Source: Tachypleus tridentatus (taxonomy: Eukaryota > Arthropoda > Merostomata > Xiphosura > Limulidae). From it: 64,000 nt of DNA. The DNA is taken from positions 47,559,094 to 47,623,093 of the forward strand of contig NC_134830.1 in NCBI RefSeq assembly GCF_004210375.1. Direction: 5' to 3'. Positions within the stretch are counted from its first letter, which is position 1; each line of letters starts with the position of its first letter. Both the position numbers and the translations under genes were made by a program. The notes under the pieces were generated by a model. It searched no databases. It worked only from the letters and a program-made list of their open reading frames with translations, and had not been told where the DNA came from. Positions 1 to 64,000 of this stretch are shown one piece after another.

Positions 1-651
1 CCTTATCCAATGTGCTAATTCTTAACGTGCAATTTTCCTGGATATTCATACAGTTGTGAACAATTTATCACTAAAGATGATTAGAAAGTGTACAAGTCCA
101 TGATATCATCAAAATAAAACTGACACAGTAAATACTTTTCTAGTTAGAACTTCAACACTTCCCTTTGTTTTACTGCTTAAGACCAACACATATTAAGAGA
201 ATATATTCTATTTACACATTAAACAGGTCATGGTACTGATTCTTCAAATGCGACCACGTAAATCTGTTCAACTGCACCTGAAATATAAATGCTGATAATT
301 ATGCCTCCCTTTTTAATAAAGACAAACAAAATATAAACTTTACCATACATAAGTCTGCAATCAATAAACATTTTATTTAAAGACAGTTCCAACGTCTATT
401 CAAACGTTTCAATGCTGATTCCATACTTTCTTTACTAAACAAAAAACAGAATATTGGACAAGCTAAATAATACATGGAATCCTCACTTTCTGATAAACTT
501 GCAGTAAACCCAAAACTACTTTTCTAACAATTTTTTTCAGAAGAAAAACATTTAAATTCTATAAGATTGTGCAGTGAGCTATTTCACAGATAATGTAACC
601 TCTCTTTGCTTACACCTGTATCATGTACTAGTACTTTGTTTGTTACATCAG

Positions 652-766
652 GATTGGGCAGATTCAACACAAATTTTACAACCAATTAAGAAAAAGAAAG
701 TGAAGAACAGTGGCAGCAAGTATTCTGGTAAATCAAAATCAGCAGTTGGATGGAGCTCAGAACTTG
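652..766 (+). other. Candidate coding exon, unrecognised
   Basis: An open stretch lies between an acceptor-like site (CAG at 649-651) and a donor-like site (GT at 767-768, followed by AAGAAAG). It is 115 nt, phase 0 to phase 1, and would encode a lysine-rich peptide beginning DWADSTQILQPIKKKK. Its base composition is more complex than its surroundings. I do not recognise the protein, it lies on the strand opposite QTMAN, and no partner exon was found in the window. It could be chance. Confidence 0.2.
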
Positions 767-790
767 GTAAGAAAGTTATTGAGAAATTAA

Positions 791-1049
791 CCCTTTCAGC
801 ACTGAATAACAACTTTTAATGTTTGGCATGGCACTGAATATGTATGGTTGATACTTCAACTAAGTACAGTATCAGTACTAAAAGCATGATAGCTCGGCAA
901 TAACTCAACAAGAGTCCCTGAAATATTCAGTGATTATACCCAATACTATACATGTTAAATTCAATACATAAGCATAACAGGAATAAAGGAAGGTCGCCTG
1001 CCGTGCTGAGCCTTCAAGTCGACTGCAGTTGCAAACTGCACCGAAAGGG
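791..1049. mobile_element. Short piggyBac-type MITE (candidate)
   Basis: The ends are inverted (CCCTTTCAGCAC on the left; the right end read in reverse is CCCTTTCGGTGC). Both sides are flanked by TTAA, at 787-790 and 1050-1053, the target duplication typical of piggyBac elements. The interior is about 259 bp with no coding potential. The inverted match is short, so the family call is tentative. Confidence 0.5.
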
Positions 1050-1254
1050 TTAAACAACATTAATCCACTATATCTCTACACCATCATGTTATTCAAATAC
1101 AACTTGATCTGTGTGGTTTCATTCAGTATATGCCTAGGTTGCTGAGGGAAGAGTTTACTTCAAGATCAAGACAAAAGACATCTGAAAGCTGTGTCTCAAC
1201 AGATATACATGAAAGAAATAATAATTCAGTAGTTATTAAACAGCCTCATCACTA

Positions 1255-1300
1255 ACCATCATATTACACAAAGATGACTAATGGTGGAAAAAACAATATA
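1255..1300. repeat. Short local direct repeat split by a mariner
   Basis: The segment containing ACACAAAGATGACTAATGG and AACAATATATTAG recurs in two pieces just beyond the mariner at about 2225-2297. The mariner therefore landed in or next to a small local duplication of about 50 bp. Confidence 0.5.
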
Positions 1301-2194
1301 TTAGGTTGTCTAGAAATAAAGGTCTGAATTCTCACGATGACATTTAGAAGATGAATATTGAGTAAGTTATCACTGGTTGATTTAATCCAATGTTTGTTGC
1401 TTACAAGGAATCTTAATTGTCTACTGTTTCAACTCTACTCAGAGTAAGTTTTTCACCCCCAAGACTGCATGGACAATAAGAACTTTCATCTCATTTTCCT
1501 CTACGACTTCAAACGTGGACAAAAAGCTACCAAAACTATGTGGAACATCAACCAAGCATTTGTTCATGGATCTGTTGCTGAACATACAGTTCAGTATTGG
1601 TTCCAAAGGTTTTGACATGGAGATGAAAGTCTTGAAGATCACTAAGGTCATGGACAGAAGCCATCTGTAGATGAAAACACATTAAGGAAAGCAGTTTAGA
1701 CAGACCCTTGCTTGCAGAAAAGCTAGGCACAAGCAAATCAAGCATTGCCAATCACTTGAGTGCAATTGAGAAGATAAAAAATGTGGATAAGTAGGTTATG
1801 CATTAGTTGATTGAAGATCAACAAAATTGGCATTATGAGACAGACCTGTCAAGGGTGACACTCCAAAAATTGAATGAATTGAGATTTGAGGTTCTGTCTC
1901 ATTCATCTTAATTCCCCAAACCTTTCCTCAACAGATTTTCATTTTTGCAAGCACTTAGAAAACCTTTTGAACAATAAACACTTTCAAAACCAAGCAGCTG
2001 CAGAAGTTTTCAGGAGGTTCACTGACCATAGAAACTGATTTCCACAGCAGGTGCATAAACAGCATCATTATACACTGGCAAAAATATGTTGAAGCAAATG
2101 ATGCTTACTTTGATTAAAGCACGTTGTACAACACTGGTTTATATTTTTCCAAACTTCACAGTCCAAGAACAACATTTATTTCTGGACAACCTAA
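1301..2194 (+). mobile_element. Degenerate mariner element (SETMAR-like lineage)
   Basis: The element has inverted ends (TTAGGTTGTCTAGAAATAAA on the left, the near-identical inverse on the right) and is flanked by TA at 1299-1300 and 2195-2196. The plus strand keeps the N-terminal transposase helix-turn-helix region (YDFKRGQKATKTMWNINQAF, VQYWFQRF, GDESLED) and the C-terminal block (STDFHFCKHLENLL). Several stops interrupt it, and the middle, including the first catalytic Asp region, is deleted. At 894 bp it is shorter than the usual 1.3 kb, so it is a dead copy. It lies about 370 bp downstream of the last recognised QTMAN exon. Confidence 0.85.
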
Positions 2195-2564
2195 TATTAA
2201 AACACTTTTAATATGTTACACTAACCTGAGTAATGGTGAAAAACAAACAATATATTAGAATACTTTTTTAATGTATTACACAAAGATGACTAATGAATGG
2301 TTTTTTTGACTTGCACACAAAAAGCTGGAAAATTTGACAATGAAATGCAGTGGATAATGGAACTAAAATTAAGACGAAGTTACAACATTCCAAAGTTGGC
2401 ATTTCTGTTTAGTTGTCTAATCATCATTACTAAAACTGTGTACATTTACAGGTTTCTGTCAGAATCACCTCAAGAAAAGATGTGTAAATCACTTTCAACA
2501 GAAGCCCATTAGTTTTAACAGGTAACTACAACAGTCTGTCCTTCAGTAGAACTGTGTCAAAAAA

Positions 2565-2743
2565 TTACTTACCTGCTTCATATTTCCAGTGATTCTGGAG
2601 TTTATTAAACATGTCTGTATTATGTACACAACTGGCAATACCCACCATTAGCTGTTGCATTTTTGTTTTAGGGATGTCTGGGTGGCAACAAAAATCTCGG
2701 AGCTTCTTAAGTAGTTGGTTCTTTGTGTTATACAGGCACTTGT
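2565..2743 (-). CDS. GTDC1: QTMAN exon 7 (C-terminal)
   Basis: The exon follows acceptor TTCTTAG and begins AC, completing Asp with the G from exon 6. It encodes [26 protein letters not shown] and then a weakly conserved tail, matching the end of human GTDC1. The frame closes with a TAA at 2567-2565, giving a protein of expected length. A perfect donor (CAG|GTAAGT) sits at 2573/2572, three codons before the stop. Splicing to a further 3' exon is therefore possible; none was recognised downstream. Confidence 0.85.
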
Positions 2744-5700
2744 CTAAGAAGATAAAATCACTTCAAATATTTAACAAAAACTGTACACAAAACATCTTGT
2801 TCTAACAAGAATAACTTGCTCATTCACTGTTTTCTCTGAATAATTAACAGGATAAGTTGGTGTTGAAAAATATAAAATGTTAAAACTCATGTATTCCATT
2901 AGTATGAACTCCTCCTCATTGATTTTGATAATTCCTTTATATAGTTCTAGTTTACTAAACACAACAGCTACACCACCAGCTAATAAATGTCAGAATATGT
3001 GAAAGAAATCAACAAACATTGTGACTGGCATTAAAATATCTGCTAAATATCATAACCAACACTGAAAAAAAATATATTTTACTTAAACTAAATGTACACA
3101 TAAGCAAAGAACTGATACTAGAGCTTTCTGATAAGTAAGGAATGTTACAATTTACCAACAGAATGCAGTCCAAAGAGCATGAAATGTGAAAAAGAAAATT
3201 AGTGTGTAAAGTTAAAAACCCCACATTTCTATTATTTATATCTATATTAAAGAAATCCAGACAGAGGTTTATCCTAGACACAGTACAGTTTTATAAAACA
3301 GGATGCAGCTGGTGGTTAATATTTAGTTTTAGGTAGAAAAATAAATGTACCAACATTTCTTAAGATGAGTCAGTTCATCCAACAACCATCCAGTACATGA
3401 TAATTTTTCTTATACATGTCAACAAGTGTATGAGAATTATCATGGTACTACTTACCTGGAAAAATTTCAGGATACACAAGTTGTCGAGGAGCTAAAGGAT
3501 AGCAACCACAGAAAGCAGCCTCAAGCCTGGAAAACAAACAAATCACACAATATCATGTACTGTCAAATACAGGAATTAACAAAGAATCCTCACAGTAACA
3601 ATACCATGTAGTGTCAGATACTGGTATTAAACAAAGAATCATCACAATAACAATACCATGTACTAATGTATAGTTTCTAAGAAAGAAATATCAAACTGCC
3701 ACTACTATTGTAGTAAACTTATGGTATCCACAGAACAAAATTATATAAAAATGCTAACATTTCAAAACAACTTATTACATGACTTTCTTCAGAATAACAG
3801 GCTCAGTGAAAGAAAAATGGAAGCACTCGTAATTGTTAACCAAGAACCTAACCTGAACAATCAATTAGTTATGTCACTATATCTGAAACTATGATCAACT
3901 TAACAATATGTATTAATGTGTAAACAAACAAAAAACTTGTCTGATTCAGAAAGGCTGTCATTCTAGCTTTCATGAAGGTATACTTTACTAAAATAAACAC
4001 TTACATATAGTTTCATGGTTAATTAAACAGAATATCTAGAGAGAATTAACAAGTCTTCTATTCAATACTACCTGTCTGTTTACTTGTTCCAGCTAAACAT
4101 ATTCATAAGTTGGAACTATTCTTAAAAACTGAAAAATAGCTTATTGCCATACATGGCTACTCCAAAAAATTCATGTCGAGCTGTCGAGATGACAACATCT
4201 GCAGATCTCAGAACTGAGAAATAAGCATCTTTAGAATCCTGGTGACCCCAGTGCTTGATGTTGTCCTTTAGAGAATCCTGTGCTACTTGGAAGATATCTG
4301 AAAATGTTAGTTTATCTTCTTTAGGTAACATATTTTGAAAGTAGTAATGATAGACTAATTTTATATAGATTCTTAAAGGTTTAGAATCTTTCAAAACAAA
4401 TTTCAATCCTTTTAGTTTTTCAACTTTATACTAGTTTTTAATAATTATTAGAAAAAAAACTGTATACTACATATTAACTTAAAATATTGTGTATTTGTAG
4501 AAATAAGTTGCTATAAGTTGTTATAAAATATTCATACTTTGTGTTATTAAGTAGAATGATTGACAGAAACAAAACAAGTTATGTTAATAATTTAGTTTAC
4601 ACATTCAGTGAGGTTGTTTCAAAAGCATTAGACAAGTCTACAGTCTGGAAATTCAACTGTAGTGTCACTTTGTTAATCATGGAGTAGCAACAGCAAAAAT
4701 AATTCTAACTTGTTTTGATCTTCATATGAACAAGCAGTAAATACCTCATCATCAAAATGTAAGAGTTACTCACTGAGGATCAGAACTAAATAACACAAAA
4801 CAGAAGGCAATCATCATCAATGAAAATCATTACTAAATAATATAAAACAGGTAATGTCCAGAAAAAACTACTAAAGACAATAAAACAGAAAACTGTTCAA
4901 CAAGGTAATACCTGGGACGCTACAGAAATGCTCAGCAATGTAATACCTAGGACACTACAAAACTGTTCAACAATGTAATACTTGGGACACTACAAAACTG
5001 TTCAACAAGGTCATACCTGGGACACTACAAAACTGTTCAACAAGGTCATACCTGGGACACTACAAAACTGTTCAACAACGTCATACCTGGGACACTACAA
5101 AACTGTTCAACTAGGTCACACCTGGGACACTACAAATCTGTTCAATATAATACTGGGACACTATAAAACTGTTCAACAAGGTAATACCTGGGACACTACA
5201 AAACTGTTCAACTAGGTCACACCTGGGACACTACAAAACTGTTCAATATAATACCTGGGACACTACAAAACTGTTCAACAATGTAATACCTGGTACACTA
5301 GAGAACTGTTCACCAATGACTGATAGTACGAATGGCAAATTATCCTTGTGGAGTTGGAAAATTACATCAAAAAATTCTTCTGGTCCTTTGTCATGTTCCC
5401 TAGAAAATAACATAGTCTGAATGATCACTTTGTAGACATATAAACATATGTTGTTACAATAAACACAATAGTAGATTCAAGTGACACATTACTGAGTCAG
5501 CCATTGTAAACTGATATATACATAACATTTATATATATAAATATAAGAAAGAGGCTATTCTTTATATTAGTAATACTATTTAGAAATGTTTATGAGTCTC
5601 CTGTCAGTACTGTTAATATACCTTTTATAATTATACATCATATTATATCGACTCTTTCACAATTAGAGTAAACAGTAATTATCTATTGGGTTGAGGAATA

Positions 5701-8700
5701 ATTCGTGAGCGTTTTTTCAACTTAACAAAATATATTCATAAATGAAACGCTTTAGCAAAATATTTCATGTCATTTGGTAGATAATTTTTTGCTCTAATAG
5801 ATGGTGTGTTTGATTTTCATATGTCTTTAATTTTTGCTTTCATTTTCAGCTCATTAAATGGAATGTCAAATGGACAAAATCAAGCATTTTCGACACCATC
5901 TGCTTTTCGCATTTAATTTCTTGCAATTTCGTTTAAAACAATGCATACTATATACCTAGGTATTACATGAAAGAAAGTATCATAATAAATGTTTTGGGTG
6001 TAATGTGTTCATGCATTGAAGTATTGTATAGTCTTGCATGTAATGCTTGAATGAAATTATTTAAAAACGCTCACAAATTATTCCTTAACCTAATATTATT
6101 TATATATATATATATAAATATAAGGAGACTTTCTTTATATAAATAATACTATTTAGAAGTGCTTATGAGCCTCGTATCAGTATTATTACTATATCTTTGA
6201 TAATTATATAACAATATTATATTATATTAACACTTTCAGAATGAGAGAGAACACTAATTACACTATGTAACACAAATTTTGTTCCTAGATAGAATGTGTT
6301 ATTTCTTAATTGCTTATGTTGTAAAAGTACAGAAAATGGCCATTATTCCCTTTAAACTTTGCTTTTGTGATCTGGATAATGAAATTTAGAAATTAACCTA
6401 TTTTGTATGTAAAAACGGGTAAATTTGCACATTTTCATTTACATAAGGTCTGAATAAAACAACATATGAATCAAGATTTACATGTGTTTATACTAAAGTT
6501 ATACAAAAATGTTGAGAAGTGAGTAGTTTTTCGAGATTTGTGACTGTAATGTAAATCACTTTCACGTATCAGCCCCCAAATATAGTCTCACATCATGTTT
6601 TTATTATATGCTCCCAGGTCAGAAAAGCAAAGTTTGAAGAGAAAAATAGGTCTTTTCCATTTACTTTAGGTATAAGCAATTGGGAAATAACACTTTCTGC
6701 CCAAGAACAAGAAAAAGTAAAAATTTTGTTACATAGTGGTATCTATTATTTATATATATATAAATATATGTATAAGAAAGAGACTGTTCTTTGTATAGAT
6801 AATACTATTTAGAGATGTTTATGAGCCTCGTGTCAGTATTGTTACTATACCATTTATAATTATACAACCAGAGAGAACACTAATTTTCTATTATATATGT
6901 ATATAAATATAAGGAGACTCTTCTTTATATAAATAACACAATTTAGAAGTGTTTATAAGCCTCCTGTCAGTATTGTTACTGTACCTTTTATAATTATACA
7001 ACATCATATAACTCTTTCACAGTGAGCAAGAACAATAATTATTTATTTACACTGGGATGAAGACAATGATAAATTTTTATTTTTATTATGCAGCAAAACA
7101 TACGAACAAACGTAGTAACCCAGGCAGTTTAAAACATTCTTGATATCCTCCGTTACTCAGTTTAAAGTTTGGATGTCCTCAAAACTTATGTCCTCTGTGT
7201 TATATAATACAACGTTCACTTTTAAAGTGCATCAAATGTATCTAAACCTACCTTATGTGTGGCCATTTAATATAAAGTTCATTGTTCAAAGTGTTTCACA
7301 TGTACCAAAACCTATATTCTCCATGACTATATAATACAAAGTTCACTGCTTAAATTATATCCTATACATTCAAACAATCTTGTCTCCTGTATGACTATAT
7401 AATACAAAATACAGTGTTTGAAGTGTATCAAAACTCACCATCTGTGTGGCCATACAATATGGAGTTTTCTGCAACTAACAGTTTGCACGCCAGGACTTGT
7501 AACTACAGGCGTGTTGGAACAAGGGCTCACACTAACAGGTGTGTTAATGTGAAGGGCCACATTATTTGTTGTTTTAGAGCAGTCCTCATTGTTTGGTGTT
7601 TCAGAGAAAAGATCCCCATTTGTTAGCATACTGGAAAAAAAGATTCTCGTTTATTGATGTGTTAGCGTGAAAATCATCCAGCACAGTTTCAACTGTGTCT
7701 ACTTTTTGTTTCTTTGAACAACATTCTTTTCTATCTGAACAACATTCAAAGTTAGGATTTTCTTCTGGTAGACAGACAGTACCTGTGTCAATAACTTCAG
7801 AGTCATTATAAGGTATGTGTTTTTTACAAACACATGTAGATCCTTCACTACCATAAAGCATATTAGTGGACATTAGAGGAAAGTAAATCACTCGACATTT
7901 GTACTTCAGTTCCTCAGGTATCCCTTTAGGTCGATAATCAGGCATTTTATTGAAGAATGAAGAGATGGTGGCTAGAAATGAGTCTTGGTTGAATTTAGAA
8001 TTAAAAACAATAGTGTCTGCAACAAGACTGCAAAAAATATCACATAAATGATTTACATTAATAAGTTTAAATATAAGAATTTCCAAATACTTATTTCAAT
8101 AGTCATTAGAAAATATTAGATATTTTTTGAATAAAATCTTAAGTATAAAATTTACAATGCTAGCATGAAGTATCTGTATATGTACACAGTCTATATACAC
8201 AAGTAATATGTTATAATCTTTCTTTACAAACATGTTAATATGATTATTCTAAAGTGTCTGTTGGATTCTAATATTTTATTTAAGGAATAGGTTTTTTGAT
8301 GAGTGATGTAAGTAAACTTTCACTCTTTACTAAAGTTTCTTAATTTAGTGTTATATATGTAATGATCTTTAACCAAAAAGTAAAATATAATCACTAGTGT
8401 GTACCTGGTGACACTCCTAATACATATCTAACAACGACCACTAGTGTATACATGGTGACACTTCTAATATACTTAATACAACTGGTGTATACATGGTGAC
8501 ACTTCTAATATATCTAAGAGAAGCACTGACCAGTAATGAAAATTTGATAACACTTTTAACATATTTAAGACTGGCATTGACTACTAACATGTACCTTTTA
8601 AACTAGAGCTCAAAAATTTATATTTTTTGCAGATGATTTTGATGTATTCATCATAACAATAATGGTCAAATGTTATCTAAAATAAACACAATCCAGTTGT

Positions 8701-11700
8701 CTTCTTGTCAAATATAACAAGTAATTATTATATAATTATAACAAGTAACTATGATCAAAATATTTTACAGACAATGTTAAATGAAACACTGTTAAAAATA
8801 TTCAACACAAAATATATTCTAATGTTGATAAAGTGACAGTGTTATTTGTAACGGATAAAATAACAGTGAATACTATTACAATCTAAAATGAGAAGTTACA
8901 TTGTACATTCTTCACATACCATTTCAATGTCTACCTTAACATTGTTTCATTATCTTCAAATCCAGACACAATCCCATAAAATTATAGCACATAACAAGTT
9001 TTGCCCTTATAGCCTCCCCAGTTAAGAACCTACGTTGTAATAAGCTTAATGAGATTTTTTAGCGACTGACATATTCCTTTGAGAAAAACCAGTCTGTGTA
9101 GTTTGGGTTTGGTACTACATCAGCTATATTATAAGTAACATTAATTGTTTGGTTAAATTGTAATTAACTATATCTTCAGCAATTAAATGGAAAAATAGTT
9201 GTTCACTTTACACAATTATAGTATTGTTGCACAAGTAACACACTGTTTGCTGCACACAACAAACATCAACCATTACAACAACTTTTAGTCAAACAAAGAA
9301 CAAATAAATGATCTTCTTGGCTGTCTATATACAATTAAAATAACAAATACACCCATGTTTTATTTTTATGAGATAATTCTACATGTGAAAACAATGGTTT
9401 TTTTTAAACTTCTTTATTCCACATTATCATGCATACACTTTTAATCATTTTGTGTAACTTTGGAGTTCATAGGCTACTCACATTTTTAAGATGAGATATC
9501 CTTTCAGCCTAATTTCAAATGTTAATTACTAAAATATCCCATATTTAGAAAGCTGGAACTAGGCCTAAATTATACTTTATCTTCTCCAACATTTGTATAA
9601 CTTGTTACAAGTAAAGCCTCCTGTAGTTATGTCTTATGACAACAATTGTATGACAGGAAGCTATGAAGAAAGATGTTTTTAACATCTATCTCACTATTTT
9701 TATTTTGTATTGATTAAAGTTTAAATGATTTATGATCTGTATTAGACACATGCACCCACCACCAAGGTTATAAGTTTCACACAAGTATTTGTAACCACTG
9801 TAACAGACAACTTATATATCACTGTTAGAACTACCTTATAGTCTATTAACAATAGATCAAATACAAAATTTATCTTAATTTTAAAACTAAATACAAACAA
9901 AAGCTAAATAATAAATTAACTATTCAAACTTTGAACAACAAGTATAACATCATCTTTTTCTCTCAAGTTACTTCAAAAAAATAAAAGTAAAATCACAAAA
10001 TTAATTCACAGTGATAGTGTGCCAAACATACAAGTTTTTGGGAAATTTTGCTTTAATGTAACTGTAAAACTCCAGAAAGGTTAATTATGGTTTATATTTA
10101 TTACATTTGTGAAGGTTTAGTAAAACTAAAACTCCTGTAGAAGTTAAACATTTGTTATTCGAGAAATTTCAAGTATCTACAAATAGGGTACAGACTTAGA
10201 GATGTGTCATGTTATATGATAAATTTTAAAATTAAGTATTGTACTGTAAAATATAAATAGCTTACACTATTTTCTTATTGGTTGTATTCCTATCTTTCTA
10301 TTTACAGTTAAGTAAGTAAGTCCTTAAAAAACTCTTAATTACATGCATAACTTAAGGAGAGATTGTTTTAATAGGAAAAATGTCACAAGTTAATATTTGT
10401 CATTTACTCAAAGAAAATATTAATTATTAATTAGAACTTTATGATAAAGTTAACTAATCAATTACCTATTGACACCAGTTACATCACTTAAGTGTCATAT
10501 AATAATTATGAATTAAAATTATGATTAAACCGATATCATGAAAGTAACCAGTTAATAGAAATTAGTGTTTATGATTATTATTTTGAAATAATTCCAATTA
10601 TATATGTCGCATACAAATAATTGATGTAATTAATTTATGAGCCTTATGATTAAACAATCAGAAAAATTCACTAATTTCTATTGCTGAATAGTCTGTTTAT
10701 TTAACAGTGTGTATCAGATTTTACTAGACTTCACCACCAATAGTAACAATATGCAATACTTTTAATTATTTAACTATAGACATGGACCAATAACAGTTCA
10801 ACAATGTGTGATACCTTTAATTGTTTAGCTATAAACAAGGACCAATAACAGTCTAACAATATGCAACACTTTTAGTTGTTTAAGTATTTATACAAATAGA
10901 ACACCTGTTTAATTATTACCAGATCTTCCCAGTTAGGAAGCACTAAAACAGAAAACAAACAGCTGTTGATTATCATGTGCCATTTAAACAACACCCATTA
11001 CAGCGAGTTCTTTTATTTATTAGGTTTTCAGCATGTCTGTGTATTTTCACAATTGTTTTAAGCCTGTACTGTACTATGTAAACATACTAGTCATTTTAAT
11101 GTGTTACTTCTAAACTGCCATTTATGTCAGTGATTTATAATATTTTGTATGTTTACAAAATTATTAATCATTCAAGTTTTTCAAGTTGACAGATTTAGAA
11201 AGACACTGCAAGATATTGGTAATTAAAATTTTTGCACTGCCATGATTTTAATAGTATTAGTGCATTAAAGTTAGATATCCTAGTTTTTATAATAATGCTA
11301 TAACATTTTACAGAATTGAAGAAAAACAAAACAATTGTAATTTGTGATGATGATAAACCCACTTGAAGTAAAAACATATCTCAGGATGGCTAGTTTGGTA
11401 AGGTATTAACACTTTTACTAATAAAGCAGAGAACAACATTTCTACCTTCTTAGATCATCTTCAGGTTAACAAAGAAAGTTTGTTAATATCCATACCAACC
11501 ATCCTGAGCTATATATCAAGACAACTGTAGTTTCAAAAACTTCATTTATTCCCAATCACAGGTTCCCCAGTAAAGACATCATAAAGTGCATTCTGAAATG
11601 GTTTATAAACAGGTTTATATAAGTTCAACCGAAGAACCAGAAGTAACTTCAAGTAAAGTGGGGAGGACCTTCAGTTGGTTTGGTCATTTAGAACTTTTTC

Positions 11701-14700
11701 TGGATTTTCTTTTAGACTTCTGCTATTTATTTTTTTACCTTTTTCACAGATTTGTAGCATATTCTGGATGAAACTAGTGTTGTTTCTAAGGTGGGATGGA
11801 ATTGACCTCTCCATATCTTAAGAATGTCCTGTTTGCCCTATGTATACACTAATGCAGTCTTGACACATGAATTGGTAAACCTCACTGTTGTATTTTTTCA
11901 CTACTGCTACTTTTACTTGTATATAGAAACAAACTAGCCACAAAAAATTCCATTAGTTTTTACTCAAACCAAAACATGTTTCCTACCTAGAAACAATCTG
12001 ATTATATCCATACTGGAAATCCCTCTCTTTTTCCTTCTGAACTGGATACAGCAGCTGGTTTTCGTGGAAATAAAGTATTTTCTTTAGTGGCAGAAGATCA
12101 GGTCGCAGAGCCACCAGTTCTGCTAGATTGAGCACCGAACTCGCAAACAGCACTCTGAAGTAATTAAAGCACACAAGTTACTGACAGACATATACTGGAG
12201 ACTTTACTGTGAAACACAATAAATTTTTAAATCTAAATATGTTTCTTGATTATAAAAGTTGTTTCAAAGTATGCTACAATTAGGTATTGTCTAATTACTA
12301 CACTGTATGAATAATTATAAGCAGAAAATGATAAAGAAAATTCAGTTTTATATCCAAAACTCTTAAAGGTCACAAACACCAGGTTGTATCTTCTTTAAAT
12401 AGTAGAAAGAACAAATATCACAGAAAACCACATTAAAAAAAACAACAGCAACAAAAAAGAAAGCTTTGGTCTAATGTTTTGAAAATCTTTATAGCACAAT
12501 GTAACAAAAATAATACAGGTACTACATGACAGCATAATGCATTTTCATTGGATAAAGCCAGCATAAGTAAATAAATCAGTTAAAGGCAAAGACAGTGAGA
12601 AACATTCTAAACAAAGGAAAGTTAAAAAAATATGTATATGTACCTTAATCAGAATATTTAAAAACATCCCAATGTAAATCTTCTATGATTTCACTTTTTA
12701 TACAAACATCCCAATTTCTGGAATATTCTGCATAATAGATTCTAAACTTTCTGTAAGGGTACATAAGCACTTAAGTGAATTCTTCTATTTCATTTCACTT
12801 GAAACCATAATGGTGTATTATTAGAAACTGATACTGTAATGGTGTATTGTTACAAAGTGATGCTGTAATGGTGTATTGTTACAAAGTGTTGCTGTAATGT
12901 GTATTTTTACAAAGTGATACTGTAATAGCATATTATTACTAACAGATAGTGTGATGGTGTATTATTACATAGTGATACTGTAATAGCACATTACTACAAG
13001 TGAATGCTGCAATAGCATATTATTACAAAGTGATACTGTAATAGTGTATTATTACAGTTACAACAGAAAGTGTTCGTACCCCTGCGTCCCAAGTTGTTTT
13101 TTGCTCATAAATTAAAAAGTATCATGATTAGAATAATAGACGTATAATATATTATAAATATTATACTAACACACATCTACATAAATTTTTTGTAAATTAT
13201 ACAACAAATAAGCAGTTTATAGACAAATAACCAAAAATAGGAGGAGCAGAAAGTGTTCATACATTTCAGAACATGTGAAAAAAACTGATATTCCCATAAA
13301 AATTTTCAGTTTGGAGAACAAACTACATTATACCATTCCAGAACTAGACACTGGGTTCATAATTATTGGAATTTAGCCAGCAAAAAATTTACTTCTGGCA
13401 ATTTAGAGCCATTTCCATCATTATTTGCTTGGCCATCATGGTGAACAGGAAACAACTGTCCAGTGATTTAAAAAACTGAATTATTGTAAAATACAAGTCT
13501 CATGTGTCTCTTTCCGGTATTGCTACATAACTTAATGTGCCAAAATCTACTGTTCAAAGCATAATTGCCAAGTTTAAGCTCACAGGGTCAACTGCTAACC
13601 TCCCTTGTTCTGGACACCCCACCAAAATTCCAGAGAGAACCGAGAGGAAGGTTTTTATAGAAGTTAGTTGGAACCCTCGTTTAACACATAATGACATACA
13701 GAAACTTGTAAGAGAAACTGGGGTTGAAGTAAGCACCTCTACAGTTACGAACATGTTATGCTCTTCTGGGTTCAAAGCATGCCATTCTCGTAGGACTCCA
13801 TATTTAAAGCCTGTTCATTTAGAAGCATGATTGTGGTATGCAAGAAAGCATGTAGATAAACCTTTTACCTATTGGAAGAGTATTCTTTGGTCAGACAAGA
13901 CTAAAATCGAGCTTTTTGGCCACAATGATTTTCGCTATATTTTCTGTAAGAAGGGGGAATGAAATTTTCCAAAGAACACTGTCCCTACAGTTAAACACGG
14001 AGGTGGTTTAATTATGCTATGGGGTTCCTTCAGCTATTCTGGTGTAGGCAGCCTTCACTGTGTCAACAGAATCATGAAAAAAGAAGTGTACATTGATATA
14101 TTAAGCACTTATATCAAGAATGATGCTCGGAACCTGAGGCTTGGGCATTGTTGGATCTTCCAGCACAACAATGACCATGAGCATACATCAAAATATGTGC
14201 AATCCTGGTTGCAGAGGAACCATATAAGCATTCTGGAGTGGCCATCGCAGTTACCACATCTCAACCCAATTGAAAACGTTTGGCATGAGTTGAAGACCAG
14301 AGTTCATCAGCATCATCCAAAATACTTGCAAGAGTTGGAGCCTTCTGTAAAGAAGAATGGAAGAAAATACCAGTCGAGTACTGTCAAACAATCATGGACA
14401 GTTATTAGGAGAGATTGCGCCAAGTAATTCACCTGAAAGGCTACACAAGTGACCATTAAAGTAGACGCATGAACACTTTCTGCCCCTCCTATGTTTGGTT
14501 ATTTGTTTATAAACAGTTTATTTGTCATCAATTTACATAAAAATTTATGTAGATGTGTGTTAGTATAATATTTATAATACACCATACTGTCATTATCCTA
14601 ATCATGATACTTTTTAAGTTATGAGGAAAAAAACTACTCATGTCGCAGGGGTATGAACACTTTCTGTTGTAATTGTACATAGTGATACTGTAATAGCATA

Positions 14701-17051
14701 TTGTTACAAACTGATGCTGTAATGGTGTATTGTTACAAATTGATGCTGTAATGGTGTATTATTACATAGTGATACTGTAATAGAGTACTGTTACAAGCTG
14801 ATGCTTTAATCGTGTATTGTCACAAATTGATGCTGTAATGGTGTATTATTTAAAACTGTAATGTTTGGCTGCTTGGTCAAAATATGCTGAACTATACTGT
14901 TGTTATCATCACAAAACAATAAAGAAGACAATTCATGAAAATTCAAAGGTTGTGATTAGAGACCACAGCTTTTTGGAATAATGAATCAATTCCAATTTAC
15001 CCAAAACATCATGACATAATCAAATTGAAGAAGTTTTTGTAAAAGTTATAGAGATTTACAAAGAGAAACAGTGGGCTTATGAGACAGATTCTGTCAGTAA
15101 CACAAATAACATTTTAATGTCAATTATAGACATAGCTTGAACATACAATAACAGTTTGGTTGGTAGATAAAATAACAATAACAGTAATGGTTAGGTTGGT
15201 GAATACTAACAATAATAGTCATGGTTAGGTTGGTGGATACTAATGATAACAGTGATGGTTATGTTGGTGTATACAATAACAGTAATGATGATGAAGACAG
15301 AAAGAGAATATTTCATGTTTCTGTCTCAACTCCAACACATGATGTTCTGTAGGTAACCATGAAAATATCAACATTTTCTAGGAATATCTTTTCTCCAACT
15401 TAAACAACAGCAGCAGCCAACAACTCACTGAGATACAAAACTGCTTTGTTGGTCTCACAGAGAGAGACAATCTGGATAATCTCTGCTCAGTGATCCTGTC
15501 TAAAGCAGGAGTAAAGTAACTCCTAGAAGTTACAAAACTGATTTCTAACAAGATTTGAGCTTCTTCTGGGGCATATTTGACAGAAAAGTAAAGAGTTGTT
15601 GGTTGTGTAAAGGTATGATATTCAATGGAAGTTAACTCAGCTGTTGACTGTGTAAAGGTATGACATTTGATGGAAGAACACAGTTGTTAATTGCATAAAT
15701 GTATGACATTTGATGAAAGAACACAGAGTTGTTAGATGTGTAAAGGTATGACATAAAGGTATATAAATTATGATGTATGATGGAAGAGTACAGAGTTGTT
15801 GATTGTGGAAAGGTATGACATTTGATGTCAGAGTACAAAGTTGTTGATTGTGTAAAGGTATACCATTTGATGTAAGTATACAAAGTTGTTGATTGTGTAA
15901 AGGTATGACATTTGATGGAAGAGTACACAGTTGTTAGTTGTGTAAAGGTATGATGTTTAATGAAAAAGTACAGAATTGTTGGTTTTATGAAGGTATGATA
16001 TTTGATGTAAGAGTACAGAGTTGTTGTTTGTGTTAAGGTATGACATTTGATACAAGAGTACCGAATTGTTTTGTAAAAGTATGACATTTGAGAAACCTAA
16101 ATTTTGAAATTAACATATATTTATCCAGTTTTCTGGTCTATACATTTCATTTTAAACTTTTAGTATATAAGCTAACAAAAATATCAGGTTATATGTTTAC
16201 TGGTAAGCAACATGACATAAAACACATTGCTGGAATGTAGTGTCACAAAATAGCACTGGCTTTTGCATATATTAAATGTGTTGATATAATTGATTTTCAC
16301 CAATAATTATTCTATGAATACTCCACAGATTCATTTCATCTTAATTTTGATTTGCTAAAAAAGGAAATTAACTGGTTAAACTGCACTTTACTGCCTCTTT
16401 GCTGGTTAAGGTTGATTTCACTAATTTATTTTAATTCAGTCAGCTATGAAATTCGAGGTTAGGGTATATTACAATGTGGGGATACCAGTACATGACTTGT
16501 TATTTTTTATGGTCTATAATCTAGTCATTTACAATGCATAGCAATTATTTTTATAGCACATAGTACATACACTACCAAGCCACTGCAGTCTAGAACTTTA
16601 ACCTTATTTAGGAAACTTTAAACATGATTTAAAAGGATGAAGTTTGATATGCAATGTATTTCTCTACAGTGGAATCAAACTAGCTTTATAATTTATAGCC
16701 TGAAAATGACTTTACCTGCAAGTAGACACCACTCTAACATATAGGCATCACAGTGTTTTACCATTACTTTTCATAAGAAATGTACAATCAATAACACACA
16801 ACTACATGATTAATTTAGGTGATTATGTTTATAAGATAATGCTATACCTAAAACTGTGTCCTTTTGGAATCATCACGAGAAAAATATAAAGCTGATGTTC
16901 TAGCTCGCCAGTGCCACTTTTTTGCAGGAAGTGTAAATAATGCAGCTTTACTTCCAAGATCATTGACTAGGGTATCAACAAGTTGTTTATGAGAACCACC
17001 ATAAAACGGCTCGATCAAAAGTATCTCCTGATGTACATTTCTAGTACTCAT
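2565..17051 (-). CDS. GTDC1: tRNA-queuosine alpha-mannosyltransferase QTMAN (GTDC1), whole gene, 7 coding exons
   Basis: The enzyme transfers mannose to queuosine at the wobble position of cytoplasmic tRNA-Asp (established for vertebrate GTDC1/QTMAN). Joined exons 17051-16855, 12154-11987, 8027-7439, 5399-5290, 4297-4153, 3526-3456 and 2743-2565 give about 485 residues, against roughly 458 in human. Conserved blocks read in order: FYGGSHKQL (about residues 16-24), KKWHWRAR (44-51), FHENQLLYP (from 95), [26 protein letters not shown] followed by [39 protein letters not shown] (ending 403), [23 protein letters not shown] and a C-terminal [17 protein letters not shown]. This is a GT-B, GT4-like layout with a low-complexity linker in exon 3. 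Splice phases agree at every junction. Oddities are a weak exon 1 donor and a one-base frame slip at a T7 run in exon 3. Introns are rich in repeats. Confidence 0.93.
3456..3526 (-). CDS. GTDC1: QTMAN exon 6
   Basis: This 71-nt exon is too short for simple ORF finding. The acceptor is TTTTCCAG and the donor CCAG|GTAAGT. It completes Met with its first G and encodes [20 protein letters not shown] and IFP, the conserved donor-sugar-binding end of the family (human [20 protein letters not shown]). It enters and leaves in phases 2 and 1, matching its neighbours. Confidence 0.93.
3540..3665. repeat. Short tandem repeat, about 55 bp, two to three units
   Basis: The block containing AATATCATGTACTGTCA, AACAAAGAATCCTCACA and AGTAACAATACCATGTA repeats with small changes just upstream (in transcript sense) of QTMAN exon 6. 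It lies in the intron and contains no exon sequence. Confidence 0.55.
4153..4297 (-). CDS. GTDC1: QTMAN exon 5
   Basis: The acceptor is ACATTTTCAG and the donor GCCAT|GTATGG; length is 145 nt. It encodes [20 protein letters not shown] and then [20 protein letters not shown] and HEFFGVA, the most conserved part of the family (human VLHWGYLPSKDDYFQVL and [18 protein letters not shown]). The glutamate of HEFFG matches the position usual for the nucleotide-sugar contact in GT4-like enzymes. Confidence 0.95.
4887..5289. repeat. 34-35 bp tandem array copied from the QTMAN exon 4/intron junction
   Basis: There are about 12 units with core AAACTGTTCAACAA, GGTAATACC and TGGGACACTACA. The last unit merges at 5278-5310 into the real exon 4 end, so every unit is a diverged copy of the last ~22 bases of exon 4 plus its donor. 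On the minus strand most units carry CCCAG|GTATTA or CCCAG|GTATGA, a splice-donor-like motif. The array sits directly after the authentic donor at 5290/5289. Confidence 0.9.
5290..5399 (-). CDS. GTDC1: QTMAN exon 4
   Basis: The acceptor is TATTTTCTAG and the donor TACCAG|GTATTA; length is 110 nt. It encodes [20 protein letters not shown] and then [16 protein letters not shown], matching human EHDKDPESFFKVLMHLKDLG. Phases 2 and 1 fit exons 3 and 5. The 3' end of this exon is the seed unit of the downstream tandem array. Confidence 0.93.
5686..6093. mobile_element. MITE of about 408 bp, TA target
   Basis: The terminal inverted repeats are about 30 bp: TTGGGTTGAGGAATAATTCG on the left, and the inverse of the right end reads TTAGGTTAAGGAATAATTTG, each followed by TGAGCGTTTTT. 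TA flanks at 5684-5685 and 6094-6095. There is no coding potential; the ends suggest a Tc1/mariner-superfamily parent. Confidence 0.8.
6261..6739. mobile_element. MITE of about 479 bp with long inverted repeats
   Basis: The inverted ends run about 110 bp, starting CACTATGTAACACAAATTTT on the left and, in reverse, CCACTATGTAACAAAATTTT on the right. Matching sub-blocks include TGTTATTTCTTAATTGCTTA and AAACTTTGCTTTT. TA flanks at 6259-6260 and 6740-6741. It is non-coding and carried by the 150-bp repeat. Confidence 0.8.
7140..7475. repeat. 58-66 bp tandem repeat copied from the QTMAN exon 3/intron junction
   Basis: There are about five units with spacing 58-66 bp, marked by TATATAATACAAAGTTCACT and its variants. 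The last unit is the real junction itself (7430-7475). The unit at about 7225-7270 aligns without gaps to the junction, with 33 of 42 bases identical, and keeps GGCCACACATAAG|GTAGGT on the minus strand against the authentic GGCCACACAGATG|GTGAGT. It lies immediately after the exon in transcript direction. Confidence 0.75.
7439..8027 (-). CDS. GTDC1: QTMAN exon 3 (linker exon, apparent one-base frame slip)
   Basis: The acceptor is TTTTTTGCAG and the donor CAGATG|GTGAGT. It begins by completing Ser and reads [40 protein letters not shown] and YFP, then a Cys- and Ser/Thr-rich linker, and ends [13 protein letters not shown]. The two halves are in different frames. The switch falls at a run of seven T (7641-7635); with six T the exon would be 588 nt and fit both flanking phases. 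A small intron ending in TTTTTTTCCAG at 7631 is the alternative, but no donor in the needed phase was found. An assembly homopolymer error or a true mutation are both possible. Confidence 0.85.
8390..8590. repeat. Short tandem repeat, about 40-60 bp, three to four units
   Basis: The phrase ACTAGTGTATACATGGTGAC plus ACTTCTAATATA recurs with changes at about 8393, 8441 and 8480, and weakly at 8540. It lies in QTMAN intron 2. Confidence 0.6.
8600..11360. other. QTMAN intron 2, no gene seen
   Basis: AT-rich intronic sequence without coding signal on either strand. The only structure noted is three units of about 63 bp at 10740-10885, marked by CAATATGCAATACTTTTAAT and GACCAATAACAGT. Confidence 0.5.
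11380..11508 (-). mobile_element. Penelope-like element terminal fragment with decayed hammerhead core
   Basis: The outer arms are inverted: CTCAGGATGGCTAGTTTGGT on the left and, in reverse, CTCAGGATGGTTGGTATGGA on the right. Between them the minus strand reads CTTTCTTTGTTAACCTGAAG and then a loop region before GTAGAAATGTTG. The same core occurs at 22070-22130 next to Penelope-like reverse transcriptase sequence, which supports the family call. It is a short non-coding fossil in QTMAN intron 2. Confidence 0.55.
11987..12154 (-). CDS. GTDC1: QTMAN exon 2
   Basis: The acceptor is TTACTTCAG and the donor TTCTAG|GTAGGA; length is 168 nt. It encodes [40 protein letters not shown] and [15 protein letters not shown], nearly collinear with human ([47 protein letters not shown]). 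FHENQ is a family signature in the N-terminal Rossmann-like domain. Confidence 0.96.
12800..13054. repeat. 30-bp minisatellite, left part, split by a Tc1 element
   Basis: About eight units of ACAAAGTGATACTGTAATAG plus TGTATTATT with substitutions. The array resumes at 14676-14850 after the Tc1-like insertion. Confidence 0.85.
13055..14675 (+). mobile_element. Nearly full-length Tc1-like transposon, inactivated
   Basis: The 1621-bp element has terminal inverted repeats of about 200 bp (outer ends CAGTTACAACAGAAAGTG and its inverse; inner block ACCAAAAATAGGAGGAGCAG and its inverse) and TA duplications at 13053-13054 and 14676-14677. The transposase reading frame runs 13438-14427 in a single frame with four internal stops. 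Visible parts are the HTH ([20 protein letters not shown]), [30 protein letters not shown] and [19 protein letters not shown]. The second catalytic Asp block reads [12 protein letters not shown], with Asn where QQDNDPKH is usual. It sits inside the 30-bp minisatellite in QTMAN intron 1. Confidence 0.93.
13438..14427 (+). pseudogene. Tc1-like transposase pseudogene
   Basis: A DD34E-type transposase of about 330 codons, close to the family's usual 340. The frame is intact in register but carries four stop codons, and the second catalytic Asp appears to be Asn. The first Asp (WSDK) and the Glu of NPIENVW remain. There is no sign of domestication. Confidence 0.85.
14676..14850. repeat. 30-bp minisatellite, right part
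   Basis: Continues the array at 12800-13054, with units such as CATAGTGATACTGTAATAGC and ACAAATTGATGCTGTAATGG. About six units. Confidence 0.85.
15150..15300. repeat. About 48-bp tandem repeat, three to four units
   Basis: Repeated phrase AACAGTAATGGTTAGGTTGG and TGAATACTAACAAT. In QTMAN intron 1. Confidence 0.65.
15590..16095. repeat. 45-bp tandem array, about 11 units
   Basis: The unit contains TGTAAAGGTATGACATTTGA, TGGAAGAGTACAGAGTTGTT and GATTG. Because the period is close to a multiple of three, a 151-codon frame stays open on the minus strand with a 15-residue period ([14 protein letters not shown]). This is a product of the repeat, not a gene. Confidence 0.85.
16855..17051 (-). CDS. 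GTDC1: QTMAN exon 1 (start exon)
   Basis: It begins at ATG 17051 and encodes [60 protein letters not shown] and DSKRT. The upstream in-frame GTG at 17063 is not needed. FYGGSHKQL and [15 protein letters not shown] match human GTDC1. The end that preserves frame with exon 2 is ACA|GTTTTA at 16855/16854. The stronger-looking donor seven bases on (TTTAG|GTATAG) would retain an in-frame TAG. The donor is therefore weak or misassigned. Confidence 0.92.
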
Positions 17052-18430
17052 GGTGTAATCCACTCACACCAAACTGTAATGAAGAACACATAGTATCAAT
17101 GAAATCCTTCCAACCTTAATTAGAAGTTACATTTATACTGAAAGTACACCATTAATACAAGAATATAGGTTCACACAAGCTGAAGTGAGATTTCTCAACA
17201 TATTCTTTATTGCAGAATTATATTAATACTAGTTAACAGAATTTCTTTGTTATAAGATAAACTCAATTTTAATGGTTACACATACTTGTATCAATTTTCT
17301 GGCATGTCTTCTGTCAACTTACATTAAGTTACGTACATTTAATATTGGTGAATTCACCAATTCAAATTTCTTCAATGATGTAGTAGAAGAAATGGTTCAA
17401 CATCAAGTTCACAAGTACCTACATATAACCAGATGATTAGACAGCTAAAGAAATGAGGAAACAAGACATTTAGAAATTATCATGATGTAAAAGATTGTTT
17501 AGTGTAGATATTATAAGTCAGTTTATGTTATGATTGTTTAGTCTTTTTTATTATGAGAGAGTTAAAAACTGTTGATTATTGAGTTATGTTTGTAACTCAT
17601 TGATGTAGAGAATACAGCAAGCAGATGATTTAGTAATAATCATATAAATGGTGTTAGATGAGTGGGAAAAGAAAGAGAAGATGAGAAAAATTTTTGAGAA
17701 TGATCTAGGCCAAAGTAAAATTAACTGGCAGAGGAAGGAAAGGCCTAATGATTAATAAGTTATAGGAAATCTGACAACAGTAATGAGATAAGAATAATGA
17801 TTTATTCCTTCAAAGTGTGGATCTAACATAACTTAACAGTCAGAATGCACTTTGACAAAAGGAAACGAGAACAGTTTGAAGAAAAGAAAGACAAAACAAT
17901 TACTGAAAGAGCAGTATATGACTGTGATAACCTGTACCACAATTGTAAGTGATTGATACACAGAATACTAGTATGATAGAAGAAGGTAGTTTGGCTTGTC
18001 AAATGAAAATGTAATGAAAGTTTAATTGGAAAAAGCATTAAACAAGTAACTGATGAATCCTAAAAGATTTCTATTGATCAAAGTAGTAATGAGTTCAAAC
18101 ACAAACAGTTGAAAATTTCCATCCCAGAAAAGTTTAATATTTCAAGTATTGTCTCATTACAAAGAGGAGGGAAGGAACTGAATGTTCTTGAGATAATTAG
18201 TTATGTTCACTAACAAGTGTATTTATAATTTAAGACAATAGGCCTGTTGCTAAGCAACTATACATAAAAGAATATTCAAATCTACCCCTTATTATTGAAA
18301 TACTTAAACTTTCCATTAAATCTTAAGGCATCTTATTCAATAGACTAATGATCCTGTTACTATAATAAACTATCCTACCCTAACATCTCACCATTAAGTA
18401 CAAATAACAAGAACTATGATAAATAAAAGT
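17052..18430. other. 5' flank of QTMAN, no gene seen
   Basis: AT-rich sequence upstream of the QTMAN start. No recognisable coding exon, RNA gene or convincing core promoter was seen. Confidence 0.4.
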
Positions 18431-18720
18431 GTCTCAGCAATAAAAACATGTAAAATAACAGTATTAAACATATTACTTTTTATTTTGTCTAATTCACTGT
18501 TAATTTTATCTGGTGAGCATAGTTTTATGGCTGTGTTTATTTGGTTTCTTAGTGTGTTGAGTTTTGGTTTGTTCCATGTGCTGAGACCCAAGGAATGTAT
18601 AGTCCAGTAAATATATCCCATGAATTAAAAAATCACAAAACCATATACTGCTGCAGACCATATATTCCCAACATCAGCAGAAAAATAACCAACATTTGGC
18701 AAAAACTAGTATTAAACACA
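18430..18720. mobile_element. Two Penelope-like element fragments, head to head
   Basis: The minus strand at 18440-18610 encodes NTLRNQINTAIKLCSPDKIN and SELDKIK, the same peptide as the Penelope-like fragment at 22500-22620. The adjacent plus strand at 18640-18700 encodes PYIPNISRKITNIWQK, typical of the region following the reverse transcriptase in these elements. The opposite orientations show a rearranged fossil. Confidence 0.65.
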
Positions 18721-19740
18721 ACTATGATGATTTCATTGAGTGATATTTTGACATATTTTCAAACTTAACAACACAAATAAGAAGATCAAAGAATTCACTG
18801 GTTCAATAGAAAATAAAAACTGAGAGAAAGAGTTTTCAGTTCTTTGAGTCAAGAGATGAGGAAATATTTTTGTCCTGGAGAAAATGCAACAGTAGCACAC
18901 AGGACAGGATTACTGGTGAAGGAAATCTGCACTTACAACAACTGTTTTATTTGTGTCCAAAAACTTAGCTTTCTTCAGTATTTTAAATCAATAAAAGTAA
19001 AGAAATACCTGGTATACATAAGATAGAGAGAAACAGCATTGAGTTTGGACTTATGATGAGTGACATATGTTAATGCCACTGATAAGTTTATTTTCTAAAA
19101 CTGTAGCATTTATTGTAAGACATGAACATTAATTTAGATCTGAAATTTGAATGTTATCAGGATTAGCTTTGTGAAGACTTAAGAATCATGGATTGTTCCA
19201 TTTTCTACACAAATTAAAGTTTCCTGGTTGAAAAGAAATAAATATGAATGCTTTGAATTTACATTATATAAAATTCAGATGTTGTACAACAAATGTTTAT
19301 AAACCTCGATTTAATAGAGCATAAATTACAATTCAGTAAACTAAGAAAATTTATTATAATAATGCAGAAAACCTATGAATCACTCAAGTAAATTGTATCT
19401 AATGGTTAGTAAAATATCAAAACACATTATTATATGTAAACAGTGCTCGAAAGGTTTTATTTCACTTCATGCGATTCTTTAAAACAATCTCAAGTAGACT
19501 TAATATCAAAATGAATGTTTTCATTGTTTTTGGATTACGTTCAAGACAGGAAATTATATGAAAAAGTTTCAGGTTAAGTGTCTCAAAGAATATAATTAAT
19601 TTCACAAAATTACTTGTAAGTAACTGTAAATAAAAATTAAGGTATTTCTGACTCAACGTAATTCACTAAATAGAATGTTCATGTTGCAAAATATTTTCTT
19701 AGGATTATTTTTTTAACAATACTGAATATTCTGTTACTTG

Positions 19741-19973
19741 TTTTTGAATTTTGTACAAAGATACACCAGGGCTGACTGCACTAGCCATCCCTAATTTAGC
19801 AGTGTAACACTAAAGGGAAGGCAGCTAGCTAGTCATCACCACCTACTTCCAACTCTTGGGCTACACCAACGAATAGTGGGACTGACTGTCACACGTTTGG
19901 TGTGATGGGGATTCAAACCTGTGACCATTGGATTACGAGTCGAGTGCCTTAACCACCTGGCCATGGCGAGCCA
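19741..19973 (-). mobile_element. tRNA-derived SINE, family A
   Basis: The tRNA-like head lies at the right end (minus strand GGCCAGGTGGTTAAGG and a B-box-like GGTTTGAATCCC). The body contains GCTAGCCATCCCTAATTTAG and CACCAACGAATAGTGGGA in the orientation shown. Flanking direct repeats GTTACTTG at 19733-19740 and 19974-19981 mark the insertion. Confidence 0.85.
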
Positions 19974-19981
19974 GTTACTTG

Positions 19982-21226
19982 TAAGTAATAGAAAGCAATA
20001 AACTGTAAAACGTTACTGTTGTTAAGAGCATTTAATAAAACTACTGAGAATTAGCTTACAGGAAATATTGCGATGCAGGTTTCAAATACTTTTTAAAATG
20101 TTTTACATTAGAGAAAGATATTAAAATTCTTTGTCAAATAATCTAGCCTACTGTTAGTGTTAACTGAAATCTGTGGCAAGCAAAACTAAGAAAATAATTA
20201 CAGTTTTTTTTTTAAGCACACATTAGACAACAACGTTACTGCTTTATCGTTTCCCCTGTATAACTAAACGTAAGAGGGGGTTACATTCTTTCTCTAGTTG
20301 CCAAAGGTTATTGAAATTCAACATCTGATGGTTTTCAGTAACCGCAATACAAGGAGGTGAGAAACTCATGAAATACATCTCCATAGTACTTGTAGTTGTA
20401 CTACATGGTTAATGTTCAGTAACGATAAATGTAATTACAAAAAATATAAAAATTAATAAATTATGAGGTATATAAATGGTTTATTGTTAATTTTAGAACT
20501 TATTTTTATCACAAAAGACGTGCTTAATTGCTATATAATATTAACGTTTGATTGCGAATTATTTTATTTTGTGATGATTTTGCTTATTATTCCATTTATT
20601 ATTCCTTCTATCATTTAACTCATCTAAGAATTTTTAAATGTATTAAAGTGCTAACTTACCTTCTACCTAGATAAAACACGCTGATTTTGTAATGTACGTT
20701 TGGGACAAGAAACTGACACCAGCTTTCCCTAGTGGTGACCTACATATATCAGTATATGAAATATTATGTAGATTTATGGTTATTAACTCGTCATAAAAGA
20801 TGTAAACTCGTGGTCTAACCGATAAATAAAAAGCCCTTTTCGCCTACGAAAAGGAATTAATTTTCAAATATTAGTTGGAAAGAATTATTGCTAATTATTG
20901 TTCGATAGTTTTCCCAATCTTGAGAAGTGGTTTAATTTTATAACGTTGTGTTATTCTGTGTGTTTTCTTGTACTAGTTCTTTTTCCTAATTCGTTTAATA
21001 TTTAGTAAAGTTATTAACATTTATATTTATGTTGTGTTGTTTATTAATATTTGTACCTAATCCTGGCCAAGCCTTGGTTTACTAATTGTTTTTTTAAAAT
21101 GAATAAAATTTGTATTATACTTGTTGGAAATTTTTATATTGGATTTCTGTTGTTACATATTAACAAATTGTTTGTTTTTTTAATCTAGCTGTATTTACTT
21201 CATTACAAAGACAAATCAAGTACTAA
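19982..21226. other. No gene seen
   Basis: AT-rich sequence between two SINEs. No coding exon, RNA gene or repeat array was recognised. Confidence 0.4.
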
Positions 21227-21238
21227 GAAACTAAATGT

Positions 21239-21512
21239 TTGTTTGTTTTTGAATTTCGCACAAAGCTACTCGAGGGCTATCTGTGCTAGCCGTCCTTAAT
21301 TTAGTAGTGTAAGACTAGAGGGAAGACAGCTAGTCATCACCACTCGCCGTCAACTCTTGGGCTGTTCTTTTACCAACGAATAATGGGATTGACCGTCACA
21401 TTATAACGCCCCCACGGCTAAAAGGGCGGGCATATTTGGCGCGACCGGGATGCAAACCCGCGACCCTCGGATTACGGGTCGCACGCCTTAACACGCTTGG
21501 CTATGCCGAGCC
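21239..21512 (-). mobile_element. tRNA-derived SINE, family A, complete
   Basis: Full-length copy of about 274 bp with a 12-bp target duplication GAAACTAAATGT at 21227-21238 and 21513-21524. The minus strand holds the tRNA-like head (GGGTTTGCATCCCGG as B box) and the body with AACGCCCCCACGGCT in the plus orientation. The good duplication suggests a fairly recent insertion. Confidence 0.9.
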
Positions 21513-21999
21513 GAAACTAAATGTAGTTATTCTCCTGCATGTATGAGGTTATATGTTCCACTCTTGCCTTCTGTGTGGTCATAGTTAAGTTTCATGTAAG
21601 TTGGTAACGCTTTTTTTAAAACTAGCGTGAGTTTGGTCACTTTTTTACAGATTTAACAGTGTCAGAGGATTATAAATATTTTTATAAAAGAATAAACAAT
21701 AAGTATTCAGTTCAGCTACCATCTTTACTCAAAATTCTATAAAAGCAATCTCAGTCGGGCTTTTCTTGCTTCTCGTTTAATATTAACCATATTGTACTTA
21801 TAATGGAGGAGTTACTACTTTTTACATAAACAATATCTACAAATTCCAAACACAGAGACTATGTTTAGATACTTATTATTTAATTAAACGAAATCTCAGG
21901 ATTTCACACTGAAAAAAATTGTGTTGAACGAGATAGTCTAGAACTATAGATAACAGTCTAAAAATGCTTTATAAGTAATGATAAAATATTTGTTTCCTT

Positions 22000-22700
22000 A
22001 ATCAGTGATGTCGAGAAAACCCACTTGCAAAGAACTATATATGCAAAAACGGCTCGTTTAGGGTTGAAAAAATATTTTACGTAGAAGAGCGAACAACGTT
22101 TCGACCTTCTTCGGTCATCGTCAGGTTCACAAAGAAAGAAAAATGGCCTAAGCATGGGCAACCCAGTATCACCAGTTCTAGCCAATATTTTTATGACACA
22201 AGATGAAACACAAGCAATTAACACAGGATTACATCCACATCTATACTGGTACAGATATGTAGATGGCACGGTTGCGGGATTCACATCTACAGAACACACA
22301 CTTAATTTTTTCAATCACATGAACGCTATATATCCCAACATCAACTTCACATGTGAACAGGAAGAAAGCAATCAAATATCATTTCTTAACCTCAAAACTA
22401 CAAGAACCGACATACAATTTAAAACAGAAATCCACCGAAAAATCACCCATACTGGACTATACATTCCTTGGGACTCAGCATATGAAACAAACAAAAACTC
22501 AACATACTAAGAAACCAAATAAACACAGCCATTAAACTATTCTCACCAGATAAAATTAACGATGAATTAGACAAAATAAAACAATACTTCATCAACATCA
22601 ATAAATTTCCTCCACAAACCGTAGAAAACATTATACGCATACACCTAGACAGAAAACAACATATTTCACTTCAACTGCTTAATACTTTTTACGTACGTAG
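22000..22700 (+). mobile_element. Penelope-like retroelement fragment
   Basis: The plus strand encodes MGNPVSPVLANIFM, YWYRYVDGTVAGF, SFLNLKTTRTDIQFKTEIHR, THTGLYIPWDSAYETN and NQINTAIKLFSPDKINDELD. These are the catalytic palm of a Penelope-like reverse transcriptase followed by the downstream linker. Sequence at 22000-22145 belongs to the element's terminal repeat and carries the hammerhead-like core. The copy is partial and clearly inactive. Confidence 0.8.
22070..22130 (-). ncRNA. Hammerhead-ribozyme-like core in Penelope-like terminal sequence
   Basis: The minus strand reads CTGACGA (22124-22118, fits CUGANGA), a stem II GACC/GGTC closed by GAAGAA, then GAAA (22102-22099). An ACGT/ACGT stem III pair (22099-22096 with 22082-22079) is followed by A, giving a GUA cleavage-site pattern. 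These are the invariant parts of a hammerhead. Stem I partners were not evident, so this copy is probably inactive. Hammerheads in Penelope-like elements are documented; the assignment here is by eye. Confidence 0.6.
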
Positions 22701-25034
22701 CATTACTGGTCAAACCGCTGTGATTTTAAAAGAGTTGAATGTGGCGAAACCGATTGTTTCCTACGCTAATTTAAAATTAGAAACCTAGAAATAAGAGTGC
22801 ACGGTTTGGATATTATAGTTTCACAAGAAATATTTTAGCTCTGCAAACTACACTGCACGTTTAATGTTAGAATACATCACCATTAAAAGTGACGACCTGT
22901 TTTTTAAAGACTTAGTGAGGCTCTAAGATTGGTTTGATATAACTTACTAAAGACGAATACAAATTAACGGCTTGAAAACACTTTTATCATTTGGAAGATA
23001 TGCTACTATATAGAATAATGCTTCAATCTGAGATCAAATCAAATGGAAGGTACTTGTGTTGTACAAATTTCTTTCGTCACAAAATATTATTTCCTGACCT
23101 TCACACATAACACTATATAGTACAAAAAAAAACCCAATAAATCGTGGTGTCTAACGTGTAATACAAAGACAACATCCGGTGTGTTTAGTTAAATTCTTAA
23201 GAGACGTGGTGAAATAATTGCTGAACGGTAGTTCGTTATCGTGGTTGGTCTATAGTTCCTTTGGTTTTATACTACTGTTGTCATACGTGATTGATTTTTA
23301 AAGGCTGGATTTTATAGCTTGTTGTTTCTACGTATAACATATTTAAGGCTTGGTATTATGTCATTTTTTGTATCTTAGGTTGGGGACGTCGTAGTGATGA
23401 TAATGCCTGTCTGGTGATCGAGAGGTCGGCCGTTGGAGAATTTGATATACTATTAATCTCTAGAACGCACTTTCCAATTTAGCTGCGTAACACTCATTTC
23501 CATTGTTTGGTTAAATATTCCCAAAATTGTGTGTCGACGTGGAGGTTGAAAATATTCTTCTTACCACTGTATAATACTTCATCTGACCTTTCAATTTACA
23601 TGACGATACACACTTACCCTGTTGCTGTGATCAGAATGAGTTGCTAGAAACGTCGTCAAAGGAATTAGTGGTCAGTAATTAATCAAAAACATTTCGCTCT
23701 TCTAGTTATTATTTGATATAAATATCGATTCATCACTAAGTGATTTATCAAATGTAAGAACAACTTTAGAACTAGTAGGTTCTTTCTGAAACAGTTTAAT
23801 CTATGTTCAAAACACAGATGCGAAAACGATTCGGTTATTGACATTATGTAGGTGAGACATTCGATTCTAAGAAGACTTACGAGAATCATTATTCTATAGT
23901 AGGACCTTTTACGTAAGGTTACGTTATAGGCGTCTTTATTAAAATTACCTAGAAAACTAGGTGTGACGCTCTTATTTACTAAGTCTTCATACGAAAGTAG
24001 ACAAGACAGTGGTCGTTACAAATATTATACAGATAAGGAGGCTTGACAGTCGTTTGTACTAATACTTTGTACTTAATAAACGTTATAGTCGTGTTAAAGT
24101 AGATGCTTGTACTTAAGAAGTGTGGTAGACGCAATGTATGAAGATTCTGTAAACAGCCAACCCAGAAGAAAGATTTCGATGAGGAAAATGGTCAGTGAAA
24201 TAGAAAAATGAGAAATAGTTAAATGACAGAATTGAAAGAAACACAGTGCCGTAAACTACATATTTCACTTTAGATTATCCTTACGGGTAGCTACAAGTAA
24301 TTACGACACAATATCTAGAAAGTTTCTTATGATGTAGACAGTTTGTGATATATCTGGAAATAAGTTTACGATATAAACACGAGTCATGAGAACTGGATCA
24401 TTTCAGGTAATGGCGTATTATTCGGATTATTCAATAAGTGTCAGAAATGTCTTATCACTGAGAGCAGAGAGAGGTATCGCCGATGTATTCACTTATTCGA
24501 TTTGTGCAATTGTGTAAGTAAGTTTATTTACAAGTTACTTATTGTCTCATTACCGAAGAAGTGTTTTTGATATATTACTTTTGAATTTAGTAATGGAAAT
24601 AGACGTTATCCTGTATAGACGATGTAAAGTAATTGGGTTTTGTCTCGTGTGCTGGACTTGGCCTTATCTTACGTAATAATTTTTATGAATTCTGCCTACC
24701 TAAGAAAAGCTCACAACAATGGTTGCGTAATACAAGCTTTCTTGACGTCAAGTAATTCTGTGCAAGATGTAAATAAATAGTTTAGAAACATTCATAGAGA
24801 AAACCTGACCAAATTGAGGAAGTGAAACTTTAAAATATGTAGATGCATTAAGTTTAAACTTCACAAAATTGTAAAAAGATTTGCCATATTAAGCAAATCT
24901 TTAGGAAAAAGTGGGTGTGGAGTTACCTTACACAAAGAGGAATAAAATGACTAGCGTTTTTGAAAAACAACAAAAGAAATTGTAGTAGAGCGAAAAGTAG
25001 TACAATATATGATGTAAGAAAAGAAAGTTAAATA
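22700..25034. other. No gene seen; one short dispersed repeat
   Basis: Unique-looking intergenic sequence. The only structure is a block of about 60 bp at 22778-22840 repeated near 25272-25332 (see that entry). Confidence 0.4.
22778..22840. repeat. Dispersed repeat, copy 1
   Basis: Shares GAAACCTAGAAATAAGAGTG, GGATATTATAGTTTCACAAG and flanking bases with 25272-25332 in the same orientation, about 2.5 kb apart. Nature unknown. Confidence 0.7.
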
Positions 25035-25116
25035 GGTAGAGTGGCCGAGCGGTCTAAGGCGCTGGTTTAAGGCACCAGTCTCTTCGGAGGCGTGGGTTCG
25101 AATCCCACCTCTGCCA
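25035..25116 (+). tRNA. tRNA-Leu (anticodon AAG)
   Basis: The 82-nt sequence folds as a class II tRNA. Acceptor GGTAGAG pairs with CTCTGCC, discriminator A. The A box is TGGCCGAGCGG and the anticodon stem CTGGT/ACCAG encloses TTAAGGC (anticodon AAG). A long variable arm includes TCTCTTCGGAGG, and the B box is GGTTCGAATCC. A TTTT run at 25119-25122 suits RNA polymerase III termination. No intron and no CCA encoded. Confidence 0.97.
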
Positions 25117-25271
25117 ATTTTGCATTTCAAAAGATTGTCAGCAAATACTACGATTTGTTGTAGAATGAACAATATTCTCTGTTCGAGCAATTAATCGGTT
25201 TTTCGCTATCAGTGTGGATTCGTGAGAAATGATCTTGTCGAAACCGTTTTCGTCGTACACTAGGTCTATAT

Positions 25272-25332
25272 TGGAAACCTAGAAATAAGAGTGTACGATT
25301 TGGATATTATAGTTTCACAAGAGATGTTTTGT
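25272..25332. repeat. Dispersed repeat, copy 2
   Basis: Second copy of the block at 22778-22840, lying between the tRNA gene and the start of the next minisatellite. Confidence 0.7.
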
Positions 25333-25960
25333 CAGGTCATCTTTTTTTGTCATAGTTGTTACATGGTTCTGTTCACTGACATAGTTGTCATATGGTCATC
25401 TATACTGTTACAGTTCTCAGCTAGTCATCTTTACTGTCATAGTTATCACAGAACCATCTTTACTATTATAGTTTGTGTAGTAGTTCTCATATGGTCTTCT
25501 TTACTGTCATTGCTATCAGATGTCATCATTAGTGTCATAGTTGTAAAATGGTGTTCTTTATTATCGTGACTGTCTCATGGTCCTCTTTACTGTCATAGTT
25601 TTCACATGGTCTACTTTACTTTCATAGTTTTATGTGGTCATCTCTATTGTCATAGTTGTCACATGGTCCTCTTTACTGTTATAGTTTTCATATAATCCCC
25701 TTACTGTCAGTTGTTACGTGGTCATCTTTACTGTCATAGTTGTCAGATGGTAATCTTTAATGTCATTGTTGTTACATGGTTCTTTTTAATGTTATTGCCG
25801 TCACATGGCTCTCTTTACTGTCACAGTTGTCATATGGTCATCTTTATTGTTATAGTTGTCATCTTTACTATCGTACTTGTCATATGGTCATCTTTACTGT
25901 CGTAGTTGTCATATGGTCACCTTTACTGTCATAGTTGTTACATGGTATTTCTTACTGTGT
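25325..25960. repeat. About 30-bp minisatellite, about 20 units
   Basis: Units are variants of TCATAGTTGTCACATGGTCA plus TCTTTACTG. Two short open frames across it are repeat artefacts. Confidence 0.88.
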
Positions 25961-26143
25961 AATTCTGTTGTTTTCTTTATGTCGGATATTATTTAATCAT
26001 GGTTCAGATATATGTTTATTGACTTGCAACATCAAAGTTTGGACGTAGCAGACAGTTGAAAGTTGGTTTGAACTAAAACCCTCCATATATTTAAAGAAAG
26101 GATCTTATTCGTTGTTATTCGACAATTTCATAAACAAGAGTCA

Positions 26144-26149
26144 TTTATT
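26144..26149 (-). promoter_or_regulatory. Candidate polyadenylation signal of desaturase 1
   Basis: AATAAA on the minus strand about 26 nt after the stop codon at 26175. It could be chance in AT-rich DNA. Confidence 0.35.
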
Positions 26150-26174
26150 ACTAATGTTATTATTACATTTGCAT

Positions 26175-26610
26175 TTAAGACTGAAACGTATGTGTTCCGT
26201 CTCCAGTTTTTAGCTTAGTTTTCTGAATTACGTCAACTGGCACCGTCTTCATATCATAAGCTTGGCCAAACACCGCCATCAAGTCGATGAATATGGTGGA
26301 AATATTGAGCTTCCAGCCGTACTCACTGGTGGAGTAATCGTATGGAAAAGTGTGGTGGTAGTTATGGAAGCCCTCACCTAGAGCCCACCATGCCACGTGC
26401 TTGTTTTCACGCGCATTCATGAATCGATTGTATGGTCTATTTCCCCAGTAGTGGGCGGCACTGTTCACCAACCACGTGAAGTGTAGGGTTACAACGTAAC
26501 GTAGGATCCCGTTGGTGAGAAAGGCGAACCAAATACGTTCTTTCCAAAACCACACTGGTATCATGGTCGGAATGCAGAAGCAGAAGAGAATGACCAGAGG
26601 AATGTAGAAT
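26175..26610 (-). CDS. Desaturase 1 exon 4 (C-terminal)
   Basis: The acceptor is TAACAACAG. It completes Arg and encodes FYIPLVILFCFCIPTMIPVW (membrane span), LHFTWLVNSAAHYWGNRPY, LGEGFHNYHHTFPYDYSTSE and YGWKLNISTIFIDLMAVFGQ, ending THTFQS then stop. This is the third His box and C-terminal cytosolic part. Confidence 0.96.
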
Positions 26611-29600
26611 CTGTTGTTAAAATGAAATAACACAGGAAAGTAAGTAAAGTATGTTGTGCTGCCAAAATAACCTGCAGGACACTGTGTCTTATTAACAGGA
26701 GTATGAAACCTTTATCTGGCAGAAAAACAGAAGTAGTTTTTACGGAGATTTATCAAAATTGGTATATTGATATATATTTATAAACCACAATTACATGTCA
26801 CATCTAGTCTAAATATAAACCACACATGCATAGTTATTGAATAAATCCATCTCACTTTGGATCTAAATAGTTGCACACGTTTACGTGAGCTACCGGTGTG
26901 AAATACTTACTACAGCTTTACCTAAGAGTAGAAGTAGACCATTTTTAGTTTATCGTTACTCGAATAAAAGACTTTGATATGGAACAGCAAAATTATAGAG
27001 TGAAAGCATGTGCGGATACATAAGTACTGGTTAGGCCAAGCAAACTAGATAAACAGTTTCTAGCTCTAAGTTTCAAAATAATCACACAAGTAAACAATTA
27101 TTATAAATTATTTGTTGCAAACTGTTCAGCTTAAATTTGTTAAATTTTATAATATTCTCCTAATAAAAAATTGTTTCGTGTTTCCTGATATTAGTTTCAG
27201 CTAGTTAGCCAAACTGTGTATCTTGTTATACCCACCATCATGTTTTATTAGTTAGCCAAACTGTGTATCTTGTTATACCTACCATCATGTCCTATTAGTT
27301 AACCAGGCTGTGTATCTTGTTATACTCACCATCATGTCCTATTAGTTAACCAGGCTGTGTATCTTGTTATACCCACCATCATGTCCTATTAGTTAACCAG
27401 GCTGTGTATCTTGTTATACCCACCATCATATCCTATTAGTTAGCCAAACTGTGTATCTTGTTATACCCACCATCATGTCCTATTAGTTAACCAGGCTGTG
27501 TATCTTGTTATACCCACCATCATGTCCTATTAATTAGCCAAACTGTGTATCTTGTTATACCCACCATCATGTCCTATTAGTTAACCAGGCTGTGTATCTT
27601 GTCATACCCACCATCATGTCCTATTAGTTAACCAGGCTGTGTATCTTGTTATACCCACCATCATGTCCTATTAGTTAACCAGGCTGTGTATCTTGTTATA
27701 CTCACCATCATGTCCTATTAGTTAACCAGGCTGTGTATCTTGTTATACCCACCATCATGTCCTATTAGTTAACCAGGCTGTGTATCTTGTTATACCCACC
27801 ATCATGTCCTATTAATTAGCCAAACTGTGTATCTTGTTATACTCACCATCATGTCCTATTAGTTAACCAGGCTGTGTATCTTGTTATACCCACCATCATG
27901 TCCTACTAGTTAACCAGGCTGTGTATCTTGTTATACCCACCATCATGTCCTATTAGTTAGCCAAACTGTGTATCTTGTTATACCCACCACCATGTCCTAT
28001 TAGTTAACCAGGCTGTGTATCTTGTTATACCCACCATCATGTCCTATTAATTAGCCAAACTGTGTATCTTGTTATACTCACCATCATGTCCTATTAGTTA
28101 ACCAGGCTGTGTATCTTGTTATACCCACCATCATGTCCTATTACTTAACCAGGCTGTGTATTTTGTTATACCCACCATCATGTCCTATTAGTTAACCAGG
28201 CTGTGTGTCTTGTTATACCCACCGTCATGTCCTATTAGTTAACCAGGCTGTGTGTCTTGTTATACTCACCATCGTGTCCCATCAGTTAGTCAGACTGTGT
28301 GTCATCTTGTACCCACCATCACGTCCCATTAGTTAGCCAGACGGTGTATCTTGTTATACCCACTATCACGTCCTATTAGTTAGCCAGGCTAAGTATCTTT
28401 TTTCACCCACCATCATGTCCCAGTTCGAACAACATACGCGGTCTCACTTGCTGTAATAATTCTTATCAATTCTGTAACTACCGGTTTGATGCCAACTATA
28501 ATTTACGTTAAGTTGCACAGTTAATCTTTTTTTGGCCGTACCTTTTTATTTCGCACCTAAAGTGTTTTTGATTAGTTATCATTTGATATAACATTAACAA
28601 AGTAAGGGAAACTACATATCACCTGGTAAAATATCACCAAAGTACATACCATGATATAACATCAATAAAGTACATACCATGACATAGCATCTACAACATA
28701 CATATAATGACGTAACATCAACAAAATACATATCACTAAACAGTAACATAAAGAAATGTTATTTAATTAACTTCAACACAGTAAAGGAAACAAAGTTCTT
28801 AGAGTAAGTCACCAATCCTGAATAACAGATTATATATACATATTCGTGTATGTAATATTTATCATAGCTAGTCATGTTGTTTACTAAAATATTGTTCTGT
28901 TTATACTGTTATTACCATTATACCACAGTAGTATAATATTTAACTGAAACTGGGTGGCTCAGCGTTAAGCCTAATGGATTAATTAGAATGTAGTGATTGA
29001 TCCCTGTGAGAAACAGAGTAGCTTCGTACTATATAAAAACAAATAACTTTAAACGTTGGCTAATTATTGTTGATAACATGAAAATAATTACTGTTTATGT
29101 TTTCTACCTTTTCTGAAATCTCACTACTGGATCCCGTAAGAGGTCGCTACAGTCAACCGTACGTCCTTTTTCTCGTACGTCAGGGTGCTTTTTACACATG
29201 AGCCAGCCCATATGTGCAAAAAAAAAACCTCGGTTGACGTTGTGAGGGTCTGCATCAGTCTCCGAAAACTTGTGGTGCACACGATGATCTCTTGACCACT
29301 CGTAAAGATCGTTCTGTTGAAGACACGAAATGTATTCTCAGGATGATGATATGAAACTTTAATTATAATAGAGTACAAAAGAACGTTTCCACCTTCTTAT
29401 GTCTTCTTTAGGTTAACAAAGAAAGTCTGCACAGGAAATCTTTTTAATTGAATTTTCTATCTGGAATGAAGTAATAAGTGTAGATCACAATGGGTATTTC
29501 ACACAGGTTTCATAATTAACCTAACAGGTTTGTACAGAAGAGTCTACTCTAAAATATTTGAATACACGAGGAATACATGTGAACTTCTAATTGAGGTTAA

Positions 29601-32600
29601 TGGAAGTAAATGAAAGTAATTCCCTCCAACACGATGATTATAATAAAGTAGATTATTAGACAGGATACACATGTCTGACAGTCAACAGTTAACACAGCAT
29701 ACTACACAGACATAAGTTTGTCACGATGAACAGTTAACAGAGTAAAATGCATTGACATAATATAAGTTTGTCAAAATCAACAGTTACAGTAGACTGCACA
29801 GACATGATATAACGTTCTCATAGTCATCAGTTAACACAGTACACTACATAAACATGATATACGTTTGTCATGATTAAGGGTTAACACAGTGAACAACACT
29901 GACATGATATAAGTTTGTCATAGTCAACAGTTATCACAGTAGACTACATAGACATAATATAAGTTTGTCATAATCAACAATTAACAAAATAGACTAGATA
30001 GACATAAGTTTGTCGTAATCAACAGTTAACAAAGTAGACTACATAGACATAAGTTTGTCGTGATGAACAGTTAACACAGAAGACCACATAGAAATGATTT
30101 AAGTTTGCATTGGCAACAATTAACACAGTAGACTATGTAGATATGACATCAGTCTGTCATTATGAACAGATAACACAGTAGACTACATAGACATGATATA
30201 AATTTGTCATAGTCAAAAGTAAACACAGTAGACTGCATAGACATGATAAAGGTTTGCCATGATGAACAGTTAACAGAGTAGACTAATTGGACATGATGTA
30301 AGCTTGTCATAGTCAACAGTAAACACAGTAGACTACACAGACATTATATAAATTTGTAATGCTGAAGAGTTAACACGGTAGACTACACAGGCGTGATATA
30401 AGTTTGTCATTATGAACAGTTAACAGAGTAGACTAATTAGACATGATTTAAGCTTGTCATAGCCAACAGTAAACACAATAGACTACACAGACATGATATA
30501 ATTTTGTCATAGTCAACAGAAAACACAGTATACTACACAGACATTATATAAGTTTGTCATGATGAAGAGTTAACACAGTAAACTACACAGACATGATATA
30601 AGTTTGTCACAGTCAACAGTTACCAAATAATACTACGTAACAACACATAAGTTGGTCATGATGAACAGATAACACACTAAACTACACAGACATGATATAA
30701 CTTTCTCATAATAAACAGTTAAGACAGTAGACTACATAGACATAAGTTTGTCATTATGAACAGTTAACAGAGTGGACTACATAGACATGATATAAGTTTG
30801 CCATAGTCAACAGTTAACACAGTAGACTACATTGGCATGATATAAGTTTGTTATAGTCAACAGTTAACACAGGAGAATACGTAGACATGATATAAGTTTG
30901 ACATGATGAACAGATAACACAGTAGACTACACAGACATAAGTTTTTCATAGTCAACAATTAACACAGTAGACTACATAGACAGAAATTTGTGATGATGAA
31001 CAGTTAACACAGTACACTACATACATATGATATAAGTTTGTCATGATGAACAGTTAACAGAGTAGAGTAATTAGACATGATGTGAGCTTGTCAGAGTCAA
31101 CAGTAAACACAGTAGACTACACAGACAGTATATAAGTTTGTCATGATGAAGAGTTAACACAGTAACTACACTGACATGACATAAGTTTCTCACAACAGAC
31201 AGTTATCACAGGAGACTACATAGACATGATATAAGTTTGCCATAGTCAAGAGTTAACACAGTGGACTACATTGGCATGATATAAGTTTTTCACAGTCAAC
31301 AGTTAATACACTAGACAACACAGACATAAGTTTGTAATGATGAACAGTTGACACAATAGACTACATAGACATAAGTTTATGATGATGAACAGTTAACACA
31401 ATAAATTACATAGACATAAATTTGTGATGATGAACAGTTAACACAGTACACTACATACATATGATATAAGTTTGTCATGATGAACAGTTAACAGAGTAGA
31501 CTAATTAGACACGATGTAAGCTTGTCAGAGTCAACAGTAAACACAGTAGACTACACAGACAGTATATAAGTTTGTCATGATGAAGAGTTAACACAGTAAC
31601 TACACTGACATGACATAAGTTTCTCACAATAGACAGTTATCACAGTAGATTACATGGACATGATATAAGTTTGTGATGATGAACAGTTAACACAGTAGAC
31701 TACATAGACACGATATGAGTTTGTCACAGTCAACAGTAAACATAATAGACTGCATAGACATGATGCAAGTTTATCATAATCAAGAGTTAACACAGTAGAC
31801 TACATAGACATACGTTTGTCATGATGAACAGATAACACAGTAGACTACATCGACATACATTTGTCATGATGAACAGTAAACACAGTAGACTACATAGAGA
31901 TAAGTTTGTCATGATGAACAAATAACACAGTAGACTATACAGACATAAGTTTTTCATAGTCAACAGTTAACACAATAGACTACATAGACATAAGTTTGTG
32001 ATGATGAACAGTTAACACAATAGACTACATAGAAACGGTAGAAGTTTGTGATGATGAACCGATAACACAGTAGACTACAGAGACATAAGTTTGTGATAGT
32101 CAGTAGTTAACACAATAGACTACATTGACATGATATAAGTGTGTCATAGTCAACAGTTAACACAGGAGTCTACGTAGACATGATATAAGTTTGTCATGTC
32201 AACAGTTAACATAGGAGACTACGTAGACATGATATAAGTTTGTCATAGTCAAGAGTTAGCTCAGTAAATTACACAGACAAGTGTGCCAAGGTCAACAGTT
32301 AAGTTAATAGACTACGTAGACTCGATACAAGTGTGTCAAGGTCAAATGTTAACTCAGCCGACTACGTAGACACGATATAAGTGTATTATGGTCAACAAAT
32401 AACTTTTTTATTTAATACACGACACGTTATTAAAATGACAGATATATTAAAGTGATAAGTTTAGAGACTTTGTGATAATGTCCTAATTTAATGGTATAAC
32501 CAGCAATTTTCTACTATGTTTGAAAACTTAAACCATACTAGCGAGGCTAGGAACAATGATTATATTATTATAAATGGTTTAGCTAGAAAATTCACTCAGG

Positions 32601-35311
32601 AGTGATATTTACATGAATAAGTAACTACCAAACTGTTGCATTTGAAATGTCAGATTTTTAAATGAAATGTGAAACAAGCACGTCTTTTTGATGTTTAATT
32701 TAATTAATCAAAATAAGCTCATTTAGACTCTGTCAACGAATTGTAAGTTTATACATGCCATCTTTAAGTAACGGGCATCCTTTAATAGGATGACGTCTTT
32801 GAAGTAACTTTTAATTGACTTTTGGTTTGCAAGTGTTTTCTTTCCTTCAATAAATGTCCAAATATTTTAAAAAATTGATAATCTGTTGGGGAAATACATG
32901 GTGAATATGGTGGATAATGTAAAGTTTGAAACTGAAATTCGTTTAGCTATTGGACAGTAACACGTGAAATATGAGGCTAGGCATTATCACGAAGCAGTAT
33001 GGGTCCTTTGCAATTAACTATTGGATGTTTTCATGATAACGTTTGATGCATAATTTCAAGTTTACAACAGTATTTCTCTGTTGTGATTGTTTATCCTGGG
33101 TTTAAGAATCAATAATGGATCACACCTGCTGATGACCACCAAACACTGACCGTGAGGGTCAAGAGCTGGTTTTGGTGCTTCTTCATAGTCAAGCCACTGT
33201 CTGACTCGTCGTTGATTGTCATAAAGAATCCATTTTTCATCACAGTTGGCAATTCTATGAAGAAGCATGGTCGTTATTACGGCCAGTAAGGAGTGAGGAA
33301 GAAATTTCAACTCGTTTCCTTTGATGGTTTTCAGTCAATTCTTGAAATACCCATTTATCGAGCTTTTTCACCTTACGAATTGCTTCAAAATGTTGGAAAA
33401 CTGTTGAATAATGAACATTAAGTTTGTCAACAAGTTCTGTCATGATTTGTTGGGAATCTCATTCAATTAAAGTCTTTAATTATTCCTCATTAATGGCTAT
33501 CTGAGGGGTAACTCCAGGGCTCATTTTGAAGGCTTATATCAACAGAACGAGATCACCTAAACCAATACTGTGCTGTATGTTCATTAGCTGTACCAACACC
33601 AGATGTATGATTGATATCAGAGCTGCTTGAACTCGTACAATAAAAGTACATAAATATCAGATTCATCCATGTTGACAAAAATCAATAAAAACATGAATTA
33701 GTTCTCGCAATAAGAAAAGTAAATTAAACTTGAAATGAACCAGACAGTAAACTGTATTATTCAAACACTTTTACGATAATGTCTCTTTTCAGCCACTAAA
33801 ACTCGAATTTTAAATTTCCACATGAAAATCAGACATTTCATAAGAAACAGCCTGATACAATCAATTCTACAGTTAAATACTAAAATGTTCCTTACTTAAA
33901 AATTGGTGTACTTTATAATCATCGCACCAGAGATCAAGACGTTTTAAAAACTAATCTTACCGTAAATTGTAATAAGAACTACTTTATGAGTAAATAAACT
34001 CCAAATTATCACTTAGTAGGTTGTTCGCACGAGTTACTCGATCTTTCTTCCAATCTTACGTTTAAAATGTCTTTTTATCAGCAATAAAACGTGAACTAAA
34101 TTTCTCTCAAACATATGAGCTGAATTACGTTAATATACGACCCTTGAAAACCCTTCGGCTCGGGTTTCTAAAATAATAAAATAGAGCACAAGCCCGATAA
34201 TGTATGTTTCACAAATTGCGATGATTCACACTGTAGCCTCCAGTTCACACCGAAAAAAAGTTGCTTAAGAATGCTGTAAAGAAGAGCAAAAACAGGTTAT
34301 CTTCAATTCTAATTAATAATTATGAAGTTGGTTCATTTAAAAGTGTTTACGGAATACATCTACTATGACGCAACGATACTGGGGACATTTATAACAATTA
34401 ATTTCAAGACCATAATTTAAATCTATCCCTTACAATAATATAAACCACCAACTAGAAGACCGTTACTTAAATCTATCCGTGACAATAATATAAACCGCCA
34501 AATTGGAGACCATTACTTAAATATATTTCTTACAATAATATAAACCGCATACTTGAAGACTATTACTTAAATCAATCCCTTACAATAACTAATCGATACA
34601 AGAATAACAGATCAATAATTGTTTCATTTTATTACAAGATACGACAGACCCTTGTAAGGTATCAATTGAAAGTGTTGCTATTCATGTTTATGCACCTGGC
34701 AAGCTAAAGAGTTGAAAATCATTAAAAGAATTCTCAGGGGAAGTTTGGCCTTGTAGGTTCTGTGACACCAGAGGCGATGAGCGCCTGCTGTTACCCCTAG
34801 TCCGGAGCAATAGGAACTCACCACACCTGGAAGAAACAGCGACATCTGTAGAGTTCAGCGAAAGATTTCTTACAAAAAGACACATTTTAAACAAGTATAG
34901 AAAGTAAACTATTGTTTACTACCAGAAATAACTGTGATTTACCACCTGAGACTACGTGGTTTACTATTACAGGTTTCAGTGATTTACTATATCAGAGATT
35001 ACTGTGGTTTACTGTCATATTAGACATTACTGTCGTTTACTATCGGAGATTATTTTATCATCATAGTTTACTGCTGTTTATTACTATTACTTACAGTAGT
35101 TGTAATTGGTTAGATTTTATATACAGAACTTACCTAGAATCCAAGCTTTCCACGGTGCAGTCAAAGATAGTACTAAACCAACCAACGCAGCAACATGTAA
35201 CACGACAAATATCCATACGTTTGTCCATACCAACTTCAAATGAGGATTTCTTTCTTTCTTTGTAGAAACACACAGTTTTGCAGAGAGGTAACTTCCCAAC
35301 TGTGATGACAT
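26175..35311 (-). CDS. Acyl-CoA delta-9 desaturase, paralog 1 (whole gene, 4 coding exons)
   Basis: An ER membrane diiron enzyme that introduces the first double bond into saturated acyl-CoA using cytochrome b5 electrons (established for the SCD family). Exons 35311-35134, 34826-34696, 29313-29108 and 26610-26175 give 951 nt, 316 residues. Histidine boxes are HRLWCH (residues 76-81), EWSRDHRVHH (box at 113-117) and GEGFHNYHH (254-258); NSAAH supplies the additional metal-ligand His. Hydrophobic membrane spans lie in exons 1, 2 and 4. The first box has Cys where Ser is usual; that position is not a metal ligand. Intron phases 1, 0, 2 match paralog 2 at 54467-63798. Regiospecificity cannot be read from sequence. 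Confidence 0.95.
27204..28423. repeat. 47-bp minisatellite, about 26 units (desaturase 1 intron 3)
   Basis: The unit starts GTTAACCAGGCTGTGTATCT and continues TGTTATACCCACCATCATGT and CCTATTA. Two variants (GTTAACCAGG and GTTAGCCAAA) alternate in recurring blocks, indicating expansion by multi-unit steps. Central units are nearly identical, and edge units at 28290-28420 are more diverged. Confidence 0.95.
28600..28745. repeat. Short tandem repeat, about 38 bp, four units
   Basis: Recurring phrase AACATCAATAAAGTACATAC and CATGATAT. In desaturase 1 intron 3. Confidence 0.55.
28948..29035 (+). mobile_element. Possible degenerate tRNA-derived SINE
   Basis: CTGGGTGGCTCAGCGTTAAG resembles an A box and TGATTGATCCC a decayed B box. 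No target duplication was found. Weak call. Confidence 0.3.
29108..29313 (-). CDS. Desaturase 1 exon 3
   Basis: 206 nt with acceptor TTCAACAG and donor AAAAG|GTAGAA. It encodes NDLYEWSRDHRVHHKFSETD, ADPHNVNRGFFFAHMGWLMC and KKHPDVREKGRTVDCSDLLR, then DPVVRFQK. This is the second His box (HRVHH) and a cytosolic loop. Three consecutive Phe are written by a T10 run, which keeps the frame. Confidence 0.96.
29345..29425 (-). mobile_element. Penelope-like terminal fragment, decayed hammerhead core
   Basis: The minus strand shares CTTTCTTTGTTAACCT, AAGAAGGTGGAAACGTT with the copies at 11380-11508 and 22070-22130. The CUGANGA box is lost (CTAAAGA). It lies in desaturase 1 intron 2, about 30 bp upstream of exon 3. 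Confidence 0.5.
29650..32400. repeat. About 55-bp minisatellite, about 50 units (desaturase 1 intron 2)
   Basis: Units are variants of CATAGACATGATATAAGTTT, GTCATAGTCAACAGTTAACA and CAGTAGACTA, with many shortened forms lacking ATGATAT. A segment of about 230 bp at 30985-31215 recurs almost unchanged at 31418-31640, so expansion has also worked on multi-unit blocks. Confidence 0.93.
32628..33855 (-). mobile_element. Near full-length mariner (SETMAR-like lineage), inactivated
   Basis: About 1228 bp. The imperfect inverted ends match at 26 of 33 positions counting the TA (inner block GAAATGTCAGATTTT and its inverse GAAATGTCTGATTTT), with TA flanks at 32626-32627 and 33856-33857. The minus strand encodes VDKLNVHYSTVFQHFEAIRK, VKKLDKWVFQELTENHQRKR, NCDEKWILYDNQRRVRQWLD and later YSPCISPTDYQFF in several frames. 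The first catalytic Asp (CDEKW) is visible. Multiple frameshifts and stops make it dead. It lies in desaturase 1 intron 2. Confidence 0.88.
34400..34590. repeat. About 50-bp tandem repeat, four units
   Basis: Unit phrase AAATCTATCCCTTACAATAA, TATAAACCGCCAA and AGACCATTACTT. In desaturase 1 intron 2, just before exon 2 on the plus strand. Confidence 0.75.
34696..34826 (-). CDS. Desaturase 1 exon 2 (first His box)
   Basis: 131 nt with acceptor TTCTTCCAG and donor TTGCCAG|GTGCAT. It completes Gly and encodes VVSSYCSGLGVTAGAHRLWC, HRTYKAKLPLRILLMIFNSL and ACQ. GLGVTAGAHRLW is diagnostic. The box reads HRLWCH rather than HRLWSH. The same 131-nt length and phases occur in paralog 2. Confidence 0.95.
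35134..35311 (-). CDS. Desaturase 1 exon 1 (start exon)
   Basis: 178 nt from ATG 35311 to donor TTCTAG|GTAAGT. It encodes MSSQLGSYLSAKLCVSTKKE, RNPHLKLVWTNVWIFVVLHV and AALVGLVLSLTAPWKAWIL: a short cytosolic N-terminus followed by the first membrane hairpin. It is the only Met at the head of this frame, and phase 1 matches exon 2. Confidence 0.88.
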
Positions 35312-36379
35312 ACTGTGAGGACAGAACTCTCGGGCTTATATGATTAAAAGAAAAGATTTAGTGAAACAGCACTGAACCGATTCGTGCTAAACAGAGTATT
35401 ACATATGATTACAGTCTGTAAAAAACAAAAATACTAGAGCACTTCAAGTAGCTGTTTCTAAAATAAAACATTCCTGGTTATTGCAAAATGCCAAAAACAA
35501 GACGATAAGAAATACTTGAACATAATGGTTCAGTAAAATAAATAATATGGAAATTAAAACGCAAATTTCTAGTGAATTAATAGTAATAATTAATTAATAG
35601 TAATATATTAATAAGCAGTGAAATAAGCCGAATTAGCAAAGTGTAAATTAGTGGATTAGGTCTTATTATCGACTGCGTACGTAATAAATTATGCCTTATT
35701 ATCAATCGTGTAAGTGAAATAGGCCTAATTAGCAAAATTAAAATGTAAACCACGACATGCACTTCTCATAGCAATAGAATAATGTTTTGTGTTAGTAAAT
35801 TTAAATAGTTAGATAACGATTACTTTTATTTATTAAACGTTTCATGGGAATAGAAAACTATTTTCTTATTCAAATTTCTAAACGAAAAATGAAAAATTAT
35901 GTTTAGGTTGTTGTATAAAACATGAGAAGCAATCACCTTAGTATAAAAGTTATTAACAATTTTAGATATTTGTGTACATATTTTACTAACGTTGTGATTG
36001 CGAGTTGGAAGCAACGCTCTAATTATCAGAACCTAATAGTACGTACAGGTAACGCTCTAATGATTAATAATGCAACTTTAAAGCTTACACCCGTTACATT
36101 CTTGAGTATAAATATAAAAAATATGTTTTTATAACTGCACTCACATCGCATCTGTTTTTAATATCCGTTACCTGAGTAGCTATTTATAACTTGTCTAACG
36201 TACACCCTCTACACGTATTTAGAGTAAGTTCACCAGTTATGGAAATACCGGAGTAATGAAAAATTGTATGAGTATTAATACGAATGTTCTGACACCGTGA
36301 TACGAAGCGTACACATACTTAAGTAATACACAATGAACTTTTTTTCATTCCCCTTGCCAAAATAAGGAAGAAAATAAAG
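35312..36379. other. 5' flank of desaturase 1, no gene seen
   Basis: AT-rich region upstream of the desaturase 1 start. No convincing TATA box or other promoter motif could be singled out. Confidence 0.4.
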
Positions 36380-36508
36380 TTTGTTTGTTTGTTTTGAATT
36401 AAGCACAAAGCTACACAATGGGCTATCTGTGCTCCGCCCACCACGGGTATCGAAACCCGGTTTTTAGTGTGTAATTCCGCAGACATAACACTGTGCCACT
36501 ATGGAGCA
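36380..36508 (-). mobile_element. tRNA-derived SINE, family B
   Basis: Short SINE of about 128 bp. The minus strand has the tRNA-like head (B-box-like GGGTTTCGATACCCGTGG) and ends in a TTTG-rich tail in plus orientation. Target duplication AGAAAATAAAG occurs on both sides (about 36369-36379 and 36508-36519). Confidence 0.85.
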
Positions 36509-36633
36509 GAAAATAAAGAAAACGACCAATACTGAACAAATTGGAATTTAAAAAACCAGCAACAATAATAAATACGACACAAAATTTACATCGTAATATC
36601 GTGTGAAATGTAAAAGAAATTGTTCAATATATA

Positions 36634-36760
36634 AGCTCCCCAGTGGCTCAGCGGTATGTCAGCGGACTTACAATGCTAATAACCGAGTTTCGATACCCGT
36701 GGTGGACAGAGCACAGATAGCCCATTAAGTAGCTATGTGCTTAATTCAAAACAACAACTA
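36634..36760 (+). mobile_element. tRNA-derived SINE, family B, opposite orientation
   Basis: Starts CTCCCCAGTGGCTCAGCGG (A box), has GAGTTTCGATACCCGTGG as B box and a tail AATTCAAAACAACAA. Target duplication TCAATATATA at 36624-36633 and 36761-36770. It forms an inverted pair with the copy at 36380-36508. Confidence 0.87.
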
Positions 36761-37489
36761 TCAATATATAATTTAGTGCTGTTTTTTTCTAGTTGCCTTA
36801 CGTGACATGAAGGGTTTAAGATATTGTCATGTCTTTTGCAACTTCTATTTTGTTCGTTGCTTTTAACTGACTTGTAAGATTTTTTTATTACAGTAAGTGA
36901 AAGTAGATTGCAAACATCTTAAAAGACAAGATAATTTCTGAAAACTCAAAGCACGAGTAACTACTTAAAGTCAGTAAATGTAGGCAATTTCATTTGATAA
37001 CCAGACGTTGGTAAAAGCAGGTTACTACATGTGAACACGTAAGGTCAATAAATGAAAAATTTTGTAGATGGAACAAATATGGGACAATTCAGATGAAAAT
37101 GTGATGCTAATATCAAGATATACAGTCATAAACCGTCATATACCTGTTTAAGTTCAAACTACCTATATTAAACGTCACATTAAAAAAAAAATATACAGAG
37201 AAAAGTAAAAACTGAAATTTAAATATCACATGTCATTTGAAACTTCATGCAAGAAAATAATAATTTCACGCAAGTACTTTATTTATTACCAACGAAAGAT
37301 GCCACTATCACCTGGTTTCATATCCTTACTTAATAGGTTCATGTTGTCAGTTATCACATGATTAATATCATTACCACTGTTTCACGCTGTTGGTCTTCAT
37401 TATCGTACGTGCTACTATTCAACAGTTTCAGACTATTCTTTATCAGTCAATAACGTATCCAGTGACCAAGCATTACTGGTTACTAACAA

Positions 37490-40400
37490 AACAGCATATT
37501 ATTAATCATAGGGTGGGTTACAGTCATATTAGATATTATAATTAACATTATTGGCTACTAATGTAGCTATATATTGTTATTCATAGTGTGGGTTAAGGCC
37601 GTACTAAATATTATAATTAACATTCTCGGTGACTAACATAACTATATATCATTATTCCCAGCATGGTTTACTGTTATAGTAGATATTATAATTAACATTA
37701 TTGGCTAGTATTATAACTAGTTATCATTATTCATCGTGTGGGTTACGGTCACACAAGATATTATAATCAACATTATTGACTACTAACATAAATATATATC
37801 ATTATTCACAGTGTGGGTTACGGTCATACTGATATTATACTTAACATTATTAGCTAATAATGTAATTATATATCACAATTACACTAGATATTATAATTAA
37901 CACCCTCTTCTACTAACAAAACTAGATATTTTCACAGTGTGGGTTACGATAATTCTAGGTATTGTAATTAACATCATTGGCTACTAACATAATTTTACAT
38001 CATTATTCGCAGTGTGGGTGACGAATATACTAGTACTATAATTCACATCATTGGCTACTAACATATCTGTATATCATTATTCATAATGAGGGTTACGCTC
38101 GTACAACACTTTACAAATACATTATTGGCTACTCACATAACTGCATATCATTTTTCCTAGGGTGGGTTATGGTCATATATGATTTTACAAATAACATAAT
38201 TGGCTACACACGTAACTAGATATCATTATTCACAGTGTATGTAACAGTCATACTAGACATTATAATTAACATTATTGGCTACTAACAGAGCTATATATCA
38301 TTATTAAAAGTGGGAGTTACGTTTATACTATGTATTCTAATTAACATCATGGGTAACTAACATAACTATATATCATTATTCACTGCGTGGGTTACGGTCA
38401 TACCAGATATTATATTTAATATTAATAGCTACTATTATATATACCTATTATTATTCACAGTGTGTGTTTTTGTAATATTACATACAATAATTAACATTAT
38501 TGGCTAATAACATAACTATACATGATTATTTTTAGTGTGGGTTATGGTCATACTAGATATTGTAATTAACGTTGTTAACAACAAATATAACTATATATCA
38601 TTATTCAGATTGCTGGTTATGGTCATACAAAATATTATAATTAACATCATTGGCTACTATCATAACTATACATCATTGTTCACAGTGTCGGTGACCACAG
38701 TATTAGATATTTTAATTCACAATATTGGCTACTAACATAATTATATATAATTGTTCACAGTGTGGGTAACGTTCATACTAGATATTATAAGTTACATCAC
38801 TGGCTACTAACATACTTAGTTATCTTTATTCACAATGTGGTTTACGGCTATACTGCATATTATAATTAACATTATTGGCTAGTCACATATATAGATATTA
38901 TTCACAGTGTGGGTTACGGACATACTAGATATTATAATTAATATCATTAAAGACTAACATAACTATATATCATTATTGAAAATGTGAGTTACCGCCATAA
39001 TAGGTATTATAATTCACATCATTGGCTACCAACACAACAATATATCATTAATCAATATGTGGGTGTTTGTCATATTAGATATTATAATTACGGTTACACT
39101 AGATATTATAATTAACACCCTTTTCTATTAACAAAACTAGATATTTTCACAGTGTGGGTTACGATAATTCTAGGTATTGTAATTAACATCATTGGCTACT
39201 AACATAACTTTACATCATTATTCACAGTGTGGGTAACGAATATACTAGTACTATAATTCACATCATTGGCTAATAACATAACTATATGTCACTATTCACA
39301 GTGTGAGTTACGGTCATACTACATATTATAATCAACATTATTGGCTAGTAACATAACAATATATATAACATTATTGAAGTGTGTGCTACATTATAGGCTA
39401 CTAACATAACTATATATCACTATATACTGTGGGGGTTACGGTGATACTTGATATTATAATTAACATCATAGATTATTAAGATAACTACATTTCATTATTC
39501 ACAGTGTGTGTTACGGACATACTAGATATTAAAATTAGAATTATTGTCGACTAACATAACTATATATCATTATTAACAGTGTGGGTTTTTCTCATACTAG
39601 ATATTATAATTAACATTACTGGCCAATAATATAACTGTATATTATTATACATAATTTATATTGTGGTCATAGTAGATATTATAATTAATATTATTGACTA
39701 CTAATATAGTTATTTATAATTATTCAAAGTGTTGGTTACTGTAATACTAGCTATTATAGTTAGCATTAATGGCTACTAACATAACTGCATATCATTATTC
39801 ACAGTGTGGTTTACAGTCATAATAGGTGTTGTTATATCATAGGCTACTAACATAACTATATACCATTATTAACAGTGGGTGTTACGATCATTATAGAGTT
39901 TATAATTAACGTTATTGGCTTCTAATATAACTATATCTCATTATTCATAGTATGGGCTATGATGATGCTAGGTATTATAATTGACCATATTGGTTAATAA
40001 CATAACTAGATATCATTATTCAAAGAGTGGGTAATGGTCATATTAGATATTACAATTAACTTCATTTGCTAGTAACATAACTAGATATCATTATTCACAG
40101 TGTTGGTTTCGGTCATTCTAGGTATTATAATTAACATCATTGACTTCTAGTATATCTAAATGTCATTATTCACAGTGCGTGTTGCGATAATACTAGATAT
40201 TATATTTAACAGGATTGGTTCCTGACATAAATATATATCATTATTAGTAGTGTCAGTTTGGGTCATACCAGATATTATAATTAATATTATCAGTTACTAA
40301 CATAACTGGGTATCATCATTCACAGTGTGGGTTAAGGTCATACCTGATATTATACTTCACGTCATAGACTACTAACATAACTATATGTCATTATTCCTAG

Positions 40401-41589
40401 TATGGTTTACTGTTATAGTAGATATTATATTTAACATTATTGGCTAGTATTATAACTAGTTATTATTATTCGCAGTTTGTGTTACGGTCATACCAGATAT
40501 TATAATTAACATTATTGGCTACTTACGTAAATAGATATCATAATTTATATTGTGGGTTACGGTCTTACTCGGTATTATATTTAAAATTATTACCTACTAA
40601 CGAACCTCATATCATTATTCACATTGTGGGTTAGGGTTATTCTATATATTACAATTATTATTAATAGGTAATAACATATGTGCATATCATTATCCACAGT
40701 GCGAGTTTTTGTCATACTTGATATTATAATTAAGATTATTCGCTAATAACATAAATATCTGCCTCCCCTAGAACAGCGGTATGTCTACGGATTTACAACG
40801 CTAAAATTAGGGGTTTGATTCCCCTCGGTGGGCTCAGCAGATAGCCCGATTTGGCTTTGCTATAAGAAAACATACACACACATAAGTATATATCATTATT
40901 CGCAGTGTGTGTTATGGTCATACTAGATATTATAACCATATCATTGGCTAATAACATAACTTTATATCATTATTCACAGTGTTGGTTTACAGTCATACTA
41001 TATATTGTAATTAACGTTATTGGCTAATAACATAACCATATATTATTATTCAAAGTGTTGATTACGGTCATTATAAATATTATAATTAACATGATATGCC
41101 ACTAACATAATTATATATCATTATTCACAGTGTGGGTTACGGTCATACTAGATATTATAATTAACATCATAGGCTACTAAAATAATTACTGTGAGGGTGA
41201 CGGTCATAATAAATATTATAAATAACATTATTTGTCAAATAAAATAACTATACATCATTATTCACAGTGTGTGTTATGGTCATAGAAAATATTATAATTG
41301 GTATTATTGACTACTAACATAACTATATACCAAGTTTACAGTGAGACTTACAGTCTCACTAGATTCTATAATTAACATTATTGACTACTAAAATAAACAT
41401 ATATCATTACTGAAAGCATGGGTTACAATCAAACTAGGTATTATAATCAACATCATAACTATGATAAATGTATATCATTATTCACTGTGTGGGTTACGGT
41501 CATACTAGATGATATAATTAGTATTATTAGTTATTAATATAACCGCATATCATTTTTCATGGTGAGGGTTTTTTGTAATACTATATATA
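37490..41589. repeat. About 75-bp minisatellite, about 54 units
   Basis: Units are variants of CATTATTCACAGTGTGGGTT, ACGGTCATACTAGATATTAT, AATTAACATTATTGGCTACT and AACATAACTATATAT. Divergence is moderate throughout, so the array is old. Higher-order copying is visible (37860-38060 resembles 39085-39270). It is interrupted by a SINE at 40761 and a Tc1 element at 41590. Confidence 0.93.
40761..40885 (+). mobile_element. tRNA-derived SINE, family C
   Basis: GCCTCCCCTAGAACAGCGG (A-box region), GGGGTTTGATTCCCCTCGG (B box), body GGCTCAGCAGATAGCCCGAT and an ACACACAC tail. Inserted in the 75-bp minisatellite. Confidence 0.8.
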
Positions 41590-42744
41590 CTCTTCAAAAC
41601 AAGAAACGCAAAAGGGATATTTTTGTTATTTTAAAGAGAAATATATGTAATAACGTTACAAGCTCAGAGTATGTGATGTTACACGTGTTAAGGCACTGAT
41701 TGTCAGACAAAATGACAATAAAAGTTGTGCACTTTGAAAACGGAGGAAAACATCGGATTTTTCGCCAAAACGCATGCGTGTCCAATAAATTTGTTTGAGA
41801 GGTCTGCATGTTCTGCAAGTGCAACATGTGCAAAATCCCTATAAAAGTGACGGGTTCTTGGTTTTCATAGCTCAGTGTTAAGCCACCGACACGCAATAAA
41901 GTTACGCCAAGACTGACTGAAGCACAACGCAACAACGCCATTGGTCGTTTGGAAGCAGGCGAATCTCGATCAGATGTTGCCAGAGCTGTGAATGTCCACC
42001 CAAGCACCATCACAAGGCTATGAAATCGTCACCAATAACATGGATCAACTCGTGACCGTCCACGATCTGGCAGACCTCGTGTGACCACTCCCGCACAAGA
42101 TCGCAACATCCGGTTACGTCACCTTCGGGATAGGACCACCACTACGACGTCTACTGCCTCAACTATACCAGGGCTGCGTAGGATTTCCGATCAGACCGTA
42201 CGCAACCGTCTACGAGATTCTTAGGCCCCATGTGCAATCCATCATGGTGAACATCAACGATGCTTTTCAACATGACAACGCCCGTCCTCACACAGCCCAA
42301 CTCACCACTGTCTTCTTGAGACACCACAACATTAACGTTCTTCCCTGGCCCTCCAGATCATCAGATTTAAACCCCATCAAACATCTTTGGGACGAGTTGG
42401 ACCGACTTCTGCAACGGCGACAACCTCAACCGCAGACTCTACCTCAGCTTGCAGCAGCTTTGCAGGCTGAGTGGACAGCCATTCCACAGGATGTGATTCG
42501 TCATCTCATCGCTTCCATGGGCAAGAGATGCCAAGCAGTTATTGATGCTCACGGGGGGCATACTCGTTATTGACGTTGAGTGACGTTAAACTTCACCTAG
42601 TGAGCGTGGACTTCGCCTTTGCAGACTTTGGATGTTCAGCAGTGAATGTGCAAAGGTTAACACATGTCATACAGAACTACACGGAATAAACTTGTTAACA
42701 ATTTGTCTCATATTTTGCCTTTTGCGTTTCTTTTTTTGAAGAGC
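41590..42744 (+). mobile_element. Tc1-like transposon, internally deleted
   Basis: Inverted ends CTCTTCAAAACAAGAAACGC on the left and, in reverse, CTCTTCAAAAAAAGAAACGC on the right, in TA-rich flanks. The plus strand keeps the DNA-binding part (RLTEAQRNNAIGRLEAGESR, then VARAVNVHPSTITRL) with stops. It then jumps to the catalytic C-terminal half 42232-42573 (FQHDNARPHTAQL, DLNPIKHLWDELDRLL). The region with the first catalytic Asp is deleted, and the catalytic Glu of NPIEHLW reads Lys. Non-autonomous and catalytically dead. It lies at the boundary of two minisatellites. Confidence 0.88.
42232..42573 (+). pseudogene. C-terminal part of Tc1-like transposase
   Basis: 113 codons encoding the second catalytic Asp block (HDNARPHTA) through the C-terminus (GKRCQAVIDAHGGHTRY). 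The third catalytic residue is Lys instead of Glu. It is a remnant of the deleted element at 41590-42744. Confidence 0.8.
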
Positions 42745-42774
42745 ATATTATAATTAATGACACATTTATGATTC

Positions 42775-44825
42775 TGCGTTGGTTGAGCAACTTCCTCAAA
42801 CCAAGGCGAATGACAGGTTTATGACAGTATGGAGCTCTTTGGGCAGAGCTACTTCCTCAAACGAAGATGAATCACAGTTTTATGATGGGAGGGAGTAGCG
42901 TTTTTATAGCTGCTTCCCGAAAACGAGACCAATGAAAGGTTTATGATTGTAATGAGCTGCGTGGGTAGAGCTACTTCCTCAAACAACATGAATGGCAAGT
43001 TTAGGACTGTAGGGAGCAGCGTGGTTATAGCTACTTCCTCAAACAACATGGATGGCAAGTTTAGGACTGTAGGGAGCAGCGTGGTTATAGCTACTTCCTC
43101 AAACAACATGAATGGCAAGTTTAGGACTGTAGGGAGCAGCGTGGTTATAGCTACTTTTCAAACCATGAAATATAACAGGTTTATGACTGTAGGGAGTTGC
43201 GTAGTTAGAGCTTCTTCCTCAAAAAAGACGAATGACAAGTTTATGACTGTTGGGACCTACGTAGTTAGAGCTACTTTCTCAAACCAACACTTATGACATG
43301 TTTATGACTGTAGGAAACAGCGTTGTTGCAGCTACTTACACAAACGAAGACGAATGATAGGTTTGTTATTCTTGGGAGCTGCGTAGTGAGAGCTACTTCC
43401 TCAAACCAACACGAATGACTGTAAAAAGCTGCGTTGTCAGACCTACTTCCTATAACCAAGACGAATGGCAGGTTTATGACTCTAGGGAGTTGTATTGGTT
43501 GAGCTACTTCGTTCAAGCAAGACGAATGACGGGATTAAGGAGCTGCATTAGAACAACTACTTCCTCAAATCAATAAGAATGACAGGTTTATGACTTGAGG
43601 GAGCTGCGATTGTTGATCTACTTTCTCAAATTAATTTAATACGAATGACAGGTTTATGACTGTAGGGAGCAGAGTGGTTATTGTTAGTTCCTCAAACCGA
43701 GATGAAACACAGGTTTATGATTGTAGGGAGCTGCAGTGTTATAGTTACTTCCTTAAACCATGACGAATGACAGGTTTACGAGTGTAGGAAGCAGCGTTTT
43801 TATAGCTACTTTTTCAACTCAAGACGAATGACAAATTTATGACGGAAGGGACCTACGTGGTTAGAGTTACTTCCTGAAACCAACACGAATGACAGGTTTA
43901 TGACTGTAAAGAGCTGCGTTGGTTGAACTACTTTCTCAAACCAAGACGAATAACAGGTTTATGATTGTATGGAGCCGCGTAGTTAGTGCTAGTTGCTCAA
44001 TCCAACACGAATGACAGGTTTGTGATGGTATGGAGCTGCGTAGTTGAAGCTACTTCATCAAACCAAGACGAATAACTGGTTTATGACTGTAGGGAGCAGC
44101 GTGGTTAGAGCTACTTCCTCAAACGAAGACGAGTGACAGCTTTATGACTGTAGGGAGTTACACTGGTTGAGCTACTTCCTTAGACTAATAGGAGTGACAA
44201 GTTTACAACTGTAGGGTGCAGCGTGTTTATAGTTACTTCATCAAACCAAGAGACGAGACGAGACAAATGACAGGTTAATGATTTTAAAGATCTTTGTGGA
44301 TAAAGCTACTTCCTCAAACCAAAACGAATGACAGGTTTATGACTGTAGGGAGCTGCGTTGATTGAACTACTTCCTAAAACCTCAACGAACAACAGGTTTA
44401 TGATTGTAGGAAGCTGCGGTGGTTGAACTATTTTCTCAAAGACGAATGACAGAAATATGACTGTAGGGAGCTGCGTGTTTAGAGCTACTTCTTCATACCA
44501 AGACGAATGACATGTTTATGATTGTAAAGAGCTGAGATTGTTGAGCTGCTTTCTCAAATTAATACCAATGACAGGTTTATGATTGTAGGGAACAGCGTAG
44601 TTATTGCTACTTTCTGAAAATGAGACGAATGAAAGGTTTATGATTGTAAAGAGCTTCGTGGGTAGAGCTACTTCTTCAAACCAAGGCGAATGATAGGTTT
44701 GTGACTATAGGGAGCTTCGTGGTTCAATCTACTTCCTTAAACAAAGACAAAATGATAGAATTATGACTCTATGGAGCTGCGTGGTTAGAGCTACTTCCTC
44801 GAAACATGACGAATGACGGGTTTAT
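42775..44825. repeat. About 60-bp minisatellite, about 34 units
   Basis: Units are variants of GACTGTAGGGAGCTGCGTGG, TTAGAGCTACTTCCTCAAAC and CAAGACGAATGACAGGTTTAT (split here). Units at 43000-43150 are nearly identical. A 20-codon periodic frame is open across them (SSVVIATSSNNMNGKFRTVG), a side effect of the 60-bp period. Confidence 0.93.
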
Positions 44826-45027
44826 TATAACGATAGCTACGACAGGTACACAACAATGTCTAACTATAACAGTATTTAACAACGTACAACTACGACTGAT
44901 ATGTAACAATGTACAACAACAACTGATATGTAACAATGTACAGCTAGGATAGGTACGTAGTAATGTCCAGGCACGAGAGGTACGTAACAATGTCCAAGTA
45001 TAAAAGGTATGTAACAACTTTCAACTA
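44826..45027. repeat. About 29-bp minisatellite, left part
   Basis: Units resemble AACAATGTACAACTACGACT and GATATGT. Interrupted by the Tc1 element at 45028 and resuming at 46000. Confidence 0.75.
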
Positions 45028-45999
45028 CACCCTTGTGCAAATTAATTGAAACAAATGGTCATTTTACAATACTTTTAGCATGGCAGCCGGTGTAGGCTCG
45101 CTGGACCCGCTGATTTCCTTTAATAGTCATTTTTTCACACAAACGGCCTCATTAGCTGTGTTTTTCAGTAGGATCTATTTTTGGGATATATGACGAAATT
45201 TTGAGGAATTTTACGTCATTCGAAATTGCGTTAGAAGAACAAGAAGACCAGTCAAAAAACAACTTCTTACCAATTCAATGAAGAAAAAACGGTATCAATG
45301 GGGTCTGAAATACAAGAACTGGACGCAAGAACAATGAGTGACGAGACTCATTTCTTCGTACAGGGTCAAAGAAGTCTGCATATTCGCAGATCTCCAGGTG
45401 AGAAATTTCGAGAATCTCACATCAATCAGTTCGTAAAATATCCCTTGAAACAGATGTTTTGGGGCTTTTTCAGCTACTATAGTGTCGGAGGCTTATATAT
45501 CGTAGAAGGTATGATGCGAGGACCACAGTACATCAAAGCTTTGCAGAGAAGAGTCGTTCCAGAATTGAAAAAGAGATTTCCAGATAGATCTGGCATTTTT
45601 CAGCAAGATCTGGCTTCGTGCCACACATCGAAACTTGTGAAGAATTTTATGACTACAACGCGAATAAAGGTGCTGGACTGGCCTGGAAACTCCCCGGACT
45701 TAAATCCTATTGAAAATCTTTGGGCGATTTGTAAAGAAAGACTTCGGGGAAAAGATTGTACTACGAAAGATAAGCTAATTGAGGCCATAATTGAGGTGTG
45801 GTACCGCGATCCAAAAATTTATAAAGATTGCAGTCAACTCGTGGACTCGATGCCAAAGCAGATTAATGATCTTCTAAACATAAAGGCAGTCATATCATGT
45901 GTTAATTTGTGAGTAATTTTTGGATTCTCAGAAATAAAACGCAAAAAATTGAAAAAATCGTAATTTTCCGTCTTATTTCAATTAATTTGCACAAGGGTG
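45028..45999 (+). mobile_element. Tc1-like transposon, 5' deleted, catalytic half intact
   Basis: 972 bp with inverted ends CACCCTTGTGCAAATTAATT (TGAAA follows) and the exact inverse at the right, TA at 45026-45027 and 46000-46001. The DNA-binding half of the transposase is missing. One open frame spans the catalytic half. Ends match well, suggesting a fairly young copy. Confidence 0.93.
45298..45912 (+). CDS. Catalytic-domain-only Tc1-like transposase fragment
   Basis: 204 codons with no stop. The DDE triad is present: Asp in MSDETHFFVQG, Asp in IFQQDLASCHTSK and Glu in DLNPIENLW, with the usual spacing of about 34 residues between the last two. GFFSYYSVGGL is the conserved strand before the second Asp. 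The N-terminal HTH region is absent, so self-directed transposition is unlikely. The start ATG at 45298 is only the first Met in frame, and expression is unproven. Confidence 0.75.
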   Translation: MGSEIQELDARTMSDETHFFVQGQRSLHIRRSPGEKFRESHINQFVKYPLKQMFWGFFSYYSVGGLYIVEGMMRGPQYIKALQRRVVPELKKRFPDRSGIFQQDLASCHTSKLVKNFMTTTRIKVLDWPGNSPDLNPIENLWAICKERLRGKDCTTKDKLIEAIIEVWYRDPKIYKDCSQLVDSMPKQINDLLNIKAVISCVNL

Positions 46000-46480
46000 T
46001 ATGTCGGGTATGTAAGAGATGATCAACTATGACTAGTAATAATATCAATCTATGGCAGATATGCCAGTATGGTTATTTATGACAGCTAAGAAACAACTTC
46101 CAGGTAGGAGATATATGTAGCAACGTACAGCTCTTGAAGAACTTTTAGCAATAACAGATATGTAACAACAAACTGTTGAAGACAAACATTTCACAACGTA
46201 TAGCAACAGCAGTTATGTCAACATGGTTCTTTATGACAACTATGCAACAACAAACCACTATGATAGGTAGGTAAAACGTCCAGCTATGACAGATATGTAG
46301 CAACGTATAGATATGACAGATATGTACAATTATGCCATATATTTTTTATAATGCCCAGTAATAATAGACATGTGTGTAAGAACATTCAGCTTTGACCTAT
46401 ATTAAACAACGTCTAACTACGATAGGTTTATAAAAAAGTCCAATTATGATAGCTGTGTAACTACGTCTAGACATGAGAGA
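46000..46480. repeat. About 29-bp minisatellite, right part (diverged)
   Basis: Continues 44826-45027 with phrases such as GACAGATATGTAGCAACGTA and CTATGACAGATATGT; increasingly diverged to the right. Confidence 0.65.
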
Positions 46481-46499
46481 TATGTATTACATTTTCTAT

Positions 46500-46830
46500 A
46501 TGTGATATAATTAGTGGTCTTGTTTTTAGAACGCTTGAATTACAGTTTCTAGACGAGATAATTAGCAACCTTGATTTCAGAACGCTTGTATTACAGTTTT
46601 TAAACATGAAAATTAGTAGTCTTTTTTTCAGAACGTTTTGTATTACAGTTTATATATGTGATAATTAGTAGCATTGTTTTTAGAACGCTTGTAGTACAGT
46701 TTCTATACATGATACTTAGCAACCTTATTTCCAGAATGCTTGTATTACATTTTATATATGTGATAATTAGCAGTCTTGTTTTCAGTACGCTTGTATTTTA
46801 GTTTCTGTACTTGATACTTATCGATATTGT
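46500..46830. repeat. About 60-bp tandem repeat, five to six units
   Basis: Recurring TGATAATTAGTAGTCTTGTT, TTTAGAACGCTTGTATTACA and GTTTCTATA. Confidence 0.75.
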
Positions 46831-49800
46831 TAATACTATGTTATATTGTTTGTTTGTTTTCTTTTTACTGATATGTTAGATTGTTGTTTGTCACTAACAC
46901 TGAGATGTTAGATAGTTATTTGTTACTGGTACTGATATATTACATTGTTGTGTGTTACTGATACTGATATATTACATTGTTGGTTGTTATATAACTGTAT
47001 CCCAACTCTGTAGTAGTTGCATTTTTTTCATTATCACGTGGTTACGACCCTGAAAACTTTGTCAAAATCGTATTTTAAGGTATTTAAAAATTGAGTTTGA
47101 AATTCGTTCCTGAACCCTCTACATCGGTTTCAACCCAATACACATGACGTGAATGAAATCACGTACAGCTATCAAGACAGTAGCCCACAACTAAAACATA
47201 ATTTATCTTGTTGTAGGACGTAGCTCTCTTGACCTGAACTGAACAGGTGCGAGGACATTGAACTTTGGTGTTATTCATCATGCTGTTATTTGTAATTAAA
47301 CAATTAAATTACACCATAAAAAACTGCACTTTGTACAGTAGGTGTCTTATGTAAACCTATAATACTTAAATGATAATTTATTAATTAAACATTTTACACT
47401 CTGATTCTAGAATACTAAAATATTAAAATATAAATATTTAAAATAATAAAATATAACATATTAAAATATTTAAAAACTACAAGAAATGAAAGTCAAAATA
47501 TATCTATTTAAAACTTTTAAAAATACAATAAATTAAACATTTAAACATTGAACCAAACATGATAAATAGAATGTGAAATAAATGAATACTTAAGCTACTG
47601 GTGTTAAAGTCTAAATAGTACTTGATAAATAGTGTGAAACATGTGAATAGATAAGTTAAGGATGATAAACATTGAATCAGACTTAACAAATGTTCTGAAA
47701 CTAAATATCAAATATTTTCAAAGTTCCGAATCGTACTTAATGAATATTCTACGAAACAAATTATACCTATAAACAAAGGTAACAAGCATGGAGTCAAGCA
47801 AAGTGAATACCGATATATTTAAAAGAGTGAACGTTAATATAGTATATTTACTTAACAAAAAACTAATTAGAAATCAATATTTTTTACATACTTCAAAGAG
47901 CGTGAAATAAATATTGAGAACGTTTTTATAAATCTTACCGTTGCATCACTGAAATACTCTTGGATGTTACAAGATTCAGAAAGGAATCCTTTATATTTAA
48001 TGACAAAATCTCAGAGGAAATATAGAATGAAATTCCATGCACTTAACATGAAAGAAAATGAAACCCTTATAGAGAAAATGAAACGTACCTCAGGAAAATA
48101 AATAAAAAGTTTCCATATATTAATGTGAAAAGTACAAGATGAAGGAAATTACAATTTGCGTAGTTAATGGGAAAAATATCCCAGAAAATAAAATTGATAT
48201 CACGTGTAATTATTGAGAACATGTAGTAGAAAACTTATATTTCATGCATTTAGGTTAGAAAGTACCTGCGATAATAAAATAGAAAATATCCTAAGTGGTT
48301 CATATGTAAAATAAGCATGGGAAAAAGTAAAAAGCATCATAGGAAAGAAAGACAAAATTCACATGTGTTAGTGTGAAAAGTAAAAGATGAAAGAAAATAC
48401 ATTTTATGTAGTTATTGTTAAAAGTATCTAAGGAAGTAAAATACATTTAGATACACAAGAGTGTTTAGGCTAATATTTATTAATTAGTTTATTTTGTGAT
48501 TATATATTTAATGATTACTTAATTTTTATAACAACCATGTCAAAAGTAATTATTTTAAAGGCGACAGTCGTGACAAATTTCTTTACGTAACTCAGTAACA
48601 GTAGTATGTTGTGATTGCAGTTCTGCTGTTTAAACTGACGTCACGTTACACGAACCTTCTGTAATTTTCTCGCTGTCCTAAGTGAGTATTATTACACCAT
48701 AAAGTTTAATAGTTTGTAAAAAATTCTAGGTCTCAGATGAACAATGTATATATATATATATACATTCAGGTGACCAAGTGAGCGCAAGTCAAGTCAGAAA
48801 ACGTGAAGATAGGCTGGATGGTTGCTAGTTTAGCAGTAAGGAGCAATATTTTAAAGTGAGCTTCACAATTTAACACATAAAGAGAATAATTTGTCTTGTC
48901 AAAGGGAGTTCTAAAGTAATTGAGTCAGTCTGTGTGAATTTTTGACAAGGAAACAAAATTATTTAGAGGTTTAGATACAACTGTGATATCCATAGTGTAA
49001 AGAATTTTGTATATACATTTGACTTATTATGAATCTATTATTTCATAATAAATGGATTGTGTGCTATCCGTTTATTTTTTGAATTTATTGCCTACAAGTC
49101 ACATACATCTGTTGCAGAAGAATCCGGGCTCTACATAAACATACAATTTGACAAATTCAAAGATTCCATATTCTCAATGTACACCGAAACCAACATAGAA
49201 TAAAGATTCAATGCTTTAATGTCAAAATAAAGAAAGACATGAAACTCTTAACGTGAAAAGAGAAAACATGAAGATCCTACGTAGTTAATGATAAATTCAT
49301 TGAGCAATGTTTGGTTTCTGCTTTTAGATTACTGACATTTTTGGGCTATTTCTTACCAAGTTTTGTTTGTACGATTTGCAAAAAGACTTTTAATTAAAAC
49401 CACTTATAATTATATTTTGTCTAGCGTGTAGCCAGTGAAAATGACGGGATAAACATAACCACCTCCAACCCTTAACATAAATTAAGCCCACATCTCATAG
49501 CTAACGACTTCTAACATGCCGAAAAGCCAGTGCATTTTGGTAACACTACATTCCAACAATGCCTATTATGTCATGTTGCTTAGCAAACAAAAACAAACTA
49601 TAATCCAATATTGTTGTTAGTCTATGTACCGAAAATATTAAACGAAATGCATAGACAACAAAGCTGGAGAAATATTGGTTGATTTCTAACTTGGAATATC
49701 TATTGGTTAAACAAGTTTGTTCATTTTAATTAAAAATCTTCCTGATACAACAAAATATTTTTAATTCAGAAACGATTCAAGTTTAAAATGGAATCGACAT

Positions 49801-50140
49801 TTGCATTTTTGTGATAGATTTTACTCTAGGCTGGGTGATCCCACACTTTAGGCTTATTATACCAATACTTAATACACTTATAAAGTTTCAAGGCACCTGC
49901 CCCTTCACGTCCCCTTTGCACCCTTGTCTGGAGACTTGATGTTATATGAAAGTATTTAATTATGTTCCACTTCATTTTCAATATTTTGTGTGTGGATGTG
50001 GATTGAGTTCTTGATTTTAGAGCAGACAATCCAGTTTCCAATTTATTTGCTAACACAAAATATTTCCCGTTCTTTATGGTTCGGATGTGTTATAAGCGTG
50101 ACATTAAATTATTTGCCATAGATGGTGGGTGGTAAGGTGC
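46831..50140. other. No gene seen between the desaturase genes
   Basis: AT-rich sequence with weak local repetition (GTTACTGATACTGATATATT units at 46900-46990; AGGAAA and AAAAGT phrases at 48000-48480). No exon or RNA gene was recognised. Confidence 0.4.
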
Positions 50141-50166
50141 TGCTAATTAACTGCTTTTCGTCTGTT

Positions 50167-50576
50167 CGGTTGTACATAACCAGGAACAGCGACAGGTGGC
50201 GATCATACCTTCCCACAAACACAAATAATTTTCTTTTGCCAGAACGTGATTTCTTTAATGATTGTCTAACATATATACCTACTTTTAAATGCTATAAAAT
50301 ATAATACTTTTTGTATTCGGTTGTACATGATCAGGAACAGCGACAGGTGGCGATAATACCTTCCCACAAACACAAATAATTTTCTTTTGCCAGAACGTGA
50401 TTTCTTTAATGATTTCTAACATATATACCTACTTTTAAATGCTATAAAATATAATACTTTTTGTATTCGGTTGTACATAACCAGGAACAGCGACAGGTGG
50501 CGATAATACCTTCCCACAAACACAAATAATTTTCTTTTGCCAGAACGTGATTTCTTTAATGATTGTCTAACATATA
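50167..50576. repeat. 150-bp tandem repeat, three units, third split by a mariner
   Basis: Units start CGGTTGTACATAACCAGGAA at 50167, 50318 and 50468 and are almost identical (CAGCGACAGGTGGCGATAAT, TTTGCCAGAACGTGATTTC). The third is cut at CATATA and continues at 51483 after the mariner, ending near 51531. Confidence 0.95.
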
Positions 50577-51482
50577 CGAGGTCTGTTAAAAAATACGCGG
50601 ACTGTTTGAATTGCGCGGCTCCAGTTGGTTCCAGGGGAATTCGCTTGGTGTCGCTAGGTTCGCACAGATCAGCTGATTACGACGCCATTTCCCGATTGCA
50701 AATATCTTCATTTGTGTATTAGCTACGCGGTTTTAAATGAAGTGCGATTTTTTTCGTTTGGCGGATTTCAGAATGAATGACCTGAAGGAGCAACGACTTG
50801 CTGTGAAATTTTTTGTTAAACTTGGAAAATCTGCGACTGAAACTTTTGCTGTGCTTAACACGGCTTACGGTGATGTTGCTATGAAGCGTACGGCATGTTT
50901 CAAGTGGCATGAACGTTTTAAGGATGGTCGACAGTCCATTGAAGATGATGAGCGTCCTGGACGTCCTTCCACGTCAACTGACGACACACACGTTGACAAA
51001 ATCAACACCCTGGTGCGGGCAAATCGACGTCTGGCTGTCGGGGAGTTTGCTGAAGAGTGTGGGATATCAGTTGGATCTTGTTACGAGATTTTGACCGAAA
51101 AATTGAAGATGCACCGCGTTGCTGCGAAATTTGTGCCTCAGAACTCGTGCGTTTTTGGCCAAACACTCAATCACTGTTCTTCCCTACCCCCCTACTCACC
51201 TGACCTTGCTACTTGCGATTTTTTCTTGTTCCCCAAACTCAAAAGACCCTTGAAAGGAAGAAGATTTGAGACGATTCCCGAGATTAAGGCAAATGCGACG
51301 AAGGAGCTGGAGGACATTACAAAAGAGGCGTACCAGGATTGTTTCAACAAGTGGAAACACCGTTGGGATAAGTGTGTGCGTTGGGGAGAAGAGTACTTTG
51401 AAGGGGTCCCAGACCTGTAACTTCAAAATAAAGTACATTTTGTTTTATGACGTCAGTTCGCGTATTTTTTGAACAGCTCTCG
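50577..51482 (+). mobile_element. Internally deleted mariner with exact empty-site evidence
   Basis: 906 bp; inverted ends CGAGGTCTGTTAAAAAATAC and, in reverse from the right, CGAGAGCTGTTCAAAAAATA; both continue CGCG. TA at 50575-50576 and 51483-51484. Removing the element and one TA restores CATATATACCTAC, the sequence present at the same place in the two uninterrupted 150-bp units. This is direct proof of a TA-targeted insertion after the repeat had amplified. Confidence 0.97.
50737..51420 (+). CDS. Mariner transposase derivative: DNA-binding region kept, catalytic core deleted
   Basis: 227 codons without a stop; the likely original start is the Met at 50773 (MNDLKEQRLAVKFFVKLGKS). Two HTH regions are visible (VKFFVKLGKSATETFAVLN and ISVGSCYEILTEKLKMHRVA) around a basic linker (DDERPGRPST). 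After KFVPQ the frame jumps to PPYSPDLATCDFFLFPKLKR, so the stretch with the first two catalytic Asp is missing while the frame is preserved. It retains LKGRRFETI and the C-terminus. Such a protein could bind element ends but not cut. Expression is unknown. Confidence 0.8.
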   Translation: MKCDFFRLADFRMNDLKEQRLAVKFFVKLGKSATETFAVLNTAYGDVAMKRTACFKWHERFKDGRQSIEDDERPGRPSTSTDDTHVDKINTLVRANRRLAVGEFAEECGISVGSCYEILTEKLKMHRVAAKFVPQNSCVFGQTLNHCSSLPPYSPDLATCDFFLFPKLKRPLKGRRFETIPEIKANATKELEDITKEAYQDCFNKWKHRWDKCVRWGEEYFEGVPDL

Positions 51483-51739
51483 TATACCTACTTTTAAATG
51501 CTATAAAATATAATACTTTTTGTATTATGTTTTTGTTAATAACATTTTTACCAAGTATTGTAATTTGGAATGAACAACAATTACGAGAAATGATATGTAA
51601 AGGTTATCGTTATAAGAGCACCATCTGGTGTTCTTAATTTTCATTAACAAAAGCTACTTGTCTTGCTCTGGTAACAAAGGTAGCTGAAACTGATCAGATG
51701 TATCTAGTTGCTAGATGGGTTTAAAATGATGCAATGTTT

Positions 51740-52570
51740 TACTATACATCAAATAAACAGGTTCACTTGCTTTCATTACATTACATCAAAAGAATATCGT
51801 CTATGTGGTTGTATCTTAAATCAAATAAACACCCACCACATCAGTAGCATGTAATGGTACTTTATGTTAAATAAAATAAACATAGATAACCCATCACATC
51901 AGTTGGGTGTGAGGGTTCTTTATGCTAAATCAAATAAACATAGATAAACCCATCACATCAGTATCGTGTAATGGTTCTTTATGTTAAATAAAATACACAT
52001 TGATAATATATCACATCAGTAGGGTGTAAGGGTTCTTTATGTTAAATAAAATACACATTGATAATATATCACATCAGTGGTGTGTAACGTTTCTTTATGT
52101 TAAATAAAATAAACAAAGATAACCCATAACATCAGTAGGGTGTAATGGTTCTTTATGTTATATAAGATAAAAATAGATAACCCATCACATCAGTAAGGTG
52201 TAACGGTTCTTTATGTTAAATAAAATAAACATTGATAACCCATGACATAAATTACGTGCAATGGTTCTTTATGTTAAATAAAATACACATTGATAATATA
52301 TCACATCAGTAGGGTATAAGGGCTCTTTATGTTAGATAAAATACACATTGATAATATATCACATCAGTGGGGTGTAACGTTTCTTTATGTTAAATAAAAT
52401 AAACAAAGATACCCCATAACATCAGTAAGGTGTAACGGTTCTTTACGTTAAATAAAATAAACATTGATAACCCATCACATAAATTAGGTGCAATGGTTCT
52501 TTATGTTAAATCAAATAAATATAGATATCCAATCAAATCAGTAAGATGTAATGGTCCTTTATGTTAAATG
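51740..52570. repeat. About 60-bp minisatellite, about 14 units
   Basis: Units are variants of GGTTCTTTATGTTAAATAAA, ATAAACATAGATAACCCATC and ACATCAGTAGGGTGTAAT. Confidence 0.9.
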
Positions 52571-52999
52571 GTGCTACGCCACCTTTCACACCGATGAAAA
52601 TAATAGTTCTGTGTATTAAATATGTTCCTTTTAAAAGTTGTTTTGAACAATGTATTTATCCATAATAGAGTTAGGCTAAGAAAGATGAACTTTAAATGTA
52701 TAATATTTTTTACTGGATTAGAATTACATTTCTTGAAAACAAAATTATCGACGAAAACACAAAACATATTTTCCTTGAACAGTGACTGTAAGTATTGATA
52801 CTCAGTGTTATTACATATAACAGAATCTTTCAGAAGATAAGGTGACAGAACACAGCTTGTCTTCTCAAACATAGTTCCTCTCATACTAATCCTGACGACA
52901 AGAAGACCAATAGATAATAATCGATTTATGGACAGAGAAAAAGTTTCATCCATAAGTTTTACTGTCATTTAGTGTTTTAGTTAGTTTATGTAGGAAGTT

Positions 53000-53640
53000 A
53001 TGTATTTCTCTGTTAGTGTTTGGTAAGTGTAGGTAAGGAGATATGTCTCTCTTTATGGGAATTGTTTTGTTTTTCAGTTATTTTTGTAACTATGTGAGGA
53101 GATATGTTTCTCTTTCTTAGAGTTTTCAGTAATTTTATCTCAGGAGATATGCTTCTCCTTCTTAGTGTTTTTTAGTAACTTTATGTGAGGAGATATATCT
53201 CTCTTTCTTAGTTTTTTTTAGTAACATTATGTGAGGGGATATGTCTCTTTTAGTTTTTCTTAGTAACTTTATGTGAAGAGATACGTTTCTCATTCTTAGT
53301 GTTTTTTTTAGTAACTTTATATGAAAAAATATGCTTTTTCTTCCTTAGTGTTTTTGTAACTTTATATGAGAAGATATGTCTCACTTTATTATTTTTCTTT
53401 AGTAACTTTATGCGAGGAGATATGTCTCACTTTATTATTTTTCTTTAGTAACAGTATGTGAGGAGATATGTTTCTCTTTCTTGCTGTTTTGGTAAATGTG
53501 TGCAGGAAGTTATATCGGTTTCTTAGTATTATGGTGAGCTTATGTATCGAGTTATGTCTCTGTTTCTTAATGTTTTTGTTAGTTTATATAAAGAGTTATG
53601 TCTCTCTTTCTTAGTGTTTTGGTAACGTTTACATGTGTGT
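53000..53640. repeat. About 47-bp minisatellite, about 14 units
   Basis: Units are variants of GAGGAGATATGTCTCTCTTT, CTTAGTGTTTTT and AGTAACTTTATGT. The unit is unrelated to the 47-bp array at 27204. Confidence 0.88.
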
Positions 53641-53726
53641 GTGTGCAGGGGGGATATATATGTTTTACTTACAAGTTTTAATAAGATTCGTCCTGTCTAT
53701 TTTATTTATAATAGGTAGGATATATA

Positions 53727-53909
53727 TTGAACTATCAGCGTTGTGTTGTCCAACTGTATCGAACCGAAGACTTCCAAGATTACCTCTTGGAGACTGGTTT
53801 TCCAGTGTTCACTCTCTTTGCTACGATGACCACTAACCTAGTAAATTCCGTGTTGACAGCAAACGATTCTTTAAATAATTGTCCCAAACGGCTCCACAAT
53901 AAGTTTTAG
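53727..53909 (+). other. Unrecognised open segment, possible exon
   Basis: 60 codons encoding RCVVQLYRTEDFQDYLLETG and FPVFTLFATMTTNLVNSVLT, ending in a stop. Acceptor-like sites precede it (TTATAATAG at about 53713). Composition is less AT-rich than the flanking arrays. I do not recognise the peptide and found no partner exon. Confidence 0.2.
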
Positions 53910-54466
53910 GACTTTCAATGCTAAAAAATCTGATTTCTGTACTCTCACTAGACAGACAATGGATAGTTCGTCGTGGTTAACAATAAACAAACAACCTCAA
54001 TTAATTACGTATACTTGATATATACAGAACTCCATTATTTGCTTCAAAGAACTTAGAATTTCTATGAGCCTATGATATCTTTAAAAATACTAGTTTAACA
54101 ATGTGAAACTCAGTTTCTTGCTGTTATATCCTTAGAATGGTTCTGTTTTCATTGACTTAAGTTATTTTAAGAGATATGATAAAAAACCTACGATGTATGT
54201 AGCGTTTCCTATACGGAATTATTCTTAAATATTAAGAAATAGAGTTATATTACACTGAGCTTTGACATGGAGGCTTATTTGAAGTATACGTCAAGTGAAA
54301 CGTATCTAGTCAGTGTTTTCCAATATACATAGTTTTAAATGGTTTCAAATTGTAGCACAATGCTTTATGGTAATAGGTAGTTACTACCTGGTACACTTAG
54401 AATTAGGGTTAATATATACAACTATCAATATAGTTAAGGAATGTTATCTATTATTTGCAGCTGAGA

Positions 54467-54899
54467 CTAAAATATAGTTGTTGTTGAATCTCCTGTCTGC
54501 TCCTTTCGTTTTTTAATTTGTCCCTCTTGAGCTCTCCGTCTGTCATAAGCCAAACCCAACCACGCCATGACGTCAATAAAGACCGTGGTGATATTTAGGG
54601 TCCAGCCGAACTCGCTGGTGGAATAGTCCCAAGGGAAAGTATGGTGGTAATTATGGAAACCTTCTCCGAGGGCGTTCCACGAAACGAAAAAGTTCTCCCT
54701 GGGACCGATATACTTGTCATACGGTCTGTTGCCCCACAGGTGAGCTGCACTGTTAACCAGCCACGTGAAGTGCAGACTGACCACGTAGCGAAATATGGCG
54801 ACCATTAGGAAGGACCGGTAATATGTTTCTCCCCAACAGAGTGGCGGTATGACGGTGGGGACCACAAAGCTGAACGTTACGACAAGAGGCACGTAGTAC
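54467..54899 (-). CDS. Desaturase 2 exon 4 (C-terminal)
   Basis: The acceptor is CCCCGCAG. It completes Arg and encodes YYVPLVVTFSFVVPTVIPPL, LHFTWLVNSAAHLWGNRPYD, LGEGFHNYHHTFPWDYSTSE and FGWTLNITTVFIDVMAWLGL, with a basic C-terminal tail (QIKKRKEQTGDSTTTIF). Confidence 0.96.
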
Positions 54900-57800
54900 C
54901 TGCGGGGAGATATCATTCAATAGCAATAATTCACGAGCATTGTGACGCCATCTTTAGATCAGGACTTTTCTTATTTTAGACACCTCGGAATCTTCAGTTT
55001 ATACTATGATAAATTCGGGACGAACCACACATCCAATAATAAAGATGCAAAACTCACAACATTTTATTTGGAACACCTGAACGTTTCGGAATAATTGTAT
55101 TCCGAGTTAGAAATATATTTATTAACATCAACTAGACTTTCATTAATTACCAGTTTACGTAGTCATTAAGTAAAATTGTAAACGGAAGGACAAGAAAAAA
55201 AATAAAGAAATTGTGAATCGTTTGAGTTTTCAATAGGTAAACTTAAAAAAAAATTAGATATAAAAAGTTACTAAACGGTAACAAAGTATTATAAGAGACT
55301 GGCTAAGACCTGAACATACCTTAACATAACAATAAAAAACGATGAAATTAAAAACTGTTATGCTTAAGATTTTCAGCTGGTGTGTTTTTCAAAATTAGCA
55401 TTAATTTATAGTATTTCAAAAGGTGTATTTTTTAAAAAATCATTAATATTTAGTATTTTACTTGGAGTAGTTTTCAATATTAATATTAATTTCTAGTAAT
55501 TCAGCTGTTGTATTTTTCAATATTGACATTAACTTCTACTATATCACCTGCTGTATTTTTCAATATTAACATCAATTTCTAATATTTCAGCTGATGTGTT
55601 TTTCATTAAAAGCATTAATTTCTAGTACACTAATTGAAGTATTTTCAGTATTAACATTCCTTTCTAGTATTTTAGCTGGTGTATTTTTCAATGCTAATAT
55701 TAATTTCTAGTATCTCAGCTGGTGTATTTTTCGATATTAACATTAATTTCTGGTATTTTAGCTGATGTATTTTTCAGTAGTAGCATTAATTTCTAGTACT
55801 TAAGCTGGTGTAATTTTCAATAATAACTTTAGTTTTTACAATTTCATCTGGTGTATTTTTCAATATTAACATTAACTCCTAGTGTATTGGACCGGCATGA
55901 CCAGGTGGTTGAGGTACTCTACTTGTAATCCGAGGGTCGCGGGTTCGAATTCCCACCACACTAAACATGCTTGCCCTTTCAGCCGTGAGGGCGTTATAAT
56001 ATGACGGTCAATCCCACTATTCGTTGGTAAATATTAGCCTAAGAGTTTTCCGTGGGTGGTGATAACTAACTGCCTCTTCTCTAGCCTTACAGTGCTAAAT
56101 TAGGGACGGCTAGAACATATAGTTTTCTTGTTGATTTGCGCGAAAGTCAAAACAAATCAAACAATCATAATATTTCAGCTGGTGTATTTTTCAATATTAG
56201 CATTAATTTCTACTATTTCATCTAGTGTATTTTCAATATTAACATTAACTATAATATTTCATCTGATGTATGTTACAATATTAGCATTAATTTCTAGCAT
56301 TTCAGCTGGTGCATTTTTCAATACTAGCATTAATTTCTACTATTTAAACAAGTGTATTTTTCAATATTAAAATTAATTTTCAATATTTTAGCTGGTGTAT
56401 TTTTCAATATTAGCATTAATTTCTAGTACTTCAGCTGAGGTATTTTTGAATATTATCATTAATTCCTCGTATTTTGTCTCGGAATGACCAGGTGATTAAA
56501 GCACTCGACTCGTAATCCTAGGGTCGCGGGTTCGAATCCCCGTCTCTCCAAACACGATTGCCCTTTCAGCCGTGGGGGTGTTATAACATGATGGTCAACC
56601 CCACTATTCGTAGGTAAACGAGTAGCCCAAGAGTTGGTGCAATTGACTAGCTAGCTGCCTTCCGTCTTGTCTTACTCTGCTAAATTAGGGACGGCTAGCG
56701 CAGATATCCTTGCGTAACTTTGCAAAAAATTCGAAACAAATCGAACAATCTTTGTATTTCAGCTGGTGTATTTTTCAATATTAAAATTTCTTTTTAGTGT
56801 TTCAGTTGTTGTGTTTTTCAATGTTAGTATTAATTTCTGGTATTTCATCTGGTGTATTTTTTGATATTGACATTAATTTCTAGAAATTAAGCTGGTGTAT
56901 TTTTAAATATTAATTCATACTATTTTGGCCCTGCATGGCCAGGTAGTTAAAGCACTTGACTTGTAAATCCGAGTGTCGCGGGTTCGAATCTCTGTAACAC
57001 TAAACACGCTCGCTCTCTCAGCCGTGGGAGCGTTATAATGTTACGATCAATCTCACTATTCGTTGGTAAAAGGGTAACCTAAGAGTTGGCGGTGAGTGGT
57101 GATGACTAGCTGCCTTCCCTCTAGTCTTACACTACTAAATTAAAGACGTCTAGTGCAGATAGCCCTCGAATACCCCTGAGAATAATAGCTACATCAAATA
57201 TAGATAGTGAATCGAATTCTCACCTTCTCTGAAACTGTACAACTGGGTCCCGCAAGATGTCACTGCAGTCGACAGTTTTACCTTTTTTAATGACGTCTTG
57301 ATGTTTCTTTCTCAACAGCCAACCCATATGTGCAAAGAAGAATCCTCTGTTAACGTTGTGAGGATCTGCATCCGTTTCGGAGAACTTGTGGTGCACTCGG
57401 TGGTCCCTCGACCATTCATAGATGTCGTTCTAGTTAAAACGAAACTCTTGTTCATAACTTTTAAAGTGTGAACTGAAGTACAGTTAAATCGAAAAGACAA
57501 AAACTCTGAATAATCTAATAAATAAAATATGCTTTCAGATATTGTTAAAATGATAAAAAAAACAGCACTAAGTTATAGAATAGGGTCATGAAATACTTTA
57601 ATAGCGTGGTAATCCTAACAACGAACGAGTGAATTCAAAGAATAATAAATATATCACATTACAATAACGACCTGTACCATTGTTTGATTTTATTGATCAG
57701 TTTTCGTCGTCAGGGCGTGACCCAAAGGTTAAAGTGTTCAAACTGCGAACCAGAGTGATCATGATTCGCGAACTGTTTCCACTATAATGCGCTCCGCACC

Positions 57801-60800
57801 TTATGGACATGAGTTAAAGAGACGTCAAGCCCCAAATCTTGCCCAGTAGCCCAGGAATTTGCTGCAGGTATATTGCCCTAGTCACTCTACTATATAAATG
57901 CGATATTTAAAATCAATATTCGTAAGTGGTTATGACGTAGCTCGAAAATCTTAAAATATACGAATAAACTTCAGTTATTATTAACAGACTCTGGACGTGT
58001 CGTAAGAAACACGTTGTTTTATCTATTGGCCAAATAACTCCAAATGAACCGTTTTAAAAAAAACATCGAAGGAGCGGTAAGGTGCGGATAAGCCAAGTTT
58101 TCAATTAAACTGTGTGTGAACTCTGTTTTTATTACGATATATTAACGTTCAGGTCTCTAGTTAACCTCTATTTTTAACACCCTTCGAAGTTACTGTAGCA
58201 ATAGGAGTTAAGGTGACCTTAAAAAATCTAGTTTGTGGTTATAGAACAAATTAACAAACTCACGTTTTTACTAATGTTCTGAAATATTGGTTTTGTTAAA
58301 GGTAGGACGGGAGTTTCTTGGTTCGCAAAGCTGGGTGTAAACCATTTACTGCTACTCGTTTCGTATACCCTACCTCATAAAGCTGTCAATTACAAAGTTA
58401 TAAGGAAACGGTGACCTCTAGTGGTATTGAACTGCTCACCGTCTGAAATATAACAGTTCCTGGTTTACGACGCTGAAATTGCTCAATGAACTGTTTTCAC
58501 TGACAGTCAATATCTGTTTTTTAGGTAAATTTTAAAACAAATTTATCTAGATGAATATAAGATTATGTTTATTTTAATGATAATTCTAAAAATTAATCCC
58601 TAGAAATATTTTAATTCTCATTGATATACAGTGGATTACGGAAACAAAGTTTCTTTTAGTTTCATATATGTTATGGGTAGACCTAGAGAAAGGTCTTAAC
58701 CTAGTATTATCTATAGCCTGTTAACTGATCACTTCTCTTACTCCACTCACCTGACCAGCTATACAATTACAAAGGGCCAAGAAGAGCCTAAGAGACCACT
58801 TTGCCTTATATGTCCGATGTGACCATAGTCGATGAGCTCCTGCAGTTACTCCTAGGCCTGACAAAAGCCCATAGAACAAACCTTGAAGACGAAAAAAAAT
58901 ATTCGTTTCATACAGTATGCAGTTAGTTACTATGATTACAACATTACTTCAAAATACACGCAAATTTAAAACCACTAATCTATCTTTCCAAAATAAATTG
59001 AAGGCTAAAGTGCTTCCATCAGATATGTAATGGATAAATTTATTTTCAGGTTGAAGCCTGTTTATCTATTTACGTTGGCCGTAGTGGTGATTTATAAAAC
59101 AGATTTTACTCAATCCGTGGAATCTATACTTAGAGCTGACAAAGGTGCCCTATAGTCATATTACAAATATGTACACTAAAATCGACAATGAGACATTTTT
59201 ACTTTAACGTATTATTGCTACTCGCTTCCATTTATTTCTGTACCCAACAAGCCCCAAAAGAATGAAAAAAAAAACATCGTTAAGATTCTAGAAGTGACCT
59301 ACCCACCAAACTATTCATCATTGTTCTTCTTGTTTCAGTGAAGAAAACCTTACAAATACTTTACCATTAACTGAAGTTTAGTCATAAATTCCCTCTAACT
59401 GTTCCTTAGCAGTGCACGTTGCAACTGATTACTCGTTTTAACTGGCAGCAGTTTAAAAACTTTTAACGTGATTCTAAATTATATTATCATTGTCTTGAAT
59501 ATAGTTTTTTTTTTTTTACAGAAATCTAGTGTTCATTCAGAAAGCTTAACTATAAAAAACAGGAATTATCATGCATTGGAAAATAAATGCTAGATCACTG
59601 TAACGTTTAGAAACGCAAAGCTTTGGACAGTGTACAATAGTTGTCATTAAGATTCCAACCATAATATCATGTATGATGTGAAAGAGTATTCAACATCTAA
59701 ACTATTAACTAGTCATCTTCAACACCTAACTGCACATTAGTCATTTTCAGCATCTGAACTCTAAACTACTCATCTTCATCATCTAAACTTTAAACAACTC
59801 ATCTTCATCATCTAAATTTAAACTAGTAATATTTAACATCTAAACTGTAAACTAAAGGTCTTCAATATCGAAACTTTAAAGTAGTCATCTTCAACATATA
59901 AACTTTAAACTAATCAGTTTCAACTTTTAAACTTGAACTTAGTCATTTTCGACATCTAAACTGTAATCAAGTCATCTTCAACATCTAAAGATTAAACCAA
60001 TCATCTTCAACATCTAAATAGCAAACTATTCATCTTGAACAACTAAACAGTAAACTAGTCATCTTCAAATCTAAACTTTAAACTTGTCATATTCAACATC
60101 TAAACTGTAAACTAGTAATCTTCCACACATAAACATTAAACTAGTCATCCTCAACTTTTGAACTATAAACTAGTCATTTTCGACATCTAAACTGTAATCA
60201 AGTCATCTTCAACACCTAAACGTTAAACTAGTCAAATTCGATCTCTAAACCTTAAACTATTTATCTTCAACATAAAATATCTAATATAGTCATCTTCAAC
60301 ACCTAAACTGTAAAGTAGTCACCTCAACGTCTAAACTGTAATCTTGTCTTTTTAAACATCAAAACACTAAACTAGTAATATTTAACATCGAAACTGTAAC
60401 CCAATCATCTTCAATATCTAATATCTGTAAAGTTGTCACCTTCAACATTTAAATTGTAAACTAGTCATCTTCAACATCTAAACTGTAAATTAGTCATCTT
60501 CAACATCTAAACTGTAAATTAGTCATCTTCAACAACTAAACTTTATAATACTAATCATCAACATCTAAAGTGTAAACTATTCGTATTCAACATCTAAACT
60601 GTAAAAAAGTCATCTTTAACATCTAAACTACAATTTAGTCATCTTCAAGTTTTAAACTTTAAATTAGTCATTTTCGACAACTCAACTGTAATCTAGGCAT
60701 TTTCAACATCAAAACTCTAAACTAGTTACCTTCAACATATAAACTTCAAACTAATCATCTTCAAAATCTAAACTTTAAACTAGCAACCTTCAATATCTCA

Positions 60801-63798
60801 AGTGTAAACTAGTTATCTTCAACATCTAAACTTTAAACTAGTCATCTTTAACATCCAAACACTAAACAAGTCATCTTCAACATCTACACTGTAAACTAGT
60901 TATATTCAATATCTAAGCTGTAATGTAGTCATCTTCAATATTTAAACGTTAAACTACTCATATTCAACATTTAAACAGTAAACTAGTCATCTAAAAAAAT
61001 CTAAACTGTAAACCAATCACCTTCACACTCTAAACTTTAAACTAGTCATCTTCAACATTCACCCTCTATACTAGTCATTTTTTAACATCTAAATTTTGAA
61101 CAAGTAATCTTCAGCATCTAAACTCTAAACTAGTCATATTCAACATCTAAATTTTAAACTAGTCATCTTCAACATCTAAACTCTAAGCTACTTATCTTCA
61201 ACATCCAAATTTTAAGCAACTCATCATCAGCATCTAAATGTAAACTAGTAATATTTAACATCTAAACTGGAAACAAATCATCTTCAACATCTCAACTGCA
61301 AACTATTCACCTTCAACATCCAAACTCTAAACTAGTCATATTTAAATTAAACTCTAAGCTAGTCATCTTGAAGATCTAAACTCTAAACTAGGTATATTCA
61401 ACATCAAAACCCTAGCTTGTCATCTTCAACACCTAAAGTTTAAACTAGTCATCTTCAACATCTAAATATTAAACTAGTGACATTCGACATTTAAACTGTA
61501 AACTAGTCATCTTAAATATCTAATCTTTAAACTAGTCAATTTCAACATCTAAACTGTAAAATGGTCATCTTTAGCATCCAAATTCAAAACTAGTCATCTT
61601 CAAGATGTAAACTTAAACTACTAATCTTCAAAATCTAAATAGTAAGCCAATCATCTTGAACATCTAAACTGCAAACTAGTCACCTTTAACATGTAAACTC
61701 TAAACTTGTCATCTTCAATGTCTAAAGTATAAGCTAATCACATTTAACATGTAAATTGTAAAGTAGTCCTCTTCAACATCTAAACTTTAAATTATAATCT
61801 TCAAAATCTAAACGGTAAACCAATCATTTTCAACGTTTGAGCTGCAAACTAGACAGCTTTAACATCTAAACTAGTGATCTTCAACATCTAAACTCTAAAT
61901 TAGTCATTAAAAACATCTAAATTGTAAACTAAACTTTATACTTGTCATCTTCGATATCTAATCTGTAATCTAGTCATCTTCAACAACTAAACTGTAAACC
62001 AGTCATTTTCAACATCTAAACTGTAAACCAATCATCTTCAATATCAAAACTCTAAACTAGTCATTTTCAACATCTAAATTCTAAACTAGTCATCTTCAAC
62101 ATCAAAACACTAAACTAGTCATCTTCAACATCAAAACACTAAACTAGTCATTTTCAACATCATACTCTGAACTAATCATTTTAAATATCTGAACTGTAAA
62201 CCAGTCATCTTCAACATCTAAATTTAAACTAGGTGATATTTAACATCAAAACTCTACATTTAAACTGTAAACGAATAATCTTCAGTATCTAAACCGTATT
62301 CTGGTCATACTTCAACATCTCAACTTTAAACTAGTCATTTTCGACATCTAAACTGTAATCTAGTCATCTTCAACATTTAAACATTAAACTAGACATATTA
62401 GATATTTAAACTGTAAACTAGTCACGTTTAACATCTAAACTGTATAGTAGTCGTATTGAACATCTAAATTCTAAATTAGTCATCTTCAACATCTAAATTT
62501 TAAACTAATCATCTTCAACATCTAAGTTCTAAACTAGTCGTCTTCTAAACTTTAAATATGTCATCTTTAACATCAAAACTCTAAATTTGTAATCTTCAGC
62601 ATCTAATGTGTAAACCAGTCATCTTAAACATCGAAATTCTAAACTAGTAATCATCAAGATCTAAACTTTGAAATGCTAATCTTCAACATCTAAACTGTAA
62701 ACCAATAATTTTCAACATCTAAACTCTCAACTAGTCATGTTCAACATATAAATGGTAATTTGGTCATTTTCAACTTTTAAACTTTAAACTAGTCATTTTG
62801 ACATCTAAACTGTACCCTAGTTATCTTCAACATCTAAACTTTAAACTAGTCATTTTCATTTTCTAAACTATAAAGTCGTTATCTTCAACATCTAATCTCT
62901 AAACTAGTCATCTTTAACATGCAGACTCTAAGCTAGTCGTATTCAACTTCTAAATTCAAAACTAGTCGTGTCCAACATTTCAGTTTTAAACTAGTCATCT
63001 TCAACATCTAAACTTTAAACTAGTTATTTCAACATCTAATCTTTAAACTAGTCAATTTCAACATCTAAACTTTTATCTATTCATCTTCAACATCTAAACT
63101 GTAAACTAGTGATCTTCAATATCTAAATCCTAAACTATTCGTCTTCAATAAAGCATTATTTGCATCCGCTGTCTTTGTCACATAAAGTTTAAATTAGCCT
63201 TCTCTCTGTACGTGGTTCAGAGTCTGGTTACCCAGTGTTAGCTGTTTCTGCTTAAGGCTACATATCTGTAAAGATGGTTCAGTATTGGTTATCTAGTGTT
63301 AGCTGGAAACTACATGTCGCTAAACATTGTTGAGGTTTGGCTATCTGATGATAGCTTGTTCTGAAAGAGACTACATGTCTGTGAACATTGTTTAGAGTTT
63401 GCCACACATTCTCGACTCTTAAATTTTTAAGCACACCCTATATTCTGAAATATGCTTAATGGTTTTAAACTTTATGTTGGAATATACTTTAAGAACGTAA
63501 CTAAATGTTTGTAATTGGTATTAAGCAAATCTATTCACTGGAAGTGAAATAGAAAATATATGCGAGATAAGTGAAAGATTCTAAAATTTACTTTTCCTAA
63601 AACAATTTGGTACATACCAAAAAGCCACAATCCTACAGGTATTTGGAAAAAGGCTATCTGAGCTCCAAACATTGCTATCACATGCAGAACTCCAAAAATT
63701 ATAACGTTTCTCCAAACAACAGGTAATGAATTTGAAGTCATTTTTAACTTTGTCGTTGGCATCATAACACAAGCTGAGATTTGATGAGGTGGCATCAT
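54467..63798 (-). CDS. Acyl-CoA delta-9 desaturase, paralog 2 (whole gene, 4 coding exons)
   Basis: An ER membrane fatty acyl-CoA desaturase like paralog 1. Exons 63798-63618, 58881-58751, 57429-57224 and 54899-54467 give 951 nt, 316 residues. Histidine boxes are HRLWSH (residues 77-82), HRVHH (114-118) and HNYHH (255-259), plus NSAAH. Exons 2 and 3 are 131 and 206 nt, the same as in paralog 1, and intron phases are again 1, 0, 2. The two genes therefore arose by duplication in direct orientation. All catalytic motifs are intact. The introns are much larger than their counterparts where minisatellites expanded (intron 1 is 4.7 kb against 0.3 kb). Confidence 0.95.
55889..56166 (+). mobile_element. 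tRNA-derived SINE, family A
   Basis: Head GGACCGGCATGACCAGGTGG, B-box region GGGTTCGAATTCCC, body GGGCGTTATAATATGACGGT and tail AAAACAAATCAAACAATC. Inserted in the 50-bp minisatellite. Confidence 0.85.
56477..56750 (+). mobile_element. tRNA-derived SINE, family A
   Basis: Head CTCGGAATGACCAGGTGATT, B box GGGTTCGAATCCCC, body GGGGGTGTTATAACATGATG and tail CGAAACAAATCGAACAATC. Same orientation as its two neighbours. Confidence 0.87.
56927..57174 (+). mobile_element. tRNA-derived SINE, family A, tail truncated
   Basis: Head GGCCCTGCATGGCCAGGTAG, B box GGGTTCGAATCTC, body GGGAGCGTTATAATGTTACG; it ends after GATAGCCCTCGAAT without the usual tail. Its right end is about 50 bp from desaturase 2 exon 3. 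Confidence 0.85.
57224..57429 (-). CDS. Desaturase 2 exon 3
   Basis: 206 nt with acceptor TTTAACTAG and donor AGAAG|GTGAGA. It encodes NDIYEWSRDHRVHHKFSETD, ADPHNVNRGFFFAHMGWLLR and KKHQDVIKKGKTVDCSDILR, then DPVVQFQR. It contains the second His box and is collinear with exon 3 of paralog 1. Confidence 0.96.
57712..57900 (+). mobile_element. Degenerate tRNA-derived SINE, possibly a further family
   Basis: GTCAGGGCGTGACCCAAAGG could be a decayed tRNA-like head and ATGATTCGCGAACTG a decayed B box; the body (CAAGCCCCAAATCTTGCCCA) differs from families A to C. No target duplication found. In desaturase 2 intron 2. Confidence 0.35.
58751..58881 (-). CDS. Desaturase 2 exon 2 (first His box)
   Basis: 131 nt with acceptor GTCTTCAAG and donor GGTCAG|GTGAGT. 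It completes Gly and encodes LFYGLLSGLGVTAGAHRLWS, HRTYKAKWSLRLFLALCNCI and AGQ. HRLWSH is the standard first box. Confidence 0.96.
58882..59690. other. Desaturase 2 intron 1, non-repetitive part
   Basis: Intronic sequence without a recognisable exon or RNA gene; contains an 11-T run near 59508. Confidence 0.5.
59690..63150. repeat. 29-bp minisatellite, about 118 units (desaturase 2 intron 1)
   Basis: Units are variants of AACTAGTCATCTTCAACATC plus TAAACTGTA. At about 3.4 kb it fills most of intron 1. Most units keep the palindrome ACTAGT. Divergence is spread evenly, and a few runs of two to four identical units mark recent expansions. Confidence 0.95.
63195..63420. repeat. About 75-bp tandem repeat, three units
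   Basis: Repeated phrases GGTTACCCAGTGTTAGCTGT, TCTGCTTAAGGCTACATATC and TGTAAAGATGGTTCAG with changes. In desaturase 2 intron 1, between the 29-bp array and exon 1. Confidence 0.7.
63618..63798 (-). CDS. Desaturase 2 exon 1 (start exon)
   Basis: 181 nt from ATG 63798 to donor CTTTTTG|GTATGT. It encodes MMPPHQISACVMMPTTKLKM, TSNSLPVVWRNVIIFGVLHV and IAMFGAQIAFFQIPVGLWLF. Tandem Met codons at 63798 and 63795 leave the exact start open. VVWRNVIIFGVLH is the first membrane segment, typical of the family. Phase 1 matches exon 2. Confidence 0.9.
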
Positions 63799-64000
63799 TC
63801 AGGTGTTTATCCTGTTGATCAACAGAGACCATGAATATCGTAACATCAGACTTTACTATGTTCAATATGAGAGACAACAGGCATCTCACAATAGCTGCTA
63901 TTAAATAGCTGGGTAAAACAATAAAGACTGGAACATCTTAAAGATAACCGTGAACAAAAATATAACACGTATTTCTATAAATACTCAACTGAATTGAGTC

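Follow-up and report, generated by a model that had tools for sequence, protein, structure and literature searches.

Minisatellites composed of copies of an exon-intron boundary, known as mirages, have been described in lancelets (amphioxus), where they occur in the Adh3 gene and the globin genes BflGb6 and BflGb9 (PMC3087553) and in TnC, with similar repeats in PGBD5 (PMC3902484). In the passages of the first report that deal with Adh3 and the globins, the authors' data suggest no interference of the mirages with regular splicing, and length instability is reported (PMC3087553). The Adh and TnC mirages generate no aberrant mRNAs according to the portion of the second report that treats them (PMC3902484). 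A related arrangement is found in intron 7 of the human coagulation factor VII gene (F7), which carries a variable number of 37-bp repeats. As stated in the sections of that report cited here, the normal choice is the most upstream donor alone, by oriented scanning, and a mutation at +5 of the first repeat leads to exon skipping and to the use of downstream cryptic donors (PMC6627357). In addition, two further reports describe how introns are gained when sequence bearing a splice site is duplicated in tandem, in the potato RdRp gene (PMC4974935) and in human internal tandem repeats (PMC2812944).

Examination of a window of 64,000 nucleotides from Tachypleus tridentatus (contig NC_134830.1, positions 47,559,094 to 47,623,093; the window is the whole stretch of DNA that was analysed) revealed an array of this general kind at the end of an exon of QTMAN, a gene coding for tRNA-queuosine mannosyltransferase and also called GTDC1. 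Six exons of QTMAN, here called A to F, lie on the minus strand of the window:

12154-11987, minus strand: exon A, Pfam QTMAN_N match (E 1.3e-21)
8027-7439, minus strand: exon B, Pfam QTMAN_N match (E 1.1e-16)
5399-5290, minus strand: exon C, 110 nt, from its open frame and splice sites (counted as exon 4 in the initial annotation)
4297-4153, minus strand: exon D, with the acceptor ATTTTCAG/ATATCT
3526-3456, minus strand: exon E, downstream of the array
2743-2573, minus strand: exon F, downstream of the array

A slash marks the junction. Exon C begins after the acceptor TTTTCTAG/GGAACA and ends at the donor TACCAG/GTATTA at 5290/5289, its 3' end reading ...GTGTACCAG/GTATTAC. A Pfam search with seven single QTMAN fragments identified two as QTMAN_N, and the other five, including those from exons C-F, fell below every family cut-off. 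The joined exons C-F match bacterial loci encoding a relative, the best 80 of 83 of which were retained. Comparison with solved structures gave one weak match (E 0.018), of which no use was made. In exon B the reading frame shifts near a T run at window positions 7604-7650, as a result of either a small indel, an assembly error or an intron. A separate minisatellite occupies 3547-3664 on the intron side of exon E, 21 bases from the acceptor end at 3526. A related block (..TTCTTTATATAAATAATACTATTTAGAAGTG..GAGCCTC..) was seen by eye four times in the intron upstream of exon C, at 5550-5620, 6120-6190, 6780-6840 and 6910-6980.

TRF reports a single array at 4889-5316, with a period of 35, 12.4 copies, 87% matches and a score of 611. 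It begins within the last 28 bases of exon C and extends about 400 bp into the intron, and its repeat unit spans the exon-intron boundary, with 28 exonic and 7 intronic bases. Splitting the units on the minus strand gave the following features:

5290-5317, minus strand: exonic founder segment of 28 nt, encoding I-G-E-Q-F-S-S-V-P and the first base of the following codon, identical to the unit at 24 of 28 bases
5283-5289, minus strand: the seven intronic bases of the founder unit (GTATTAC), which hold the authentic donor, from the unit split
4889-5289, minus strand: intronic minisatellite of 11 complete units of 31-35 nt and a partial unit
4911-5255, minus strand: eleven decoy junctions, with last 'exonic' bases at 5255, 5223, 5188, 5153, 5122, 5087, 5052, 5017, 4982, 4947 and 4912
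5254-5188 and 5152-5087, minus strand: two copies of a two-unit block, identical in 65 of 67 columns
5245-5243, minus strand: in-frame stop codon TGA of unit 2, at which all read-through products beyond +35 end, from translation of the decoy products

Nine of the intronic units are 35 nt long, one is 32 and one is 31, and the partial one stands at 4911. Identity among the array units is 87% on average (range 74-100%), the distal unit at 4946-4912 seeming by eye the most divergent. The repeated two-unit block is, on its alignment, the trace of a duplication within the array, as expected of ordinary minisatellite turnover. The minisatellite at the exon end and donor that the initial annotation had reported is therefore real, both TRF and the unit split recovering it with its 11 decoy junctions, and the acceptor given for the next exon, at 4298/4297, is correct. 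Two details were revised. The tandem copying of exon end and donor stood, while the unit, thought to be 34-35 bp with about 22 exonic bases, is 35 bp with 28 exonic and 7 intronic ones. The real junction had been called the last unit of the array, which holds in plus-strand coordinates; in the order of transcription 5290/5289 is the first. Concealment of the decoys by RNA structure was considered and rejected, since folding of the array RNA is no more favourable than that of shuffled versions (z -0.56, with 31 of 100 shuffles as good).

By the features tested, we file the QTMAN array as a clear further example of a mirage minisatellite, a kind already known. As in lancelets, minisatellite-like tandem copies of the boundary adjoin the authentic boundary, AG/GT is present in many copies but not in all (9 of 11 here), and there are signs of turnover within the array. 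The unit length is different, being 35 bp here against the 10-72 bp and 150-160 bp that the lancelet accounts give, where they describe the repeats, for Adh3 and the globins, respectively. The setting also differs, here the QTMAN gene in a 2.17-Gb genome, and normal splicing and length instability are reported for the lancelet arrays. Lancelet genomes are far smaller than 2.17 Gb. With F7 intron 7 the array has in common a near-identical unit length (35 versus 37 bp) and an authentic donor in the first repeat, followed by homologous copies. The genes themselves are unrelated, QTMAN being identified by Pfam QTMAN_N, so that the two are alike in architecture and not by common descent. Moreover, the use of the first donor and its failure after a +5 change come from experiment in F7, whereas the authentic QTMAN donor is already without a G at +5. 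Finally, tandem copying of sequence that bears a splice site is shared with the cases of intron gain, from which the QTMAN array differs in giving no sign of a copy turned into a splice site of its own or of a created intron.

Several observations bear on the origin of the array. The last 28 bases of exon C have a best ungapped match to the unit of 24 of 28, a value reached by none of 20,000 shuffles on both strands (maximum 20, mean 13.0), and 28-base windows of the other five QTMAN exons give only 15-17 matches on the same strand. The 16-base core of the unit, TTTTGTAGTGTCCCAG, has eight exact matches in the 2.17-Gb genome, six of them in the array and two elsewhere, with one match in the reversed control. 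Since the core is nearly confined to the locus, the array grew locally. The direction of copying can be read from the bacterial homologues (the best 80 of 83). None of the 80 has extra residues at the exon C/D junction or up to four residues away from it, and in the segment that resembles the repeat they have G in 80 of 80, P in 78 of 80 and F or Y between them in 76 of 80. The segment was thus coding before the array existed, which makes the exon the source and the array the copy, and the absence of an insertion makes the first donor the coding junction. Where the register is clear, the intronic units carry GTT or GCT in place of the glycine codon GGT. Copying from exon to intron and seeding by the exon donor, as had been proposed for exon 4 from the start, are well supported by the 24/28 match, by a core with only two matches elsewhere in 2.17 Gb and by the coding exon end in the 80 homologues.

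It is hardly credible, and was already disfavoured, that an unrelated intronic minisatellite resembles the exon end by chance or that a mobile satellite landed there. The genome is full of arrays, and one with a 35-bp period on C8 has about 18 bases in common with the unit; against this stand a match of 24/28 in register at the junction, where shuffles reach at most 20, an exon copy directly contiguous with the array and a core that is not dispersed. A dispersed repeat as the source was likewise rejected, as the five array matches outside the locus fall in only two places, both arrays of other units. These have a period of 32 on C6 and of 35 on C8. In the latter (L008 3025-3603, G000 C8) the stretch of about 18 bases common to the QTMAN unit is AGTTTTGTAGTGTC-CAG. 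A search of the genome with the exon C-F protein revealed no retrocopy of the QTMAN mRNA; seven candidates were scored, and the only matches were the four exons at this locus.

As to mechanism, we propose that a first duplication of the 35-bp boundary block was followed by expansion through slippage or unequal exchange. The expansion would have gone into the intron, where additional copies may be tolerated.

The decoy junctions read CCCAG/GTATTA in three cases, CCCAG/GTATGA in three, CCCAG/GTGTGA in two, and CCTAG/GTATTA and CCCAA/GTATTA in one each; at 5153 the G of GT is lost in register. AG/GT is thus kept in nine of the eleven, one of the others having A at -1 and one lacking the G of GT. 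The initial annotation had given most units as CCCAG/GTATTA or CCCAG/GTATGA, which is exact for six of eleven and, for AG/GT, true of nine. It had also supposed that use of a decoy adds multiples of about 34 nt and mostly breaks the frame. The predicted lengthening of the exon is 35, 67, 102, 137, 168, 203, 238, 273, 308, 343 or 378 nt, and the protein is indeed broken by all 11 decoys, ten of which meet the TGA at 5245-5243 while the +35 product is frameshifted. Four of the lengths are nevertheless multiples of 3, and there the break comes through the TGA.

The AG/GT of the units also raises the idea that each serves as a joint acceptor and donor, for stepwise removal of the intron by recursive splicing or for the birth of new introns. 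Tandem duplication of AGGT is a published route of intron gain, at least in the model outlined in PMC3087553 and in the part of PMC2812944 devoted to it. By eye, however, CCCAG is closely preceded by another AG (TAG) and has no long pyrimidine tract beside it, and we regard this reading as very improbable.

Donor strength was scored in two ways. On a weight matrix of human donor frequencies, the true exon C donor has 4.1, less than any of the other five QTMAN donors seen in the window (5.05-12.6). Five decoys (three CAG/GTATGA and two CAG/GTGTGA) stand above it at 8.05-8.17, three equal it and three are lower. The true donor has T at +5, and these five decoys have G. A score at least as high as that of the true donor is found at 11 of 99 intronic GT sites, namely eight decoys and three sites outside the array, and those three outscore it. 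By U1 duplex energy, computed with the 5' end of U1 and with RNA energies that ignore pseudouridine, none of the decoys is better than the true donor (-7.2 kcal/mol), six being equal to it and five weaker, and exon C has a stronger donor than exon D (-1.9). As to the existence of better decoys and as to which donor is the weakest, the two measures disagree; they agree that many decoys are not worse. Decoys scoring far below the true donor would, by the initial annotation, have refuted its splicing proposal; they do not score so low.

These scores are among the grounds for supposing that the array is leaky and regulatory, some transcripts being spliced from decoys and destroyed, so that copy number would set the level of functional QTMAN mRNA. 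Eight of the 11 decoys lie at or above the true donor on the matrix, where that donor is the lowest of six; all 11 break the frame; and downstream cryptic donors of F7 come into use once +5 of its first repeat is changed, the donor here being without the +5 G. On the other hand, lancelet mirages are reported with normal splicing and F7 normally uses the first donor only, the better-scoring +5G decoys have spread although strong competition should select against them, and none of the decoys is stronger than the true donor in U1 duplex energy. Most precedent disfavours tuning of QTMAN mRNA by the array, which we consider unlikely.

In another reading, the eleven donor-like copies would hold U1 snRNP at the exon edge, and exon inclusion would follow copy number. 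An exon can be included more readily when U1 binds downstream of it. The low matrix score of the true donor (4.1 against 5.05-12.6) and the keeping of AG/GT in nine of 11 copies would fit such a landing array, for which we see only a slim chance. The chance is as slim for a variant in which the copies help in exon definition or protect the intron against premature polyadenylation, and for the positional rule that, under U1 landing, would keep better-scoring decoys out of use. Against it, the weakest donor by U1 duplex energy is that of exon D (-1.9) and not the true one (-7.2); by eye the remainder of the unit seems as well kept as the donor bases; and GT is lost in one copy, and arrays are common in the genome. 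Were U1 landing nonetheless true, many donors of a minisatellite-dense genome could be buffered likewise.

The explanation that we consider probable is that the array is a near-neutral mirage minisatellite of which the first donor is used and the decoys are mostly silent. The spliceosome would pick the first copy at the exon edge through its position and exon context and not through the best score, the decoys would be used only occasionally, and such use would give a truncated frame that is removed by nonsense-mediated decay. Coding logic and precedent point to the first donor. The authentic boundary lies at one end of the cluster and yields the protein, as the C/D junction in 80 of 80 homologues (the best of 83) indicates, and since the F7 array normally uses only its most upstream donor, 5290 may be taken as the donor used here, with the decoys nearly silent. 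The +5G decoys look derived, since they differ from the donor itself, and they have spread to five units though every decoy breaks the frame, so that the decoys are probably not much used. If donors were chosen by strength, such a spread would be costly and many QTMAN transcripts would be wrecked; the alternative, choice by position, is favoured. The array would then be close to neutral, and its copy number probably varies between individuals.

Two points count against reliance on the first donor. It has no G at +5, and in F7 a +5 mutation activates downstream donors, which could apply here as well; and its matrix score is the lowest of the six. Furthermore, human exons with alternative 5' splice sites fall, in the portion of the study drawn on here, into two groups, one with the proximal and one with the distal site as the major one (PMC2423196), so that position alone is no general rule. 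A further point on this side is that, according to another study, novel introns may arise from tandem repeats that lie at the exon-intron boundaries of duplicated human genes (PMC2812944).

A near-neutral array is also in keeping with the abundance of such repeats. In the window, 32 merged arrays with a period of at least 9 cover 29.9% of the bases, and in the QTMAN stretch (2573-12154) arrays cover about 10%, so that a donor covered by an array is unsurprising. Very long minisatellites with units of 29-75 bp and lengths of 1.2-4 kb were seen at 59689-63148, 37471-41520, 29682-32404 and 27202-28420. Transposon fragments lie on the plus strand at 42085-42570, 45235-45912 and 50737-51420, with two DDE_3 domains and one Mos1-type HTH_48 domain.

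For comparison, 65 loci around protein-family matches were examined (30 of 125 kinase, 16 of 16 AMP-binding and 19 of 19 ABC matches, and none for WD40), a sample in which some loci have internal stops and not all have a donor. Arrays make up 6.4% of their bases and lie at most 150 bases from the match in four of the 65 (L107, L140, L148 and L158). In L158 (1502-2574; G000 C10, around 151009975), an ABC-transporter exon ending in CTCACA/GTAAGA has its donor spanned by a 62 bp x 14.9 array. The unit consists of the last 9 exonic and 53 intronic bases, and GTAAGA is kept in eight later copies. This appears to be a donor array of the same kind as that of QTMAN, in another gene of the same genome. 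In L140 the array begins roughly 80 bases into the intron. In L107 a minisatellite at 2164-2381 starts some ten bases ahead of a kinase gene's stop codon, and its unit includes a ACACTAAAGATG stretch.

A donor-spanning array thus occurs at one of six QTMAN donors and in one of the 65 loci (loci, not donors, being counted), with no excess over array density. The 29.9% cover of the window and the second donor array in another gene weigh against a special role for the QTMAN array. Across the genome, tandem donor triples number 3409 against 1419 in the reversed control for AGGTAAGT, 2032 against 923 for AGGTGAGT and 9305 against 8593 for AGGTATGT, figures that count places and not arrays and in which forward and reverse differ up to 2.5-fold. 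The single 8-mer AGGTAAGT occurs 92,449 times, against 81,715 reversed.

As a natural experiment, the QTMAN array is of some use for the study of donor choice. Downstream of a donor with a low matrix score and without a +5 G, the next 378 nt hold copies whose context hardly differs from that of the authentic one, five of them with a +5 G, which amounts to a natural competition test of 5' splice-site choice. If the first donor alone is used, in this animal as well position would prevail over site score; should decoys be used, the locus would be a natural counterpart of the F7 +5 mutant. Together with L158 as a second case, the array suggests that boundary-spanning minisatellites may be a by-product of repeat-rich genomes and not a peculiarity of lancelets.
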